Origin: Polynucleobacter sp. 30F-ANTBAC
GTDB taxonomy: Bacteria > Pseudomonadota > Gammaproteobacteria > Burkholderiales > Burkholderiaceae
Assembly: GCF_018882385.1 (NCBI RefSeq)
Contig: NZ_JACVON010000001.1
Coordinates: 914,942 to 978,941 of the forward strand
Reading direction: 5' to 3'
Length of the DNA stretch: 64,000 nt
The number at the start of each line of letters is the position of its first letter. Position 1 is the stretch's first letter. The translations under genes were made by a program, and so were the position numbers. Positions 1-64,000 of this stretch are shown piece after piece. The notes under the pieces were generated by a model. The model was given only the letters and a program-made list of their open reading frames with translations. It was not told where the DNA came from and did no database searches.

Positions 1-1220
1 CAAATTTCTAACACGCCCTTACCGTCCGGAGATGCATCACCAGCGATGACATTACGTAAGTCAGCAACGATTGGCTCTGGTAGATCACGAACCCAATTCA
101 CACCCGTTAAATGGAAGCCTTCTTGATTGGCGCCACAAATAAAATCACTCATATTTGCAACGGTTCGATCAGCCACAACTGTTAATGGTTTTTTGGTTTT
201 TACTGGTCCCAAATAACCAGGCGGCGTGCCAAAGTAATCGATGATCTCAGCTTCGCTTGCAAAGCGGAAATCAGTCAATCCAGGTACCTTGCTGGCTTTT
301 ACTTCATTAAGCTCATGATCACCACGCAATAACAAAATGAATAGCTTGGCGCCCTCTTCGGCATCCACCGCCAAAACAATTGACTTCACTGTCTTCTCAA
401 GTGGCAACTTCAAAAACTTAGCCACATCTTCGCATTTGCTCATACCAGGCGTTGCAACAGAAACCAACTCTTGAGAGGCAGCAGAACGGCTTGCGATCAA
501 GGTCATTGCTTCAGCTGTTTCAATATTTGCAGCATAGTCTGAAGTTGGGCAGTAAGCAATAGCATCTTCACCCGTATCTGCAATCACGTGGAACTCTTGA
601 CTGCCTGTACCACCAATTGCACCATTGTCGGCATTCACAGCACGGAAGTTAAGTCCTAAACGGGTAAAAATGCGTTGATAAGCATCGAACATCTTGGCGT
701 AGGACTGCTTCATTCCATCAACATCACGATCAAAAGAATAAGCATCCTTCATGCAAAATTCACGGCCACGCATGATGCCAAAACGCGGGCGACGCTCATC
801 ACGGAATTTGGTCTGAATTTGATAAAAATTCACCGGCAACTGCTTGTAACTCTTAATTTCATGACGGGCAATATCCGTTACCACCTCCTCAGAGGTTGGC
901 TGAATCAAGAAATCGCGGTCATGCCTGTCTTTAATGCGCAGTAATTCAGGCCCCATTTTGTCCCAACGACCGGTTTCCTGCCATAGCTCAGCCGGCTGAA
1001 TCACTGGCATTAATAGCTCTACAGCACCAGCCTGGTCCATTTCTTCTCGAATAATTGATTCGACCTTACGGATGACCTTAAGACCCATTGGCATGTAGTT
1101 ATAGATGCCGGCCCCTAATTTTCGGATCATGCCAGCCCTCATCATCAGCTTATGAGAGACGATTTCAGCGTCTGCCGGGGCTTCTTTGAGAGTTCTAATA
1201 AAAAATTGAGATGCTTTCAT
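1..1220 (-). CDS. proS: Prolyl-tRNA synthetase, N-terminal part (runs off the left edge)
   Basis: Charges tRNA-Pro with proline in the cytoplasm. Reading the minus strand from the ATG at 1220 gives an open frame of 406 codons to the window edge, beginning [19 protein letters not shown], which is the typical start of the bacterial class II enzyme. Class II motifs are visible early (residues about 70-160, including TSEEVV and the [12 protein letters not shown] stretch), followed by the inserted YbaK-like editing domain (residues about 225-400), which hydrolyses Ala-tRNA-Pro. About 170 C-terminal residues of the usual roughly 570-580 (motif 3 and anticodon-binding domain) lie outside the window. 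It is divergent from rppH across an 83-bp gap. Confidence 0.95.
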
Positions 1221-1231
1221 GGTTCACTTTA

Positions 1232-1260
1232 TTAAATAATGGATGGGCTATAGCTATAAT
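1232..1260 (+). promoter_or_regulatory. Probable sigma-70 promoter of rppH
   Basis: A perfect TATAAT at 1255-1260 lies 17 bp after a weak -35 (TTAAAT, 1232-1237), which would start transcription about 35 bases before the rppH ATG at 1304. The -35 matches the consensus poorly, so the assignment rests mainly on the -10 element and its position in the proS/rppH divergent gap. Confidence 0.4.
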
Positions 1261-1303
1261 CAATTTATTGATTTTAAAGGATTAAGGAATAAAGGGCGCG
1301 ATT

Positions 1304-1909
1304 ATGCTCGACAGAGAAGGGTACAGACCCAACGTCGGCATCGTTCTCATCAATCAACGCAACGAAGTTTTTTGGGGTAAGCGTGTTGGTCAGCATTCCT
1401 GGCAGTTCCCTCAGGGAGGGATTCAACATGGTGAAAACCCAGAGCAAGCGATGTATCGTGAGTTGCATGAGGAGATCGGTCTAGAGCCGCAACATGTCCA
1501 AATCATTGGACGAACTCGCGAATGGCTGCGTTACGACGTGCCAGCTGAATTCTTGCGCCGCTCAAATAGCTCACAATCGAACCGGCGCTCATCTCGCCAA
1601 AGCTATCGCGGTCAAAAACAAATTTGGTTTTTACTTCGTATGGTTGGCCGAGACAGCGATGTATGTCTGAGGGCTACCGATCACCCTGAATTTGATGCGT
1701 GGCGCTGGAGCCCCTACTGGATTCCACTCGATGTTGTCATCGACTTTAAGCGAGAAGTATATGAATTAGCGTTATCTGAACTCGCTCGTTACATTGCCCG
1801 TGGTCCGCGCATGATGATGATGCCTTGGGGCTCTCCTCTTGATATCAGTAAAAATATGGCGACTAACAATCACGTCAGTACACCAGACTCACCGAAGGAC
1901 CCCTCTTGA
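1304..1909 (+). CDS. rppH: RNA pyrophosphohydrolase (Nudix)
   Basis: Removes pyrophosphate from the 5' triphosphate of mRNAs and so opens them to RNase E decay. The Nudix box is complete at residues 38-60 (G38, E44, R52, E53, E56, E57, G59), and the N-terminus ([17 protein letters not shown]) is the family start. At 201 residues it is longer than the E. coli protein because of a C-terminal tail after about residue 165 that looks unstructured. It is divergent from proS, an arrangement common in Burkholderiales. The stop TGA overlaps the TTG start of the next gene, suggesting translational coupling. Confidence 0.93.
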
Positions 1910-2424
1910 AACAGCATTTCATTCTTAAAGCGCTCGTTAGTACCATGCTACTTATTAGCTTCACGTCGCACGCGCAGTACAAAACTCTCGATCCAGCCGA
2001 TGAGAATGATGTTGATGCCCCAAGGTTTTGGAATGAGGCTGAAGTCAAACTCCCTAGCGCACCCCCTTCTAAACAACTCAAACCGTTTTTTGTATCCATC
2101 AATACACCCCTGACATTCGCTATTGATGCAGACTCAATTGAATTAGGTAAAGATGATGTATTGCGATACATCATTGTCATCACCAGCCCCTCGGGCGCAA
2201 AACAAGTTAGCTACGAAGGTATTCGTTGTGAAAAACATGAATGGCGTTTGTATGGCACGCTGCAAAGCGATGGACAGTGGCGAAAAAATCCAGGGAGCAA
2301 ATGGCAGTTCATCACGCCTAATAGCTACAACAGATATCACTCTGCTTTAGTCAAAGATGCTTTTTGTGAAAATAGTATTCCACGCAGAAACATAAAAGAA
2401 ATTATTTCTCTTTTGCAGCCTTAA
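1906..2424 (+). CDS. CNP1-like family exported protein
   Basis: A 172-residue protein with a signal peptide (about residues 1-23, cleaved after SHA) and a mature part resembling the betaproteobacterial CNP1-like family, whose function is unknown. Two cysteines (in the IRCEKHEW and DAFCENS segments) could form a disulfide in the periplasm. The start is a TTG overlapping the rppH stop (TTGA), and no better start is available that keeps the signal peptide. It converges on proB with an 8-bp gap. The family name comes from resemblance to proteins commonly found between rppH and proB in this order; it was not searched. Confidence 0.75.
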
Positions 2425-2432
2425 GCCTGCAA

Positions 2433-3230
2433 CTATTTCGAAATCAGTTGTGAACCAATCAGTTCGCCTTTTGCAAGACGAACTAATACTTGGGGCTCAA
2501 GACCCGAAGCAATCACTGTGTGAGCACCTGATTGATTGGCTAATTTAGCGGCTAGCACTTTGGTGAGCATGCCACCTTTTCCAAGTGCACTGCCTGCGCC
2601 ACCCGCCATCATCTCTAACTGAGGATCACCGGCCACTGCTTCTTGAATCAAAGTTGCCTGAGGGTCTTTACGAGGGTCCGCGTTATACAAACCATCTTGA
2701 TCCGTCAAAATAACCAAGGCATCTGCTTCAATCAGATTAGTTACCAGAGCTGCCAAAGTATCGTTATCACCAAATTTAATTTCATCCGTGACGACCGTAT
2801 CATTTTCATTGATGATAGGAACAACACCGTGCTTTAAAAGTGTTAACAACGTGATTCGTGCATTTTGATAACGCTTTTCGTCTGCTAAGTCAGCATTGGT
2901 GAGTAATACCTGCGCAGTTCGAATACCATATTGAGCAAAGCTCGTTTCGTAAACTTGAACCAAGCCCATTTGCCCGACTGCGGCAGCAGCCTGAAGCTCA
3001 TGGATATCTGTTGGTCGGGTTGCCCAAGATAAGCGCTGCATACCTTCTGCAATCGCTCCAGAACTGACCATCACCACTTGCTTACCCATAGAACGGAGTT
3101 CCGCCATTTGCGCAGCCCAACGACCAATCGCTTCATGATCCAAACCTTGACCATTATTGGTCACCAGTGTTGAACCCACTTTAACAACAATACGTTGTGC
3201 GTTTTGTATCGCTCGAACCACCCTACTCAC
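2433..3230 (-). CDS. proB: Glutamate 5-kinase, short form without PUA domain
   Basis: Phosphorylates glutamate to gamma-glutamyl phosphate, the first step of proline synthesis. The 265 residues cover the whole amino acid kinase fold: [10 protein letters not shown] at the N-terminus, the VSSGAIAEG loop, INENDTV (substrate), DNDTLAALV and LTDQDGLY. The family usually has about 370 residues with a C-terminal PUA domain; here the protein stops just after the kinase domain ([11 protein letters not shown]). There is no room for a lost tail because the convergent CNP1-like gene ends 8 bp away. It follows obgE by 20 bp and is probably in the rplU-rpmA-obgE-proB operon. Confidence 0.92.
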
Positions 3231-3250
3231 CTCATTGATTATTTGCTTTA

Positions 3251-4339
3251 CTAAGACTCATCAGAATCTAATGCGTCACCCTGAAAACGAACATCAGCAT
3301 CATGCTCTTCAGCGTCGTCACGTTCCTTGCGCTTATCATCCAAGTCTTGTTGAATAGCGTAGCAAAGTTTTTGACAGCCTTCGCCAGTCAGCGCTGAGAT
3401 TTCAAAAACAGGACCCTTCCAACCATATGCTTTAACAAAAGCTTTGATGCGATTGGCTCTCTCATCTTCAGGAATCATATCCACTTTGTTTAAAACCAAC
3501 CAACGTGGTTTATCAAACAAAGACTCATCGTATTTCTTAAGCTCATTCACAATTGCTTTAGCTTCAGCAACAATATCCAAGTTTTCATCAAATGGCGCCA
3601 TGTCCACCAAATGCAACAATAAATTCGTACGTTGCAAATGTCTTAGGAAGCGATGACCAAGTCCCGCACCTTCAGCAGCACCTTCAATCAAACCTGGGAT
3701 ATCAGCAATCACAAAACTGCGCTCTTGCCCAACACGAACGACGCCCAAATTAGGATGCAATGTAGTGAACGGGTAATCCGCGATCTTAGGTCGCGCATTG
3801 GATACTGCAGTGATCAATGTGGATTTACCTGCATTCGGCATACCCAATAAACCGACATCAGCCAATACTTTCAGCTCTAGACGTAGTTTATGTTCTTCAC
3901 CTGGTAAGCCAGATGTTTTTTGTCTTGGCGCGCGATTGGTACTACTCTTGAAATGCAAATTACCCCATCCACCTGCACCGCCTTTTGCAAGACATAAGCG
4001 CTGCCCATGAAATGTTAAATCTGCAATGACTTCATCGGTATCCATATCATGAATGATCGTACCGACGGGCATGCGCAATTCAATATCTTCGCCCGCTTTA
4101 CCATAGCAGTCGGCACCTCGGCCTGACTCACCATTTTGAGCGAGATGTTTTTTAGCATATCGATAGTCAACCAAGGTATTGATGTTTCGATCAGCAATAG
4201 CGTAAACACTACCGCCTCGACCACCATCACCACCATCAGGTCCACCAAATTCAATAAATTTTTCACGACGCATCGAGGCGCTACCAGAACCACCGTGGCC
4301 AGCAACTACTTCAATACGCGCTTCATCGATAAATTTCAT
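3251..4339 (-). CDS. obgE: Obg-family GTPase (ribosome assembly)
   Basis: A large-subunit assembly and stress GTPase. Residues 1-155 form the glycine-rich Obg fold ([14 protein letters not shown]). The G domain follows with P-loop [20 protein letters not shown] (switch), NKVD and SALTGEG. An acidic tail ends the protein. I chose the ATG at 4339 ([11 protein letters not shown]), which has GGA five bases upstream and matches the family start; an in-frame TTG at 4348 would add three residues. An intrinsic terminator lies immediately upstream, with its T-tract almost touching the ribosome-binding site, so expression depends on read-through from rpmA or an unseen local promoter. Confidence 0.96.
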
Positions 4340-4346
4340 AAATTCC

Positions 4347-4380
4347 AATAAAAAAAGGCCTCGCTGTTGGGCGAGGCCTT
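4347..4380 (-). terminator. Rho-independent terminator between rpmA and obgE
   Basis: On the minus strand a perfect 10-bp stem (AAGGCCTCGC / GCGAGGCCTT, at 4355-4364 and 4371-4380) with a 6-base loop is followed by a T-rich run. It ends a few bases before the obgE ribosome-binding site, so it may act as a partial terminator that lowers obgE-proB expression relative to the ribosomal proteins. Confidence 0.85.
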
Positions 4381-4423
4381 ATGCTGAGTTCTGAATTTTC
4401 TTCGTTATCTCAGTTAAGGCTAA

Positions 4424-4684
4424 TTAAGCTGTCGGAAGTACAGAAACGAATGATTTCTTATCTGCACCTTTAACGCCAAATTGAACATGACCGTCTACCA
4501 ATGCGAACAATGTGTGGTCTTTGCCACAACCGACGTTCACACCAGGGTGAACGCGTGTACCGCGTTGGCGAACAATGATGCCGCCTGCATTGATGGCTTG
4601 ACCGCCATAAACTTTAACGCCTAATCGTTTTGACTCTGAGTCACGGCCGTTACGTGTTGAACCGCCGCCTTTTTTCTGTGCCAT
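4424..4684 (-). CDS. rpmA: 50S ribosomal protein L27
   Basis: Large-subunit protein whose N-terminus reaches the peptidyl transferase centre. The 86 residues have the family N-terminus [18 protein letters not shown] and the [10 protein letters not shown] segment. It follows rplU by 21 bp in the conserved rplU-rpmA-obgE order and is followed by an intrinsic terminator. Confidence 0.98.
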
Positions 4685-4705
4685 TTTCTACTCCGCCTCT
4701 GCCTA

Positions 4706-5017
4706 TTAGGCCTTAATGGAATTAATCAAAATCTCAGTAAAGTTCTGACGATGACCTTGACGCTTTTGGTAATGCTTACGTCGACGCATCTTGAAGATCT
4801 TTACTTTGTCATGACGACCCTGAGAAATAACAGTGGCTTTAACAGTTGCACCACTCACCAATGGCTCACCAAACTTCAGTGATTCGCCTTCGCCTACGGC
4901 GAGAACTTGGTCAAGAGTGATTTCACTGCCTACATCCGCTGGTATCTGTTCTATTTTCAATTTTTCTCCAGCAGCAACTTTATATTGTTTGCCACCGGTT
5001 TTTATGACCGCGTACAT
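4706..5017 (-). CDS. rplU: 50S ribosomal protein L21
   Basis: Large-subunit protein that binds 23S rRNA. The 103 residues open with [14 protein letters not shown] and contain the basic [20 protein letters not shown] stretch expected near the C-terminus. It is the first gene of the rplU-rpmA-(obgE-proB) operon, with a near-consensus sigma-70 promoter 55-83 bp upstream. Confidence 0.98.
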
Positions 5018-5071
5018 ATTGAAATCTTTCTATCAAATCACCACACAACCCTATGTCGTGCAGAGCCATAG

Positions 5072-5100
5072 ATTATAGCCCTAGCTTAATTTCTAGTCAA
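5072..5100 (-). promoter_or_regulatory. Strong sigma-70 promoter of rplU-rpmA
   Basis: Reading the minus strand, TTGACT (5095-5100), a 17-bp spacer and a perfect TATAAT (5072-5077) form a nearly ideal sigma-70 promoter. It lies in the divergent rplU/ispB gap and points at rplU. Confidence 0.8.
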
Positions 5101-5143
5101 AAAGTAGAATAAGATGATTGCGATAGAGTTTGTTACTACTTTT

Positions 5144-5149
5144 TATAAT
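5144..5149 (+). promoter_or_regulatory. Possible -10 element for ispB
   Basis: A perfect TATAAT stands 64 bp before the ispB ATG on the plus strand. No good -35 is found at 16-18 bp spacing, so this is only a candidate. Confidence 0.3.
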
Positions 5150-5213
5150 AAAAACCAATTAATTCAATGGGTTAAACTGGTTACCGATCAATAATCAACA
5201 TTTACATTAGTTA

Positions 5214-6203
5214 ATGAGCACTAACTTACAAACTATTCTTAGCCCTATTTCTTCAGATATGCACGCCTTAAATGACGTGATCAGGGCCAGTTTGCGCTCA
5301 GAAGTTGCTCTCATTAACCAAATCTCTGCCTACATTATTGAAGCAGGTGGCAAGCGTATTCGTCCTGCATTGCTGCTTTTAACAGCTCAATCTATCGCCA
5401 ATGGCAAAGAACTGAATCACCATCTGAGCATGGCAGCAGTTGTGGAATTTATTCATACAGCGACTTTGCTACATGATGATGTGGTTGATGAATCCGACTT
5501 ACGTCGTGGTAGAGCTACCGCCAATGCTGCTTTTGGCAATGCCGCCAGCGTTTTAGTTGGTGACTTCTTGTATTCCAGAGCATTTCAAATGATGGTGGCG
5601 CCGAATGAGCTAAAGATTATGGAAATCTTAGCGGAGGCTACCAACACCATTGCCGAGGGTGAAGTTCTTCAATTGATGAACATGCATGATCCTGATGTCA
5701 CTGAAGCGCGCTACATGCAAGTCATTCACTATAAAACTGGCAAACTATTTGAAGCATCCTGTGCGTTAGGTTCGCTCCTTGCTAAAGCAACACCAGAGCA
5801 GTACCTTGCAGCCGAAGCTTATGGTCGACATATTGGTACAGCGTTTCAGTTAGTTGACGATATCCTTGACTACACCGCTAGCTCCGAGCAAATGGGTAAG
5901 AATGCCGGTGATGATTTAAGAGAAGGCAAACCAACCCTACCCTTGATTTATCTTTTAGAGCATGGCACACCGGAGCAAAAGAAATTAGTTAAAAGTGCTA
6001 TCGAGCAAGCGGAAGAGTTACCTGAGGACCTCTTTCAACAGGTTTATCAAGCCATCATAGAATCTAAAGCTATCGACTACACGCAAGCTGCAGCAGAAAG
6101 AGAAGCACAATTGGCTCAGAATGCCTTGGCATGCTTCCCCCAGAATGCTGCCACTCAAAGCTTGATCGATCTTTGCCACTACTCACTCAAAAGATCTACC
6201 TAA
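5214..6203 (+). CDS. ispB: Octaprenyl diphosphate synthase
   Basis: Trans-prenyltransferase that builds the ubiquinone side chain. The 329 residues contain both aspartate-rich motifs: the first, DDVVD at residues 88-92 (LLHDDVVDESD), and the second, DDILD at 215-219 (FQLVDDILDY), plus the GGKRIRP segment near residue 45. It is divergent from rplU-rpmA, the usual neighbours in proteobacteria. Chain-length assignment (C40) is by family and context. Confidence 0.94.
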   Translation: MSTNLQTILSPISSDMHALNDVIRASLRSEVALINQISAYIIEAGGKRIRPALLLLTAQSIANGKELNHHLSMAAVVEFIHTATLLHDDVVDESDLRRGRATANAAFGNAASVLVGDFLYSRAFQMMVAPNELKIMEILAEATNTIAEGEVLQLMNMHDPDVTEARYMQVIHYKTGKLFEASCALGSLLAKATPEQYLAAEAYGRHIGTAFQLVDDILDYTASSEQMGKNAGDDLREGKPTLPLIYLLEHGTPEQKKLVKSAIEQAEELPEDLFQQVYQAIIESKAIDYTQAAAEREAQLAQNALACFPQNAATQSLIDLCHYSLKRST

Positions 6204-6254
6204 GCCTCAATCCGTTAAACAGATCATCACAAGGTTTTCATTTTTTTGCTATTC

Positions 6255-6334
6255 ACCGCATAATTTTCAATATTAACCGCATTTTTTGCGGTATTTAACG
6301 CCAAAATAAGTTAGTCGGGCTATAATTACCGCAT
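6255..6334 (+). promoter_or_regulatory. Repeated ACCGCAT motifs and -10 element in front of the Fic gene
   Basis: ACCGCAT occurs at 6255-6261, 6276-6282 and 6328-6334, and the second copy pairs with an inverted TGCGGT at 6287-6292 to form a palindrome with a 5-T centre. The first two copies are 21 bp apart, two helical turns. A perfect TATAAT (6321-6326) sits just before the ATG at 6333, and the third motif overlaps the start codon. This fits an operator for self-regulation and a very short or leaderless transcript; function is inferred. Confidence 0.55.
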
Positions 6335-7448
6335 GAAATACGGCGAATATACCTATATCTGGCAACTGAACGATTGGCCAAATTGGCAATTTAATACCTC
6401 CATACTAGCTGACAAGATTGCTGAGATTCATCATGCTCGTGGGTATTTATTGGGGCATATTGATCGCCTAGGATTCAATCTCAAACAAGAGGCCTATCTT
6501 GAGATCATCTCTGATGATGTGCTAAAAACCAGCCAAATTGAAGGTGAGCTGCTCAATCAAGATGCCGTCAGATCCTCTGTTGCAAAACATATTGGCGTCG
6601 ATATAGGTGCATTACCGAATAGAGATAGACATATCGATGGTGTGGTTGAAATGATTCTAGATGCCACACAACCCAATAATGACCAACTCACAAAAGAAAA
6701 ATTATTGACGTGGCATGAAGGATTATTCCCAGAACAAAGTTTGTTAAATCCAATTGAAATAGGAGCGTGGAGAAAAGACTCAAAAGGTCCGATGCAAGTT
6801 ATATCTGGTCCCATTAGCAAATCTAAAGTTCACTATCAAGCTCCGCCAGCTCAAATTATTGATGAAGAAATTGGTCGATTCATAAACTGGTTTAATCAAG
6901 AGTCTTGGCTCGACCCTTTGATAAAAGCAGGCATTGCTCATTTATGGTTTGTGACCATCCATCCTTTTGATGATGGCAATGGTCGAATTGCCAGGGCCAT
7001 TGGCGACATGGCTTTGGCGAAAGCTGAAAAACTGAACCTGCGTTTTTATAGCCTCTCCGCACAAATTCAAAAAGAGAGAGAAACATACTACGTGCAGCTT
7101 GAAAAAACACAAAAAGGCAGCCTCCATATTGATGAGTGGTTAGATTGGTTTTTAAGTTGCCTTTTAAGATCCATTCAGGCATCACAAGCCACACTTCAAC
7201 ACGTAGTGGGGAAAGCTGAATTTTGGCAAAAAAATGGAGGGCAAGCCCTCAATCCAAGGCAAATTAAAATCATCAATAAATTAATAGATGGATTTGATGG
7301 CAAGCTAACCAGCTCAAAATGGGCCGTCATCAATAAATGTTCAACCGATACTTCTCTTAGAGATATTCAAGAATTAATCCTCCTCGGGATTTTGAAAAAA
7401 ACAGAGTCGGGCGGAAGAAGTACAAGCTACGAACTAATCATTGATTAG
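6333..7448 (+). CDS. Fic-family protein (AMPylator) with N-terminal inhibitory motif and C-terminal winged helix
   Basis: Fic enzymes move AMP from ATP to target hydroxyls. The 371 residues contain the full catalytic motif HPFDDGNGRIAR at 210-221 and an inhibitory-helix motif TSQIEG at 66-71, which fits (S/T)xxxE(G/N) placed N-terminal to the Fic core, i.e. the class II autoinhibited type. The N-terminal ~110 residues resemble the DUF4172 region of such proteins, and residues about 300-371 look like a winged helix-turn-helix, suggesting DNA binding. No antitoxin gene is adjacent. Its stop codon abuts the stop of the convergent haem ATPase gene (TAGCTA). Catalytic type is clear; target and physiology are unknown. 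Confidence 0.9.
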   Translation: MKYGEYTYIWQLNDWPNWQFNTSILADKIAEIHHARGYLLGHIDRLGFNLKQEAYLEIISDDVLKTSQIEGELLNQDAVRSSVAKHIGVDIGALPNRDRHIDGVVEMILDATQPNNDQLTKEKLLTWHEGLFPEQSLLNPIEIGAWRKDSKGPMQVISGPISKSKVHYQAPPAQIIDEEIGRFINWFNQESWLDPLIKAGIAHLWFVTIHPFDDGNGRIARAIGDMALAKAEKLNLRFYSLSAQIQKERETYYVQLEKTQKGSLHIDEWLDWFLSCLLRSIQASQATLQHVVGKAEFWQKNGGQALNPRQIKIINKLIDGFDGKLTSSKWAVINKCSTDTSLRDIQELILLGILKKTESGGRSTSYELIID

Positions 7449-8225
7449 CTACTGAGCAAAAAAATACCTTGTGCCAGTAGTGGCGTTCAACTGTAAAAAA
7501 TGATTGCCGTAGAGATGCTCCAAAGACTCTTTCTGAATCTCTAATAATGGGGCATCCATGAACAGTTGACCCTGTTTAAGCAATACACCCCGATCAAAAA
7601 ACTGCATAGCGTGATTCACATCATGCAATACAGCAAGCACTGCAAGAGATCGTTGAGTAACAAATTGAATCAAACTCTTAAGCAAAAATACTTGTAGGTA
7701 GGGATCTAATGCAGCAAACGGCTCATCGACCAACAGGAACCCTCCATGAACATCCCATAGCTGAGCAAATACTTTTGCCATTTGCACCCTTGCTCTTTCA
7801 CCACCAGATAGTTGATGGTAGTTTCTATGCAACAAATGAGATGCTTGGCATAGGCATAAACATTGCCGAACAATATAGTTCGTTTCATTTTGACAAGGTC
7901 TTGAGACTCTTCCCAAACTCACAATCAAGTCAACCGATAAATCAAATCCCACTTCATGGGATTGAGGCAACACCGCTCGTTGATGGCTCAACTCGAGGAC
8001 AGACCATTCATCCAAAGACTGATTTAAAAAATAAATAGTCCCATCCCCCATTTTTAAATCTTTTGATAGAATTTTTAAAAATGTTGATTTACCCGAACCA
8101 CTGGGTCCCAAGATCGCAATCTTTTCAGAGTTATGAACACGAAGTTGGGGGATATCAAGTGCTAACTGAGATCCATGATCCCAATACTTTTTTAGTCCCT
8201 CAATCGTCAATAATGGATTTGGCAT
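7449..8225 (-). CDS. hmuV: Haem ABC transporter ATP-binding protein
   Basis: Cytoplasmic ATPase that powers haem (or similar iron chelate) import with the permease next door. Of 258 residues, Walker A is GPSGSGKST (40-48), the signature is LSGGE (139-143), Walker B is FLLVDEPF (163-170), and the switch histidine is in VLHDVNH. It is the last gene of a receptor-binding protein-permease-ATPase operon, one base after the permease. Haem specificity is inferred from the receptor and binding protein; cobalamin or siderophore ATPases have the same architecture. Confidence 0.85.
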   Translation of the reverse strand: MPNPLLTIEGLKKYWDHGSQLALDIPQLRVHNSEKIAILGPSGSGKSTFLKILSKDLKMGDGTIYFLNQSLDEWSVLELSHQRAVLPQSHEVGFDLSVDLIVSLGRVSRPCQNETNYIVRQCLCLCQASHLLHRNYHQLSGGERARVQMAKVFAQLWDVHGGFLLVDEPFAALDPYLQVFLLKSLIQFVTQRSLAVLAVLHDVNHAMQFFDRGVLLKQGQLFMDAPLLEIQKESLEHLYGNHFLQLNATTGTRYFFAQ

Positions 8226-8226
8226 T

Positions 8227-9180
8227 TCAACCCCTTACTTTCTTTTTAAGCAAATATAAAAAGTATGGCGCCCCAATCAAGGAGGTGAAAATTCCTACAG
8301 GCATTTCAGCGGGAAGAGCTAAGGTTCTAGCCAAGGTGTCTGCAATTAACAATAAAAAGCCACCCAAGAATGTTGAGTAGATCAAGACACTTTTTTGATC
8401 TGCGCCTAAAACCAAGCGCACCATCTGCGGAGCCATCAGACTAATAAAACCAATCATTCCACAAAAAGCCACACTGACACCACATAAAAGAGCGACTGAA
8501 ATCACCATCTTCATTTTTAAATGTGTGACATGAATACCCAGATGTTGAGCAACATCTTCACCCAAACTTAAAGCATTAATGGATCCGCTCAATGGATAAA
8601 TAAAGATAAAAGTGCTCATCAATAAAAAAGAAATCACAGCAACGAAAAACATATTGGCCGAAGCCACAGAGCCAAGCGTCCAAAATGTAAATGTTCGCAG
8701 CTGAGAATCATCAGCAAGGTAAATACATAAACCAATCAAAGCTGCTGAAAATGCGTTTAATGCAATACCGCAGAGTAATAAATGACCTATGGAATTAAAA
8801 GACAACTGCTTTGAAAGATTCATTAATAGAAAACAACTGAATAAAGCTCCTCCAAAAGCAGCTAGTGGGATGCCAATCATTTCACTAAGCACCCAAACAG
8901 GGCTGACGATAATAAATAGGGCAACAGCTAATGCAGCTCCACCCGATATACCCAATAAAGCCGGATCAGCAAGTGGATTTCTAAATAAAGCTTGCGTCAT
9001 CGCTCCAGAAAAACCCAAACTGGCACCCACCAAAATAGCCAAAAGTGCTCGAGGTAAGCGAATGTCCCAAAAAACAACCGATGTTTTCCAATCCTCCAAC
9101 GAAAGCGATGCAGGACCTATGAATAAAACACTGATAAAGCCAAGCATGAGCACCAAGCTGACAATCACTAAGTTAAACAA
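8227..9180 (-). CDS. hmuU: Haem ABC transporter permease (FecCD family)
   Basis: Inner membrane permease of 317 residues with about ten hydrophobic segments. Family hallmarks are RLPRALLAILVGASLGFSG with ALFRNPLADPALLGISGGA near the N-terminus and the GMIGFISLMAPQMVRLVLG segment near residue 240. The start overlaps the end of the binding protein gene by 8 bp. Works with the ATPase and binding protein of the same operon. Confidence 0.88.
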   Translation of the reverse strand: MFNLVIVSLVLMLGFISVLFIGPASLSLEDWKTSVVFWDIRLPRALLAILVGASLGFSGAMTQALFRNPLADPALLGISGGAALAVALFIIVSPVWVLSEMIGIPLAAFGGALFSCFLLMNLSKQLSFNSIGHLLLCGIALNAFSAALIGLCIYLADDSQLRTFTFWTLGSVASANMFFVAVISFLLMSTFIFIYPLSGSINALSLGEDVAQHLGIHVTHLKMKMVISVALLCGVSVAFCGMIGFISLMAPQMVRLVLGADQKSVLIYSTFLGGFLLLIADTLARTLALPAEMPVGIFTSLIGAPYFLYLLKKKVRG

Positions 9181-10051
9181 AAAACGCCTTTCTTAACTGA
9201 GCAACAGTCATGGGTAATCTTGGTCCAAACCCAAGAAGCTGATTAGCCTCAATAGCGATAAACCGTTGATTCCGAATAGCAGATACGGAAGAAAAATAAT
9301 GGGTCTTCAATACAGCCATTACATATTTTTCAGATTGCTGTGTCATCAAAATAATGTCTGGATTAGTCTGGATGACTATCTCTTTACTAAAAGATTTATA
9401 ACCCTTCAAACTAGAAGCGACATTCATGCCTCCCGCGTATTCGATCATGGCATCAGCTTCTGTAGCCTTCCCTCCCACCACAATCTCAGAGCCTCGATGA
9501 GATAAGATAAATATAACCTTTGGTGCGACTCCAGACGCCTTACCTCCCCCGCTAGCCATGCCATGGCCTGCTGATAATGGCGCCCACTCATCCAAAAGAC
9601 GCTCTGTTAACCAATCCCCTTTCTTAGACACATCAAATAAATAAGCTAGCTCTTTAATGGTTTGCAATAAACCTTCAAAACGATGATGTGAATCAAACTG
9701 AGAAAAGTGAATTTTTTTATTCCTTTTAAGAATTGTCACAACATGCTGGGGTCCAGCATTTGCCGAACACACTACGTGAGTCGGCCTCATCGAGAGAATG
9801 CCTTCAGCAGACAAGGTTCTTGCATACCCCACATTGGGTAAAAGATTCGCCATGCTCGGAAAATTAGAACTTGTATCAACACCCACCAGATATTTTTCGA
9901 GACCCAACTCATACATGATTTCAGTCAATGCCCCGCCAATACAAACAACTCTGATGGGAGTTTCTGCTCTAACAAAAGAACTCCACCATGCGGATGTAGC
10001 ACATAAAGCCATTGGCATCTGGCAAATAGATCTTCTATTCAGATTAATCAT
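9173..10051 (-). CDS. hmuT: Periplasmic haem-binding protein
   Basis: Substrate-binding protein of 292 residues that hands haem to the permease. After an export signal (about residues 1-29, with an arginine pair in LNRRSIC that could be Tat-like), the sequence follows the HmuT/PhuT family: IGGALTEIMYELG, GVDTSS, VGYARTLSAEG and NPDIILM. The tyrosine in VGYARTLSAEG corresponds to the haem-ligand tyrosine described for ShuT/PhuT; that equivalence is inference from motif position. A low-complexity Gly/Ala/Ser patch sits near residue 165. The ATG overlaps the stop of the receptor gene (TAATG), showing translational coupling. Confidence 0.82.
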   Translation of the reverse strand: MINLNRRSICQMPMALCATSAWWSSFVRAETPIRVVCIGGALTEIMYELGLEKYLVGVDTSSNFPSMANLLPNVGYARTLSAEGILSMRPTHVVCSANAGPQHVVTILKRNKKIHFSQFDSHHRFEGLLQTIKELAYLFDVSKKGDWLTERLLDEWAPLSAGHGMASGGGKASGVAPKVIFILSHRGSEIVVGGKATEADAMIEYAGGMNVASSLKGYKSFSKEIVIQTNPDIILMTQQSEKYVMAVLKTHYFSSVSAIRNQRFIAIEANQLLGFGPRLPMTVAQLRKAFFV

Positions 10052-12234
10052 TAAAAGTCATACCTCGCACCTAATGAAATATTTCTTCCTGGAGCGCTAT
10101 ACGCATCAATCACTGGGGAAGCAGCTTCTAAGCCCCTCACATCAGACCATCTCCAATACTTTTTATCGAACAGATTGTTGATGCCAGCCAAGATGGTCAG
10201 TTGGGATATCGGCTTCCATTGGCTCTGCAGATTAATAACAGAATAGGAGGGAGCCACATATTGGCTAACCTGATTTCTAGTTTTTATATCTGTAACAGTT
10301 CCAACATCTTTGTCTTTTTTAGCCCACGTATGAGACCAATGCAGACTGTTTTGCCAATGAGCAGTTTGATAGATCAAACCAAGTGCCGCCCTCATCGGTT
10401 GAATCGTGTCTAATTCAGATTGAACGCCTTTTGCCGATTGTTTATAACCAGTTGAGGTCACCCACCCTGATGTCAGTCGCCAGTTCGAATCAATAGCACC
10501 TTCCATACGTAAATCCATACCTTGGATTTGTGCCTGCGTATGATTAACATATTGGTAAATAAGCGGATCGCCACGCCGCCCAGTGCCACCAATCACTTGG
10601 TGCTCAATAAAATCTTTGTATTCATTACGGTAAGCTGCTGCCTGGTATCGCCAAGCCCCCACTTTTCCCTTGAGACCAATTTCAATTCCTTGAGAAGTTT
10701 CTGACTTGAGATCTGGATTGCCTTTACTAGTGTAACCATGTCTTAAATTAGAAAACCCATTGTTAATTTGGTCTTGAGTTGGTGCTTTAAACCCTTTTGC
10801 CAGATTGATATAAGGATGCGCAAAAGGTTGATATTTCCAAATGGCGGCAAGACTTGGGGACCATGCACTGTCGGTCAAATTGACTGTAGGGAGCGAATAC
10901 CCGAACTGCTCCGATTGATAGGCATATTTATCAAAACGAAGCGCCGGTATAAAACCATAAGCCAGGCCATCTAGTTCAAGCTGAGTAAATAGTCCTGCTT
11001 GCTCTTTTATAGAGTCGGGGTGATATTTGATCTGATCACTGTAATCACCTGATCTTTGAACTGATTGTTTAACTTCAGATCGCTGTATATCAAAGCCATA
11101 GGTCCACTTTTGCGAACTTACACCCTCGATATAGTGTGTTAATTGAGTTTTAAGGCCTGTAGATTGATCTTTTGTTTGATTATTTCTTTGTCGGTCAACC
11201 AATCTATCTTCAATGGTTAATTGGTGAACTTGAGATTGCTGCATCCACAACTTAATATTCAACTCATCTTCAAAACCTAATATTGGATTTTTGGAGTTGA
11301 AATCTATTGAAAATCTTTGTCGTTGAATTCGATCTTGCGCATCCAGGTCAAATACCTTAGCAGATCTACCGCTATATAACTCGGTATCTCTTTGCTTATC
11401 CAGATCCTCAACTGTGACTAAGATACTTTGAGATGTTGAAAATTTTCTTCTTAATTTCGCCAGCAAATAATTTTGTTGATTTTTCTCAGGGTTTGAAACC
11501 GTTCTGAGATCATTAAGGCTGCCATTTGAACCTTGATTTTTTAGTTCAGAACCATAGGCATTAGACGAAAGCAGCATGACATCCCATTCATTACCTCGTT
11601 CTGCTAGGGCTATAGCGCCCATGCTGGATTGATTAACGGTTCGACCAACCCCCTTGATATATCCACCTTTATTATTTCCTGCTTGAAGAACATCATCCAT
11701 GGTTAATGTTTGAAAATGAATGGCACCTGCAAGACCATCACTGCCATATTGGGTAGCCGTAGGCCCCCTTAGCACCTCCACCAATGAAATACCTTCCATT
11801 TCAAGGTAATCTACTCTTCCTGTAGAAGCAGCCCCATAGTTAAATGCTTGGGCAACTGGAATACCATCTACCATCAATAAAACTTGATTACCTTCTAAAC
11901 CACGAATATTGATACTCTCTTGACCCGATCTTCCTGTGCCTGCAGCAATACCAAAACGTGCCCCTTGCGAACGAACCTCCACATCTAACTCTTCCTCAAA
12001 TAGATCTTTGATGTCTTTGCTATTTTTTCTTTTAATGTCCTCATAATCAAACACACTAACCGAGCTAGGCGTTTCCAATATGTGACGCTCACCTTTGGTT
12101 GCAATAACTGCAATGGGCTCCAAATGAGTGATGCTTGCATAGTCTCTGTTACTTGCGTAAGCAGTTACGGATGGAGCAATCAGCAGACTAGCTAGCAGCT
12201 TGATAGCAGAATGGGGTGAAGTTTGATGTATCAC
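10051..12234 (-). CDS. hmuR: TonB-dependent haem/haemoglobin receptor
   Basis: Outer membrane receptor that takes up haem using TonB energy. Features in order: signal peptide (residues about 1-27, ending TAYA), TonB box-like EPIAVIATK, plug domain (SINIRGLEGNQVLLMVDGIPV region, about 95-115) and a 22-strand barrel ending in ISLGARYDF with terminal Phe. The FKAP and NPDL boxes at about residues 490-530 correspond to the FRAP/NPNL signature of haem receptors. I chose the GTG at 12234, preceded by GGAGAGG with good spacing, over the upstream in-frame TTG at 12270. A Fur-box-like site lies 98-114 bp upstream. Confidence 0.88.
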   Translation of the reverse strand: MIHQTSPHSAIKLLASLLIAPSVTAYASNRDYASITHLEPIAVIATKGERHILETPSSVSVFDYEDIKRKNSKDIKDLFEEELDVEVRSQGARFGIAAGTGRSGQESINIRGLEGNQVLLMVDGIPVAQAFNYGAASTGRVDYLEMEGISLVEVLRGPTATQYGSDGLAGAIHFQTLTMDDVLQAGNNKGGYIKGVGRTVNQSSMGAIALAERGNEWDVMLLSSNAYGSELKNQGSNGSLNDLRTVSNPEKNQQNYLLAKLRRKFSTSQSILVTVEDLDKQRDTELYSGRSAKVFDLDAQDRIQRQRFSIDFNSKNPILGFEDELNIKLWMQQSQVHQLTIEDRLVDRQRNNQTKDQSTGLKTQLTHYIEGVSSQKWTYGFDIQRSEVKQSVQRSGDYSDQIKYHPDSIKEQAGLFTQLELDGLAYGFIPALRFDKYAYQSEQFGYSLPTVNLTDSAWSPSLAAIWKYQPFAHPYINLAKGFKAPTQDQINNGFSNLRHGYTSKGNPDLKSETSQGIEIGLKGKVGAWRYQAAAYRNEYKDFIEHQVIGGTGRRGDPLIYQYVNHTQAQIQGMDLRMEGAIDSNWRLTSGWVTSTGYKQSAKGVQSELDTIQPMRAALGLIYQTAHWQNSLHWSHTWAKKDKDVGTVTDIKTRNQVSQYVAPSYSVINLQSQWKPISQLTILAGINNLFDKKYWRWSDVRGLEAASPVIDAYSAPGRNISLGARYDF

Positions 12235-12268
12235 GTTAGCCTCTCCAATAAAACACTGGCTGGCTAAC
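12235..12268 (-). promoter_or_regulatory. Possible stem-loop enclosing the hmuR ribosome-binding site
   Basis: In the hmuR leader, GTTAGCC (12262-12268) can pair perfectly with GGCTAAC (12235-12241), which directly precedes the GTG start. The Shine-Dalgarno GGAGAGG lies at the foot of and partly inside the stem. This could hide the ribosome-binding site; a regulatory role is inferred. Confidence 0.4.
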
Positions 12269-12287
12269 AAAGGGCTGCTGGCTTGTG

Positions 12288-12312
12288 TAAAAAAAGTGCT
12301 TAATTGAGCACT
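12288..12312 (-). terminator. Terminator-like hairpin in the hmuR leader
   Basis: On the minus strand AGTGCTCAA / TTAAGCACT (nearly perfect 9-bp inverted repeat, 12295-12312) is followed at once by seven T residues. It lies between the Fur box and the hmuR start, so it would act as a leader attenuator rather than an end-of-operon terminator. The stem is AT-rich and short, so the strength is doubtful. Confidence 0.35.
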
Positions 12313-12331
12313 CTTAAAAACTTTATCACAG

Positions 12332-12348
12332 ATGAGAACTATTCTTAT
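12332..12348. promoter_or_regulatory. Fur-box-like palindrome upstream of the haem operon
   Basis: ATGAGAA-CTA-TTCTTAT is an inverted repeat with 6 of 7 matching positions and resembles the ATGAGAA/TTCTCAT halves of known Fur boxes. Its position upstream of a haem receptor fits iron repression. Confidence 0.6.
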
Positions 12349-12369
12349 TAACGTGGTTATTTTTCCCCA

Positions 12370-12391
12370 TTTGTAGGAAATTTCCTACAAA
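12370..12391. promoter_or_regulatory. Perfect 22-bp palindrome in the hmuR / CorC-like divergent gap
   Basis: TTTGTAGGAAA followed directly by its reverse complement TTTCCTACAAA. It has no loop and no T-tract, so it looks like a protein-binding operator rather than a terminator. It lies 22 bp from the Fur-like box and 100 bp upstream of the plus-strand gene. The bound regulator is unknown. Confidence 0.5.
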
Positions 12392-12491
12392 ATAATCAGC
12401 CACCAAGAAGGGGATTATTCTTAGCTTTCTCATGGAAATGCATCATGGTTTGCTATAGTCACTCTCATATCAATCGATCTAGAAAGTATTC

Positions 12492-13769
12492 ATGGATTCC
12501 TGGCTTAATAATTGGCCCTGGTGGACACAACTTGCACTAGTTGCGTTACTTTTAATTTTTTCTGCTTTTTTCTCTATTGCAGAGACCAGCATGATGGCAG
12601 CCAACCGCCATAGAATCCGACATCTCGCTCACAGAGGAAATAAAGGAGCTAAGAATACGCTCGAGTTAGTTGGCAAAACAGAACAACTGCTATCCGTCAT
12701 TTTGATCTGCAATAACGTTGTGAATACTATTGTTCCTGTTTTACTAACCGGTATTGCGTTACATGCTTTTGGTAATAGCGGCTCTGTTTTATCAATCAGT
12801 ACCGGTGTAGCAGCAATCTTAATTATTATTTTCTGTGAAATTACGCCCAAGGTAATTGGCGCCACTTACCCCGAGCGAATTGCTATGGGCGCAAGCTGGA
12901 TTATCAAGCCCTTGATTGTGATTCTCAAACCCGCCATGTGGTTGATTAATGTATTCGTTACCGGGTTACTAAAAATTCTTAGGGTCGATACAGCAGCCAA
13001 TAAAAATTCCCAAATGAGTCCCGAAGAATTACGCTCTGTTGTTTTAGAGTCAACACATTTCATCCCGAATAAGCATCGTAGTATTTTGGTGAATCTATTC
13101 AACTTAGAAACCATTCAAGTGGATGATGTGATGACGCCACGCGCCCGCATGGAAGTTTTGGATTTTTCAAAGCCGATTGAAGATGTGATTCACCAGTTAG
13201 AAACTTGCTATCACAACAAATTACCCGTTTGCGGTGAAGATACCGATAAGGTGATTGGCATCTTGGCCGTTCGAAAGGCGCTGAGCTTATTAGGTGATCA
13301 AAATTTAGAGCACCATCACTTTAAAGAACTATTAAGCGAACCCTACTTCATTCCAAGTGGCACACCTGTTTTACAGCAACTCCAGTTCTTCCAAGAGAAC
13401 CAAGAGCGAGTGGGCCTTGTCGTGGATGAATATGGCGTGTTACAAGGCTTGGTTACGATTGAGGACATCTTAGAAGAATTAATCGGTGAATTCACAACCT
13501 CTTTGCCAGATTTATCTGCAAAAACAAAATGGTTGCCTGATGGTACTTACTTGGCCGATGGAACAGCGAGCTTAAGAGATTTAAACCGGTTGTTGGGTTT
13601 AAATTTACCAACGGATGGTCCTAAAACATTAAATGGTTTGTTAATTGAAACTCTCGAAGACATCCCAGATAACAACGTCAGCGTCAAGTTAGATAAAGTG
13701 GTGATGGAAATTATTCAGGTAGATGAGCAAATCATTAAAACCATTCGCATCTATAAGCCGAATGTCTGA
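12492..13769 (+). CDS. CorC/HlyC-family membrane protein (DUF21 + CBS pair)
   Basis: A 425-residue protein related to the CorB/CorC/HlyC group, proposed to act in Mg2+/Co2+ transport or resistance. The N-terminal DUF21 region has about four membrane segments (residues ~14-36, 65-90, 93-115, 135-160). Two CBS domains follow (from DDVMTPRARMEVLD to VTIEDILEELIGE), then a C-terminal CorC/HlyC domain (about 345-420). The order resembles E. coli YfjD/CorB. It overlaps the ATPase gene pilB by 8 bp, so it is translationally coupled to the type IV pilus genes, an arrangement seen in related genomes. Confidence 0.88.
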   Translation: MDSWLNNWPWWTQLALVALLLIFSAFFSIAETSMMAANRHRIRHLAHRGNKGAKNTLELVGKTEQLLSVILICNNVVNTIVPVLLTGIALHAFGNSGSVLSISTGVAAILIIIFCEITPKVIGATYPERIAMGASWIIKPLIVILKPAMWLINVFVTGLLKILRVDTAANKNSQMSPEELRSVVLESTHFIPNKHRSILVNLFNLETIQVDDVMTPRARMEVLDFSKPIEDVIHQLETCYHNKLPVCGEDTDKVIGILAVRKALSLLGDQNLEHHHFKELLSEPYFIPSGTPVLQQLQFFQENQERVGLVVDEYGVLQGLVTIEDILEELIGEFTTSLPDLSAKTKWLPDGTYLADGTASLRDLNRLLGLNLPTDGPKTLNGLLIETLEDIPDNNVSVKLDKVVMEIIQVDEQIIKTIRIYKPNV

Positions 13770-14856
13770 AGATGATGCAGTTATTCATTTCTGGCAAAAC
13801 ATCATTGATCAAGCTCTCCTTAAAAAAGCGAGCGACATCCATATTGAGCCGGAAAGTGGGCTTAGCCATATTCGACTGAGAGTCGACGGTCATCTCAGCC
13901 ATTTAGCAACTTCACCAGCCCAATGGCACGAAAGAATTGCAAGTCGCATCAAAATTCTTGCAAGATTAGATATCTCGGAAAAACGTTTGCCCCAAGACGG
14001 GCAAATGCTAGTTCACTCGCATCAAAACCATACGATCGATTGCCGCGTCTCAACGCTACCAACTTTGCATGGTGAAAAAATTGTTTGCCGACTACTTAAT
14101 CGAGATGATGAAAGTTTATGTCTTGATCGACTTGGATTACAAGATCATCAACTAAAACAATTAGAGAATGCTTTAAATCAACCCCAAGGATTTATTTTAG
14201 TCACCGGTCCAACTGGTAGCGGTAAAACACAAACTCTATATTCTTGCCTGAAATATCTTCTTGATGGTAGTAAAAACATTAGCAGCATTGAAGACCCCAT
14301 TGAAATTCAATTAAAAGGCATCAATCAAGTACAGGTCAGCGAAAAAACAGGGCTTCGTTTTGATGTGGCATTGAGAGCTCTGATGAGACAGGATCCTGAT
14401 GTCATCATGTTGGGTGAGATTAGGGATAGTGAAACTGCCAAAATTGCATTTCAAGCAGCTCAAACTGGACACTTAGTATTAGCGACGCTTCATGCAAATG
14501 ATGCGCCATCAGCACTATGGCGACTTAAGCACTTGGGCGTTAGCCATAACGACCTATCCAATGATTTGCTTTGCATCACAGCGCAAAGATTAGTTCGTTT
14601 AATTTGCCACCAATGCGGCGGAAAAAATAAGCCCTGTGATGTTTGCCAAGATACTGGTTTCAAAGGTAGAACAGCCGTTCATCAAGTTATGCCCATGACG
14701 CCATCCATCCGCTCTCTTGTCGATCACAATGCCTCTTTATTGGATATCCAGATGCAATGCAAAAATGAAAACATCCTATCCCTGAAAGAGAGTGCGCAGT
14801 TATTGCTCGAAAAAAGCATCACAACCTTGCATGAAATTCAATCTCAAATAGCATGA
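13762..14856 (+). CDS. pilB: Type IV pilus / type II secretion assembly ATPase, short form
   Basis: Hexameric ATPase that drives pilin polymerisation. I chose the ATG at 13762 (MSEDDAVIHF), whose ATGTCTGA overlap with the upstream stop shows coupling; an earlier in-frame start at 13723 lies deep in the upstream gene. The 364 residues include the C-terminal half of the N2 domain, Walker A GPTGSGKT (149-156), the Asp box (IEDPIEIQL), Walker B (VIMLGEIRD), the His box (TGHLVLATLHAND) and a CxxC...CxxC zinc module (CHQCGG / CDVC). Typical PilB has about 570 residues; the N1 domain is missing here. Confidence 0.88.
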   Translation: MSEDDAVIHFWQNIIDQALLKKASDIHIEPESGLSHIRLRVDGHLSHLATSPAQWHERIASRIKILARLDISEKRLPQDGQMLVHSHQNHTIDCRVSTLPTLHGEKIVCRLLNRDDESLCLDRLGLQDHQLKQLENALNQPQGFILVTGPTGSGKTQTLYSCLKYLLDGSKNISSIEDPIEIQLKGINQVQVSEKTGLRFDVALRALMRQDPDVIMLGEIRDSETAKIAFQAAQTGHLVLATLHANDAPSALWRLKHLGVSHNDLSNDLLCITAQRLVRLICHQCGGKNKPCDVCQDTGFKGRTAVHQVMPMTPSIRSLVDHNASLLDIQMQCKNENILSLKESAQLLLEKSITTLHEIQSQIA

Positions 14857-15857
14857 AAGATTTAGAACAACTTCAAATCAGCAGGCAACTCAGCATACTG
14901 ATTGCTTCTGGAATACCTTTATTAGACGCTATCAAGTTGATGGAGATTGCCCCTATTGAGAAATATCTTAATCAAGGACAAAGTCTGTCATTTGCTCTTA
15001 ATCAATTAGGCTTTCATTCATTTTGCATAGGTCTAATTAAAACCGGAGAAGCCAGTGGTAGCCTCCATGAAAGCCTTAAACAAACAACTGTCTTTCTTGA
15101 TAAGAAAATCAAACTCAAGAAAAAAATTAACAAGGCCTTACATTACCCTGCGACAGTTTTATTCATCTCCTTACTTGTCCTATTCGCGATGTTTCAGTGG
15201 GTCATACCCAGCTTTGAGAGTATGTTCAAAAATTTTCAAGCCGAGTTACCTATTCCAACACAACTACTTATTCATGCATCACACTGGGTTAATCATTATT
15301 TTTTCTATGGCTTGATAGGGTTATTTTTAATTTATTTAGTGATTTATAAGATCTGGCAGTCAAATGTGGCATTTCAAAAATGGTTAGATCAACTAATTTT
15401 GATCATTCCTATATATGGAAAAATCAGAAAAGCCACCATCGTTACCCAATTAACTAGAAATATAGGCATTCTTTATGGAAATGGCATCCCCATATTAGAA
15501 GCCCTTCGTTCAACAGCCCTTAATTCTAATGATTGGGTTACCCTGTCCTTATGCTCAAAAGTTAAATTATTGCTTTCTCAAGGCCGGTCATTTTCAGACG
15601 CTCTAAAAATAGTGGACCATCATCACTCTTTAGTGAGAAAAGAATATTGGCAATTAATTAAAATGAGTGAATGTTCTGGTGATCTTGGAAAAACACTTTT
15701 ATCAATTGCTCAACAAGAAGAGGAAAAGCTAGACCACCTCGTTGATCAATTAACTCAAAGCCTTGAGCCATTGTTGATGCTATTCATGGGTATTTTAATT
15801 GGTGGATTGGTAATTTCTTTGTACTTGCCAATTTTTGAAATGGGGCAAATCTTGTGA
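14853..15857 (+). CDS. pilC: Type IV pilus inner membrane platform protein
   Basis: Polytopic platform protein (T2SF family) that works with PilB. The 334 residues carry two T2SF modules (about 10-115 and 200-320), each ending in hydrophobic segments (about 97-120, 145-170 and 300-325), with the repeated signature FCIGLIKTGEASGSL / YWQLIKMSECSGDL. Shorter than the usual ~400 residues because the N-terminal extension is absent. It overlaps pilB by 4 bp (ATGA) and pilD by 4 bp. Confidence 0.87.
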   Translation: MKDLEQLQISRQLSILIASGIPLLDAIKLMEIAPIEKYLNQGQSLSFALNQLGFHSFCIGLIKTGEASGSLHESLKQTTVFLDKKIKLKKKINKALHYPATVLFISLLVLFAMFQWVIPSFESMFKNFQAELPIPTQLLIHASHWVNHYFFYGLIGLFLIYLVIYKIWQSNVAFQKWLDQLILIIPIYGKIRKATIVTQLTRNIGILYGNGIPILEALRSTALNSNDWVTLSLCSKVKLLLSQGRSFSDALKIVDHHHSLVRKEYWQLIKMSECSGDLGKTLLSIAQQEEEKLDHLVDQLTQSLEPLLMLFMGILIGGLVISLYLPIFEMGQIL

Positions 15858-16324
15858 TTGATTTAATTTTTGCTGGGATAGTGATTAGCGTTCTTTTAGT
15901 TTTATCGTGGATTGATTTCAGAACATTCTTACTGCCCGATTATTTAACCCTTCCTTTAATAGCTTTGGGTTTAATTGCCAACTATGCTGGGTGGATTCAG
16001 TGGACTACTCCCTCATCCGCACTAATTGGCGCGGCAATAGGCTGGGGCTCTATCTACACTCTCAATTGGGTTTATAGAAAGCTTAAGGGTATCGACGGTA
16101 TTGGCATGGGAGATGCCAAGCTTTTAGCTGCATTGGGAGCCTTTTTAGGCTGGGAGGCCCTACCCTATATTTTGATTGTTGCCTCATGTTCGGGCCTTGT
16201 TGGTGGATATATCTGGCTCAAAGCGCATCATGAAGGATATTCCCAAGCTTTTCCATTTGGTCCATTTATTGCATTTGGTGGCATCATATTTCTTTCATAC
16301 CGCCTCTTTGTGCTAAATTCATAA
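15854..16324 (+). CDS. pilD: Prepilin peptidase, catalytic domain only
   Basis: Aspartic protease (family A24) that cleaves prepilins at the inner membrane. The two catalytic aspartates lie in WIDFRTFLLPDYLTLP (near residue 22) and GMGDAKLLAALG (near residue 84). The 156 residues have about six membrane segments. Full-length PilD has ~290 residues with an N-terminal cysteine-rich methyltransferase domain, which is absent here. The GTG start overlaps the pilC stop. In many Burkholderiales coaE follows directly; here the adhesin-E-like gene and the flagellar island follow. Confidence 0.88.
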   Translation: MIDLIFAGIVISVLLVLSWIDFRTFLLPDYLTLPLIALGLIANYAGWIQWTTPSSALIGAAIGWGSIYTLNWVYRKLKGIDGIGMGDAKLLAALGAFLGWEALPYILIVASCSGLVGGYIWLKAHHEGYSQAFPFGPFIAFGGIIFLSYRLFVLNS

Positions 16325-16351
16325 CAAATGGGAATATACGAATTGGAAAAT

Positions 16352-16852
16352 ATGAAAAAAGTCCTTTTTAGCCTTTTTTTAATTGGCTTTTCAAGCTGCG
16401 CACTTGCAAAGTGGACTGCCATTAATGAGTCTAAAAGCTATTTTTATGATCCCAGTACTTTTAGCTCTCAAGGTAAATACGCAAAAGTTTGGGGCATTAT
16501 CAATTACGAAGATCCTGTACCAAATGGGTATCCAAAGTCTAAAAAGTTTTTACTGGAAAGTGACTGCCTAGAGGAACAAGTTAAAACATTGATGTTTATT
16601 TTTACAGCTGATCAGATGGGTAAAGGCGAGGTGATGGCTGAAAGTAATCAACCCTACTCTTCCTGGAGAAAATTTCAGCCTAACTCTATCGAGGCTGCTC
16701 TTTTTAACATTAGCTGCAGGTCAAAAATATCTAATGAATCCGCCAACACCACCTCTGAATCAGCATCAGATAATGAAGAGACATTAGATGAAGATGAGGA
16801 AATTGTTGGGGAAATTGCTGGAGAAACTGCTGAAGAAAAAGCAGCTAATTAG
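16352..16852 (+). CDS. Exported protein resembling the surface-adhesin E family
   Basis: A 166-residue protein with a clear signal peptide (MKKVLFSLFLIGFSSCALA), then a domain with the W...YYD-type pattern (KSYFYDPST), a central VWGIINYE strand and a DCLEE cysteine that may pair with SCRSK. The last ~30 residues are strongly acidic (Glu/Asp rich). I chose the ATG at 16352, which begins the signal peptide; an upstream ATG at 16328 adds eight residues. It resembles small exported adhesin-E-like proteins common in Betaproteobacteria; that link was not tested. It converges on flhB with a 4-bp overlap and marks the left edge of the flagellar region. Confidence 0.6.
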   Translation: MKKVLFSLFLIGFSSCALAKWTAINESKSYFYDPSTFSSQGKYAKVWGIINYEDPVPNGYPKSKKFLLESDCLEEQVKTLMFIFTADQMGKGEVMAESNQPYSSWRKFQPNSIEAALFNISCRSKISNESANTTSESASDNEETLDEDEEIVGEIAGETAEEKAAN

Positions 16853-17988
16853 TTCTTTCTTGCCTTCAACTTATCCCCATCCAAGTCTGGAAGCTCACCA
16901 ATCTCAGGCAGATCTTTATTTGGATCAATACCCTCTTTGATCTCATAAGCCCAGGCTAACACCTTAGCAACGGCCTCAAACAATTGAATTGGAACAGGCT
17001 GACCAATATCCAATCTAGCATGCATCAAACGAGCTAAAGGAGGGATACGAGCAATAGGCACCTGATGCTCCTTTGCTAATTCCTGAATCCGTAAGGCAAT
17101 ATCATCCATACCTTTAGCCACCACAATTGGTGCCGCCATCTTATCTTGGTCATAGCGCAATGCAACGGAGTAGTGATCAGGGTTGGCTAAGATAACATCT
17201 GCCTTTTCAATTGCCTGCATCATCCGTGACGTAGCAATTTGTCGTTGCTTTTGTCGAATTTTGGCACGCAATTCAGGTGAGCCTTCAGACTCTTTGATTT
17301 CTTGGCGCATTTCTTCTTGAGTCATGCGCATTCTTTTTTGGAAGTTAAACCATTGAAAAAATGTATCTCCAAAAGCAATGAATGCCATCGGAATTAACAA
17401 AAACATAAAGCCATACATAACTAGGCTATAGGACTGTGACAGTGCCACGCTTAAATCTTGATTAACCAACAAACTCAAACTACCCAATAAACCCACTAAA
17501 TAAAGTAGGCCAACACCTAGCAATAATGAAGCTTTAAAAATATTCTTAATCAACTCAGCCAATGTATTCACTGAAAACATTCGCCCCAATCCTGCAATTG
17601 GATCAAGACGAGAAGGATTAAATTTAAATGCAAAGATGGGTTTAAAAGACACAAGGGAAAGTGGTGAGAGCGCTGAAATGATCCATAACGGAACCATAAT
17701 CATCGCCAAAATACCGCATAAACCAAGAAATGATCCAAATGCCCACTGATTTAGATGATCCATCCAACGATCTGGAGTAGTAAAAGTCAATCCATCCTTT
17801 ACCAAGGAAATCATTTGACTCATAAAGATAGGGCCAAGTAAAAAAACAAAGATAGGAAGTGCTAATAAAACTGCAAAAGTAGACAAGTCTTTTGACTGAG
17901 GTAATTGACCTTCCTCGCGAGCTTTTTGTATTCGCCGTTCCGAGGGCTCTAACGACCGCTCTTCCTGATTTTCATTATCATCAGCCAA
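16849..17988 (-). CDS. flhB: Flagellar export gate switch protein FlhB
   Basis: Inner membrane part of the flagellar type III export gate that switches substrate class after hook completion. The 379 residues have four membrane segments (about 35-58, 88-112, 150-173 and 188-210) and a cytoplasmic domain with the self-cleavage site N269-P270-D271-H272, aligned with the NPTH of Salmonella but with Asp in the third position. Start is TTG at 17988 with AAGGA seven bases upstream. It stands alone downstream of the motB terminator, apart from flhA. Confidence 0.96.
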   Translation of the reverse strand: MADDNENQEERSLEPSERRIQKAREEGQLPQSKDLSTFAVLLALPIFVFLLGPIFMSQMISLVKDGLTFTTPDRWMDHLNQWAFGSFLGLCGILAMIMVPLWIISALSPLSLVSFKPIFAFKFNPSRLDPIAGLGRMFSVNTLAELIKNIFKASLLLGVGLLYLVGLLGSLSLLVNQDLSVALSQSYSLVMYGFMFLLIPMAFIAFGDTFFQWFNFQKRMRMTQEEMRQEIKESEGSPELRAKIRQKQRQIATSRMMQAIEKADVILANPDHYSVALRYDQDKMAAPIVVAKGMDDIALRIQELAKEHQVPIARIPPLARLMHARLDIGQPVPIQLFEAVAKVLAWAYEIKEGIDPNKDLPEIGELPDLDGDKLKARKN

Positions 17989-18045
17989 ACTTAATCCTTA
18001 TATTTTTCTTAATTACCAAATCATACCTTTTTGTTTGGCAACTAA

Positions 18046-18070
18046 GAAAAAAGCCCTCAATTGAGGGCTT
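18046..18070 (-). terminator. Rho-independent terminator after motB
   Basis: Perfect inverted repeat AAGCCCTCAA / TTGAGGGCTT (18051-18070); on the minus strand it is followed by six T residues. It would end the long flgB...flgL-motA-motB transcript before flhB. Confidence 0.85.
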
Positions 18071-18105
18071 TAGTTATGCTCAAAAAAGATTCTGAAGTGA
18101 GCTGA

Positions 18106-19083
18106 TTAAGGCTTAGGTCCAGGCAAAACCACTGCTGGATTTCGCGGAGTACCTACCGGAGCAGCATTGCCAGCTGGTGGCGTTGTTCTCACAGCAGGTG
18201 TAGGACTAGCTATTGGCTTCCCCTCATCCTTAAACTTGGTGTTCATATGAGAAAAGGCAGTGATTGAAATTCGTCTATTGAGTGGATTGTTTGGTTCTCC
18301 AGGAATTAGATGAACCGTATCTGCATAGCCTGATACCTGTGCAATTTTCTCAGCACCCAAACCACCCGCCATTAACTCTCTTCGAGCTGAATTAGCACGC
18401 TCTGTTGAAAGCTCCCAATTGGTATAAGCGCTACCCGTTTTGTATTGCAAATTATCAGTATGTCCTTCAACTTTAATTTGAAATTTTGAAGCGGATAACG
18501 CTGGTGCCAACTTACGTAAGACAGCTCTGGTGCTCTCTTCCATTGAGTTACTACCAATATTAAACATTGGTTTTTTAGTCTCAGATAGAATGATCTTTAA
18601 TCCTTCGACGGTTTCCTCTACAAACATTTGATTGTTTGCATTAATAAGGCCTGCGTTTTCAGCAATTAATCTCTCAATTTCTTTTTTAAGTTCTGCCATA
18701 CGCTGCATATCAGCTTTTGCTGAATTAGCCTCGGACATTGTTGACTGCCCTTTGCTCATACCCTCATCAGGCTTATCTTCTTTACCGTCTTTAATGCTCT
18801 TGCTGTCGCCCTGCCCTTTTAACTCAGGGTTGGCACCAATTTCGTTTAACTGATTTTCACCTTTGGTGACGGTTCCTCGAAGCGGCTCTTTAAAATAATC
18901 TGCAACGCCTTCTCTTTGTTTTTGTGGAAGCATATTAATGATCCACATAATCATGAAGAAAGCCATCATGGCAGTCACAAAATCGCCATAAGCAAGCTTC
19001 CAAGCACCCCCATGGAAAGACTTCTTTACCCTTTTACGAGGGCGGCGAATCACAAGCGTCGCGTTGGAATTATTGAAAGCCAT
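18106..19083 (-). CDS. motB: Flagellar stator protein MotB
   Basis: Stator subunit anchored to peptidoglycan. Of 325 residues, a single membrane helix (about 30-52) contains the proton-accepting Asp34 (GDFVTAMMAFFMIMWI). A plug/linker rich in Lys/Glu follows, then an OmpA-like domain (about 165-285) with VEGHTDN and ERANSARREL. The C-terminal tail is Pro/Ala rich. It lies 13 bp after motA. The channel residues suggest proton rather than sodium coupling, as an inference. Confidence 0.96.
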   Translation of the reverse strand: MAFNNSNATLVIRRPRKRVKKSFHGGAWKLAYGDFVTAMMAFFMIMWIINMLPQKQREGVADYFKEPLRGTVTKGENQLNEIGANPELKGQGDSKSIKDGKEDKPDEGMSKGQSTMSEANSAKADMQRMAELKKEIERLIAENAGLINANNQMFVEETVEGLKIILSETKKPMFNIGSNSMEESTRAVLRKLAPALSASKFQIKVEGHTDNLQYKTGSAYTNWELSTERANSARRELMAGGLGAEKIAQVSGYADTVHLIPGEPNNPLNRRISITAFSHMNTKFKDEGKPIASPTPAVRTTPPAGNAAPVGTPRNPAVVLPGPKP

Positions 19084-19096
19084 AAATAGTCGCTAA

Positions 19097-19996
19097 TTAT
19101 TTAGCTCTAACCACTTCTCTAGTTCCTTCTTCTAACTCTTCGAATGAAGGACGTTGATCTGAGAAAAGAACTTTTCTACCAAACTCAACAGCGGCAGAAG
19201 GTGGGAAGTTATTTAAATGTGCCAACAAAATAGCTTTGACCGCTGAATATGGACGAATCTCAACTTCCGCATTGTGCTCAAGAACTTTGGCAACTGGAGA
19301 TACGATAGCGTAAGACAACAACACACCCAAAAAGGTACCAACCATCGCAGCAGCAATTTTTTCACCAACAGAAGGGTCGTTAATATATTGCATAGAAATC
19401 ACAACACCCATAATGGCCGCAACAATACCAAATGCCGGCAAACCATCTGCCATGGTGTGCACAGCTACAGCAGGTGTTGATGCTTCATCATGTAACACAT
19501 CAATCTCTTGCTCCATCAAACTTTCAAACTGCACCAAGTCCATAGAACCAGCCAGCATCATACGTAAATAGTCAGTGATAAAGTCGATCATTTTCTGATC
19601 ATCTCTCACCGTTGGATATCGATTAAAAATAGGGCTTGTCTGAGGCTCTTCAATATCTGACTCCAGAGACATCAGGCCATTGCGCTTGATTTTTTGAGTT
19701 AGTTCAAACATCAAGCATAACAACTCAACATTTGATTCTTTGTTGATTTTATTCGGCTTAAAAATATTACGAACAGCAAGCCAGATTTTAGATAGCACGC
19801 GTTTTTTATTAGAGGCAATCATTGCACCAAAAGAAGCACCAATAATAATCAGATACTCAAAAGGTTGCCACAAATGGAAAAGAGAATTTCCAACCGCATA
19901 AAAACTTATAGGCTCAGTTGATCCATGAAGGCTGACACCTACATAGCCACCTATCACGCTAAATATAGCAATAATCCAACCTATTGTTAAGTTCAT
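19097..19996 (-). CDS. motA: Flagellar stator protein MotA
   Basis: Inner membrane stator subunit that conducts ions and pushes on FliG. The 299 residues have four membrane segments (about 3-24, 43-63, 176-198, 207-228) and a large cytoplasmic loop with the conserved LMEQEIDVLHDEA stretch. It begins 25 bp after flgL with no promoter visible, so the stator seems to be transcribed with the rod-hook operon. Confidence 0.96.
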   Translation of the reverse strand: MNLTIGWIIAIFSVIGGYVGVSLHGSTEPISFYAVGNSLFHLWQPFEYLIIIGASFGAMIASNKKRVLSKIWLAVRNIFKPNKINKESNVELLCLMFELTQKIKRNGLMSLESDIEEPQTSPIFNRYPTVRDDQKMIDFITDYLRMMLAGSMDLVQFESLMEQEIDVLHDEASTPAVAVHTMADGLPAFGIVAAIMGVVISMQYINDPSVGEKIAAAMVGTFLGVLLSYAIVSPVAKVLEHNAEVEIRPYSAVKAILLAHLNNFPPSAAVEFGRKVLFSDQRPSFEELEEGTREVVRAK

Positions 19997-20021
19997 GGTT
20001 CTACTCTTTCAACTAAATTGA

Positions 20022-20897
20022 TCACAACTTATCAAACAAACTTGACGTTTGAAGTTTGGAAAAAATATTTTGGGCGGCCTGCAATAATGTTTGTGAACGA
20101 CTTAAATTAGCAGATGCTTCTGCAATATCGGTATCCAACATGACTGCACGAGCATTTTCAAGATTACCCATCTTTGTTTCAACTGCATCCTGCGAGCCTT
20201 CAATTTGCTTACTTAGAAGACCTGATTTAACCTGAGCCGCTCTTACCTGAGTCACAGCAATATCAAGGTTTGCCGCGACTTCGGTCGAAGGGACAGTAGG
20301 AGGATTACCAGTCAACGCACTAACAACACTATTAGCAATTGCAATGACGTCCACATATGCGCCACCAACTGGAGCGCCAGCAGAGCTGTTATAGCGCCCC
20401 ATTGATTCAGAAAGACTAATGCCTTCTGGTATGAAAACATTTGGTTCAATTTCAACATTACCAACTGAGTCAGTACCTACAGGCAATGGCTTTAGAATTG
20501 GGCGACCACTTGAGTCTTTTGCATCGGTCAATTGAATAATTAAATCACGTAATGATGCTGCTTTCTGCCCAAGCGCCGATAGGTCCGATTGACCTGAAGC
20601 TCCATTTGACTGGGCAACCACCTGCTTTAAAGATGACATCGCTGTATAAATGCTACCTAATTGCGCCTCAATCACATTGGTGCGATCAATCATTAATTTT
20701 TGATTATTTTGAAACATTTCAAACTGGGCTTTATCAAAGGCGTATTTCATACCCAAACCAATATCTGCAGGGCTATCTGAAACATTTTGATATTTTTTAC
20801 CGGATGAAATCTGAGTTTGATACTTCATAGTATCGCCGGCATGATCCTGAATCGATTTCACACCCGCATCAAACATTTGTTGGCTACTAATTCTCAT
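20022..20897 (-). CDS. flgL: Hook-filament junction protein FlgL (HAP3)
   Basis: Second junction protein between hook and filament. The 291 residues have a flagellin-like N-terminal helix region (MRISSQQMFDAGVKSIQ) and C-terminal helices (DTDIAEASANLSRSQTLLQA) that form the coiled-coil core. It follows flgK by 10 bp and precedes motA. Export is expected to need the FlgN chaperone encoded at 56854-57243. Confidence 0.95.
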   Translation of the reverse strand: MRISSQQMFDAGVKSIQDHAGDTMKYQTQISSGKKYQNVSDSPADIGLGMKYAFDKAQFEMFQNNQKLMIDRTNVIEAQLGSIYTAMSSLKQVVAQSNGASGQSDLSALGQKAASLRDLIIQLTDAKDSSGRPILKPLPVGTDSVGNVEIEPNVFIPEGISLSESMGRYNSSAGAPVGGAYVDVIAIANSVVSALTGNPPTVPSTEVAANLDIAVTQVRAAQVKSGLLSKQIEGSQDAVETKMGNLENARAVMLDTDIAEASANLSRSQTLLQAAQNIFSKLQTSSLFDKL

Positions 20898-20907
20898 AAG
20901 TTACCCC

Positions 20908-22782
20908 TTAAGCATTCATAGCTGAAAGTAATGTCATAAACATTTGATTAGCTGTTTGCATAACCTTACTTGCAGCGCCATACAACTGCTGAAACTTAAT
21001 CATATTGGCAGCTTCCTCATCTAGATTAACTCCAGATATCGACTCTTTACGATTATTAAGCTGACTTTCAATAGAAGTATTGGCTTTATCAAGATTCTTC
21101 CAGTTAGCAATTGCACTGCCCACTTGAGATGTCATGATGGTCAATGGTTGACTAAAGTTATCACGAAGAGCCTCAATATCATTGGCCGCCTTGGCATCGA
21201 GCACTGGGGAAACAGTTGTGTCAAATGGTATGTTAGAAGTAAATAAGCTTGGATCATAAGTATGACCGGCTGAACCATTAACAATAGATGCAATAGTTGT
21301 ATTGTAAGAAGGTGACTTAGGGTCAGACATTCTCATAATGTCTGTTGCTGTTAACAACCTAGCAGTAGAACTAGAACTCTTAGTAAATACGTGAGTAGCT
21401 GGGTCTTCAACCCACTTATCTGAAAAATCACTAGGCAACGCCGTAACCACACTACCGCCTGAGGTCGTTGACTTAAAACCAAAAACTGAAGTTATAGAGG
21501 CGCCACTGACTGTTTTAACAGCATTAACATCTCTCGCTAATGTAATGGCGAAGGAAGTCAGTTGCTGCTTAAGTTTAGGTACAAAATTACTTAAAATTTC
21601 AAAAGCAGCACCGGCTTGGCCAAGTTGAAATGATGTTTTAGTTTGTAGCTGCGATAATTCTGATGAAAAACCAGGACTTAATGTAAGACCTGAACCAACA
21701 CCTGTAATTGCAGAAGTTTCATAGGGCCCGGACTTTGTGTAGCTGTATTTACCAATATCAATTGGTGATAACTTTGTGACGGCACCAGTACCATCAACTT
21801 CCATTACCCTAAAACTTGCTGGATTTGCTCCTGCGATTGGCATTGAAACAACATCATTAACTGCGTAGCCGCTTCCTCTGTTAGCAAAGAATGATGGAGC
21901 ATCAATAAAATCTCCAACAGCCGTAGATAAAGAGTATGAAATTGGAAGCTGAGTAAATTGTGTATTCAATGGAGATAAATTTCTCTTAAGACCATCTCCA
22001 GTCTGAATCTTTATTTCATAAATACTTGTAGAGGTATTGGTATTAACAAACTTATTAGCTGTTTGACGATCAACTAAAAAGACGCCGCCTACTTGAAAAC
22101 TTGCGGTGCCATCTTCATGCATCAAAGTTGACCCGCCTAAGAGGTCTTGCAATCTCATGGTAATTCGATCACGCTCATCTAATATGTCTGCAGATGGCGT
22201 TGTATTGCCCATTGATGTTCCTGCCAATACTTCTAAATTAATCCTGGCAAGCTCTGGCGCTATAGCATTAGCCTCTTCCAAAACCGCAGTTAATTTTGCT
22301 TGAGTACTCGTTTCAAGCTGAGAAATAACCTCTGAAAAACTGCTCACCCTTGAAGCAACTTGCGTTGCTGTGGCAGCAAAGTTCTGAATATTTGTAATAT
22401 TGCCTGCATCAGATGCCAAGGTACCTGCTGCATTGAAGAACTTTGACACAGCCTCGGAAATTGAATTGGAAGGATCCATCATCAAAGAATCCAAACCAGC
22501 AACAGTCTCTAATAAAGTAGCTGTATAACTGGACTTACTTCTTTGCTGAAGCATTTGTTTATTCAGTAATGCATCCGTAAAACGAGTGAAACCCTCAACG
22601 GAGAATGCAGTACCTGTAATTGCTCTTGAGTTAGGAGCCATCACATTCACGATTGTTGTTGAACGACGACGGCTATACCCTTCAACTGATGCACCAGCAA
22701 CGTTCTGCGATGTCACCGTTAAGCCTGATTGGGCAGACTCTAATGCGGAATAGGCAGCGTTAATGATGGACAAGTTGCTCAC
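20908..22782 (-). CDS. flgK: Hook-filament junction protein FlgK (HAP1)
   Basis: First hook-filament junction protein, 624 residues. The N-terminus has the rod/hook family pattern (AYSALESAQSGLTVTSQNVA) and the C-terminus the coiled-coil signature (SGVNLDEEAANMIKFQQLYG). The central domain (about 200-500) is variable and exposed. It is 54 bp after flgJ. Confidence 0.95.
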   Translation of the reverse strand: MSNLSIINAAYSALESAQSGLTVTSQNVAGASVEGYSRRRSTTIVNVMAPNSRAITGTAFSVEGFTRFTDALLNKQMLQQRSKSSYTATLLETVAGLDSLMMDPSNSISEAVSKFFNAAGTLASDAGNITNIQNFAATATQVASRVSSFSEVISQLETSTQAKLTAVLEEANAIAPELARINLEVLAGTSMGNTTPSADILDERDRITMRLQDLLGGSTLMHEDGTASFQVGGVFLVDRQTANKFVNTNTSTSIYEIKIQTGDGLKRNLSPLNTQFTQLPISYSLSTAVGDFIDAPSFFANRGSGYAVNDVVSMPIAGANPASFRVMEVDGTGAVTKLSPIDIGKYSYTKSGPYETSAITGVGSGLTLSPGFSSELSQLQTKTSFQLGQAGAAFEILSNFVPKLKQQLTSFAITLARDVNAVKTVSGASITSVFGFKSTTSGGSVVTALPSDFSDKWVEDPATHVFTKSSSSTARLLTATDIMRMSDPKSPSYNTTIASIVNGSAGHTYDPSLFTSNIPFDTTVSPVLDAKAANDIEALRDNFSQPLTIMTSQVGSAIANWKNLDKANTSIESQLNNRKESISGVNLDEEAANMIKFQQLYGAASKVMQTANQMFMTLLSAMNA

Positions 22783-22836
22783 AAATTTCTCTCTATTTAG
22801 TTATTGACTGCAATAAATACGTAACCACACAGACTA

Positions 22837-23166
22837 TTACGGATTTTTTCCAGAATTGATTAGTTTTGCCATATCACTCTGTCTTAACATTTGCTCAGTC
22901 ATTTTCTGAGAAAAACCTAGGCCTTTGCCCTGGGTCAATAAGCCAGCCATCTGATCGTCAACCATTTCTAGGTAGCCGTTACTAATATCCTGCTTTTCAG
23001 AAAACGATGATTTACGCACTTCACGAAGCATTTGTCGGACCAATATGGTTTCAAAGCCACGCGCAGCCTCTTCCACTTGCTTTGCTTGAGCCTGATTCTT
23101 AAAGTCAGCGTTATTCGCGCCACCTACAGAACCAAGACTCCAAGGAGAAGAGTTAATCGAAGTCAT
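22837..23166 (-). CDS. flgJ: Rod-capping protein FlgJ, N-terminal domain only
   Basis: Scaffold for rod assembly. The 109 residues match the rod-binding domain (AARGFETILVRQMLREVRKSS; YLEMVDDQMAGLL). The C-terminal peptidoglycan hydrolase domain found in enterobacterial and many betaproteobacterial FlgJ proteins is absent, so a separate hydrolase must open the wall. The ATG directly follows the flgI stop. Confidence 0.92.
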   Translation of the reverse strand: MTSINSSPWSLGSVGGANNADFKNQAQAKQVEEAARGFETILVRQMLREVRKSSFSEKQDISNGYLEMVDDQMAGLLTQGKGLGFSQKMTEQMLRQSDMAKLINSGKNP

Positions 23167-24288
23167 TTAGATAACTTCCAAATCTGCTTTAAGAGCACCA
23201 GAGGCCTTCATGGCTTGTAAAATTGCAATGAGGTCTTGAGGGCTTGCACCCAACATATTGGGAGCTTTAACAACATTCTCAAGGGATGCGCTTCCAGCTG
23301 AATAACTTAAACCACCCTTGCCTTGATCGATAGTGATTGTGTCATTAGACGTAACGGCTGTTCTGCCACCGCTAAATGGCCCAGGCTGACTAACGCTAGG
23401 TGCTTGATTCACTCTAATTGATAGGTTCCCGTGAGCAACCGCAAATGGTGCCAACTTAACGGATTGATTCATAACCACAGAACCCGTTCTTGAATTCAGA
23501 ACAACCTTGGCTGCGTCAGGCACTGTTCGCACATCCAATTCTTGCAACTCAGCCATGAAAGATATTCTGCTCATTGGATCTGTCGGTACTCGTACATTCA
23601 ATGAACGCGCATCCAAGGGCATAACAGTCCCACGTCCAAAACGACGAACAATAGCGTCAGCAGTTCTCTGCATCAAAGTAAAGTCACTATTTTTCAAGTC
23701 AATTTGAACAAACTCACTTGGAGCAGCTGTTGGTGTCGAGCGCTCAATAAGAGCTCCTGATGGTATTCTTCCAGCAGATAAATGATTGATACTTACTCGA
23801 GCGTTTTGAGTTGATGCACCTGCTCCAGAAACAACCATTGAGCCTTGCGCTTGCGCATAAACTTGGCCATCTGCAGCGCGTAAAGGCGTCATTAATAATG
23901 TGCCACCCTTTAGGCTTCTAGAGTTACCCATCGCTGAAACCGTTACATCAATTTGCTGACCTGGACGACCCAAAGCTGGCAACTCAGCGGTAACCATCAC
24001 AGCAGCCACATTACGTAATTGAGTTTGGCTCTGTCCTGGCGGAATAGTCACACCCAAAGAAGATAACATCGCTGTAACACTCTGCAATGTAAATGGTGTT
24101 TGAGTCGTTAAATCACCAGTACCATCCAAACCAACTACTAAGCCATAACCTACTAATTGGTTAGGTCTTTGACCAGCAATATTGGAAATATCTTTAATTC
24201 TGTCAGCTGAAGCAGTTGGCGAAACAGCAAACTGTGATGCCAATACAAGTAAAGTCACCAGAGATTTAATTAATTTTGAATTTTTCAT
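23167..24288 (-). CDS. flgI: Flagellar P-ring protein FlgI
   Basis: Periplasmic P-ring bushing of the rod. The 373 residues begin with a signal peptide (cleaved after about residue 28, ASA) and contain the family segments RPNQLVGYGLVVGLDGTGD and NMLGASPQDLIAILQAMK. Located between flgH and flgJ in the standard order. FlgA (57606-58355) is its assembly chaperone. Confidence 0.97.
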   Translation of the reverse strand: MKNSKLIKSLVTLLVLASQFAVSPTASADRIKDISNIAGQRPNQLVGYGLVVGLDGTGDLTTQTPFTLQSVTAMLSSLGVTIPPGQSQTQLRNVAAVMVTAELPALGRPGQQIDVTVSAMGNSRSLKGGTLLMTPLRAADGQVYAQAQGSMVVSGAGASTQNARVSINHLSAGRIPSGALIERSTPTAAPSEFVQIDLKNSDFTLMQRTADAIVRRFGRGTVMPLDARSLNVRVPTDPMSRISFMAELQELDVRTVPDAAKVVLNSRTGSVVMNQSVKLAPFAVAHGNLSIRVNQAPSVSQPGPFSGGRTAVTSNDTITIDQGKGGLSYSAGSASLENVVKAPNMLGASPQDLIAILQAMKASGALKADLEVI

Positions 24289-24310
24289 TTTTTAGGCCTT
24301 AATTTAGCTC

Positions 24311-25003
24311 TTAAAGAGGTGAAATCTTCATTAATGCTCTAGTGAACCAACCGGCTTGTTGTACGTCATCCGTTGCACCTCTGCCACGATACTCAATGCG
24401 GGTATCCGCTACTTGGGCTGATGAAACTGTGTTGTTGATCAAGTTTGTTGGGTTAACAACACCACCAAAACGAATCACTTCTTCTTCAGAACTCACGCCT
24501 AACTGTTTTTCACCAGCAACGACTAAATTTCCGTTAGCCAAAACCTCTAAAACAGTCACAGTGATGGTTCCATTAAATGTATTAGCAGCAGCACTGTTAC
24601 CAGTACCCTCGTGCTTAACGCCACCACCCGCTGTAAGATTTAATTTATTCAAGTCAACATTACCTGGAATACCTTTGCCAGCTTCAATTCCAATATCAGC
24701 ACTTGATTTACGCTCTGCTAATGAACCGCTTCTCTTAGTTGCACTAGTTGTTTCATTAAGCAAAATGATTAATGTGTCACCCACTGAGCGCGCACGATAA
24801 TCTTCAAAAAGTGGTCGATAGCTTGCTGAAGCAGTTGTTGCAAGAGGAAATAAACTTCCCTGGCTCATCGCTTGTGAACTTGCTGCGATAGGTTTAGCCG
24901 TTGTTGGCGTTAAAACCAATGATGGGCGATCGGCAGTTGCACAACCAAATAAAAATGAGCAAGCAAAAGTTACTGCTAATAAACGAAATGATTTAATCAT
25001 CAT
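24311..25003 (-). CDS. flgH: Flagellar L-ring lipoprotein FlgH
   Basis: Outer membrane L-ring protein. The 230 residues start with a lipoprotein signal ending in the lipobox LFGC (Cys21). The mature part has [16 protein letters not shown] and [12 protein letters not shown] typical of FlgH. The start ATG overlaps the flgG stop (ATGA). Confidence 0.96.
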
Positions 25004-25782
25004 AGCTGTCCTATTTTTTGCAACATTTGGTCAGAAGCGGTAATCGCACGAGCATTAATCTCGTATGCACGTTGTGCTGCAATCATATTGACCAACTCTT
25101 CTGCAACGTTGACGTTGGATTGCTCAATATTCCCTTGCACCAAAACTCCTAAACCATTCGTGCCTGGTAAATTTTGTTGTGGTGTTCCTGACGTTGGGGT
25201 TTCTAAAAATAAATTTCTACCAATTGAAGCCAATCCTGATGGATTAATAAAATTAACAAGATTGATACTTCCAGCTGTCACTACCCTTGTAATGTCCTGC
25301 TGGGTGTACTGAACTCGACCATCAGCGGTAATTGTGACTGAAGTCGTATCTGAAGGAAGCGTAATTCCAGGAGCGACGAGATCACCAGAAATCGTTACCA
25401 TTTGACCTGATGAATTTTTTGTAAAATTACCATCGCGCGTGTAGGCAAAAGAGCCATCTGGGGTTTGAATCTGGAAATACCCATTACCCTGAATAGCCAC
25501 ATCAAGCGAATTACCTGTACTTACTAAGCCACCTTGAGTGTTTAATCTTTCAGTTGCCGCAACGCGTGAACCTGCACCGATTTGCAAACCAGTTGCAAGA
25601 ACGTTTTGAGCTTCGGTATTTGCTCCAGGAGCTCTAATAGTTTGATATAACAAATCCTCAAACATAGGGCGAACACTTTTAAAACCAGCTGTGTTGGCGT
25701 TAGCTAAGTTATTGGAAATCGCGTCCAAATTGGTTTGCTGGGCATCAAGTCCAGTCTTTGCAATCCATAGTGAGCGAATCAT
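25000..25782 (-). CDS. flgG: Distal rod protein FlgG
   Basis: Forms the distal rod. The 260 residues carry the N-terminal rod motif ([19 protein letters not shown]) and the C-terminal helix ([20 protein letters not shown]), with the [13 protein letters not shown] segment shared with FlgE and FlgF. It follows flgF by 28 bp. Confidence 0.97.
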
Positions 25783-25810
25783 ATTAAATTTCCTGTTTTA
25801 AATATTACTT

Positions 25811-26560
25811 TTAACCACGTGACATGGTCATAAGGGTGTTGGCTGCTTTAGCATTTTGGTCAGCGGTTTGAATGAAACGAATATTTAAATCAAACATTCT
25901 GTTCTGTTCAATCATCTGAACCATTGCATTGGTCGGGTTAACGTTACTTAACTCTAACGCGCCCTGCTGTACTCGAATATCTCTGTCTAACTCTGGCTCT
26001 TCAACACCAACAGCTTCAAATAAGCCATCAGCACCACGCACTAAATTTTTTGGATCAATATTGACCAAACGTAAACGATCGATCTGATCAAACGCATTGG
26101 AGGCTGAGTTGAATCCATAAATAATGCCGTCATTGGCAATTTCTACTCGGCTGACATCAGTTGGCACAGTAATTTCACTACCAGCTTCTCCAACCACTGA
26201 GTTTTGACCGGCTCTAAAAACACCTAAGTCATCTAATGTGAATTTTCCGGCACGCGTATACGCTTCACTTCCATCAGGACGACGAACAGCGAAGAAACCT
26301 TCGTTATTCTTAATCGCCACGTCAAAAGGATTTCCAGTTGTCTGAATGGGACCCGGTGTAAATACTGAACCCGGGGTGCTATCAACGACAAAAGCGCGAG
26401 AATCCGCACGTTCACCATTCAATGACACAGATCGGAAAGACGCCACCATCTCACGAAAACCCGGGGTTTGGGCATTCGCAAGATTGTTGGTTGTATTCGC
26501 TAACTGGCCCATTGTGTGCTTGGCACCAGTCATCGCTACATATGCAAACCGATCTAACAT
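25811..26560 (-). CDS. flgF: Proximal rod protein FlgF
   Basis: Proximal rod subunit of 249 residues. The N-terminus (LANTTNNLANAQTPGF) and C-terminus (SNVNPTNAMVQMIEQNRMFD) match FlgF. Follows flgE by 29 bp in the flgBCDEFGHIJKL order. Confidence 0.96.
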   Translation of the reverse strand: MLDRFAYVAMTGAKHTMGQLANTTNNLANAQTPGFREMVASFRSVSLNGERADSRAFVVDSTPGSVFTPGPIQTTGNPFDVAIKNNEGFFAVRRPDGSEAYTRAGKFTLDDLGVFRAGQNSVVGEAGSEITVPTDVSRVEIANDGIIYGFNSASNAFDQIDRLRLVNIDPKNLVRGADGLFEAVGVEEPELDRDIRVQQGALELSNVNPTNAMVQMIEQNRMFDLNIRFIQTADQNAKAANTLMTMSRG

Positions 26561-26589
26561 CTTCTTACCTTATCTTTAATAACTAATTA

Positions 26590-28680
26590 TTAAGAAGTCA
26601 TACGGATGGTGTCTTGCAATGTCTGATCGAATGCACGCATACTTTGAGAGTTCGCAGAGTATGAACGTTGCAAGATCATCAATTTCACCAACTCATTTGA
26701 CAAATCAACGTTAGATTGTTCAACCGCATTTTGTTTCAATGCGCCAAATGAACCTTCACCAGGACGACCAACTGTTACACCGACGTCACCCTCGGTACCA
26801 GACATATAGCTTGGAGCAAACGAGTTACCACCTGTTGGCACTAATTGTTGTGAAGCATCAAAGTGAGTTAAAGCCACTTGACCAGCAAAAATCTTACGGC
26901 CGTTACCATAGATACCAACGATATTGCCACCGTCATCAATCGAAACGCTAGCCAACTCTGAGCGTGGCTCACCGTCTTGAACGCTAGCTGTTACCTGGAA
27001 TGAAGACGCCTGTAATTGAGTATTTGACAAATCTAAGTCATAGATCAATGGGATAGTTGTGCTCTGCTGAGAACCGTTGCTCACTTTAGTCGTTAAAGTA
27101 ACTTTAGTGCTAAACAATGGCTTACCAGTACCAAAATCAGTGACCAATGAGTCAATATTGCGACCAGCAACTAAGCCAATACGAGCAACTGCACCATAAC
27201 CACCGGCACCAGGAACATCTTCCGTAATTTCTCTATTGCCATACGTGTTTGTTGGATCTGTATGGTTATAAAACTTGCCATCAATCGATGCATACACTTC
27301 AACGTTTGACTGAACAGCATTCAAAATTGTGTTGGAAGCTTGCTTATTCGTTGTTCCTTGAACCACTAAATTAGTAGCATCTGGGGCAATCAAAGTCATA
27401 TCTAATGACTGCTTGAATACCAATGAAGTCGATGCAAGAGCTGCTCCAGATTTCACAGAGCTTGGTAAAGGACCATCCAAAGTAACGGTGCCAGTACCAA
27501 TTGCAGCGATATTCACGCCACTATCAATTCCATTTACAAACAATCTTTGTCCAACTGACAAACCAGCGGTTGGTGTGTTAATGATTGACCAAGCCTTACC
27601 ATCCGTTGTTGCACTTAATGTCGTGTCAGTTGCAGTTGCAGCAACGTCTGCTTTGTAAAATGTAAATGAGGCATTAGATGGAATATCAATTGTTGGCGTA
27701 CCAGCAACAGTAATAGTTGAAACTGATGATCCAGAAGTAACTGCTGTTGCAACTGTTAAGCCAGTATCAACACCATTCATATAAACTTTATCGCCTACAG
27801 CCAACGCAGCACCAGCAACTGTTGTACCACTCAAATTAATCGTTGCATTACCAGTTCCAACTGCAGTCTTACCAGTTGCAGAGCCCAATAATGTCGTAAT
27901 TGGCGCTGTTTGAACTGTCATTACAGATGTCTTAGGAATTGTTACTGACGTTGTTGACAATGTATTTGGTGAAGATGCTTCACCTGGTGAATAGGTATAA
28001 CCACCAGCACCAGAAGTAATCTGCAACTGACTGTCAGTTACACGACGGTAGTAGGTCTCTAAAGTATGAGATGTACCATTTGAGTCATAAATAATTTGAG
28101 TTGTTTTGCTGTTAAATGTATTTTGCGCTGGATCGAATGCCACACCGCTACCTTTAACAAACGCATTTTCTCTAGAATCCAAAACAACATCAATTCTTGA
28201 AGTATCTGTTTGCTCACCATTAGCATAGTCATCAGGCATCTTTAATGTACCCAATGTGTCAGTAACAGATGAACCGTCAGCACTTGGCTGGTAACCAGTC
28301 AAGTACATGCCATTTTCATTGACGATAAAACCATCTTTTGCAACAGCAAATTGGCCGTTACGTGTGTAGTTCAAAGATTTAGGATCGTTCTTGTCAGAAA
28401 GAATACGGAACCAGCCATCACCACCGATAGCCATATCCAAAGGATTTTGAGAATTATTGATCGTGCCGTATGTTAGAGCGCGACGAACGGATAGTCGCTG
28501 AGCACCTAAACCAACACGATTAGGATCTGATGGGTTAACAGCCTGAAAATATTGATCAGCAAATACATACTCGCCGGCCTTATAACCAACAGTGTTTGCG
28601 TTAGCAATATTGTTACTTGTCGTATCAATTGCTAATGATGTGTTTTGCAAACCTGATAACGCTATTGTGTAGTTACTCAT
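26590..28680 (-). CDS. flgE: Flagellar hook protein FlgE, enlarged
   Basis: Builds the hook. The N-terminal rod motif (LAIDTTSNNIANANTVGYK) and the C-terminal helix (SNVDLSNELVKLMILQRSYS) are intact. At 696 residues it is much larger than the ~400-residue enterobacterial protein. Residues about 240-430 hold an added Thr/Val/Gly-rich surface region with two related repeats (see 27403-27849). The terminal core parts are normal, so it should still polymerise. Confidence 0.95.
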   Translation of the reverse strand: MSNYTIALSGLQNTSLAIDTTSNNIANANTVGYKAGEYVFADQYFQAVNPSDPNRVGLGAQRLSVRRALTYGTINNSQNPLDMAIGGDGWFRILSDKNDPKSLNYTRNGQFAVAKDGFIVNENGMYLTGYQPSADGSSVTDTLGTLKMPDDYANGEQTDTSRIDVVLDSRENAFVKGSGVAFDPAQNTFNSKTTQIIYDSNGTSHTLETYYRRVTDSQLQITSGAGGYTYSPGEASSPNTLSTTSVTIPKTSVMTVQTAPITTLLGSATGKTAVGTGNATINLSGTTVAGAALAVGDKVYMNGVDTGLTVATAVTSGSSVSTITVAGTPTIDIPSNASFTFYKADVAATATDTTLSATTDGKAWSIINTPTAGLSVGQRLFVNGIDSGVNIAAIGTGTVTLDGPLPSSVKSGAALASTSLVFKQSLDMTLIAPDATNLVVQGTTNKQASNTILNAVQSNVEVYASIDGKFYNHTDPTNTYGNREITEDVPGAGGYGAVARIGLVAGRNIDSLVTDFGTGKPLFSTKVTLTTKVSNGSQQSTTIPLIYDLDLSNTQLQASSFQVTASVQDGEPRSELASVSIDDGGNIVGIYGNGRKIFAGQVALTHFDASQQLVPTGGNSFAPSYMSGTEGDVGVTVGRPGEGSFGALKQNAVEQSNVDLSNELVKLMILQRSYSANSQSMRAFDQTLQDTIRMTS
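27403..27849 (-). repeat. Two related ~65-residue repeats inside FlgE
   Basis: FlgE residues 278-346 and 362-426 share the pattern VGDKVYMNGVDTGLTVATA / VGQRLFVNGIDSGVNIAAI followed by a TITV / TVTL strand and a final SFTFYKA / SLVFKQS strand. They look like tandem copies of one small beta domain displayed on the hook surface. The copies have diverged at DNA level. Confidence 0.6.
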
Positions 28681-28721
28681 TTTTCAAACTCCTTTTGACA
28701 ATTTTTTATCTATTAGATTAA

Positions 28722-29402
28722 TTAAGCGACCCACTGAGCAATTTCAGATGGAGTCAATGTTCTTCCGTCAGCCAAGTTAACTTCAATAGCTGTGCCGTTT
28801 TTACCGATCGTTGCAACACGTGAACTAACATAAGCCGTTGGCTTCTCTTCTTTACCGTCAGTAGTTGTAGATGCAATTAATAACTTATACATACCCGCTG
28901 CAACTGGATTGCCAGCAGCATCTGAGCCATCCCAAGAGAAATTAACAACGCCTTCATTAGCGGCGCCCAAATCAACCTCAAGAATTTTTTGACCTAATTC
29001 ATTCGTAATCGTTGCGGATACGTTTGACGCATCGCTTGCAAGTTTTGCAGCCAAATTAACCGGGGTTGAACCGTCATAATTAATATTTGAACTTGGTGCC
29101 ATTGCGTATTTGCCAACCGTTGTAGACATGTTGATAAAGTCGCTTGATTGAATCTGGCTTAACAAAGAACCCATGGATGTATTCATCTTATTGATGCCAT
29201 CAACCATATTCAACTGCGCTAACTGCGTTGTCATGCTAGCTGTATCAGTTGGGTTCATAGGATCTTGATTCTGCAACTGAACTGTCAACATCTTCAAAAA
29301 GTTTTGCGTTAAATCTTTTGTAGATGTGACATCCTGTGCAGCTTTAGCAGTTGCAGCAGGATCGTATTGTTTGATTGCAGAAATATTAGAAGTAATAGCC
29401 AC
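28722..29402 (-). CDS. flgD: Hook cap protein FlgD
   Basis: Scaffolding cap for hook assembly, 226 residues. The N-terminal conserved part reads LTQNFLKMLTVQLQNQDPMN and the C-terminal FlgD Ig-like part has the WDGSDAAGNPVAAGMYKL loop. Between flgC (14 bp) and flgE (41 bp). Confidence 0.95.
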   Translation of the reverse strand: MAITSNISAIKQYDPAATAKAAQDVTSTKDLTQNFLKMLTVQLQNQDPMNPTDTASMTTQLAQLNMVDGINKMNTSMGSLLSQIQSSDFINMSTTVGKYAMAPSSNINYDGSTPVNLAAKLASDASNVSATITNELGQKILEVDLGAANEGVVNFSWDGSDAAGNPVAAGMYKLLIASTTTDGKEEKPTAYVSSRVATIGKNGTAIEVNLADGRTLTPSEIAQWVA

Positions 29403-29416
29403 TGAGGTTTCCTTTA

Positions 29417-29821
29417 TTAACGACCTAAATCAAGCGTTTTCAACATGAGCTGACGAGTGGTATTCATCATCTCGATATTCATCTGGTAAGAACGTGAAGC
29501 AGAAATCATGTTGACCATTTCTTCAACAGGATTCACATTCGGCATTTGTACGTAACCATTGGCATTAGCCATTGGGTGGCCAGGCTTGTACTCTTGGCGC
29601 AATGGAGCATCGCTCTCCACAATATTTGAGACCTCAACACCAACACCTTGAGCATTAGGAACTTCTGTTGAGCGGAACAACACATGACGAGCACGATAAG
29701 TACGCCCATCTGGCCCCGCTACGCTTTCGGCATTAGCCACGTTCGATGATGTCACGTTTAAACGCATAGCCTGAGCCACCAAACCAGTTGAACCAATATT
29801 AAATGTGCTCATTAAGCTCAT
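29417..29821 (-). CDS. flgC: Proximal rod protein FlgC
   Basis: Rod subunit of 134 residues with the N-terminal motif (AMRLNVTSSNVANAES) and C-terminal helix (PNVNPVEEMVNMISASRSYQ). Overlaps flgB by 4 bp (ATGA). Confidence 0.96.
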   Translation of the reverse strand: MSLMSTFNIGSTGLVAQAMRLNVTSSNVANAESVAGPDGRTYRARHVLFRSTEVPNAQGVGVEVSNIVESDAPLRQEYKPGHPMANANGYVQMPNVNPVEEMVNMISASRSYQMNIEMMNTTRQLMLKTLDLGR

Positions 29822-30231
29822 GATGGCTGCCCTGAAATAGCTGACAAGCGTGAACGAATGGAAGAACTTAAGAAATTCAAAGTTGCTTCAGTCATAAATG
29901 AATTTTTAGCAAATTCAGTTCTTTCAACATCCGGATCAACTGTATTACCGTCAAGAGCAGGCTGAACTGCTTGACGAAATTGAACTGCCGTATCAAAAGA
30001 ATGGCTTGCTTGAAGGTGCTTGTTGCTTGTAACAGAGAGTGCTAAGCCAGACTTCATGGAAGTTGCTGACATTTGTTGACGCAACACATCACCAAAGGCA
30101 ATATCTTTTGCCTTATATCCTGGTGTGTCGGCATTCACAAGATTTGAAGCAATCAACTCTTGGCGATAGCTGCGTAGTTTTAACGCTGCCTCTCCAAAAG
30201 CTATTGAGTCATATTGTGGAACGATCGTCAT
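29818..30231 (-). CDS. flgB: Proximal rod protein FlgB
   Basis: Rod subunit of 137 residues and first gene of the flgBCDEFGHIJKL-motAB cluster. The motif RQELIASNLVNADTPGYKAK is the family N-terminus. A clear sigma-54 promoter lies 55-69 bp upstream, making this whole cluster a FleSR/RpoN target by inference. Confidence 0.96.
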   Translation of the reverse strand: MTIVPQYDSIAFGEAALKLRSYRQELIASNLVNADTPGYKAKDIAFGDVLRQQMSATSMKSGLALSVTSNKHLQASHSFDTAVQFRQAVQPALDGNTVDPDVERTEFAKNSFMTEATLNFLSSSIRSRLSAISGQPS

Positions 30232-30285
30232 TTGCTAAACCCTGTTTTTACTAGAACCCATTGTCCTAGTCACGGTTTAATAAGA

Positions 30286-30300
30286 GCAAATGTCATGCCA
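30286..30300 (-). promoter_or_regulatory. Sigma-54 (-24/-12) promoter of the flgB operon
   Basis: On the minus strand TGGCATG-N4-TTGC matches the RpoN consensus with invariant GG and GC at correct spacing, 55 bp before the flgB ATG. The same heptamer TGGCATG is used in the fliD promoter at 48181-48195. Confidence 0.85.
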
Positions 30301-30418
30301 GATTGGATTGATCATTAAATATTCAATATATTCAATGACTTATAACTAATTTCCCATGAGGAAAGGATTAGTTTTGAGGTGTATTAGAGTCGGGGCGGCA
30401 ATTTTTGCAGTAAAGATT

Positions 30419-30437
30419 TTTATTTCTCGGAAATAAA
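30419..30437. terminator. AT-rich stem-loop after fliR
   Basis: TTTATTTC-TCG-GAAATAAA, a perfect 8-bp stem with a 3-base loop, located downstream of the fliR stop and followed on the minus strand by a short A/T run. It could end the fliF...fliR transcript, but the stem is almost all A/T, so it may be weak. Confidence 0.3.
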
Positions 30438-30469
30438 TGCCTACAAAGTTAACCGAATGACCGCCTCCA

Positions 30470-31252
30470 TTAATTAACGACGGGGTTCAGGCCTTTTCTA
30501 ACAAAATCAACTGGGGTCTCTAGAATTCTAGAAACCAGGCCTGGCATATCAGGTAATAAGATAATCAATAAGACAAATGCAATCGGTACGCTAACCGCAA
30601 ATCCAACTGAGAATAAATTTAACTGTGGGCTAGTTCTACCCAAAATAGCTTGTGTCATATTAAATATCAGATAAACAATAATCGTTGGCATACTCAAGAT
30701 CATCCCAAACTGAAATGCTTTGACGATGATGGAGATAATGCCCTTCATATCCCAAGCACTGGGCCATGTTCCAAAAGGAATCGCCTTAAAGCTATCTAAA
30801 AGAATTTCTATTAAAACCAAATGAATATTTAAGGCAAATGCCAAAGCAATGGCCGTTAATAGCAAGAACTCGCCCAATAAACCGGGTGATAGCGTGGGAT
30901 CTCTGCCAAAAGTTGCTGCAAAACTAAAACCTGCCAACATGGATAGGGTTTCAGCTAAAACATCAAAAGCCATTAATCCTAAACGAATCACATAACCAGC
31001 AATCGCACCAATGGCTAACTCCATGGCAGCTGCAACAAAAGTGGTTGGGGTACCCATCAGAATAGTGGGGTCTGGCTGAATCATGGGGGCCACAGCCAAA
31101 CCAATCACTAATGCTGTCAGAACCCTTAACCTCATTGGCAGAGCTCGAAACGCAAACATCGGTGCTGTTAAAAATAACCCGAATACTCTAAATGACACCA
31201 ACATGATGATGGCGACAATCTGGGGTATTAAATCGCCATTAAATGTCAACAT
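30470..31252 (-). CDS. fliR: Flagellar export gate protein FliR
   Basis: Core export gate subunit, 260 residues with about six hydrophobic segments. Family stretches include FRVFGLFLTAPMFAFRALP and the GLMAFDVLAETLSMLAGFSFA region. Last gene of the fliF-to-fliR operon, 1 bp after fliQ. Confidence 0.96.
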   Translation of the reverse strand: MLTFNGDLIPQIVAIIMLVSFRVFGLFLTAPMFAFRALPMRLRVLTALVIGLAVAPMIQPDPTILMGTPTTFVAAAMELAIGAIAGYVIRLGLMAFDVLAETLSMLAGFSFAATFGRDPTLSPGLLGEFLLLTAIALAFALNIHLVLIEILLDSFKAIPFGTWPSAWDMKGIISIIVKAFQFGMILSMPTIIVYLIFNMTQAILGRTSPQLNLFSVGFAVSVPIAFVLLIILLPDMPGLVSRILETPVDFVRKGLNPVVN

Positions 31253-31253
31253 G

Positions 31254-31523
31254 CTAAATAATCATCGATGGAATACGCATAATAATTTCGCGCACATAAT
31301 CAATAAAAATAGCCAAACTAACAGGCCAAGCCAAAAGCAGCACAATTGCAACGACAAATAACTTTGGCACAAAAGTAACTGAGCTCTCGTTAACTGAAGT
31401 TGCCGCTTGCAAGATTCCTAAAATAAGACCCACAATCAATAGAGCCAAAAGAGTTGGCCCAGCCAACACAAAGGTCATTCGCATGGCTTGGAATGCTAAT
31501 TCAATAACTGTACCGGTATCCAT
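31254..31523 (-). CDS. fliQ: Flagellar export gate protein FliQ
   Basis: Small export gate subunit of 89 residues with two membrane helices (about 15-38 and 52-75). The sequence GLILGILQAATSVNESSVTF is diagnostic. Its start codon touches the stop of fliP. Confidence 0.97.
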   Translation of the reverse strand: MDTGTVIELAFQAMRMTFVLAGPTLLALLIVGLILGILQAATSVNESSVTFVPKLFVVAIVLLLAWPVSLAIFIDYVREIIMRIPSMII

Positions 31524-32278
31524 TAGAAGACCTTATAGCTTTCTACAAGAGAGGCTGCCAACAATGCCCAGCCATCAGCCAAAGCAAAGATAACTAGCTT
31601 CAATGGCAATGAAAACATCATGGGTGAAATCATCACCATACCTAGAGACGTCAAAATGCTCGCCACCGCAAAGTCAATAGCAATAAAGGGGAGATAAATC
31701 ATGAAGCCAATTAAAAATCCCGTTTTAATCTCTGAAATAGCAAATGCTGGAATCAAGACAGTCATCGGCACATCTTCTTTTGAAGCAATTGGCTTGTTAT
31801 ACAGCTTGGCAAAAACATTTAAATCATCTTGCCTTGTTTGCTTCAACATAAAAGCCTTAATAGGCTTAGTACCCTCTTCCACGGCTTTATCAAAACTCAT
31901 TTTTCCTTGGGTATAAGGGAGATAAGCATCTTTATAAATCGGCTCAAAAACCGGATTCATAATAAATAGCGTTAAAAAGAAAGATAAACCGATCAACACC
32001 ATATTGGGCGGCATACTCTGCAGACCCAAAGCCTGACGAAGCAGCGAAAAAACAATCAGAATTCTTGTGAAGCTAGTCATTAGCATTAAGGCGGCAGGTA
32101 AAAAGCTAAGCGCTGTTAAAGCAATAACCGTTTGAACTGGGATAGAGTAAACCGTCCCGCCCTTACCGCCAGAGGTTGTCACCATCGGAAGGGCCTGGGC
32201 AAGAACTACACCAGAACCAAGCGCCAAAAAGCCAATCAAACTCCAACGAAACCATTTCTGAGAAATCAAATGCTTCAT
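31523..32278 (-). CDS. fliP: Flagellar export gate protein FliP
   Basis: Export gate subunit with an N-terminal cleavable signal (about residues 1-28) and four later membrane segments. The 251 residues include MMTSFTRILIVFSLLRQALG and the C-terminal MFSLPLKLVIFALADGW. Overlaps fliO by 4 bp. Confidence 0.97.
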   Translation of the reverse strand: MKHLISQKWFRWSLIGFLALGSGVVLAQALPMVTTSGGKGGTVYSIPVQTVIALTALSFLPAALMLMTSFTRILIVFSLLRQALGLQSMPPNMVLIGLSFFLTLFIMNPVFEPIYKDAYLPYTQGKMSFDKAVEEGTKPIKAFMLKQTRQDDLNVFAKLYNKPIASKEDVPMTVLIPAFAISEIKTGFLIGFMIYLPFIAIDFAVASILTSLGMVMISPMMFSLPLKLVIFALADGWALLAASLVESYKVF

Positions 32279-32742
32279 GATTTGATTCCTTTGCGAAGCA
32301 AGTCAGATAATTTTTTTGCAAAATCAGGGACATGCTTATTTGTCTTAGGTAAGGTTGCTACCTCAGCCGCATCTAATTCAGTAATAACGCTAATTTGAGT
32401 TGGCGTATGACTTAAAACAAAAACTCTGCCAACTATTTGAGCAATAACAATACGCTCACGTGGGCCAATCGTTTGAGAACTCAGCACTTTAATAGTGGAA
32501 TTAGGTACGTCAATTTGTAGATTGCGCTTAACAAACCAGGCAATTAAAGAAACTAGGACAGCAGCTAAAACTAGAGTAACGAGGGTGAGCCATATGAAAC
32601 TACCCCCACCTGCACTTTGATAGGTCTGAGAGCTTGTGTAGCTAGTTTTGGCAGCATCTTGTGCCCAAACTGGAAAAGCAAAAAACAAACTACAGGCTAT
32701 ACCTGTAGTTTGACTTATTGGACTACCGAAAAATCGGCCCAT
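32275..32742 (-). CDS. fliO: Flagellar export gate accessory protein FliO
   Basis: Supports assembly of the FliP ring. The 155 residues have an N-terminal hydrophobic signal, one membrane helix (about 50-70) and a cytoplasmic FliO domain (TIKVLSSQTIGPRERIVIAQ). Position between fliN and fliP is the standard one. The N-terminus is poorly conserved, so the start is less certain than the rest. Confidence 0.88.
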   Translation of the reverse strand: MGRFFGSPISQTTGIACSLFFAFPVWAQDAAKTSYTSSQTYQSAGGGSFIWLTLVTLVLAAVLVSLIAWFVKRNLQIDVPNSTIKVLSSQTIGPRERIVIAQIVGRVFVLSHTPTQISVITELDAAEVATLPKTNKHVPDFAKKLSDLLRKGIKS

Positions 32743-32751
32743 CGAAACACC

Positions 32752-33138
32752 TCAGCGATTAATTTTTCTTAAACGCTCTGCCGGGGTCACAATGTCTGTT
32801 AAACGAATACCATAACGGTCATTAACAATGACAACCTCGCCTTGAGCGACTAAGCAACCGTTAACAACCACTTCCAATGGCTCACCTGCCAAAATATCCA
32901 ACTCAATGACAGATCCATAAGTAAGTGCTAACAAGTTACGTATCTGCATTTTAGCTCTACCTAGCTCAACTGTAACCTGAACTGGCACATCCATCACTAA
33001 ATCAATGTCATTTCCACTCATTGCATTGGCTGATGACCCGTCTAAATTATCAAAATTAGCTCGTCTTACAGCCGCTTCATTACCTGTCAAGGCTGTAGCA
33101 ATATCATCACCACCAAGGGTATTTTTGTTATCCATCAT
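32752..33138 (-). CDS. fliN: Flagellar switch protein FliN
   Basis: C-ring component of 128 residues. The conserved SpoA domain occupies the C-terminal 80 residues (VQVTVELGRAKMQIRNLLAL ... GEVVIVNDRYGIRLTDIV). It is 2 bp after fliM. Confidence 0.97.
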   Translation of the reverse strand: MMDNKNTLGGDDIATALTGNEAAVRRANFDNLDGSSANAMSGNDIDLVMDVPVQVTVELGRAKMQIRNLLALTYGSVIELDILAGEPLEVVVNGCLVAQGEVVIVNDRYGIRLTDIVTPAERLRKINR

Positions 33139-33140
33139 GT

Positions 33141-34184
33141 TTATTCACCTTTATTTTTAGAGGGGGCAATCGACTCAACTTCCTTGGCCAAAGCTGCCAT
33201 TCGGTCATCAAATTGCTCATATAGCTCACCACGCTCAGTACTGCGCATCAGACTTGGCCCCAAACGTGCATTATCGAGAGGGCTTTTTAAAAATTCTTCA
33301 GGGTGCTGGATCGACTCGAGTTTGACAGCATATCGACCATTTTTAACACCATATTTACCTCGAATCATAGGTAATCCATCGACAAACATGGTCACAGGGT
33401 CCTGAATCTCAATGGGTATGATTTCCCCGACAGACATACTTAATATATCGCCGATAGTCATTTCTTTTCTTGCTAAAACGGCTACAGCAGTTACCAAAGC
33501 ACCTTGTACCTGGCTTTCTAAAGCAGTGGTCCAAAGCAAATCATTTTCACGCTTAACTTTGACATCATTGCTACAGATTTTCTCTTTGAACGGCTCGAAA
33601 ACCCAATATGGAATACAGAAATCTATCTGCCCTTCAACGCCATGAATTTCAATCTTGAACTTACAATGCAAGACCATTTCATCCAGAGCCGTGACTCTGA
33701 CAGCATTAAAGCTTGTTTCATGACGTACAAAATCAAATTTAATCTCTGCAACTGGCTTCCAGGCCTTTTCGTACTCTCGCATCAAAAGATCAAGAATACG
33801 TCGAATAATTCTCAACTCAGTGACTGAAAATCTCTTTTGCTCAAACTTAAGAGGGATATGACCATTGCCACCGAAAATATTATCAATTGCCAAATGAAGA
33901 ATCTTTGGATCAATAACCCAGCATCCAACACCTCTTAATGCCCGAATATTAACGATATTAATATTTGATCGCTCAGGCATTTCATTTAAGAAGTCCTGAT
34001 AACTTTTCAAAGCTGGGGCAAGTGAATTAACTTCAATTGAAGTACCCACCATATTTGTAAAAACTGAACGCAAACTTCTGGCAAAAGTATCATTCACAAT
34101 CTCTAATGCAGGCATTCTCCTGCGGACCATGACATTCCACTTATCAAATACAGACGTCTGTTTATCTACACTTCTTGAATTCAT
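33141..34184 (-). CDS. fliM: Flagellar switch protein FliM
   Basis: C-ring protein that normally binds CheY-P. The 347 residues have the FliM middle domain (from about residue 40, NSLAPALKSYQDFLNEMP) and a C-terminal SpoA domain (about 245-315). The typical CheY-binding N-terminal peptide (LSQDEIDALL) is not seen at the start, which fits the lack of cheY in the window, although cheY could lie elsewhere. Confidence 0.93.
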   Translation of the reverse strand: MNSRSVDKQTSVFDKWNVMVRRRMPALEIVNDTFARSLRSVFTNMVGTSIEVNSLAPALKSYQDFLNEMPERSNINIVNIRALRGVGCWVIDPKILHLAIDNIFGGNGHIPLKFEQKRFSVTELRIIRRILDLLMREYEKAWKPVAEIKFDFVRHETSFNAVRVTALDEMVLHCKFKIEIHGVEGQIDFCIPYWVFEPFKEKICSNDVKVKRENDLLWTTALESQVQGALVTAVAVLARKEMTIGDILSMSVGEIIPIEIQDPVTMFVDGLPMIRGKYGVKNGRYAVKLESIQHPEEFLKSPLDNARLGPSLMRSTERGELYEQFDDRMAALAKEVESIAPSKNKGE

Positions 34185-34196
34185 AATTTTTTACTA

Positions 34197-36212
34197 TTAA
34201 GCGTAGAGGTGAACTCTGCCATCCGAGTTAATTTGGTTAGGGACAATGACGCCTGCCTCATTACGAGAACCTGAATCATTGCTTGAATTTTTATGGTTAC
34301 TAAAGCCATCTGAAGAAGAAGCGAATCTAAATTGCCCCTCTGAATCTGACTTCTGACGCATATTAAGACTCAACTGCAAGCCCATATCTGCTAATTGCTG
34401 GCGCAATTCAGCGCTACCTTGCTCTAGTCGAGCTCTTGTTGAATCGCTCGCCCCATCAACAACCAAAATAGCTTTACCCTGATTATCTAAACGTAAATCA
34501 AGCTGTAAAGTACCTTGATCTGGAGGAGTTACCTCCATGATGACGCGACCACCGCCCTCTTTTAAAACTCTCATAACCTCAATATTTAAAGGTCCTGTAG
34601 CTAATGAAACATTATGAGGCTCTAATTTCACTGGAGCTGACTGAGATAATTTCAATTCTTGATCAGCATTAACTAAAAAAGTGCTTCTATGAATGTCAGA
34701 CATCGGGATGCCGCTGCTAACAGTATCAACCTTGATCATGTCTTTCATATCAGTCGCTGCAAATGCATCAACTTGAACACCAGAATCAACTTTAGCTAAT
34801 TTGGCATTTTCAGAACGGATCTCTAAAATTTCTTCTGATTGAGCTAAGCTGTCACGACTCACTTGAATTTGCTCACCATCCACCACAAATTCAGATTGAG
34901 TGGCAACTTGTTCCACTTTGATGCTCGTGTCGAGAGTTGCGCCCTCATCTGCCATGTTGACGACTAAATTTTGATTTGCAATTACCTGGGCTGAAGTTTT
35001 ATTTGTATCAACATTAGCCACTTTACTATCGCCTGCAACATCTAAGCCATTGGCTTTAACTAAATCAATACTGTTATCCGCTTGATGAACAGAAACACTC
35101 GCTGGACCAGTTTCAGGCTGAGAACTCTCAACGATTAAATTAGCAACTGTTGGCGCTTGAGTGTCACTTGAGACAGATGGATCCGTGGCAGTTGCTGATG
35201 AAATTTGGTTGCTAACAACAGATGCACTATTGGTTGGTGCGCCAGCTGCAACAAAATCAGCCGCTGTTTTTTTATCAACTGTCAACGTGGTATCAGCTTG
35301 TTCGAGCATGGTTGAGGACGCTACTTGAGAAGCTTGATTGAGATCAAGTAATTTTCCTGAATTGACAGCGTTCACCGCCTGAGGTGTTGATGAGTCACTT
35401 ACTTCAACTGAACTACCGGTGTTATTTGAATTGGCAACAAGCTGATTAACTGATTGGTTACTAACGCTGACGACCTGAGATAAGTTATCTGCCAATACAG
35501 TCTCTTGAGAAACCGCATCCACTTTAGTTTCAGCGACATTCACTGCTTTAGCAGCAGATGGTAATGTGCTTAAATCAATTTTATTCGCTGCATCCGTTAC
35601 AACTTCCTCTACCGTCACTTCATTGCCAACAACATTTGGCGCAAGAATTTGGGGGGTGACTGCAGCAAGATCTTGTTTAGCATTTACCGCAAGATTTTGA
35701 TTTGCAAGAAGGGTCTGCGCATCTTGATCACTGGCCGATAGAGCCGCTGGTGTTGCAATAACTTGAGGCAATACCGGCAAATTGAGCATTGCATCAGAAT
35801 TAGCAGATACCTCGGAAACAAGCTCATTAGCCACCATTTCATTTGGCAAGGCGCTTTGTGCGTTGATCGCCATCAACTGAAGCTGCTCTGCAGTGAGTGC
35901 CTCTGGGGAAGAGCCTTCTAATGGCGTAACAACCTGGATAACAGCGGCAATATTTGCAGTATTGGTTAAGTTAACAGCGGCTGTTAGCGGCAAATTTTGC
36001 AAATCAACATTTTCAATTGTTTCCGGTTTTGAGTCTGATGAGTTGGCACCAGTAGAGGCATTTTGACTTTGGCCTTTTGCCGCCTCAAGCTCATCTGGAA
36101 AACTTGTAAATGATTGATCTATATTGGATTCTTGAGAATCCCCATTGATAGATTGATTAGAGTTGAAAGCCCTTACAGGCTGATTCATCTGGATCGAATT
36201 AAGGTTTGCCAT
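34197..36212 (-). CDS. fliK: Hook-length control protein FliK
   Basis: Exported molecular ruler that measures hook length and triggers the FlhB switch. The C-terminal Flg_hook domain (about residues 545-625) has the family run LKEGGGRVIMEVTPPDQGTL. The long N-terminal part is low-complexity, rich in Ala, Val, Ser, Asn and Thr. I chose the ATG at 36212 with AAGGGA seven bases upstream; an in-frame TTG at 36236 adds eight residues. At about 671 residues it is longer than most FliK proteins. It follows fliJ directly. Confidence 0.9.
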   Translation of the reverse strand: MANLNSIQMNQPVRAFNSNQSINGDSQESNIDQSFTSFPDELEAAKGQSQNASTGANSSDSKPETIENVDLQNLPLTAAVNLTNTANIAAVIQVVTPLEGSSPEALTAEQLQLMAINAQSALPNEMVANELVSEVSANSDAMLNLPVLPQVIATPAALSASDQDAQTLLANQNLAVNAKQDLAAVTPQILAPNVVGNEVTVEEVVTDAANKIDLSTLPSAAKAVNVAETKVDAVSQETVLADNLSQVVSVSNQSVNQLVANSNNTGSSVEVSDSSTPQAVNAVNSGKLLDLNQASQVASSTMLEQADTTLTVDKKTAADFVAAGAPTNSASVVSNQISSATATDPSVSSDTQAPTVANLIVESSQPETGPASVSVHQADNSIDLVKANGLDVAGDSKVANVDTNKTSAQVIANQNLVVNMADEGATLDTSIKVEQVATQSEFVVDGEQIQVSRDSLAQSEEILEIRSENAKLAKVDSGVQVDAFAATDMKDMIKVDTVSSGIPMSDIHRSTFLVNADQELKLSQSAPVKLEPHNVSLATGPLNIEVMRVLKEGGGRVIMEVTPPDQGTLQLDLRLDNQGKAILVVDGASDSTRARLEQGSAELRQQLADMGLQLSLNMRQKSDSEGQFRFASSSDGFSNHKNSSNDSGSRNEAGVIVPNQINSDGRVHLYA

Positions 36213-36240
36213 AGTCATTTCCCTTTTAGAGTACAACTAA

Positions 36241-36690
36241 CTATGCATCTTTCGTGCCAGATCCTCCTTTATGCCTTGCAGAGTAGCTATCATCAAGCTC
36301 TGAGCGCTCAATAGCTAGCTGTCTTGCTACAACTTCAGCCTGCTTCCTTGCCAGAACCTTTTGGATACCCTGAGCTCTTAATTTAGCCTCCATGGCCTGC
36401 TGTTTGGCCTGCTGGGTGGCGTAACTAAGACCGTCAATTTGCTGTTGCTGCTCTTGTGCGCCAGCAGTCAACTTATTTCTAAAGGATGTTGAGTCTTGTA
36501 AATAGGCAACCGATGTGCCTTTTTTTGCCGTTTCAACCATCTGCTGCTCATATTCTTGAACATAATTGCTAATTTGCTGATTAAAGTCCTCAGCCTGTCG
36601 CAACTGAGCGTTATGTTTTTTAAACTGGCTCACAGTTTGTTCTTCACGAATTTTTGCAATTCGATGCAATAACTTTAAAGCATTACTCAT
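36241..36690 (-). CDS. fliJ: Flagellar export chaperone FliJ
   Basis: Small coiled-coil stalk protein that couples the FliI ATPase to FlhA. The 149 residues are almost entirely helical and rich in Gln, Glu and Lys, as in the family. Overlaps fliI by 4 bp (ATGA). Confidence 0.92.
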   Translation of the reverse strand: MSNALKLLHRIAKIREEQTVSQFKKHNAQLRQAEDFNQQISNYVQEYEQQMVETAKKGTSVAYLQDSTSFRNKLTAGAQEQQQQIDGLSYATQQAKQQAMEAKLRAQGIQKVLARKQAEVVARQLAIERSELDDSYSARHKGGSGTKDA

Positions 36691-38069
36691 TGAGATTCTC
36701 CAGCTATCTCAAGCAGTAATCTTGCTGATTCTTCAAAGTTAAATACGTTTCCAGCGTCTTGCTGTAAAAAAGCTTGAATTTTGGGCCATAACCTAATCGC
36801 AACATCAAAGTCAGGATCAGTGCCAGGCGCATAAGCACCCATTGTCAAAAGATCTCGCCCACGCATATAGCGGCTATAAAGCTGCTTCACTCGTCTTGCC
36901 GCCTGCAAATGCTTTTCATCAACGACACGGGGCATCACCCTGGATATTGATTTTTCAATGTCAATGGCAGGATAGTGACCGCTATCAGCTAATTCTCTGG
37001 ATAAGAAAAAATGGCCATCCAAAATACCCCTTGCGGTATCCGCAACGGGATCATTAATATCATCGGCCTCTAACAAAACTGTATAAAAGGCTGTTATTGA
37101 TCCGTCAGGATTTGCCCCATTTCCAACCTTTTCCACCAGTTCTGGCATCTTTGCAAAAACACTGGGTGGATAACCTCTTGAAACTGGCGACTCCCCCAAG
37201 CTCAAACCTATCTCACGCTGCGCCATAGCAAAGCGAGTCAAGGAGTCCACAATTAAGACCACATGTTTACCTTGATCCCTGAACCAAGTGGCAATGTCAG
37301 TGGCATACCAAGCGCCCTTTGAGCGAGCTAAAGGAGATGAGTCAGCTGGAGCAGCTACCACCACAGCTCGCTTGAGCGCCTCTTCGCCTAGGATATCGTC
37401 GACAAACTCTCGAACCTCTCGACCACGCTCACCAACCAAGCCAATCACAATAACGTCTGCGACGCAATTACGAGATAACATCCCCAGCATCACGCTTTTA
37501 CCTACACCTGAGCCTGCAAAAATACCTAATCGCTGGCCTCGCCCGACCGTTAACATTGCATTAACAGAACGTATTCCTGAATCTAGTGGTTCATGGATAG
37601 GCGTTCTTAAAAGGGGATTGATACTTTTAGTTGGGGAGTTTGTGGCTTTTGTTTCCCCGCCACCTTTTCCATCCAAAGGTCGCCCAAAACCATCAACAAT
37701 TCGCCCCAATAATTCCTCACCAATTGCCAAGGGCTCAATGGATGATCGGACGACATAACCATTTGAAGTTTTATAGGGTGTATTGGCTGGATAAACGAGA
37801 GCGCCAGGCGTTACTCCATCCATGGAATCAATGGCCATCAAATAGGTAGTGCCACCATTAAACCCAATGCACTCCGCATCAATGATGGTTGAGCTTGATC
37901 CTGAAATAATGCACGCTCCCGCACCTAACGGCAATGGCAAACCTTCCACTTCCAAAACCAAACCTGAAACCCTCTTCAAGCGTCCTTCTCGAATGGATTT
38001 TGGAACAGTTTGTAAATGATTTCTAACGCTCTGCAATCTAGCATTAACTTGAGCTGGAAGAATGGTCAT
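36687..38069 (-). CDS. fliI: Flagellum-specific ATPase FliI
   Basis: Hexameric ATPase of the export apparatus, related to the F1 beta subunit. Walker A GIFAGSGVGKS (about 180), Walker B VVLIVDSLTRFA and the PGTDPDFD segment near the C-terminus are clear in ~460 residues. I chose the ATG at 38069 with GAGG seven bases upstream; a GTG two codons earlier is possible. Confidence 0.97.
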   Translation of the reverse strand: MTILPAQVNARLQSVRNHLQTVPKSIREGRLKRVSGLVLEVEGLPLPLGAGACIISGSSSTIIDAECIGFNGGTTYLMAIDSMDGVTPGALVYPANTPYKTSNGYVVRSSIEPLAIGEELLGRIVDGFGRPLDGKGGGETKATNSPTKSINPLLRTPIHEPLDSGIRSVNAMLTVGRGQRLGIFAGSGVGKSVMLGMLSRNCVADVIVIGLVGERGREVREFVDDILGEEALKRAVVVAAPADSSPLARSKGAWYATDIATWFRDQGKHVVLIVDSLTRFAMAQREIGLSLGESPVSRGYPPSVFAKMPELVEKVGNGANPDGSITAFYTVLLEADDINDPVADTARGILDGHFFLSRELADSGHYPAIDIEKSISRVMPRVVDEKHLQAARRVKQLYSRYMRGRDLLTMGAYAPGTDPDFDVAIRLWPKIQAFLQQDAGNVFNFEESARLLLEIAGESQ

Positions 38070-38078
38070 CGTCACACC

Positions 38079-38777
38079 TCAGTTATCTTCAGCTACTTTT
38101 CTATCTTGAGAAAGGCCCAATGCAGTTCTAATAATTGCTAAACGTGCTTCATAACCAATATCAATCTTAGCGCCACCCAACTCTACGTAGGCATGACCAC
38201 TAGGAACCTCTGAGTCCAACAAAATAGTACAAACAAAAGGTAACCCAGGATCCTCAACCATTTTCTTCCAAACCTGAACCTCTTCCGCGCGAATTCTTAA
38301 GAAAAGGTTTTCTCCAGGACGAGGTAAGCGCATGAGAGCTTCTTGAACGGCAGCAACAAATGGCCCACGCTCCATTGACTCTTTACCGGCAATACGAATT
38401 GCTATGTCATAGGCGAGCTCATTCAAAGGTGCTGAAATAGCTTCAGGCATTCCTTTAAGTGCAGATAAAATTTCGTTTAACGCTGTACTAAGAGACTTAA
38501 TTTCTTGAGAAGCGTCGTCATAAGCCTGCTGATAACCAGCCCGCGCTCCAGCCTCAGTTCCTTGCTGGCGCCCTGACTCCAAACCCTTAGACAAACCTTC
38601 CTGGTACCCCTTCTCATGAGCTTCTTGGTAGGCAGCATTCCGAATAGCCTCAATTTCTTCAACCGAGGGTAGCGGCACTACTGGGGTTTTGAGCTCAGCC
38701 GGGGATAGCGATACATCAGCCGATGAAGAAAAGGCTGGCTTAGGATCAAACGATGGAGGCTCCCATTTAATAACCAT
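38079..38777 (-). CDS. fliH: Flagellar export regulator FliH
   Basis: Cytoplasmic stator of the FliI ATPase. The 232 residues have the glycine-repeat helix (EKGYQEGLSKGLESGRQQG, about 55-75) and a C-terminal FliH/V-ATPase E-like domain (LAYDIAIRIAGKE). Ten bases after fliG. Confidence 0.95.
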   Translation of the reverse strand: MVIKWEPPSFDPKPAFSSSADVSLSPAELKTPVVPLPSVEEIEAIRNAAYQEAHEKGYQEGLSKGLESGRQQGTEAGARAGYQQAYDDASQEIKSLSTALNEILSALKGMPEAISAPLNELAYDIAIRIAGKESMERGPFVAAVQEALMRLPRPGENLFLRIRAEEVQVWKKMVEDPGLPFVCTILLDSEVPSGHAYVELGGAKIDIGYEARLAIIRTALGLSQDRKVAEDN

Positions 38778-38786
38778 GAGAAATCT

Positions 38787-39914
38787 TTACGACAAACTTC
38801 CGAATTGATTAACTCGCTCTAGAACAATTTTTTGATCGCTAGCCATTTTTCTAGCCAATTTAATCATTTCTTTTTGCTGTAACTCGACGTCAATCACCTT
38901 GACCGGTGGCATGACATCCAGTTCATCGCGAATGCGTTCAGCATTTCGACGCGTCATGTTTTTAAATATCTTTTCACGCAACTTAGGACTTGCGCCCTTT
39001 AATGAAATGATGATGACATCTTGTGGGATTTCTTGGAGAAGTAGCTGCATTGAGCGATCATCAACTCCTAAGAAGTCTTCAAAGATAAACATCTTTTCAG
39101 CGATGGAGTCTGCTAGCTCACTATCGTAAGTACGAATACCGTCAAGCGCTCTCTGATCCATTTGACCAGTCATTAAATTAAGAATTTCTGCTGTAGGAAC
39201 AATGCCACCCAAACCTGAATTTACATTCTTAGACTCAGGCCCAACAGATTGCTGCATGACTTCATTTAACTCTTGTAAAGCTGATGGATCAACTTTATCC
39301 AATAAGGCCACGCGAAGCATTAACTCATTACGCTGATCTTCTGGGAAGAGAGCTGCCAAAGCTGACGCCTGACCCGGCTCGAGAAATGTCAATAAGGTCG
39401 CAATAATTTGTGGGTGCTCATCTTTAATGATGTCATAGATCGTCTGAGGTTGTACTAAAGAAAGCGCTTCAATACCGTCCAAATTAACGGATGAACCTAA
39501 GCGACCCAACAAATCAGCAGCACCACCAGCACCAAGAACACGCTTCAGCATGTTTTGCATAAACGCTTCGGTATCCAATGAAATTTGTGCATGATTGAAA
39601 GTTAAATCTTTAAATTCACGCAAAACATTGATAACCACATCTCTATCAAGAGCTCTGATAGATGCCATCTTAGCGGACAGATGTTGAACTTCAAATGGTG
39701 TTAACTGGCGCAAAACTTCAGCGGCAATTTCAGGACCAACAGTCAACAGAATAGTTGCGACCTTAGCAGAGCCATCAACCTCTTTTACACCCATGATTGC
39801 CGAAACCTTGGATGCATCTGATTCCTTCATCCCTTGCTTAACGGCATCGCTCAACGAAATTTTTTCAGCGGGATTAATGCTTGCGCTATAGGTTTCATCC
39901 ATTGGCAACTCCAT
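38787..39914 (-). CDS. fliG: Flagellar motor switch protein FliG
   Basis: Rotor protein that meets MotA. The 375 residues have an extended N-terminus (about 45 residues before VDGSAKVATILLTVG), the EHPQIIATLL motif in the middle domain and the C-terminal torque helix region (MFIFEDFLGVDDRSMQLLL). The ATG overlaps the fliF stop (TAATG). The N-terminal extension is unusual, and an internal start is possible. Confidence 0.95.
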   Translation of the reverse strand: MELPMDETYSASINPAEKISLSDAVKQGMKESDASKVSAIMGVKEVDGSAKVATILLTVGPEIAAEVLRQLTPFEVQHLSAKMASIRALDRDVVINVLREFKDLTFNHAQISLDTEAFMQNMLKRVLGAGGAADLLGRLGSSVNLDGIEALSLVQPQTIYDIIKDEHPQIIATLLTFLEPGQASALAALFPEDQRNELMLRVALLDKVDPSALQELNEVMQQSVGPESKNVNSGLGGIVPTAEILNLMTGQMDQRALDGIRTYDSELADSIAEKMFIFEDFLGVDDRSMQLLLQEIPQDVIIISLKGASPKLREKIFKNMTRRNAERIRDELDVMPPVKVIDVELQQKEMIKLARKMASDQKIVLERVNQFGSLS

Positions 39915-41866
39915 TAGACACCCCCTCTTGTTACCGCATCATCTAAATCATCAGGAAACTTTTTCTCTTGCTCTTTAAGAGATACCCAATTTTTAAATAA
40001 CAAGGCTACGACCTGCGGATCATTTTTAACAAAGTTAGTGGTGTATGCCATTAACTCCTCATACTCTTGACGAATAGATTCTTCTCGACGAATTTTTTCT
40101 TCTTCAACAAATTTTCTTTCATCCTCTTCGCGCATCCGTTCTTCTTGTTGCGCCAACATTCTATTTTCTCGTTCACGCTGTATTTCAAGCATTCTTTGAT
40201 CACGAACGCTAGGATCAAGAGCAGCCATCTCGGCCTTTACCTTTTCATCAAACTCATCGGCAATATTCACACGCGGAGGAATTGGCTCGGCTGCCTTTTT
40301 TGGAGAAATTAAAGTTCTAACAATCGTTAAGTAAACCATTATTAGAGCTGCTGCTAGCAAACCAAATTTTGTTAACTCTTTTATCAGATCAATAACGCCA
40401 GCTTCCTTATAAAAAGGAACGACTTCAACTGGCTCAGATGAAAACGGTATGTTGGCAACGCTAACGGTATCACCTCGGCGCTCCACATAACCCACCGCAT
40501 CCTTGACTAAACTATTGATCTGTTGAAGCTCTTCTGCGGTATATGCAACCGGAGGAGTCATTTGCCCATCTTTGACGATGCCTGGCTTGTAATTAACAAC
40601 GACCGCTGCCGAAACTCTTCTTAATTGACCCTTATTGGCCTTGAGATACTCAATCGCTTTATCAACCTCGTAATTAACAGTACTCTCACGACGATTAGAA
40701 CTATTTTCTGCCGTACTCTTTCCGGGTGAAGCTAACTGACGAGCATCATTATCATTTGCCAATGGTCCACCAAGAGGTGCCAAGGGTTGAGCTGGGGGCT
40801 GATTTGTTAACGCACCTGGTACCGCTCCATTTGCAACCTGCTGCCCGGAAGACTCTAGATTTTGCTGACTTCTAACGGATGATTGGTTAGGCGCTGAATT
40901 TTTACCATAGATCTCTTCTGTACGAGTGCGCTCGTCAAAATTCATATCTATTGTTACTTGCGCACGAATATTTTCTCGTCCCGCTACTGGCTCAAGTATG
41001 GTTGCCACTCTCTTAGATAAAGCACTTTCAAGCTCAGCAACATATTTAAGTTGTGACGAATCCAACCCCGCATTGCGTTGAGGATTCGGTGCCAACATAT
41101 TGCCTTCTTGGTCAACAATTGTGACATCTTGGGCTGACATTTTTGGCACAGAGGAACTAATTAAATGCGTGATCGCAATGACTTGTTGAGGATCCATAAA
41201 GCGACCGGGATACATCGTCAATACAACTGATGCAGTTGGCTTCTCTTGCTCTCTAACAAAAGCTGATTGCTTTGGAACTGCTAAATGTACTCTGGCAGTT
41301 TTTACTTGAGCAACAGAGCTAATACTTTTAGCTAACTCACCCTCTAAGCCTCGCTGGTAATTGACTTGCTCAACAAATTGACTTGTTCCTAACTTTTGAT
41401 TTTCCAAAAGTTCAAAGCCAACAAATCCAGATTTAGGTAAGCCTTGACCAGCCAACTTTAAACGTGTTTCATGAACAACACGTTCAGGCACCATCAAAGC
41501 ACCGCCGCCCTCCGTAAATTTATAGGGCACATTCATTTGCTGCAGGGAAGCAACAATGGCAGAACCGTCTCGGTCATTTAGATTTGAAAATAAAACTTTG
41601 TAATCGTTTTTATTTTCGCCAGAGGAGGCTAAACCAACTACCACCGCAAGGAGAAATAAAACTGCTGCACCGAGGCCTAATTTTTGACGTAAATTTAGGG
41701 CCTCAAATCTTGATTTAATTTGAGTAAAAGGACTATCAGAATTATTTGTATTTTTTTGATTTGTCATAGCTGAGGTGGCCCCATTTTGAGGACTAGAAGA
41801 TCCTATTTTTAGAAAAGCGGCATCCTTTTCTGGATCTGGTAACTTGGGCTCTATTTTGTCGCTCAA
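39914..41866 (-). CDS. fliF: MS-ring protein FliF
   Basis: Inner membrane base of the flagellum. Two membrane helices (about 62-80 and 490-510) enclose the periplasmic ring-building domains (YKVLFSNLNDRDGSAIVASL, ARVHLAVPK). The C-terminal tail (FVKNDPQVVALLFKNW) is the FliG-binding part. The given start is a TTG; an ATG at 41767 would remove 33 residues from a disordered N-terminal tail, so the exact start is open. At 650 residues it is longer than usual, mainly in the N-tail and the cytoplasmic Glu/Arg-rich coil (about 540-610). Confidence 0.94.
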   Translation of the reverse strand: MSDKIEPKLPDPEKDAAFLKIGSSSPQNGATSAMTNQKNTNNSDSPFTQIKSRFEALNLRQKLGLGAAVLFLLAVVVGLASSGENKNDYKVLFSNLNDRDGSAIVASLQQMNVPYKFTEGGGALMVPERVVHETRLKLAGQGLPKSGFVGFELLENQKLGTSQFVEQVNYQRGLEGELAKSISSVAQVKTARVHLAVPKQSAFVREQEKPTASVVLTMYPGRFMDPQQVIAITHLISSSVPKMSAQDVTIVDQEGNMLAPNPQRNAGLDSSQLKYVAELESALSKRVATILEPVAGRENIRAQVTIDMNFDERTRTEEIYGKNSAPNQSSVRSQQNLESSGQQVANGAVPGALTNQPPAQPLAPLGGPLANDNDARQLASPGKSTAENSSNRRESTVNYEVDKAIEYLKANKGQLRRVSAAVVVNYKPGIVKDGQMTPPVAYTAEELQQINSLVKDAVGYVERRGDTVSVANIPFSSEPVEVVPFYKEAGVIDLIKELTKFGLLAAALIMVYLTIVRTLISPKKAAEPIPPRVNIADEFDEKVKAEMAALDPSVRDQRMLEIQRERENRMLAQQEERMREEDERKFVEEEKIRREESIRQEYEELMAYTTNFVKNDPQVVALLFKNWVSLKEQEKKFPDDLDDAVTRGGV

Positions 41867-42016
41867 CTTTTACTTTTCTTATCTCTAATTATTTGAGTTA
41901 AATGCTGTTTCTTACAAAAAAGATATATATATCTTTAATATGAAATATGATATTACTTTCTTGCACATGATTGTATATAGTTTTTATACAAAACTTTCCT
42001 TTTAAATCAATCAATA
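41867..42016. promoter_or_regulatory. Divergent fliF / fleS control region with two palindromes
   Basis: AT-rich 150-bp gap containing a perfect 18-bp palindrome (AAAGATATATATATCTTT, 41919-41936) and an inverted repeat TTGTATA-N7-TATACAA (41971-41991). No sigma-54 or sigma-28 element was found for either direction. These are candidate operators for whatever regulator starts the flagellar cascade. Confidence 0.45.
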
Positions 42017-43138
42017 ATGTCAACCGGCTCTTCCCAAACACCCAATATTGCTATTGCCCAAGACTTGGAAGCAGCCTTTGCTCTCTTTGTTGACGCCTCA
42101 AAAGCTCTTGAAGAACAACAATTAGCATTACAGAGTCAAATTAGCCAATTAAGCCAAGAATTAGTTGAAGTTAATGGGCGTTTAAGTAGCCTTCTAAACG
42201 CCTTACCAGCAGGAGTAATTCTTGTTGAAAATCAGATAGTTATAGATTTTAACCCTGCAGCTATTCAATTGATCCCAGATCTTAAAAAAGGTTCTTTTTG
42301 GAATATTCCCAAAAGTTGGAAAAGCTCGACCACAGTAGGTGAATACCATCAAAAACATGGTCAAACTGAGCAAATCTTGCAAGTTCATCAAATTGATAGC
42401 AGTGTCCGTAGCGTCATTCAAATCCAAGACATCACCGCATCCATTTCAAGTCATGCTGAACGAGAACGTGTCAATCGTTTAGCCGCCATGGGCAAAATGA
42501 GCGCTGGAATTGCACACCAATTAAGAACTCCTCTCTCTACCGCATTACTTTATGCATCTCACTTATCAGATGAAAAGGTCGGAGATGATCAAAAACGGCT
42601 TTTTGCTGATCGCTTAAAAAAACAGCTAATGAATCTGGAAAAGTTAGCGGGCAACATGCTGCTTTTCTTACGCCAACGCCCTCAACAAATGACCAATTCT
42701 CCTTTGGACGACCTTATTGATGAGGCCTGCCAAGCGATTCAAGCCATTTGTGATGAGCGTCAAATCGGTCTAAATCTTAGCCTTCAAAGCTCTGGCAGTG
42801 TTGTCAATGTAGAAAAACAGTCTATTGTTAGCGCTTTAATTGCCATATTAGAAAATGCCTTACAAGTAACCCAATCTGGTCAAAGTATTGCTGTAACAAC
42901 CATCGCCCTTCAAGGCAGAGTGCAAATCATGATTGATGATCAAGGTCCAGGGATTGCTGCAGACATGATGGATACTTTGTTTGAACCATTCTCTACCAGC
43001 CGTATAACCGGGACAGGATTGGGCTTATCGATTGCAAGAAATGCCATTGATAGTCATCGCGGTGAAATCTTAGTCAGCAACCGTGAGGGTGGCGGAGCTA
43101 GATTTACGATTATCTTACCTTCACTGATTGAGCTATAA
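42017..43138 (+). CDS. fleS: Soluble sensor histidine kinase, FleS/FlrB type
   Basis: Two-component kinase expected to phosphorylate FleR next to it. The 373 residues lack membrane segments: an N-terminal helix, a PAS-like domain (about 55-140), a HisKA box with the phospho-accepting His in AGIAHQLRTPLSTALL and a HATPase domain (IDDQGPGIAADMM ... GTGLGLSIARN). The same order fleS-fleR-fliE-fliF is known in Pseudomonas, although here fliF points the other way. The signal sensed is unknown. Confidence 0.88.
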   Translation: MSTGSSQTPNIAIAQDLEAAFALFVDASKALEEQQLALQSQISQLSQELVEVNGRLSSLLNALPAGVILVENQIVIDFNPAAIQLIPDLKKGSFWNIPKSWKSSTTVGEYHQKHGQTEQILQVHQIDSSVRSVIQIQDITASISSHAERERVNRLAAMGKMSAGIAHQLRTPLSTALLYASHLSDEKVGDDQKRLFADRLKKQLMNLEKLAGNMLLFLRQRPQQMTNSPLDDLIDEACQAIQAICDERQIGLNLSLQSSGSVVNVEKQSIVSALIAILENALQVTQSGQSIAVTTIALQGRVQIMIDDQGPGIAADMMDTLFEPFSTSRITGTGLGLSIARNAIDSHRGEILVSNREGGGARFTIILPSLIEL

Positions 43139-43173
43139 ATCTCTGTCACCCATTAAAAGATCTCAAGAAACCT

Positions 43174-44547
43174 ATGTCTAAAAATCCTGTTCTACTTGTT
43201 GAAGATGATGATGACCTTCGTGAGGCCATCAGCATTACTTTATCCCTAAAAGGGATTGACTACAGGATCTATGAGCGTGCTGAGCTAGCCCTTGCCCAGA
43301 TACATCCAGGTTATGAAGGGGTCTTAATCACGGACTTTAGGCTGCCAGGTATGAATGGCATCGAACTTCTTAAAGAGACATTAAAAATTTGCCCTGACAT
43401 GCCTGTTGTTGTTATGACCGCTTATGCCGATGCAAAGCTTGCAGTTGAGGCATTGAAATCGGGTGCCAGAGATTTTTTAATAAAACCATTCGTACCAGAG
43501 CAGTTAGTTGAGGTCATTGCTCGCTATCAAAAACAAGAAGTTACAGGGCAAGGGGCAAAATCCAATAATGTGGCGGAAATTATTGCCGCCGACCCGGCAA
43601 CACTTGCCGTTATGGCCCGTTGTGAAAGAGTTGGAAAAACCGACACCACAGCGCTACTGACAGGAGAATCAGGCGTCGGTAAAGATGTATTTGCTAGAAG
43701 AATCCATGATTTATCAAAACGAGCTGGCAAGCCCTATATTGCACTTAACTGTGCAGCCATTCCAGAAACTCTGCTGGAATCAACGCTATTTGGTCATGAA
43801 AAAGGCGCATTTACAGGTGCAACCAAGGCGCAACCAGGTAAATTTGAAATAGCCAATGGCGGCACACTATTTTTAGATGAAATTGGTGAAATGCCTCTAG
43901 AGCTCCAAGCCAAGCTACTCAGGGTTCTTCAAGACCATGTTGTTGAAAGGCTTGGCAGTAGAGAGTCGCTATCCTGTGATGTCAGAATCGTCGCCGCTAC
44001 CAACCAAGATCTTCAAGCCAGGGTTGCTGAAGGTCGATTCCGTGAAGATCTTTACTTCCGCTTGGCCGTTTTCCCAATCAAAATACCAAGTCTTAAGGAA
44101 AGAACCCAGGATATTTTGCCTTTAGCCGAAGCCTTTTTAAGGCGTTACAGCCATACGATGGGGCGCAGCGGGGTTGTTTTGAGCCCGGCAACCCAACAGG
44201 CGCTTCAAATATACCAATGGCCAGGAAACGTTCGAGAACTTGAGAATGCCATCCAGAGAGCTCTCCTTCTCTCAGATGATGATTTGATTGAACCAGAGCA
44301 TGTAGAGCTCGATTTACCAATAAATCAAGAATCTGGCACGAAATTTGCATATATTCAACAGCCTAGCCCTTCTTTGGCAACAGATACTCATGGCGATATC
44401 AACTCTTTAGAGAGAGAACATATCCTAAAAGTTCTGGCGCAAGTGGGGGGTAATCGCAAACAAGCTGTCGCAATCTTAGGGATTTCTGAAAGAGCCCTTC
44501 GATATAAGTTAAAAGCTTATCGCGAAGCGGGTTTTGAATTTATTTAA
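43174..44547 (+). CDS. fleR: Sigma-54-dependent flagellar response regulator, FleR/FlrC type
   Basis: Enhancer-binding activator for RpoN promoters. The 457 residues comprise a receiver domain (about 1-125, phospho-acceptor Asp in [10 protein letters not shown]), an AAA+ domain with Walker A GESGVGKD, the sigma-54-contacting GAFTGA loop and the arginine finger region, and a C-terminal Fis-type helix-turn-helix ([20 protein letters not shown]). It follows fleS by 35 bp and precedes fliE by 20 bp. Its likely targets in this window are the -24/-12 promoters before flgB and fliD. Confidence 0.93.
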
Positions 44548-44567
44548 ATTTGGAATATGATTAAGTT

Positions 44568-44900
44568 ATGAACATTGAAAAGATGAACGCCTTACTTGCC
44601 CAGATGCAAGCAATGCAACAAGCGACTTCGGGTCAGCCTGTTAGCAATTTGCCTTCTGTAGCAAGTGACTCCAATGGCGTTGACTTCAAAACTATTCTTA
44701 AAAATGCTGTTCAAGATGTGAGCAATGCTCAAAACTCAGCACAAGCAAAGGTGCAGGCTTTCTCAACTGGTGACTCCAATATGAGCCTTGAAGAAGTCAT
44801 GGTTTCATTACAGAAAGCAAACATTTCATTTCAAGGCATGTTAGCTGTTCGTAACCGTCTTGTTGACGCCTACAAAGAAGTTACCAACCTACAAGTTTAA
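44568..44900 (+). CDS. fliE: MS-ring/rod adaptor protein FliE
   Basis: Joins the MS ring to the rod. The 110 residues have the FliE C-terminal motif (MSLEEVMVSLQKANISFQGM ... VRNRLVDAYKEV). It is transcribed with fleSR and separated from fliF, which faces away. A strong bidirectional terminator follows. Confidence 0.95.
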   Translation: MNIEKMNALLAQMQAMQQATSGQPVSNLPSVASDSNGVDFKTILKNAVQDVSNAQNSAQAKVQAFSTGDSNMSLEEVMVSLQKANISFQGMLAVRNRLVDAYKEVTNLQV

Positions 44901-44940
44901 TAAGCTGGTGCTGCATCAGCAGCATCAAAAAATACATCCC

Positions 44941-44976
44941 AAAAAAAGCGCTTACAAGAGCGCTTTTTTATTTTTA
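44941..44976. terminator. Bidirectional terminator between fliE and the FlhB-like gene
   Basis: AGCGCT-TACAAG-AGCGCT (44947-44964) flanked by seven A on the left and a T-run on the right, giving a stem of up to 11 bp with a T-tract on both strands. Confidence 0.88.
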
Positions 44977-45279
44977 ACTATTGTTAATATCGTATTTGTC
45001 AGACAACTTTTCATCCACTTGATGAGCCCACGCCAAGACTTCTGCAACAGCAGCATACAGCTGAGGGGGTATCAATTCATTGAGTTTTAATTGCATCAAA
45101 AATTCAACTAACTCTGGCTCAACTCGAGTTGGAATACCAAGCTCTGCGGCTTTAGCCAATATAGCCTCGGCCACATAACCCTCACCTTGGCCAACAATAC
45201 GAGGGGCTAAAGCAGATTTTTCATAGGCAAGCGCCACTGCTTTTATTGGCTTACCCTGATTCATATCATCATGACTCAT
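44974..45279 (-). CDS. FlhB C-terminal domain homologue (FlhX/YlqH-like)
   Basis: A small cytoplasmic protein matching only the C-terminal domain of FlhB (KAVALAYEKSALAPRIVGQG ... LYAAVAEVLAWAHQVDEKL). It lacks the membrane part and the NPxH cleavage site, so it resembles the product of FlhB self-cleavage. I chose the ATG at 45279, which overlaps the upstream stop by 11 bp and has AGG six bases before it. Such paralogues (YlqH, FlhX) can partly replace the FlhB C-domain. It is paired with the FliK-like gene upstream, as YlqH is with YlqG in Bacillus. Confidence 0.85.
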   Translation of the reverse strand: MSHDDMNQGKPIKAVALAYEKSALAPRIVGQGEGYVAEAILAKAAELGIPTRVEPELVEFLMQLKLNELIPPQLYAAVAEVLAWAHQVDEKLSDKYDINNS

Positions 45280-46228
45280 GATTGCCTTGTGCAATATCAC
45301 TTAAAACATAATTAACAGGTATGGCGATTTGCTCTTTGAATCGGTCATCTAATTCGCTTAAAGACTTCTGAAAAATAGATTTCTCTTTCTCAGCAGTTTC
45401 AATTCTTAAACGCAATACATCTCCAAACTGAACACCAATAACTTTAAAAACACCGGCTCTTGGCAGATTAACTTCTAAACTTATTTTGCTACCTTTCATT
45501 AACTGCCCTTCATGATCAGGATCATTTTCCCAAGCATCTTCTCGGGTTAACTTCCCCTTAACCCCAGGCATTAACTCACCTTGCCAGAATAATTGACCAT
45601 GCAATAAAAGTCGGGCAGCTTCTTTGGCAGAAGCTGAATCAGATGACAGATTTTCCAAAACCTTGGTGGTCTCCTCCATCAAAGAGGCATCATCCAAACC
45701 GGAAGGATGGAGTAACTTTGGCCCTAAGGTATCGGCCAAGTGACGAGCAGCAAATAGCGATGAACTCGCTAAGTTCATCAATAAATTTTGCATGGCCTGT
45801 TTAGGAGGAACAACTTCACCACTCAAACCTCGCCACGATTTACTCTCAGTACCGGGCCAATCAACACCCGCAGCATCCTCTGTACCAACGCCACCCAATA
45901 ACGCCAATAATTTACCTAAGTCTGCCGATTGAGGTTTCAGAGTACCTTGCAACATGGAAGCATGTAAAGCCATGCCCTCAAGCAGCACTGCTTGCCCTGG
46001 ATGAAGTGATCCAGCAACCAAACCAGGGTGTGACAATGAATTTCTTGCTTGAGATCCTGATTGCATCAACGCTACTGGATCAGGCAACTTAACTGCCGTT
46101 CTTGCATCAACACTAACTTGGTCATTGAGAACTACAGGCGCAATCTTATTAACTGCTTCAACCTTAATTTTTGAACTTGAAGGTGTTGAAGTGTCAGGTA
46201 AATTGATGGGAGGTATTGGGAAGACCAT
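45269..46228 (-). CDS. FliK-like protein (YlqG-type)
   Basis: A 319-residue protein of uncertain role. The C-terminal part (about 220-310) reads like a diverged Flg_hook domain (KISLEVNLPRAGVFKVIGVQ). The N-terminal half is Pro/Ser/Ala-rich and has no clear domain. Always considered together with the FlhB-like gene it overlaps, it may be a second hook-length or export-switch pair. The FliK-like assignment is from pattern and context and was not tested. Confidence 0.6.
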   Translation of the reverse strand: MVFPIPPINLPDTSTPSSSKIKVEAVNKIAPVVLNDQVSVDARTAVKLPDPVALMQSGSQARNSLSHPGLVAGSLHPGQAVLLEGMALHASMLQGTLKPQSADLGKLLALLGGVGTEDAAGVDWPGTESKSWRGLSGEVVPPKQAMQNLLMNLASSSLFAARHLADTLGPKLLHPSGLDDASLMEETTKVLENLSSDSASAKEAARLLLHGQLFWQGELMPGVKGKLTREDAWENDPDHEGQLMKGSKISLEVNLPRAGVFKVIGVQFGDVLRLRIETAEKEKSIFQKSLSELDDRFKEQIAIPVNYVLSDIAQGNHES

Positions 46229-46276
46229 GGCTCGTCCCCAGGCAGCTAAAAGCTACTCTGCGTGAAAATTATTTTA

Positions 46277-46663
46277 TTAAATAGCTCTTTCACTCACCAC
46301 ACCCTGCCATGCTTCATAAATAGGCAGGAGAACTTCCCTTACCTCTTTAATCATATTGGCATCTTTATTAATTCTGGCTTTCAGTAAATGTCGAATCGAC
46401 CAGTCATAGAGAGAAGCTAAGTTTCTAGCAATATCACCACCTTTTTCAAAATCTAAGGCAGGTATCAATCCAATTTTAAATATATCAAGTGCTTTATCTA
46501 AAGGTTCCACCGCTAACTCACCAGCTTGCATTTGATTTTCAGCTGATAACAAATGATCTAAAAGCTTTTCAAAAACCAACAAAATTAAGTTTTCAGGCCG
46601 AGCGATGCCAACTGATGTCTGGGCAAAAATATTTTTATATCCGGCAACGGCTTTATTTGTCAT
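46277..46663 (-). CDS. fliS: Flagellin export chaperone FliS
   Basis: Binds the C-terminus of flagellin before export. The 128 residues form the family helical bundle (SVGIARPENLILLVFEKLLDH near residues 17-37; IARNLASLYDWSIRHLLKAR). Downstream of fliD by 9 bp. Confidence 0.94.
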   Translation of the reverse strand: MTNKAVAGYKNIFAQTSVGIARPENLILLVFEKLLDHLLSAENQMQAGELAVEPLDKALDIFKIGLIPALDFEKGGDIARNLASLYDWSIRHLLKARINKDANMIKEVREVLLPIYEAWQGVVSERAI

Positions 46664-46672
46664 ACAAACCGA

Positions 46673-48142
46673 TTAGTTACTCTTACTGTTATTGAGAACA
46701 TTGAAGGTCGTCGTTAAAGAACTGTTTGTAGCTTGCAGTTGATATAACAAAGCATCTAATGCCGCGTATTGAGCAGCATATTTAGCCATTTTTTCTGCTT
46801 TACGAGTTTGCATATCCTTCACTCTTGACTGCAAAGTTGTATTTTCGCTCTTAATGCCATCAATATTGGTTGCGATACTACCTGTCATGCCACTTAAACC
46901 AATAGCTGCATTGATTGAGGCATAAGTCGGCGCTGAAAAACCGGCAGCTAACTTGTCAAATACACCATTACTGACTGAGTTGTTATACATCGTGCTATTG
47001 AACTGTAGTGTTCCATCTAACTGTAGCTCAAGACCCAATGTAATTAAGCTGATAGCTCTACCATTTTTATCAAGCAATGGCGTTGACCCTGCGGCGTCTT
47101 TAAAGCCATTCATTAGGGAGTTGGTGATAGAGTCAATCACAAAAGATAAATTACTTTCACCATACAAAGAACCTCTTTTAGAGGGATCAGGATCATACTT
47201 GCTCAACTCTGTATAGGAAGAAATCAAACTGTTGTAGTTATCAATAATCTGAGTTAATACTGTTTGTGCATTTTGTGCTGAGGCAGATGTCACTGACAAT
47301 AAAGAGCTACCTATCTTACCTAGCTGCAAGGTTAGACCAGGCACAGCATTTAAAACGCTATTCGATGGTCTGATAAATGATTGACCATTAATCGTAAACT
47401 TTGCATCAACTCCAGCAGAGCTCACAGTAGAAGCCAAGTTAGCCCCTAAACTATCTTTTAAAACTAAGTTGTTAGCCGCCCCACCATTCATAGCGGTTAA
47501 AGTTAGACTGTATCCGTTACCTGTATCGACAACTGAAGCACGCACAGAGGTTGATAACGAATTAATCCTATCGCGAACGGCATTGAGGCTCGTAAATTGA
47601 GTTAAATCGACCGATACACCTGGAATATCGCCTGTTGCACCAACAGTGATGATGTTTGAAGCAGTTGGGCTAACACTAAAAAAACTTCTTAAAGTTGCTG
47701 TATCGGATGTCGCAGGATCAGTGATTGTTGTTGGCCAAGCAACATTATTAGCATCCAACCCACCAAATCCGGCAAAGGCTGATGCAGCTAGTGCAGTGAC
47801 ATTGATATTGTAATTTCCAGCAATTGCTGCGGAACCTGTACTAACAGCAGCATCTACAACCGTATAGTCACTGCTATTAACTAATTTATTGGAATAAATA
47901 TTGGAGTCAGAGAAAGACTGAAAATCAGTTTGCAAAGCGGCAATTTTTGCCTTAATCGTGCCCATGTCACTGATAGCAACGTTATTCCTATCAATATCTT
48001 TAGCGACCTTATCAATTGGTGCTTGCTCAACGACCTCTAGCTTTGAAACAATCGAGTTAACGTCGATAACAGTACCGTTACCAAGGCTTCCATTGGATCC
48101 CGCTAAAGATGATGTGCTACCTGAGGTTGAGCTAACGGCCAT
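46673..48142 (-). CDS. fliD: Filament cap protein FliD (HAP2)
   Basis: Caps the growing filament. The 489 residues have the N-terminal segment (GTVIDVNSIVSKLEVVEQAP) and the C-terminal coiled coil (MQTRKAEKMAKYAAQYAALD ending in TTFNVLNN). A sigma-54 promoter and a perfect inverted repeat lie just upstream. Confidence 0.95.
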   Translation of the reverse strand: MAVSSTSGSTSSLAGSNGSLGNGTVIDVNSIVSKLEVVEQAPIDKVAKDIDRNNVAISDMGTIKAKIAALQTDFQSFSDSNIYSNKLVNSSDYTVVDAAVSTGSAAIAGNYNINVTALAASAFAGFGGLDANNVAWPTTITDPATSDTATLRSFFSVSPTASNIITVGATGDIPGVSVDLTQFTSLNAVRDRINSLSTSVRASVVDTGNGYSLTLTAMNGGAANNLVLKDSLGANLASTVSSAGVDAKFTINGQSFIRPSNSVLNAVPGLTLQLGKIGSSLLSVTSASAQNAQTVLTQIIDNYNSLISSYTELSKYDPDPSKRGSLYGESNLSFVIDSITNSLMNGFKDAAGSTPLLDKNGRAISLITLGLELQLDGTLQFNSTMYNNSVSNGVFDKLAAGFSAPTYASINAAIGLSGMTGSIATNIDGIKSENTTLQSRVKDMQTRKAEKMAKYAAQYAALDALLYQLQATNSSLTTTFNVLNNSKSN

Positions 48143-48157
48143 GATTTGCTTTTTGAA

Positions 48158-48180
48158 ATGTTTTTAATGCTTAAAAACAT
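48158..48180. promoter_or_regulatory. Perfect inverted repeat at the fliD transcription start
   Basis: ATGTTTTTAA-TGC-TTAAAAACAT, 10-bp arms with a 3-base centre, lying directly next to the -12 element (48181-48184). It spans the expected transcription start and could be an operator or a 5' mRNA hairpin. Confidence 0.45.
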
Positions 48181-48195
48181 GCAAGTTACATGCCA
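48181..48195 (-). promoter_or_regulatory. Sigma-54 (-24/-12) promoter of fliD
   Basis: On the minus strand TGGCATG-N4-TTGC, the same core as the flgB promoter, 39 bp before the fliD ATG. It lies in the flaG-fliD gap, so fliD-fliS can be transcribed without the flagellins. Two TGCATGC repeats (48199-48205 and 48208-48214) stand just upstream of it. Confidence 0.85.
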
Positions 48196-48224
48196 TCTTG
48201 CATGCACTGCATGCGACTAATAAC

Positions 48225-48647
48225 CTATGCAACGTTATTAACGAATAACCCTTGTAAACTTTCCATATTGTGAGCCACTCGAACTGCAGCTTCGGAAGGT
48301 AAATGCATAACCAGATTACCGCTTGCATCTGTGACTTGAATCACATGGTAACCGGTTGTATGGTCAACGCTAACACTTAGATTAGAGCCTTTTGACTGAA
48401 TAAAGTCTTGAATGGCAGCAGCAGCAGCCTGCACAACTTTTTCAATTGGCTGGGCAAATTCACGAACGCTTGCAGCAGACGTACCTGTCGTATCAAGCGC
48501 AATCACCACCTCTTTTTTAGGAGTGATTTCAGGCGCTTTGAATGCTGGCACAACTGGCGCAGAATCACCTTTACCAGCAGAGACATTTCGTGGCTCTTGC
48601 TGGGTAATAGCAACTGGTACTGCGGTACTCGAACTAATAGGATTCAT
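48225..48647 (-). CDS. flaG: FlaG-family protein
   Basis: Small protein of 140 residues often found between fliC and fliD; loss of FlaG lengthens or alters filaments in some species. The C-terminal FlaG domain (LSVSVDHTTGYHVIQVTDAS ... RVAHNMESLQGLFVNNVA) is clear; the N-terminal half is a variable Pro/Ala-rich linker. Confidence 0.9.
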   Translation of the reverse strand: MNPISSSTAVPVAITQQEPRNVSAGKGDSAPVVPAFKAPEITPKKEVVIALDTTGTSAASVREFAQPIEKVVQAAAAAIQDFIQSKGSNLSVSVDHTTGYHVIQVTDASGNLVMHLPSEAAVRVAHNMESLQGLFVNNVA

Positions 48648-48670
48648 GTTGAAACCTCGTTTATTAATGC

Positions 48671-48702
48671 ATTACCCTAACAACACATGTTATTAGGGTA
48701 AT
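48671..48702. terminator. Stem-loop between fliC and flaG
   Basis: ATTACCCTAA / TTAGGGTAAT gives a perfect 10-bp stem with a 12-base loop just after the flagellin stop. No T-tract follows on the minus strand, so it may stabilise the flagellin mRNA 3' end or terminate weakly. Confidence 0.45.
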
Positions 48703-48732
48703 GTTATTTCCATAATATTTCAATACTTCAAA

Positions 48733-49686
48733 TTACTTCAAAAGTGTCAAGATCACATTTGGCATTTGGTTAGCTTGAGCCAACATAGATGTTGCAGCTT
48801 GTTGCAAGATCTGACCACGTGTCAACTTAGCGGTTTCTGAAGCATAGTCTGTGTCGATAATACGACTCTGGGCATCAGCCAAGTTGTTTGACAATGTTTG
48901 CATGTTGTCAACGATGAAGTTCAAGCGAGTTTGCCATGTGCCTAAGTTTGCACGGTTATCAATATTTTTCTGAACAGCAGTCATAACAACACTTGCTTTT
49001 AAATATTGGACGTCAGCAGCAACCAATGTTCCTGCAGTGGCGTCAGCAGCATCTGCAAAGTCAATTTTGCCAGCCGTTGCTTTTGCTGTAGCATCTGCAC
49101 CAGCTGAAGCGCTAACCAAACCTAAATTACTTGTTGTTGACGTTGCGTCTAGTAATGATAAATCTGCAATTGAAATAGTGGTTGTAGAGTTATCACCTGT
49201 TGAAAATTTCAACATATCAGGTATGTCAGTGCCTGACTCCGTAACTCCAACAGCGCCAACTCGACCAAAAATTGATTCTCCAGCACCTTGGAATTTTGTT
49301 CTCTTCTTAATCTCTGCAGTTTCATTCAATAAACTTGCAATTTCATTATTGATTGAAGTTTTTTGGCTATCCGTCAAAGAACCATTTTCTTTTTGAGTTG
49401 TAAGCGTCAATACGCGCTGTAAAATCTTACCCATAACATCCAATGCGCCTTCTGCAGTTTGAACTAAAGAGATGGCGTCTTGTGTATTTTGGATTGATTG
49501 ATCAGTTACGTTCTTTGTTGCTTTAACAGCTTCAGCAACAGCGTAACCAGCTGCATCATCTTTAGCGCTGTTAATACGCTTACCAGAAGATAACTTCTGA
49601 ACTGAACTTGCTAAGTCTGCTTGGGCAGTACTCAAGTTCTTTTGAGCGTACAAAGAAGCCATATTTGTATTTAGGATTGCTGGCAT
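48733..49686 (-). CDS. fliC: Flagellin (second copy of a tandem pair)
   Basis: Filament subunit of 317 residues. Conserved D0/D1 helices lie at both ends (MPAILNTNMASLYAQKNL; QAATSMLAQANQMPNVILTL) around a short variable centre, giving a compact flagellin. The start has GGAG eight bases upstream, identical to the other copy. Only 35 bp separate it from the upstream flagellin and no promoter is seen there, so the two are probably co-transcribed. Confidence 0.96.
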   Translation of the reverse strand: MPAILNTNMASLYAQKNLSTAQADLASSVQKLSSGKRINSAKDDAAGYAVAEAVKATKNVTDQSIQNTQDAISLVQTAEGALDVMGKILQRVLTLTTQKENGSLTDSQKTSINNEIASLLNETAEIKKRTKFQGAGESIFGRVGAVGVTESGTDIPDMLKFSTGDNSTTTISIADLSLLDATSTTSNLGLVSASAGADATAKATAGKIDFADAADATAGTLVAADVQYLKASVVMTAVQKNIDNRANLGTWQTRLNFIVDNMQTLSNNLADAQSRIIDTDYASETAKLTRGQILQQAATSMLAQANQMPNVILTLLK

Positions 49687-49696
49687 TTAAATCTCC
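49157..49696 (-). repeat. Flagellin duplicate, copy 1 of near-identical tracts
   Basis: Against the neighbouring flagellin (50128-50667, constant offset 971) two tracts are identical by eye: 49157-49302 (146 nt) and 49435-49696 (262 nt, including the ribosome-binding site). The 132 nt between them differ by many substitutions without indels. Confidence 0.85.
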
Positions 49697-49721
49697 GATT
49701 TAATTTTTTAATTAATTTGAA

Positions 49722-50657
49722 TTACTTCAAAAGTGTCAAGATCACGTTTGGCATTTGGTTAGCTTGAGCCAACATAGATGTGGCAGCTTGTTGCAAAATC
49801 TGACCACGTGTCAACTTAGCAGTTTCTGAAGCATAGTCAGTGTCTACAATACGACTCTGGGCATCAGCCAAGTTGTTTGACAATGTTTGCATGTTGTCAA
49901 CGATGTAATTAAGGCGAGTCTGCCATGTGCCTAGTGCAGCACGGTTTGCAATATTATTTTGAACTGCAGACATCACAGCCTTAGAAGTAAAGTCTGCACT
50001 AGCAATGCTGTCAGTAGCAGTAAGAATATTTGCATCTGTTGATGTGGTTTGTGAAGTAACGGCCTGGAATAAATTCACATCCGCAGAACCAGTTGCATTT
50101 TTTACACCTGTAAATAATGCCTTCAAAGATAAATCTGCAATTGAAATAGTGGTTGTAGAGTTATCACCTGTTGAAAATTTCAACATATCAGGTATGTCAG
50201 TGCCTGACTCCGTAACTCCAACAGCGCCAACTCGACCAAAAATTGATTCTCCAGCACCTTGGAATTTTGTTCTATTCTTAATCTCAGCTACTTCTTTAAA
50301 TAAACTAACAATTTCATTGTTAATTGAATTTAACTGTGGTGTAGTCAATGAGCCATTTTCTTTTTGGGTTACCAAAGTCAATACACGTTGCAAAATCTTA
50401 CCTACAACATCCAATGCGCCTTCTGCAGTTTGAACTAAAGAGATGGCGTCTTGTGTATTTTGGATTGATTGATCAGTTACGTTCTTTGTTGCTTTAACAG
50501 CTTCAGCAACAGCGTAACCAGCTGCATCATCTTTAGCGCTGTTAATACGCTTACCAGAAGATAACTTCTGAACTGAACTTGCTAAGTCTGCTTGGGCAGT
50601 ACTCAAGTTCTTTTGAGCGTACAAAGAAGCCATATTTGTATTTAGGATTGCTGGCAT
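49722..50657 (-). CDS. fliC: Flagellin (first copy of a tandem pair)
   Basis: Filament subunit of 311 residues, paralogue of the next gene downstream. The first ~85 residues and the central RTKFQGAGESIFGRVGAVG region are shared; residues about 185-255 differ in sequence and by a net six residues. A sigma-28-like promoter sits about 70-90 bp upstream, so both flagellins should be late genes under FliA/FlgM. Confidence 0.96.
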   Translation of the reverse strand: MPAILNTNMASLYAQKNLSTAQADLASSVQKLSSGKRINSAKDDAAGYAVAEAVKATKNVTDQSIQNTQDAISLVQTAEGALDVVGKILQRVLTLVTQKENGSLTTPQLNSINNEIVSLFKEVAEIKNRTKFQGAGESIFGRVGAVGVTESGTDIPDMLKFSTGDNSTTTISIADLSLKALFTGVKNATGSADVNLFQAVTSQTTSTDANILTATDSIASADFTSKAVMSAVQNNIANRAALGTWQTRLNYIVDNMQTLSNNLADAQSRIVDTDYASETAKLTRGQILQQAATSMLAQANQMPNVILTLLK

Positions 50658-50667
50658 TTAAATCTCC
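50128..50667 (-). repeat. Flagellin duplicate, copy 2 of near-identical tracts
   Basis: Partner of 49157-49696. Identical tracts are 50128-50273 and 50406-50667; the identity stops one base upstream of the shared ribosome-binding site region (after 50667). Confidence 0.85.
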
Positions 50668-51039
50668 TAGTGCTTTAAGCTGGTTAAGTTGTTACTTTAA
50701 AAATTAGTTTTCTTCGTAATCTATTACGGTCGCCACCTATTTTTTGTTTAGCCAATTCACAATTAAATATATAAGTCATTGTTTTAGAAGATATTTATTT
50801 TTTAATTTCCCGGTAATAACTTATGAAAATCACAAGCAAATAGCCCTTTAGCTAATAAAAGTGGGATTTATATGGCAGAAATGCTCAAAACAGGCTGATT
50901 AGCCCTATTTTTCATAAGAAATTTGCCTAAGATCAGTTAGAATTGGTCTTATTAATCAATGGTAATTTTTATTATTACTGTCATTTTTGGCATTAATAAT
51001 TAGTAATTATTTTTTAGGTCTATCTAGGCGCTTTAATTT
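50658..51039. other. 382-bp divergent gap between fliC and flhA
   Basis: The only stretch over 300 bases without a gene. It holds the sigma-28-like flagellin promoter at 50724-50750. The rest is AT-rich; it must contain the start of the flhA-flhF-flhG-fliA transcript but I see no convincing sigma-54, sigma-28 or sigma-70 promoter for it and only a weak ribosome-binding site for flhA. No ORF, tRNA or repeat was recognised. Confidence 0.6.
50724..50750 (-). promoter_or_regulatory. Sigma-28-like promoter of the flagellin genes
   Basis: On the minus strand TAAACAAA (50743-50750), an 11-bp spacer and GACCGTAA (50724-50731) resemble the FliA consensus TAAAGTTT-N11-GCCGATAA. The -35 matches well, the -10 at five of eight positions. 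Position 67 bp before the fliC ATG fits. Confidence 0.55.
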
Positions 51040-53139
51040 ATGGCTTTTTTTGGTATTTCTTTACAGCGCTTACCGACACCCTCGGCCTCCGCAGCGATAC
51101 CCATATTAGTTTTACTTGTTCTAGTAATGATGCTGGTTCCACTACCAGCACTTTTGCTTGATATATTGTTCACCTTCAATATTGCGGTGGCTATCATGGT
51201 TTTGATATTGGCCATCAATATCAAAAGCTTTAAGGATTTTGTTGCTTTTCCAACCGTTCTCTTACTAACAACCCTTTTAAGACTCTCTTTAAACGTTGCG
51301 TCTACTCGTGTCGTCTTAATTGAGGGACACACCGGTCCCGGTGCTGCCGGTAAAGTCATTGAAGCTTTTGGTCAGTTTCTGATTGGCGGCAACTTTACTG
51401 TTGGTATTGTGATTTTTATCGTAATTACCATCATTAACTTTGTGGTGATTACAAAAGGTTCAGGGCGAGTGGCCGAAGTTTCCGCACGTTTTGCCTTAGA
51501 TTCCATGCCTGGCAAACAAATGGCCATTGATGCCGATCTTAACGCCGGCATCATTAAACAAGATGAAGCCCGTGAAAGACGAAATGACGTCGCCCAAGAA
51601 GCTGATTTTTATGGCTCCATGGATGGTGCATCAAAGTTCGTTCGTGGTGATGCTGTTGCTGGAATCATGATTTTGCTAATCAACTTGATTGGTGGCGTCA
51701 TTGTTGGTGTTCTGCAATACAACCTGGATTTTGGTACTGCATTTAAAACATTTGCAGCACTATCCGTTGGTGATGGACTGGTAGCGCAAGTTCCAGCCCT
51801 GATCATTTCAACAGCTGCAGGTATCTTGGTAACGCGAGTTGCAACAGAAGATACTTTCTCGGAACAAGTTGGTAAACAGTTCGGCACCAACAGCACAAGC
51901 TTGGCAGTTGCTGCCGTGATTTTGGGTGTGCTCGGTATCGTGCCTGGAATGCCACATGCTGTATTTTTGACATTTGCCGTGGTATTTGGTGGATTAGCAT
52001 GGGTTATCAAAACAAAAATTGCTAAAAAATCTGCAACAGCTGCAGCTGTTGCAGCAACACCATCCATCCGCGAAGAACTTGATTGGAAAGATGTTCCAGT
52101 TATTGAGCCACTTTGCCTAGAATTACCTTACCGCCTTATTTCTTTAGTTGAAAAAGGTGATGACAGTGATCTAATCAAACGTATTCGAGCCATTCGTAAA
52201 AAATTTATCGGCGATGTAGGCTTCCTTACTCCCTCTGTTCATATTCGAGATAACCTTCAGCTCCAAGCTGAGACTTATCGTTTTTTACTATATGGCGCTG
52301 AGATAGGTCGAGGTCAATGTTTACCGGATAAGTTACTAGCCATTCAACCGGCTGGTGCAGAAGATATTTCTGGCATTAAAGTGACTGACCCAACATTTGG
52401 AATGCCTGCTATTTGGATCAACCGCACTCAACGAGATGAAGCCATTACCAAAGGCTATACAGTGGTTGAGCCAGCCGTAGTTCTTGCCACGCACCTAGAT
52501 CATCTTGTACACAAACATGCTCATGAATTACTCGGTCGTCAAGAAACTCAAGATTTGCTAGAACACTTTAAGAATAGTTACCCCAAGTTAGTGGAAGACG
52601 TTATTCCAAAAGTTGTGACGGTTGCTAACCTACAAAGACTCCTTCAATTATTACTAGAAGAAGGTGTCCCCATTAAAGACTTAAGAACTATTCTTGAGAT
52701 TGCTGGGGAAGTTGCTCCGAAATTACCTGAGCCACAAGATATGCTTCAGCATATTCGTTTCGCTCTTAGAAGAACTATTGTTCAAGAAACATTTGGCGAC
52801 TCAATCAATTATTCCGTATTGGGTATACAACCAGAGTTTGAAAGACTGATTGACCAAGCCATTGGCAATAACTCAGTAGCGCCTGACGGTGTTATTGAAC
52901 CAGGCTTAGCCAGACTATTTGGTGAAGAAGTTATTCGCGGAGTAGACGCACTTGAAAGTCTTAACTTGCCACCGGTGATCGTTTGCAGCACCAGATGCCG
53001 TTTGACCTTCTCAAGGTTGGCTAAAAGAGTGCGGCCTCAAGTTATTGTTTTAGGTATGGGTGAACTACCACCAACCTCTAATTTATCTTACTATCAAGTA
53101 CTGTGCTCACAAGCTGCGCCTAACACTAATCGAGGTTAA
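51040..53139 (+). CDS. flhA: Flagellar export gate protein FlhA
   Basis: Main export gate protein and docking platform. The 699 residues have about eight N-terminal membrane segments, the FHIPEP loop (GRVAEVSARFALDSMPGKQM, DADLNAG) and a large cytoplasmic domain (from about 345) that binds chaperones. First gene of flhA-flhF-flhG-fliA. Confidence 0.97.
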   Translation: MAFFGISLQRLPTPSASAAIPILVLLVLVMMLVPLPALLLDILFTFNIAVAIMVLILAINIKSFKDFVAFPTVLLLTTLLRLSLNVASTRVVLIEGHTGPGAAGKVIEAFGQFLIGGNFTVGIVIFIVITIINFVVITKGSGRVAEVSARFALDSMPGKQMAIDADLNAGIIKQDEARERRNDVAQEADFYGSMDGASKFVRGDAVAGIMILLINLIGGVIVGVLQYNLDFGTAFKTFAALSVGDGLVAQVPALIISTAAGILVTRVATEDTFSEQVGKQFGTNSTSLAVAAVILGVLGIVPGMPHAVFLTFAVVFGGLAWVIKTKIAKKSATAAAVAATPSIREELDWKDVPVIEPLCLELPYRLISLVEKGDDSDLIKRIRAIRKKFIGDVGFLTPSVHIRDNLQLQAETYRFLLYGAEIGRGQCLPDKLLAIQPAGAEDISGIKVTDPTFGMPAIWINRTQRDEAITKGYTVVEPAVVLATHLDHLVHKHAHELLGRQETQDLLEHFKNSYPKLVEDVIPKVVTVANLQRLLQLLLEEGVPIKDLRTILEIAGEVAPKLPEPQDMLQHIRFALRRTIVQETFGDSINYSVLGIQPEFERLIDQAIGNNSVAPDGVIEPGLARLFGEEVIRGVDALESLNLPPVIVCSTRCRLTFSRLAKRVRPQVIVLGMGELPPTSNLSYYQVLCSQAAPNTNRG

Positions 53140-53148
53140 CGAATCATT

Positions 53149-54519
53149 ATGGGACCGCAAAAATTTGTTGCCGCCAACTCAGCTGAAGCTCTAAGAATGG
53201 TTAGAGAAAAGATGGGGTCTGATGCGATGGTGCTTTCAACTAAAGATGTTCCAGAAGGGGTTGAAATTGTTGCTATCTCACCGGATGCACTATCTTATCT
53301 AGCCAATCAGAAAACTACTTTTCCATCAACTCAGGCTAAGACTTTTACTTCAGAGCCACCCCTTGAAAAGAAGCCAGGCTCTATTCCTAACCTAGGTGGT
53401 TTAGTCATTGCAGATGTTCTGCAAAACAGCTCAAGGGCAAGAGGTTTAGATCGCAGCCCAGTCATTCAACCCAATAACCTTCAGCCAACCAATCATTCTG
53501 ACAATTCAAAATTAGCGGGTCACTCACCCAGCCCTAATGAGTCCCCAAGAGTTGAACGCTTAATTGCTGAAGTAGAAGAAGTTAAAAAAATGCTGCAGTC
53601 GCATCTAGCGACGAACTACTGGGGCAACATGCAACAGCAAGCAGTTAACCAAGCCGAAGTTACAAAAGCTTTATTGAGTGCTGGTTTTTCACCTAAGTTG
53701 TGCGCACAATTGGTTCAAGATTTAACTGAAGAAGGTGACGTAAAGAAACTACTTCATCAAGCTCAACTCAAACTTGAGGGCATGATTAAATTAGTCGACC
53801 CAATTACCGCTTTTGATCAGGGTGGTGTTTTTGCTTTTATTGGCCCAACTGGGGTGGGTAAAACTACAACGGTTGCAAAAGTTGCTGCTCGATGTGTTCT
53901 TCGATATGGACGAAATCAAGTTGCCTTGTTAACGACTGATACTTACCGTATTGGAGCTCAAGAACAGTTAAAGGTTTTTGCAAAAATTCTTGGTCTACCA
54001 GTTGTCTCTCTTCGAGATAGTGAAGATTTGGCATCAAAAATTGATGAGCTATCACAAAGAAAAATTATCCTCCTTGATACTGCAGGTGTGAATCAACGCG
54101 ACGTTCTCATGATCGAACAATCACAACTTCTCAAAGAAGGTTCACGTCATGCCCACCGCATCTTGGTCATGAGTTCTACGACAGACTTAAGAACTCAAGA
54201 AGACGTCATCATGCTCCACAATCAAGCATCCAAGGAAGGTGATCAATCTAGTATTCTAGGTGCCATCATTACTAAAACTGATGAAGCAGCCCAACTAGCC
54301 CCTGTATTAGATTGCCTCATTCGACATCAGCTACCCCTGCTATTCTTATCTAATGGGCAACGAGTTCCCGAAGATTTAAGTCAAGCGAATATCCCTTACC
54401 TTGCGCATAGAGCCATGCATCCACGACATTTAGGCAATAATTTAAATGTCAATGATGATCAAGTACCGGCACTCATGGCAGACCATCTTAACGACTGGAC
54501 TAAAAAGAACTTCTCATGA
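53149..54519 (+). CDS. flhF: SRP-like GTPase FlhF (flagellar placement)
   Basis: SIMIBI GTPase that marks the cell pole for flagellar assembly. The 456 residues have an N-terminal B domain (KFVAANSAEALRMVREKMG), a Ser/Pro-rich linker (about 65-130), an N domain, and a G domain with GPTGVGKTTT (about 230), DTYRIGAQEQ and LDTAGVNQRD. Nine bases after flhA. Confidence 0.95.
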   Translation: MGPQKFVAANSAEALRMVREKMGSDAMVLSTKDVPEGVEIVAISPDALSYLANQKTTFPSTQAKTFTSEPPLEKKPGSIPNLGGLVIADVLQNSSRARGLDRSPVIQPNNLQPTNHSDNSKLAGHSPSPNESPRVERLIAEVEEVKKMLQSHLATNYWGNMQQQAVNQAEVTKALLSAGFSPKLCAQLVQDLTEEGDVKKLLHQAQLKLEGMIKLVDPITAFDQGGVFAFIGPTGVGKTTTVAKVAARCVLRYGRNQVALLTTDTYRIGAQEQLKVFAKILGLPVVSLRDSEDLASKIDELSQRKIILLDTAGVNQRDVLMIEQSQLLKEGSRHAHRILVMSSTTDLRTQEDVIMLHNQASKEGDQSSILGAIITKTDEAAQLAPVLDCLIRHQLPLLFLSNGQRVPEDLSQANIPYLAHRAMHPRHLGNNLNVNDDQVPALMADHLNDWTKKNFS

Positions 54520-55322
54520 ACCCAGATAGCCCAGCAAGTATTAGCGCCACAGACCAAGCGGAAGGCTTAAGAAACATTTTTGGCCAACCTTATGCCAAGG
54601 CTTATGTGTTGGCAAGTGCTTTAGATGCTGATAGCACTGTTGCGATTGGCTTAGGCACCGCACACTCACTTCGTAAAGCGGATCATAAAGTCCTATTGAT
54701 TGATGAAGTACCTCTTAACCAACGTCAAGGGTTAGCGGGATTTTCCTATCCTGTGCAATATGACTTAGGACAGGCTTTTTCAAATCTAATTGGAATTGAA
54801 AAATGCATACGCGAGGTCGATGAAAATCTTTGGTTTGCAAGTAGTGCCAGAATTCATCAGTACTTTAAAACTAAAAAAACAAGAGGCCCTGCTCTTGATA
54901 TTCGTCTGCATCAACTAGGGATGAATATTGATTATTTTGTCATAGCAACAACTGACCCATTTAATCCGGTTCTTTCGCTTTACAGCAAAGAAATTAATTA
55001 CATTGTCATAGCCTCTGTGAATAGCGACTCTTTGGTTAAAACCTTGGGACTTATTAAGGAGCTCACATTAACTGGAACAGAAAAACCAATTCCAGTCATG
55101 ATGGTTGGCGGCCTTGATCGAAAAGAAGGTGAGCAAGCCTTTGAAAGACTAAAGACTGCAGCAACACAATACCTTGAACAGCCCATTGAACTGCTCTGCT
55201 GGGTAGGTGCAACATCCCTAGGTGAATTATCCACCCAAGAAACTGATACAACTGTGAAAAAGAAAGACCTCCTCTTGCCAGCTGGCCTTTTCAAACAGAT
55301 GGCTAACAAAATAGCAAGTTAA
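54516..55322 (+). CDS. flhG: FlhG/FleN-like MinD-family protein lacking the P-loop
   Basis: In position (flhF-flhG-fliA) and overall fold this is the MinD-like partner of FlhF that limits flagellar number. The 268 residues keep VLLIDEVPL and VIATTDPFNPV strands, but where the deviant Walker A (KGGVGKT) belongs the sequence reads ASALDADSTVA (residues 33-43), without the lysines and with no glycine run. ATP binding as in MinD is therefore doubtful. It overlaps flhF by 4 bp. A frameshift is unlikely because the frame is open and aligned throughout. Confidence 0.82.
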   Translation: MNPDSPASISATDQAEGLRNIFGQPYAKAYVLASALDADSTVAIGLGTAHSLRKADHKVLLIDEVPLNQRQGLAGFSYPVQYDLGQAFSNLIGIEKCIREVDENLWFASSARIHQYFKTKKTRGPALDIRLHQLGMNIDYFVIATTDPFNPVLSLYSKEINYIVIASVNSDSLVKTLGLIKELTLTGTEKPIPVMMVGGLDRKEGEQAFERLKTAATQYLEQPIELLCWVGATSLGELSTQETDTTVKKKDLLLPAGLFKQMANKIAS

Positions 55323-55330
55323 GTCTTAGT

Positions 55331-56032
55331 ATGCGTCCTCGCTCGGCCAACCCGTACAACAGCCATAATCTTGATGAGGCGATTAAGACTCACACCCCTC
55401 TTGTCAAAAAGATCGCTCACCACATTGCATCACGTCTTTCTGCTAACGTCGAAGTAGATGATCTTATTCAAGAGGGTATGACTGGCTTATTAGATGCCTT
55501 ACAACGTTATGAACCGCAACCCAATCTCAGTTTTGAAGTGTATGCAAAAACTAGAATTAGAGGTGCTATTTATGATTCTTGTAGAAAAAATGACATTCTT
55601 CCAAGACATCAAAGAGATCAAGTCACATCCTTAGAAAAAGTAACTCGTTCACTCGAGCAGAAATTGGGGCGACCAGCAGATGATTTAGAAATAGCAGAAG
55701 CAGCAGGTCTTAGCTTAGATGACTATTTTGCAGTGATTGGCAGCATGGTTAATTTGATGCCATTAGATGACTTGCCAGAAGACATGCTGCCATCAGATCA
55801 CGCCAATGATCCAATGCGCTTAATCTCGATGAAGCAAATTGCTAGTCAGATGGAGGCCACTCTTAAAAATTTGCCTGAAAAAGAGCAATTAATCATGGCC
55901 TTACACTATCAAGAAGAGCTATCGTATCGCGAGATTGCGGTTGTGATGCAGTTGACTCCCGGAAGGATCAGCCAGCTTCACACACAGGCAATGATTCGCA
56001 TCCGCTCAGATCTTAAGAAAGATTTGAGTTAA
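55331..56032 (+). CDS. fliA: Flagellar sigma factor FliA (sigma-28)
   Basis: Directs RNA polymerase to late flagellar genes and is held by FlgM until the hook is done. The 233 residues have region 2 (VEVDDLIQEGMTGLLDALQR), region 3 and region 4 (LPEKEQLIMALHYQEELSYR ... GRISQLHTQAMIRIR). Eight bases after flhG. Converges with the next gene, overlapping by 4 bp. Confidence 0.97.
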   Translation: MRPRSANPYNSHNLDEAIKTHTPLVKKIAHHIASRLSANVEVDDLIQEGMTGLLDALQRYEPQPNLSFEVYAKTRIRGAIYDSCRKNDILPRHQRDQVTSLEKVTRSLEQKLGRPADDLEIAEAAGLSLDDYFAVIGSMVNLMPLDDLPEDMLPSDHANDPMRLISMKQIASQMEATLKNLPEKEQLIMALHYQEELSYREIAVVMQLTPGRISQLHTQAMIRIRSDLKKDLS

Positions 56033-56760
56033 TTAAATAGCGCACTAATTTCAAGTGTCAAAACCGATCCCGGTGGGTGAAGCTTTTTAATATTATTATT
56101 TTTATGTGCGGCTTTACATTCTTCGAATGAGTTAAACACCTTCAAGAACCCATCGGATTCGACAGCCACATGGTCACTAAAAAACATGAGATACAACACT
56201 TCTTCTTCCTGCTTAACTGAGAAGAACTTATTCTTCACCAACTCCTGAATGCTTAATGCTTTGTAATCAAAAGCATTATCTGGCAATCTTGCAGCTAACA
56301 ATTGCCCCCTAAAATAATTTTGATATTTTTTATCTTCTACTATCTCACCTTTAACTTCCGAATCGATTGAGATCTCTGTTTGTGTTGTTTTTTTCTCTTC
56401 TATTGCTAATTTTTTTAATTTTGAAAAGATACTTTCAAGTTGCTCACCTTGAATATCAACCAATCTATACGATGAAACATAAGCTCCTGCAAAGCAAACA
56501 AATGCGATAAATAAGTAAAAAGTAACGGTGTTTTCAGAGACTGATTGGATGTTTTCTTGGTTAAACATCTTAATGACTGCTGCAGAAAAAATAATCGCTG
56601 AAATACTAGCTATATGGCGCCCTATTTTAGCGATGCCTCTATTGGTGGCTGTTTTAATGAAGATAATTCCAAGGGCATAAAAGAATAGTACGCCAGGCGC
56701 CTGCATGGGCATTAAATAGGTCAATAAATAAATCAGGGCCTCAGAAAAATTATTATTCAT
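56029..56760 (-). CDS. Unknown membrane protein inside the flagellar region
   Basis: I do not recognise this 243-residue protein. It has three hydrophobic segments near the N-terminus (about 22-36, 49-64 and 78-98), a Lys/Glu-rich helix (about 105-135) and a C-terminal domain (about 145-243) with alternating hydrophobic residues such as VLYLMFFSDHVAVESDGFLK. It stands between the end of fliA and the end of flgN, downstream of flgN by 93 bp, so it may be the last gene of the flgAMN transcript. A weak GGGA/TCCC hairpin lies in that gap. No motif suggests an enzyme. Confidence 0.7.
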   Translation of the reverse strand: MNNNFSEALIYLLTYLMPMQAPGVLFFYALGIIFIKTATNRGIAKIGRHIASISAIIFSAAVIKMFNQENIQSVSENTVTFYLFIAFVCFAGAYVSSYRLVDIQGEQLESIFSKLKKLAIEEKKTTQTEISIDSEVKGEIVEDKKYQNYFRGQLLAARLPDNAFDYKALSIQELVKNKFFSVKQEEEVLYLMFFSDHVAVESDGFLKVFNSFEECKAAHKNNNIKKLHPPGSVLTLEISALFN

Positions 56761-56853
56761 GTTGTATCTTTTTCAATACCTTTAAATAACTTTGCTTCGC
56801 TAATTTTTATTTTATTGGGAACTAGCTCCCCTTACCTGATACTTTTGATGCCC

Positions 56854-57243
56854 CTACACCTTACGAGACAATACGCCACCCGTTAGATTTGGAATACTGC
56901 CGGAACTTGAGTAGGTTGCAGAGTCTGATTGTTGAGCCATAAATGCCTGAAGAGCTGCATTTTTTTGCATCGCCAATTTGATCAACTCACCGTTAATCTG
57001 ATGATCCACTCCAGCCTTCTGCAACTTCTCTTCTATTTCTGTTTTCAAGTGTTCATCAAGTAAAGAGATATCCTTCTTTAACTGTTCAACGCCACCTGGA
57101 TATGAGTTCATCTGATCAAGTGCTGCTTGAGCTTTTGCTAGCGCATCGGCTAGATCATCCATTCGATCTTCTTCAAGAACTGCTCTCAAAAAAGATACGG
57201 CTTGAGCTACTTGATTAACTTGTGTTTGAATTGCACTAGACAC
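56854..57243 (-). CDS. flgN: FlgK/FlgL export chaperone FlgN
   Basis: Cytoplasmic helical chaperone of 129 residues. The all-helical composition and place directly after flgM match FlgN; the sequence itself is poorly conserved in this family (AVSFLRAVLEEDRMDDLADA near the N-terminus). Confidence 0.82.
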   Translation of the reverse strand: MSSAIQTQVNQVAQAVSFLRAVLEEDRMDDLADALAKAQAALDQMNSYPGGVEQLKKDISLLDEHLKTEIEEKLQKAGVDHQINGELIKLAMQKNAALQAFMAQQSDSATYSSSGSIPNLTGGVLSRKV

Positions 57244-57255
57244 TCGAATCGGTCT

Positions 57256-57588
57256 TTAATTGTTTTTTGATCGATCAATAGCAGAGACAGCGTCTTTGAG
57301 CATTTGCTCTGCTATCTTAGGGAAATCCATTTTGAATTCACCTTTTTCAATTAATTCACGAATTTTAGATAAGGCTTCAGTTTCTGAAATTTGATGAGCT
57401 AATGTACTTGCTGGTGCGTTAGTTGTTTGAGCAACTGACGAATTAATCCCGATATTGACCGCGGGTGTTGCTGAAGGTCCAGCGGATTCACCACTGCTGA
57501 CATTTGACTTTTTTGAATCAACAGGAGATCCGACGCCTTTTTTAGCATCAGTTGTTGTTACTAGAGGTCTGCTGTCATTAATCTTCAA
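57256..57588 (-). CDS. flgM: Anti-sigma-28 factor FlgM
   Basis: Holds FliA inactive until exported through the finished hook. The 110 residues have a disordered Ser/Thr/Pro-rich N-terminal half and the C-terminal FliA-binding helices (ALSKIRELIEKGEFKMDFPK). Follows flgA by 17 bp; no separate sigma-28 promoter was seen. Confidence 0.92.
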   Translation of the reverse strand: MKINDSRPLVTTTDAKKGVGSPVDSKKSNVSSGESAGPSATPAVNIGINSSVAQTTNAPASTLAHQISETEALSKIRELIEKGEFKMDFPKIAEQMLKDAVSAIDRSKNN

Positions 57589-57605
57589 ACTTAACTCTTC
57601 TCTTA

Positions 57606-58355
57606 TTAATTCACATTAATTTCTACTGCCCCGGGTGAGCTGATTGTCCCTTGGAGAACCTGACCATCCGGTAATTTAACTTTTATTATCTCATTAATTG
57701 AACCGGATGATTGAGCAATTCCCTCACCTGTTGCTTGAAAACCGGCCCCAATCACCTGGACTCTGACTCGATCTCCTACCTTTATTACGGATGGTTCCTT
57801 TAAATTGTTTAGCGAAATATAGGACCCCGCCTGAATAGCCCTAACAGCTTGCCTACCCGTTGCCTCATTAATAGAGCGAACCACATCATCTGGAAGCGAA
57901 CTCAAATCTCCTTCGATTATGCGGACGTCAGCAGGTGATATTCTATATCCAGAATTGATAAACTTGGTAGTGAGTACATACTCACCAAATACTAAAACTT
58001 TGATGGGTAATGATATAAACCAACCTTTTCCAGTCTGACAGCGCAGCTGTAAGTTAACCCGCCCCCAAGGTCTTACCCGGGCGGGCAAAGCAACATCAAT
58101 TGGGCCAGCACAGTTTGGCAGCTTGATTTTTGAGTCAATATACTCAATATCCACCTTTAATCCAGCCATTGTTGGGTGTTTTGATACAAATTGACGTATT
58201 GATTTATCCAAGGAAAGTGGAATTTGCGTTTGGGCATACCCCAAAGTACCAAAAGTAAGCCCTAAGCTCATGAATAAGCTCATAAAAAAAGCTTTTCTAA
58301 AGCTTAGAAACCTTATTGAAAAACGTTGAGCCATCACTTCTCTAACCTTCCTCAT
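57606..58355 (-). CDS. flgA: P-ring assembly chaperone FlgA
   Basis: Periplasmic chaperone for FlgI. About 249 residues with a signal peptide ending near GTLGYA and a C-terminal SAF domain (about 125-245; VRIIEGDLSSLPDDVV and IKVGDRVRVQVIGAGF). I chose the ATG at 58355 because it overlaps the upstream stop (ATGA) and has AGGA at correct spacing; an upstream in-frame TTG at 58379 is less likely. The overlap ties flgA to the chemosensory-like cassette. Confidence 0.92.
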   Translation of the reverse strand: MRKVREVMAQRFSIRFLSFRKAFFMSLFMSLGLTFGTLGYAQTQIPLSLDKSIRQFVSKHPTMAGLKVDIEYIDSKIKLPNCAGPIDVALPARVRPWGRVNLQLRCQTGKGWFISLPIKVLVFGEYVLTTKFINSGYRISPADVRIIEGDLSSLPDDVVRSINEATGRQAVRAIQAGSYISLNNLKEPSVIKVGDRVRVQVIGAGFQATGEGIAQSSGSINEIIKVKLPDGQVLQGTISSPGAVEINVN

Positions 58356-59590
58356 GCGGTCCTTTTTAAGGAGATCCAAGAGTATGGACGATTAGCGTGA
58401 TCTATGGCAACACCGCGCAACCATTCTGGTCCGGTTAATAAACTAGGCAAGGCAAATACATTCATATTCGAAACTGGCAATAATTCCTCGGCATACAAAG
58501 TACAGCTTTGCAGGCCGCACATGAGAGTGATTTCTTTAGGACAACCCTCCGCACCCCCCAAGGCATCATATGTGCCTACTGTGTTGAGAACATTGCCGAC
58601 GGAAACCAACTGCGCCCAGCTAACAACAAATTGATCAGCCCCTCTCATAAACGAGATTAGCCGCATTCTTTTTAAACTACTTGGAATAATTAATCGAACA
58701 GATTGATTAACAAATTCTAGACGTCCTGAAAGATTGGCTACCAATTGACCTGCATTTTCTAACTCTAAAGGGCTTGGAGAGACATTTTGCAAATCAATGA
58801 ATAAAGTTAAAGCTTGCTTTGAGACTCTTAATAGTGAAGCCTTAGGCAGTATGCTTAAAATCGTAGAAAGAGCTTCCAACACATCAGCATCGGCCAAAAT
58901 CATAGCCGCATCTACTTGCTCTGCTATTCCATCAAGATAATTAGCAAGATTTAATTGACCAAACTCTAAAAGAGCATCTTGGTGCTCACCTAACAAACTA
59001 TCCACATCTTTTGGAGATGCTTGCTCAAAGACCAATCTGCGAATCCTTTGAACTGTATTAAGCGCATGCCTTCTTTGGGCCAGCAGAATTGCCCCAGAAT
59101 ATAAACTGGAAACTTGAGATGGCTTTGTCGGGCTGGGTTGCTGCGAATCTACTGCATTTATTTGCCATGATTTTGATGTCGCAGGCATGACATCAGAATT
59201 AGGATTGAGATTAAATTGATTTTTAAGTGGTTCATTTAATTGAGACAAATCCAACATGCTATTAGCTAACTTTTGAATTTCGTCAATTTGATCAGGAATA
59301 ATCACCACGTCATCTGTTGCAGCCAAGACATCAAGAGCTTTTTTTAGAAGCTCTACCAACTGGTACGTCACAGGTAAAACTGATTGTTGCTCTTGAGATA
59401 GTTGCCTAGCGATATCAGCAGTAATAGCGCTAAGCTGCAATAAACCAACGCTACTCAGGGCATCTGCCAGATCTCTTGCATGCAATGCTGCTTGCAACAA
59501 GTCTGGCCGATCTCTTTCAATAGAAAGAATTAAACCATCAAATGAGCGATTAATATCAGTAACGAAAAGTGTTAAAAAGTCGTTAGCCAC
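58352..59590 (-). CDS. ChpA/CheA-like protein without kinase: Hpt-like bundle plus CheW-like domain
   Basis: A 412-residue cytoplasmic protein. Residues about 1-125 and 170-285 are helical bundles reminiscent of Hpt modules, but the phospho-accepting HxxKG pattern is absent (the place reads ALHARDLADALSS). Residues about 295-412 read like a CheW domain (ISFMRGADQFVVSWAQLVSV; LLTGPEWLRGVAIDHANRP). There is no dimerisation/HATPase region with N, G1 or G2 boxes, so it cannot be a CheA kinase. It is the fifth gene of the cassette, 2 bp after the PilJ-like gene, and its stop overlaps the flgA start. Domain calls are by eye. Confidence 0.65.
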   Translation of the reverse strand: MANDFLTLFVTDINRSFDGLILSIERDRPDLLQAALHARDLADALSSVGLLQLSAITADIARQLSQEQQSVLPVTYQLVELLKKALDVLAATDDVVIIPDQIDEIQKLANSMLDLSQLNEPLKNQFNLNPNSDVMPATSKSWQINAVDSQQPSPTKPSQVSSLYSGAILLAQRRHALNTVQRIRRLVFEQASPKDVDSLLGEHQDALLEFGQLNLANYLDGIAEQVDAAMILADADVLEALSTILSILPKASLLRVSKQALTLFIDLQNVSPSPLELENAGQLVANLSGRLEFVNQSVRLIIPSSLKRMRLISFMRGADQFVVSWAQLVSVGNVLNTVGTYDALGGAEGCPKEITLMCGLQSCTLYAEELLPVSNMNVFALPSLLTGPEWLRGVAIDHANRPYSWISLKRTA

Positions 59591-59592
59591 AA

Positions 59593-61173
59593 CTAAGCAT
59601 CCAATCTAAAAGATGAGGTGCTCCTAGGTTCAGACTCAAAATTTTCCCCATGAATAGCATGTTCAAGCGCGTCACTCATTTCTTCTAAAACGCCATCCAT
59701 ACGTTCAATTTGCCTCTCCCATTGAGTGAGCGCCAAAATAAGACCCTCAGACTCTCGGCTAATCTTATGCAAATCATTTTTCTCCATACCTTGCTTGTAT
59801 GCAAAGGCTTGTTTGATTGACGTATCAACTTGCACTAGATTTTGCTCTAAGTTATCAACTATGGCACTTATCCTGATGCATTGATCTGCCACATTGCCAC
59901 CCGATGAGATACCGGAGTTAGATAAAGACATTTGTATCGTTTGTTCACGTAAAGCTACAATTTCTTGACGCATTCTTAATAATTCCGTCTCAACAAGATT
60001 CATCGGCTTAAGAGCATCCACACGATCTCTTTGACCAGATAAACTCGCTTCAGTAAGAACCCCATGAAAACGTTTTAACGCTTTTAAAACCTTACCCCCA
60101 AGATCAGAAACCTGGTTCACAGCAATTTGGGTGTACGGCAAAATATCTTGTGTTTCTCGCAAGAAACTCACTTTTTTAGAATGCCCGATATCTTGAATAT
60201 CGATATCGCTGTAACTCTTACGCCTATCACCAACAACAATAACGATTAACGCTCCCACGATTGAAATAATGGTCAAGAGGTGAGTCATATCAAGAAATAC
60301 TTGAGCATCACCACTGCTGACACTCGACTCCAGCGAACTTGCAATGGCATCATAAATATCTTTATCTTTTGTGAGATCCAAAACCTTATCTCGAGAAACC
60401 GTGAATTTCTCAAGCGCATCTGCATACTCTGCAGACCTGACCCATACTGGGGTCTTTTTCAAAACCTTATAAATATTCTCTTGAGCAGCATTAAATTTAT
60501 TATCTTTATTCAAAGCCTCTAATATTGGCTTCTGATCAGCAGCCAATAGTAAAGATGATTGAAGCTGCTTTGTAGACTCAACATCACCGACATTATTAGT
60601 CCAATTTTGCAAAGCGATTGAAAGCGACGACATAGCTTCAGCTGTTTTTCTGAATGGAGAATCCGTACGTATACGATTAATATCAAGCAAAGACTTCTTA
60701 GATACATGGCTTATAGCTTGAGCAGCCTCCAACCCAGAACTTAGAGCAATAATACTTTTCTCAGTTGAAACCAAATTCTTCATAGCATCTCGAAGAAGAA
60801 AGATTCGAGCCTTAACGTGTTGATCGGATACTGGCTTTTCTAGAAGTAATTTTTCCAAAATTGGATCTATTTTTTCGGGACCAACAAGCTTTTCCAATTG
60901 CTTTTGCGCTCGATTAACTCTACTAAAGTAATCACTTCCAAGAGATTGAGATACCTCTACAACTTGCCTTGATAAATTAATTTTTTCAACATAAATTTTC
61001 ACCTGTTCACTTTTTTGCAAAGCCTCGGCTGCTGAGGTATTTTTATGTCGCTCGATCATAATGGAAACACCAAATGAAGTTAGCGCACAAATTAGCAAAA
61101 ATACTAAAAGTAACTTTCTACCAAAATCTTTTTTAGACAGCATTTCACTTAAAATTTTAAAAAAGTTAGTCAT
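59593..61173 (-). CDS. PilJ-like membrane sensor without a methyl-accepting tip
   Basis: A 526-residue protein with two membrane helices (about 19-38 and 295-315) around a ~255-residue periplasmic helical domain, as in PilJ and other type IV pilus chemoreceptors. The cytoplasmic part (316-526) is coiled coil (ETELLRMRQEIVALREQTIQ), but lacks a HAMP domain and the EAARAGE-type hairpin of methyl-accepting proteins. It overlaps the CheW-like gene by 8 bp. Likely an inner membrane sensor or scaffold; what it senses is unknown. Confidence 0.65.
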   Translation of the reverse strand: MTNFFKILSEMLSKKDFGRKLLLVFLLICALTSFGVSIMIERHKNTSAAEALQKSEQVKIYVEKINLSRQVVEVSQSLGSDYFSRVNRAQKQLEKLVGPEKIDPILEKLLLEKPVSDQHVKARIFLLRDAMKNLVSTEKSIIALSSGLEAAQAISHVSKKSLLDINRIRTDSPFRKTAEAMSSLSIALQNWTNNVGDVESTKQLQSSLLLAADQKPILEALNKDNKFNAAQENIYKVLKKTPVWVRSAEYADALEKFTVSRDKVLDLTKDKDIYDAIASSLESSVSSGDAQVFLDMTHLLTIISIVGALIVIVVGDRRKSYSDIDIQDIGHSKKVSFLRETQDILPYTQIAVNQVSDLGGKVLKALKRFHGVLTEASLSGQRDRVDALKPMNLVETELLRMRQEIVALREQTIQMSLSNSGISSGGNVADQCIRISAIVDNLEQNLVQVDTSIKQAFAYKQGMEKNDLHKISRESEGLILALTQWERQIERMDGVLEEMSDALEHAIHGENFESEPRSTSSFRLDA

Positions 61174-61549
61174 GCGTATTCTCCAGTAGACTCACCACAT
61201 CAAGAACTTGATCCAAATAATGAATTTGATTTTCAAGATTGATGACGGCGTGAAACGGTCCAATTGTTTTCTGAACCCTAAAACCAATATCGGCATCTTC
61301 ATTAGACTTTAAAACTATCACCCACGATGAAGGCTCTGATTCATTTTCCAGGGTCTTTAACTCAACTCCAAAAAGCTCGGCAGGTGACAGGAGAAAGACA
61401 GGTACTCCTTCATGCACTTCAAGGCCAAATGGCTTGGCCGGCGTCTTAAGCAAAACACTATAAAAAGCAGATGCAACAGCGCTCAATGGCAACGCCAACT
61501 TACGCTGATTAATTTCAAAACCCAACCATTGCTGTTGCTCTAACATCAA
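61166..61549 (-). CDS. CheW/PilI-like adaptor
   Basis: A 127-residue soluble protein with the CheW pattern: WLGFEINQRKLALPLSAVAS at the start, a central KPFGLEVHEGVPVFLLSPAE and a SWVIVLKSNEDADIGFRVQK strand. CheW proteins link receptors to CheA; PilI is the pilus version. No CheA with a kinase domain is in the window. It is next to the PilJ-like gene in the order known from Pil-Chp operons. Confidence 0.72.
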   Translation of the reverse strand: MMLEQQQWLGFEINQRKLALPLSAVASAFYSVLLKTPAKPFGLEVHEGVPVFLLSPAELFGVELKTLENESEPSSWVIVLKSNEDADIGFRVQKTIGPFHAVINLENQIHYLDQVLDVVSLLENTHD

Positions 61550-62626
61550 TTAGCTTTCTAAATTTTGGTTAGACAAGAAACGTAAACGAATCACAAAAGC
61601 TGAAATACATAAAATGAACGCAGCAGCAAATCCAAGCAAAGCCTGTTGAAATGCTTTCATAACAGTCTCTTGATTGGAGATGTTGGATCGCAACTTACCA
61701 TGGAACGCATCCATTTGATTTAAATACTTTTCATGATGCCAAGTTAGCATTCCAGTCGTATTTATTTTTTCATACTTATCTAAATCAAAGTTTTGATTGA
61801 ACCCCATTGACATAAGACCGGAGATAAAAGTATTCAAACTAGATACGTAGTCTTTTTTAAGGCTTTCGCCTACAACCTTGACAAATTGCTCGTCAAATTG
61901 ATTCGCTAAACTTACCCCATCCGATTTTGAGATGTAACTTAAACCATCAGGAATAACAAATAAGATCCCAATCTGATTAACTGAAAAATTTTCTTTTCCA
62001 TCTGTTGAGGTAATTTGTAGTTGTTTTTTTCCGCGCGCGATAGAAAAAGAAAGCTGTTGAGTTGTTGTTGTATCAACTAATTGGTAAAAATCCCAGACCG
62101 AATTAATTGGTTCAACTCCAATCATTTTAATTTGATCGCCTGACTTGAAGCCCCAACCCTCAGCCAACGAACCTTTTTGGACGTGTGCAACTATTGGATT
62201 TATTTTTCTTAAAATAGTTTCAGCACGCTTATTCTCAAAACCCCTTAAATTGGAAAATATTTTTAGCAGGGTTTCTTCAGACGATTCCTGAATATTTAAA
62301 TTAGATTTTTCAGTTTGAATTAATTTTTCTTTAGCTGCAGCAATGGGGTTACCAAGAGGTATTGTTTTGGGTAACTCATTATTCGCAACAGGATTTGTTG
62401 GGATTACTTTAGTTGAATGCTCAACACCCAATTCAAGAAGATAGTCTGTAAATAATGGATTCTTAATGGCAATTGATGCGTTCTCTTTTGTAAAGTCTAA
62501 GGTCTGTTGACCCAAGTAACCCATCCAAGCAGTAGCTAAAGCCAATATCAATAACGACAAGGCAAAAAACCAATAACTTAAACCTTTAATTTTTTTTATT
62601 TTTTTATTCTTGCTATACATTCTCAT
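61550..62626 (-). CDS. Membrane protein with a PDZ domain
   Basis: A 358-residue protein with one membrane helix at each end (about 17-38 and 329-348). Residues 144-206 form a PDZ domain close to those of RseP (IVAHVQKGSLAEGWGFKSGD, then SFSIARGKKQLQI). No HExxH zinc site, catalytic Ser/His/Asp set or other protease motif is seen, so it probably binds peptides rather than cuts them. The first in-frame ATG is used; a second ATG two codons later is possible. Its stop touches the next gene (61549/61550). Confidence 0.72.
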   Translation of the reverse strand: MRMYSKNKKIKKIKGLSYWFFALSLLILALATAWMGYLGQQTLDFTKENASIAIKNPLFTDYLLELGVEHSTKVIPTNPVANNELPKTIPLGNPIAAAKEKLIQTEKSNLNIQESSEETLLKIFSNLRGFENKRAETILRKINPIVAHVQKGSLAEGWGFKSGDQIKMIGVEPINSVWDFYQLVDTTTTQQLSFSIARGKKQLQITSTDGKENFSVNQIGILFVIPDGLSYISKSDGVSLANQFDEQFVKVVGESLKKDYVSSLNTFISGLMSMGFNQNFDLDKYEKINTTGMLTWHHEKYLNQMDAFHGKLRSNISNQETVMKAFQQALLGFAAAFILCISAFVIRLRFLSNQNLES

Positions 62627-62642
62627 GGCTTTCTAGGTCATT

Positions 62643-63413
62643 CTATACAAATTGCTTTTTTAGTCTTTCGACGTCTTGGTGCTTAGCTCTCAAAACTAAC
62701 TCCGCCTCTCTAACATCCATGAGCATGCGACAAGTTAATAAGTCCCGTAACCACGCTCCGGATTTCATTGCTATAACAGCTTCCTCAAGCAATATTTTTG
62801 ACTCCGATTCCTCGGGCCTGACTCTAACAATCAAACAGGCGTCTTTATTACCATCCAACAGAGTGAGCTCCAAAAACTTCACTTGCGAATACTCGTGCCA
62901 CTTTGAGCTAAGCACATAATCTCTGCTAAACAACTTAAATGCGACCCTGAGGCCAACATCCACAATTAATTGATCAACAAATAAATCGGTTAGTCCTATT
63001 TGCTTATGCCACTTTAGATCTTCAGCTTTAGCATCTGATTGCTTTTTAGGGTATGACCGAGTCTCTTCATATATCCTAAATAACGTTAATGGCAGTTGTT
63101 TTTTGGTAGCTAATTTTTTAGCTAATTCTGCATTGGCAGTGACCTGATAACGCTCTTGAGCTAAATTTTTCTGCAACATTTCAAAATCTCTATCTAAACT
63201 ACCTTGAATGAGATTAATTTCTTCAAGCGCCTTTTTCCATAACGGGTCTTGCTCTGCAACTTGTTTTTCCAGCATTAACTCTGAGGATAAATTCTCTTCG
63301 CTCTTATTTTTAGAGTTTTTGTAAGCCCAAAGGCCAATAAAAAGGAGAGTTATGAAAATGCACAAACCGACTATGACATAGCCTAGATTATTAATTGGGT
63401 AAAAATCTTGCAT
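62643..63413 (-). CDS. Unknown single-pass membrane protein, first gene of the cassette
   Basis: I do not recognise this 256-residue protein. One N-terminal membrane helix (about 11-30), a Glu/Lys-rich coiled coil (about 35-100) and a C-terminal soluble domain (about 125-235) with alternating strands (FLELTLLDGNKDACLIVRVR). It lies 17 bp before the PDZ gene and opens the five-gene cassette. An AT-rich inverted repeat stands just upstream. It diverges from coaE. Confidence 0.68.
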   Translation of the reverse strand: MQDFYPINNLGYVIVGLCIFITLLFIGLWAYKNSKNKSEENLSSELMLEKQVAEQDPLWKKALEEINLIQGSLDRDFEMLQKNLAQERYQVTANAELAKKLATKKQLPLTLFRIYEETRSYPKKQSDAKAEDLKWHKQIGLTDLFVDQLIVDVGLRVAFKLFSRDYVLSSKWHEYSQVKFLELTLLDGNKDACLIVRVRPEESESKILLEEAVIAMKSGAWLRDLLTCRMLMDVREAELVLRAKHQDVERLKKQFV

Positions 63414-63431
63414 TTAACTCTTTTATTATGA

Positions 63432-63454
63432 TTAATATATACAAAGTATATTAA
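63432..63454. promoter_or_regulatory. Inverted repeat in the cassette / coaE divergent gap
   Basis: TTAATATA-N7-TATATTAA, perfect 8-bp arms, 18 bp before the first cassette gene. It contains TATACAAA (63438-63445), which also occurs in the fliF/fleS gap inverted repeat (41985-41992), and both repeats have a 7-bp spacer. Candidate operator; no convincing -35/-10 set was defined. Confidence 0.4.
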
Positions 63455-63501
63455 AAACAAAGGGAATCGGGGCGAAATGTGCCTCTAAAATAGGTAATTC
63501 A

Positions 63502-64000
63502 ATGAATATATCAACCACTTTACCCTCCATAAAGGCTAAGCCCACCATTTTTCGGGTTGGATTAACTGGCGGCATTGGTAGTGGTAAAAGTGCAGCGGCC
63601 CACTGTTTAGAAAAATTGGGAGCCAAAATCATTGATTTTGACAAAATCGCCCATGAAATCACGGGGCCTAACGGTCAAGCCATGCCAAAAATTGCTGAAG
63701 TCTTTGGCTCAAGCTTTATTTTGCCTAATGGGGCTCTCAATAGAGAAAAAATGAGGCATGAAATTTTTCATAATTCTGGCGCCAAAGCTAGATTAGAAGA
63801 GATCACCCACCCCTTGATTAACCAAATATCAGATGACACCCTTGAAAAGGTTAGCTCACAAGCTAATTCTCCCTATGTTGTTTTTGTTGTGCCACTATTT
63901 TTTGAATCAGGCACTTGGTACCAGCAAGAGCCCCCAAGAATAGACCTGGTCGTTGTGGTTGATTGCCCAGAGGAGCTCCAACTATCTAGAGTTCAAGAGA
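63502..64000 (+). CDS. coaE: Dephospho-CoA kinase, N-terminal part (runs off the right edge)
   Basis: Last step of coenzyme A synthesis. The frame from the ATG at 63502 (AGG eight bases upstream) is open to the window end, 166 codons. The P-loop GLTGGIGSGKSAAA lies at residues about 21-34, and DFDKIAHEI and VVFVVPLFFESG match the family. The N-terminus carries about 18 extra residues before the first strand. In many Burkholderiales coaE follows pilD, which here is 47 kb away. Confidence 0.95.
   Translation, partial: MNISTTLPSIKAKPTIFRVGLTGGIGSGKSAAAHCLEKLGAKIIDFDKIAHEITGPNGQAMPKIAEVFGSSFILPNGALNREKMRHEIFHNSGAKARLEEITHPLINQISDDTLEKVSSQANSPYVVFVVPLFFESGTWYQQEPPRIDLVVVVDCPEELQLSRVQE

Follow-up and report, generated by a model that had tools for sequence, protein, structure and literature searches.

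Gene Organization and Conservation

The window, a stretch of 64,000 nucleotides from Polynucleobacter, a freshwater plankton genus, holds five genes, A to E, that precede flgA, flgM, and flgN in one operon (Table 1). All five reading frames are open on the minus strand and, as the initial annotation had described, closely packed, with gaps of 16 nt between A and B, 0 nt between B and C, and 2 nt between D and E and an overlap of 8 nt between C and D. The overlap of the last gene with flgA is visible in the DNA, where the stop codon of E and the flgA ATG at 58355 share the letters ATGA; the cassette had also been called fused to flgAMN, which holds in terms of adjacency and overlap but not as a protein fusion.

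Table 1. Cassette genes and flagellar features in the window
Feature	Coordinates	Strand	Remarks
Gene A (256 aa)	62643..63413	−	Open ORF
Gene B (358 aa)	61550..62626	−	Open ORF
Gene C (127 aa)	61166..61549	−	Open ORF
Gene D (526 aa)	59593..61173	−	Open ORF
Gene E (412 aa)	58352..59590	−	Open ORF
flgA	57606..58379	−	ChapFlgA 6.6e-25; probable start is the ATG at 58355
flgM	57256..57588	−	NCBIfam FlgM_jcvi 5e-08, under cut-off
flgN	56854..57243	−	FlgN 0.00016, under cut-off
flhA, flhF, flhG, fliA	51040..56032	+	Convergent with the cassette operon; related loci arranged alike; flhG named by position
fliM, cassette flagellar type	33141..34184	−	Family match begins at model position 38; no N-terminal CheY-docking motif
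FliM conserved C-terminal tail, residues 294–324	33213..33305	−	Tail pattern in 36/38 cassette-type FliM and 0/30 others

The order A-B-C-D-E-flgA is kept in 32 of the 40 loci read; five have C-D-E-flgA without A and B, and three are cut by contig ends. Four further cassette loci occur in a second Burkholderiales family (f18). A chance order is excluded because the order recurs across loci. For the five genes, dN/dS is at most 0.15 in every tested pair with unsaturated dS (10 pairs chosen). The five cassette genes are real, conserved, and under purifying selection, and A and B look accessory, since five loci hold C-D-E without both; gene A is absent from all five of these genomes. Named Polynucleobacter strains are found among the cassette relatives. 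The family alignments A3, A4, A5, A6, and A7 used 32 of 36, 31 of 38, 28 of 39, 24 of 35, and 20 of 35 listed rows, respectively. The initial annotation had left room for homologues known under another name, and no named family for the five proteins was found in Pfam or NCBIfam. In the DNA upstream of the operon, scans for promoter patterns detected a sigma-54-like match at a single locus, L076, and no sigma-28 match.

Proteins A, B, and C

The two additional membrane proteins that had been reported to open the operon are supported by hydropathy and PDZ matches. Protein A comprises a single N-terminal membrane helix followed by a long soluble part, with a C-terminal domain that is conserved and is of no recognised fold; its gene is present in 39 of 186 genus genomes. 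Assignment of A as ZipA was rejected, as the match (E-value 0.03) spans only residues 10–57, that is, the membrane helix and its edge. Protein B has two membrane segments by hydropathy, with a PDZ domain between a membrane helix and a second, C-terminal one; the PDZ match of the window copy is under cut-off, and PDZ_6 and PDZ_2 match 20/20 members at E ≤ 0.05.

On sequence evidence, C is CheW-like. The window copy matches Pfam CheW at 0.0072 (16.4 bits versus a cut-off of 23.5), and 17 of 28 members match at E ≤ 0.05, the best at 2.5e-5; one copy in the genus, that of G207, reaches the CheW cut-off with neighbors in frame. Comparison by hhalign was not significant, either with CheW (three references, P = 0.13) or with PilI (two references, P = 0.28). 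Sequence-only profile searches of the PDB with C and A returned chance matches, such as transthyretin, or none.

Protein D Resembles a Receptor

Hydropathy places two membrane segments in D, and its model shows a PilJ-like periplasmic helical domain and a cytoplasmic helical part. The top structural match of the model is the PilJ periplasmic domain (8wdf, Z = 12.3; 7zjr, Z = 11.9), with the reservation that Z scores near 12 are common in helical bundles; by Foldseek, 7zjr scores 0.044, and none of the matches listed reaches E ≤ 0.001. Pfam PilJ was not found in the protein's own genome. By hhalign, the comparisons with PilJ (P = 0.013, in an alignment that falls outside the PilJ periplasmic domain) and with MCPs (P = 0.26) are both unconvincing, and a sequence-only profile search of the PDB gave chance matches to spike coiled coils. 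Across members, identity to the window protein is 15–41%.

The description of D as a PilJ-like protein that lacks the methyl-accepting hairpin agrees with these data: Pfam reports no match to the MCP signalling hairpin (PF00015) in the window copy or its relatives, and the MCP signalling domain does not figure in a list of 25 families obtained with 31 D members, so that a normal signalling domain, sought in the 526-residue protein, was not found. With D lacking a recognised MCP tip, C and the P5-like domain of E would need another docking surface. Long-form D proteins contain a stretch that recalls the MCP tip by eye and is supported by no tool.

Protein E Is a Predicted Dead CheA

The model of E is laid out as a P1-like domain (residues 3–119), a disordered segment (120–162), a P3-like hairpin (163–210), a shrunken P4 (about 211–306), and a P5/CheW-like domain (307–411), and it matches CheA structures by Foldseek (8c5v_A, 6e-10). 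Residues 158–412 match CheA 3ja6_C with Z = 14.1, a match that includes the two hairpin helices, 163–190 and 194–210. The P4 part matches 1i58_A (Z = 11.2, 90 residues aligned at 1.7 Å), the remnant of the P4-like fold measuring about 96 residues versus 188 in CheA P4; a borderline hydropathy stretch lies inside this fold. The P5 domain matches 4jpb_A (Z = 11.3, 101 aligned) and CheW 2qdl_B (Z = 10.3), and the CheA P5 feature is also found by hhalign, with a P-value of 4.4e-5 over late P4 and P5. The P1 domain matches 2ld6 (Z = 12.6, rmsd 2.1, 93 aligned), again a helical bundle, where a Z near 12 is common; Pfam Hpt scores 0.0038 on the window copy, under cut-off, and matches 1/32 members at E ≤ 0.05. 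A sequence-only profile search of the PDB with E gave chance matches to sodium channels and designed proteins.

The catalytic motifs are missing. The phospho-His motif H..[KR][GA] occurs in the first 130 residues of 0/40 E proteins versus 8/8 reference CheA/ChpA proteins searched whole, and the best-conserved His column in the P1 region is His in 25/40. The D.G.G motif is likewise found in 0/40 E proteins versus 8/8 references; G.G.G appears in 5/40, always upstream of the P4-like fold, and N-box patterns give chance matches outside P4 that are uninformative. Pfam reports neither HATPase_c nor a response regulator family in E, and Pfam and NCBIfam show no DNA-binding or output domain in any of the five. 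Across all 40 E proteins, 19 alignment columns are invariant; these counts leave out locus L069, where the E ORF is only 247 aa. The E profile search in f18 covered a number of genomes inferred as 12.

These models make E a predicted dead CheA, with an Hpt-like P1, a P3-like hairpin, a half-size P4, and an intact P5-like end. The initial annotation had seen a ChpA-like protein with no HATPase or phospho-accepting His pattern. The absence of the His motif, D.G.G, and a Pfam HATPase_c match stands, and no working kinase domain was found in the 412-residue protein, but a shrunken, HATPase-derived P4 is present, which makes E a predicted dead kinase and not a protein devoid of the domain. The order CheW-like, PilJ-like, CheA-like does mirror Pil-Chp operons, but E itself is nearer CheA than ChpA (hhalign P-values of 4.4e-5 versus 0.0018). 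That the protein-protein parts of chemotaxis were kept and phosphorylation dropped is borne out by fold matches to the CheA core unit together with the loss of both catalytic motifs.

The Cassette Marks One Flagellar Type

The cassette is present in 38/38 genus genomes with the low FlhA class and in 0/21 with the high class and thus marks one flagellar type within the genus; the proposed flagellar link holds across genomes in the gene-neighborhood survey. The initial annotation had suggested a role in placing or checking flagella or pili, and nothing was found pointing to pili. The N-terminal CheY-docking motif of FliM is found in 0/38 of the cassette-type sequences read versus 30/30 others, and the C-terminal tail pattern in 36/38 versus 0/30. 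In f18, the same cassette block accompanies the same FliM type. The sequences read cover 34 of 41 altered and 17 of 22 intact FliM in the genus and 4 of 5 altered and 13 of 13 intact in f18; the partial FliM of L192 was left out of the counts and the tree, and genome-level counts were compiled by hand from model starts and scores. For G223 and G177, the FliM model match starts at position 8 and runs through a stop codon; both were counted as altered because translation upstream of the gene shows no docking motif. Three genomes are discordant: G313, a MAG, has gene A and an intact FliM on separate contigs, and G285 and G305, MAGs that are 83% and 78% complete, have an altered FliM with gene A not found.

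All 38 cassette-type FliM sequences form one clade in the tree, so the link between cassette and FliM amounts to one evolutionary event and is not proof of function. The altered FliM, for its part, directs attention to the flagellar motor. MCPs are present in 5/44 cassette genomes, and CheW over cut-off in 3/44, leaving 41/44 without such a CheW outside the cassette; among genus genomes with intact FliM, 17/22 keep the motif without CheW.

Comparison with Characterized Systems

Chemosensory arrays are understood as kinase-controlling machines. The CheA-CheW-receptor core unit is mirrored here by the predicted P1-P3-P4-P5 layout of E, a CheW-like C, a receptor-like D, and the flagellar linkage, whereas E lacks the phospho-His motif and has a half-size P4 without D.G.G, no MCP hairpin is recognised in D, and the CheY motif is missing from FliM. 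The Pil-Chp system (PilI, PilJ, ChpA) shares the gene order, and PilJ best fits the periplasmic model of D. However, ChpA, as described in the excerpt of PMC12632253, is more than three times the size of CheA, combines a kinase and a receiver with no fewer than nine Xpt domains, and acts via PilG and PilH, and neither the Xpt array, kinase, and receiver nor PilG/PilH were seen in E or the operon. Rhodobacter sphaeroides CheA3 is also a CheA relative with P5 and without a kinase domain; unlike E, it retains the P1 His and is a phosphorylation substrate of CheA4 (PMC6829392, in part). Pseudomonas aeruginosa FimL has Hpt-like domains in which Gln replaces the phospho-acceptor (PMC3019171, in part), which recalls the Hpt-like part of E, but FimL fits the ChpA N terminus, whereas E adds P3-, P4-, and P5-like parts and a flagellar operon. 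Vibrio ParP is, like E, non-catalytic with a P5/CheW-like domain and belongs to a polar array (PMC5706961, in part); the array of ParP contains a real CheA, and its binding partner is ParC, whereas E preserves remnants of P1, P3, and P4 and sits in genomes where, beyond the cassette, CheW over cut-off is mostly missing.

Interpretation

The explanation that we favor, at slightly less than an even chance, is a phosphorylation-free, membrane-anchored, chemosensory-derived complex that acts on the flagellum by direct contact. Gene order, conservation, purifying selection, the dead-CheA layout predicted for E, motif loss, and co-inheritance with an altered FliM support it; the association of C, D, and E into a single complex, the contact of this complex with FliM or its neighbors, the signal sensed by D, and the nature of the output are our inferences. 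D would span the membrane as a receptor-like protein with a PilJ-like periplasmic domain, C and E would constitute the cytoplasmic part, and A and B would supply an additional layer at the membrane in most lineages. FlhF and FlhG are part of the flagellar type to which the set belongs, and the FliM of this type has a conserved tail and no longer has the peptide on which CheY docks. Most probably, D (and B) would sense a signal from the envelope or from flagellar assembly and thereby shift the C-E assembly, which would then contact the C-ring or basal body directly, replacing CheY-phosphate. The more specific proposal that a kinase-free D-C-E machine reading an envelope signal docks on the FliM tail and controls the motor in place of the CheY route is rather unlikely.

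In the literature searched, no description of kinase-free chemosensory motor control without phosphorylation was found. According to the excerpt of PMC9126983, all motile bacteria have the CheY-binding EIDALL motif of FliM/FliY. In the present case, an entire flagellar type, spread over two families, combines a predicted dead CheA with a FliM that lacks an EIDALL-type docking motif. It offers a natural test of an array scaffold without phosphorylation and of flagellar regulation without CheY docking at FliM.

The invariable place of the cassette beside flgA-flgM-flgN, facing fliA-flhG-flhF-flhA where the contig reaches, would also suit a polar landmark or an assembly checkpoint (rod, P-ring, and hook completion) that works with FlhF/FlhG and FlgA/FlgM, with rotation not controlled and the FliM change independent. 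Precedents are the non-catalytic, P5/CheW-like ParP and the Hpt-like FimL, which serve polar organization according to the same partial sources. This alternative leaves unexplained the loss of the docking peptide and the conserved tail in FliM of the cassette type, when 17/22 intact-FliM genomes of the genus hold the motif without CheW; we regard it as somewhat unlikely. A sensor in the envelope that governs the expression of flagellar genes or the export of FlgM, with no contact to motor or pole, could account for an operon shared with flgM and opposite fliA, but Pfam and NCBIfam show no DNA-binding or output domain in the five proteins, making it improbable.

Phosphorylation could be hidden if the set relied on a separate kinase or response regulator, in the way that CheA3, itself without a kinase domain, works with CheA4 (PMC6829392, in part); this is quite improbable given a P1 region without a conserved His, the rarity of CheW over cut-off in cassette genomes, and a FliM without the docking motif. 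Finally, the lost catalytic motifs, the low identity of D proteins to the window copy, and the short E ORF of L069 are what a Che or Chp operon that has lost its function and is decaying might leave behind, a reading already disfavored and barely plausible against the low dN/dS, an order fixed in two families, and alignment columns of E that are identical in 40/40 proteins.

Architecture of the cassette and the fold of protein E

The five cassette ORFs, A–E, are present and tightly packed as described in the initial annotation, with intergenic gaps of ≤16 nt and an ATGA overlap between the last gene, E, and flgA. Every pair with unsaturated dS gives a dN/dS of 0.15 or lower for A–E, and the values for flgA are 0.05–0.11. 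Gene A is present both in named Polynucleobacter records and in other genomes searched from the genus to which the window belongs.

Coordinates of the cassette, its flagellar surroundings and related features in other genomes (L, locus; G, genome)
Feature	Location	Strand	Description
Genes A–E	window 58352-63413	-	256, 358, 127, 526 and 412 aa
Membrane protein	window 56029-56760		243 aa; between fliA and flgN; no family match above cut-off
fliF, fliG, fliI, fliM, fliN, fliO, fliP, flgE to flgI, flgK, flgL, motA, motB			flagellar genes elsewhere in window
Two flagellins, fliD, fliS, flaG, flhA, flhF, fliA			further flagellar genes in window
flhG			in window; named by position
Chemotaxis cluster	L110 (G074) 3304-11084		separate MCP, CheA, CheW and receiver-domain genes, ~5 kb from flagellar block
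Adhesin_E-family and PilZ-like proteins	L008 1531-2748		upstream of gene A; 149 aa (2.4e-09) and 252 aa (0.0079, below cut-off)
Flagellin-like ORF	L081 12450-16904		near cassette; 1484 aa, repetitive middle
Flagellin-like ORF	L008 10288-13404		near cassette; very long, 1038 aa

The AlphaFold2 model of E (pLDDT 76, pTM 0.56) matches the CheA core-unit structures 8c5v_A (6e-10), 6s1k_A (9e-9), and 1b3q_A (5e-8) in Foldseek, and in a second structural comparison residues 158–412 match 3ja6_C with Z = 14.1. P1 of CheA (2ld6) aligns with a single domain of the model (Z = 12.6), a value to be read with caution as helical bundles such as P1 readily give middling Z scores; P4 (1i58_A) aligns with Z = 11.2 (rmsd 1.7, 90 aligned) and P5 (4jpb_A) with Z = 11.3. 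The P4-like part spans 96 residues in E versus 188 in the CheA chain, and thus about half of P4 is missing. An E profile matches five CheA sequences over late P4 and P5 (P-value 4.4e-5), whereas Pfam Hpt is found in 1 of 32 members at an E-value ≤0.05, which counts against the CheA-like reading.

The predicted lack of a phospho-accepting His pattern is borne out: H..[KR][GA] and D.G.G each occur in 0/40 E sequences, of which the first 130 and last 260 residues were scanned, and in 8/8 reference CheA/ChpA sequences, taken whole. The accompanying claim of no HATPase holds for the D.G.G motif but not for the predicted fold, which the model retains at roughly half size. In published accounts of known relatives, FimL carries Gln at both putative acceptor sites (PMC3019171), ParP acts as a scaffold that resembles P5/CheW and has no catalytic activity (PMC5706961), and CheA3 has no kinase domain but keeps its His (PMC6829392). 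A literature search for pseudo-CheA and similar phrases returned no paper.

The assignments of C as CheW-like and B as a PDZ protein are supported by Pfam CheW in 17/28 C members (E-value ≤0.05; the window copy falls below the cut-off) and PDZ in 20/20 B members. D crosses the membrane with two helices, and its helical periplasmic domain scores highest in structural comparison against PilJ (8wdf, Z = 12.3; 7zjr, Z = 11.9), followed by the McpS and TorS sensor domains; Foldseek alone gives no match at E ≤0.001. The cytoplasmic part of D is modeled with low confidence, and among the family matches listed for the window and its relatives no MCP signalling domain appears in D, in line with the proposed loss of the methyl-accepting hairpin. 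Protein A has a single membrane helix and a C-terminal part rich in invariant columns; a sequence search of the PDB found no relative. In three loci from larger genomes (L074, L075, and L076), D (792–817 aa) and E (793–874 aa) are far longer, and the periplasmic part of D is seemingly repeated, judged by eye.

Distribution of the cassette

Among 186 genomes of the genus, FlhA was found in 62, gene A in 39, FliM in 63, and CheW in 46 (39 over the cut-off). The order A-B-C-D-E-flgA is seen in 32 of 40 loci read, with three cut by contig ends; the remaining five hold C-D-E-flgA only, so C-D-E looks like the core of the cassette. One locus, L069, has an E ORF of just 247 aa with A–D and flgA of normal length; either E is disrupted or truncated there, or the assembly is at fault. 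The neighbourhood survey proposed with the initial annotation ties the cassette to one kind of flagellum: it occurs in 38/38 genomes of the low FlhA score class versus 0/21 of the high class, three fragments or weak matches being left out of both. Of 44 cassette genomes, 3 have CheW over the cut-off and 5 have MCPs; the CheW count omits G207, where the hit is to gene C, and the window's own genome yielded neither. Like G074 with its separate chemotaxis cluster, G196 and G231 have both CheW and MCP matches.

A search with the E profile across 25 genera of the family (398 genomes) finds the genus only, plus one borderline match (0.00996). Extended to the order, with 399 genomes from 158 genera, the search finds four genomes of a second family, f18, and in all four A-B-C-D-E-flgA-flgM-flgN lies opposite fliA and flhG; flhF and flhA are also visible in three, and the contig ends in the fourth. 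Among the papers listed for Polynucleobacter flagella and chemotaxis, none gives an account of the cassette; a 2012 genome paper describes a strain without motility (PMC3308952).

An altered FliM accompanies the cassette

The family-model match of the window FliM begins only at position 38. Within the genus, the start is altered (model position 30 or later) in 41 genomes and lies at 1–3 in 22; the 41 include G223 and G177, in which the match reads across a stop codon. The cassette is present in 39 of the 41, the exceptions (G285 and G305) being MAGs 83% and 78% complete, and absent from 21 of the 22. The remaining genome, the MAG G313, has A and B together on a short contig and FliM of the intact type on a different one (contigs C71 and C95); either the cell has two flagellar types or the bin is mixed. 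In f18, FliM starts late in 5 genomes, including three of the four with E, and early in 13; the fourth, G628, has a short FliM match only.

EIDALL is described as the CheY site (PMC9126983). Among 68 FliM sequences read, [LI][ST]xxE[AIVML]xxL occurs within the first 40 residues in 0/38 of cassette type versus 30/30 others, and a tail pattern in 36/38 versus 0/30. When all six frames of the window, FliN among them, were scanned with a slightly stricter form of the docking pattern, none matched. In a tree of core FliM (quick method, midpoint root), all 38 cassette-type sequences fall in one clade (SH-aLRT 100, stem 1.36), so that cassette and altered FliM mark a single flagellar lineage in two families, and their link is one event.

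Possible roles of the proposed complex

Loss of chemotaxis is not enough by itself to account for the FliM change, since 17 of the 22 intact-FliM genomes of the genus have no CheW over the cut-off and only 2 of 26 f18 genomes have CheW, both with intact FliM. The docking motif is kept in genomes of both groups that mostly lack CheW over the cut-off.

We favour a putative complex in which the protein contacts known from chemosensory core units are kept and phosphorylation has been dropped, and whose output would pass through contact. The order of parts is similar to that of Pil-Chp, which, unlike the cassette, has a real kinase and regulators (PMC12632253). Because of the FliM change, the C-ring is the leading candidate target. 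The neighbours flgA, flgM, flhF, and flhG make a role in assembly or polar placement of the flagellum the main rival to action on the C-ring.

The Adhesin_E-family and PilZ-like pair occupies the same place in most relatives within the genus and is absent from the window; the PilZ-like protein could be a c-di-GMP input.
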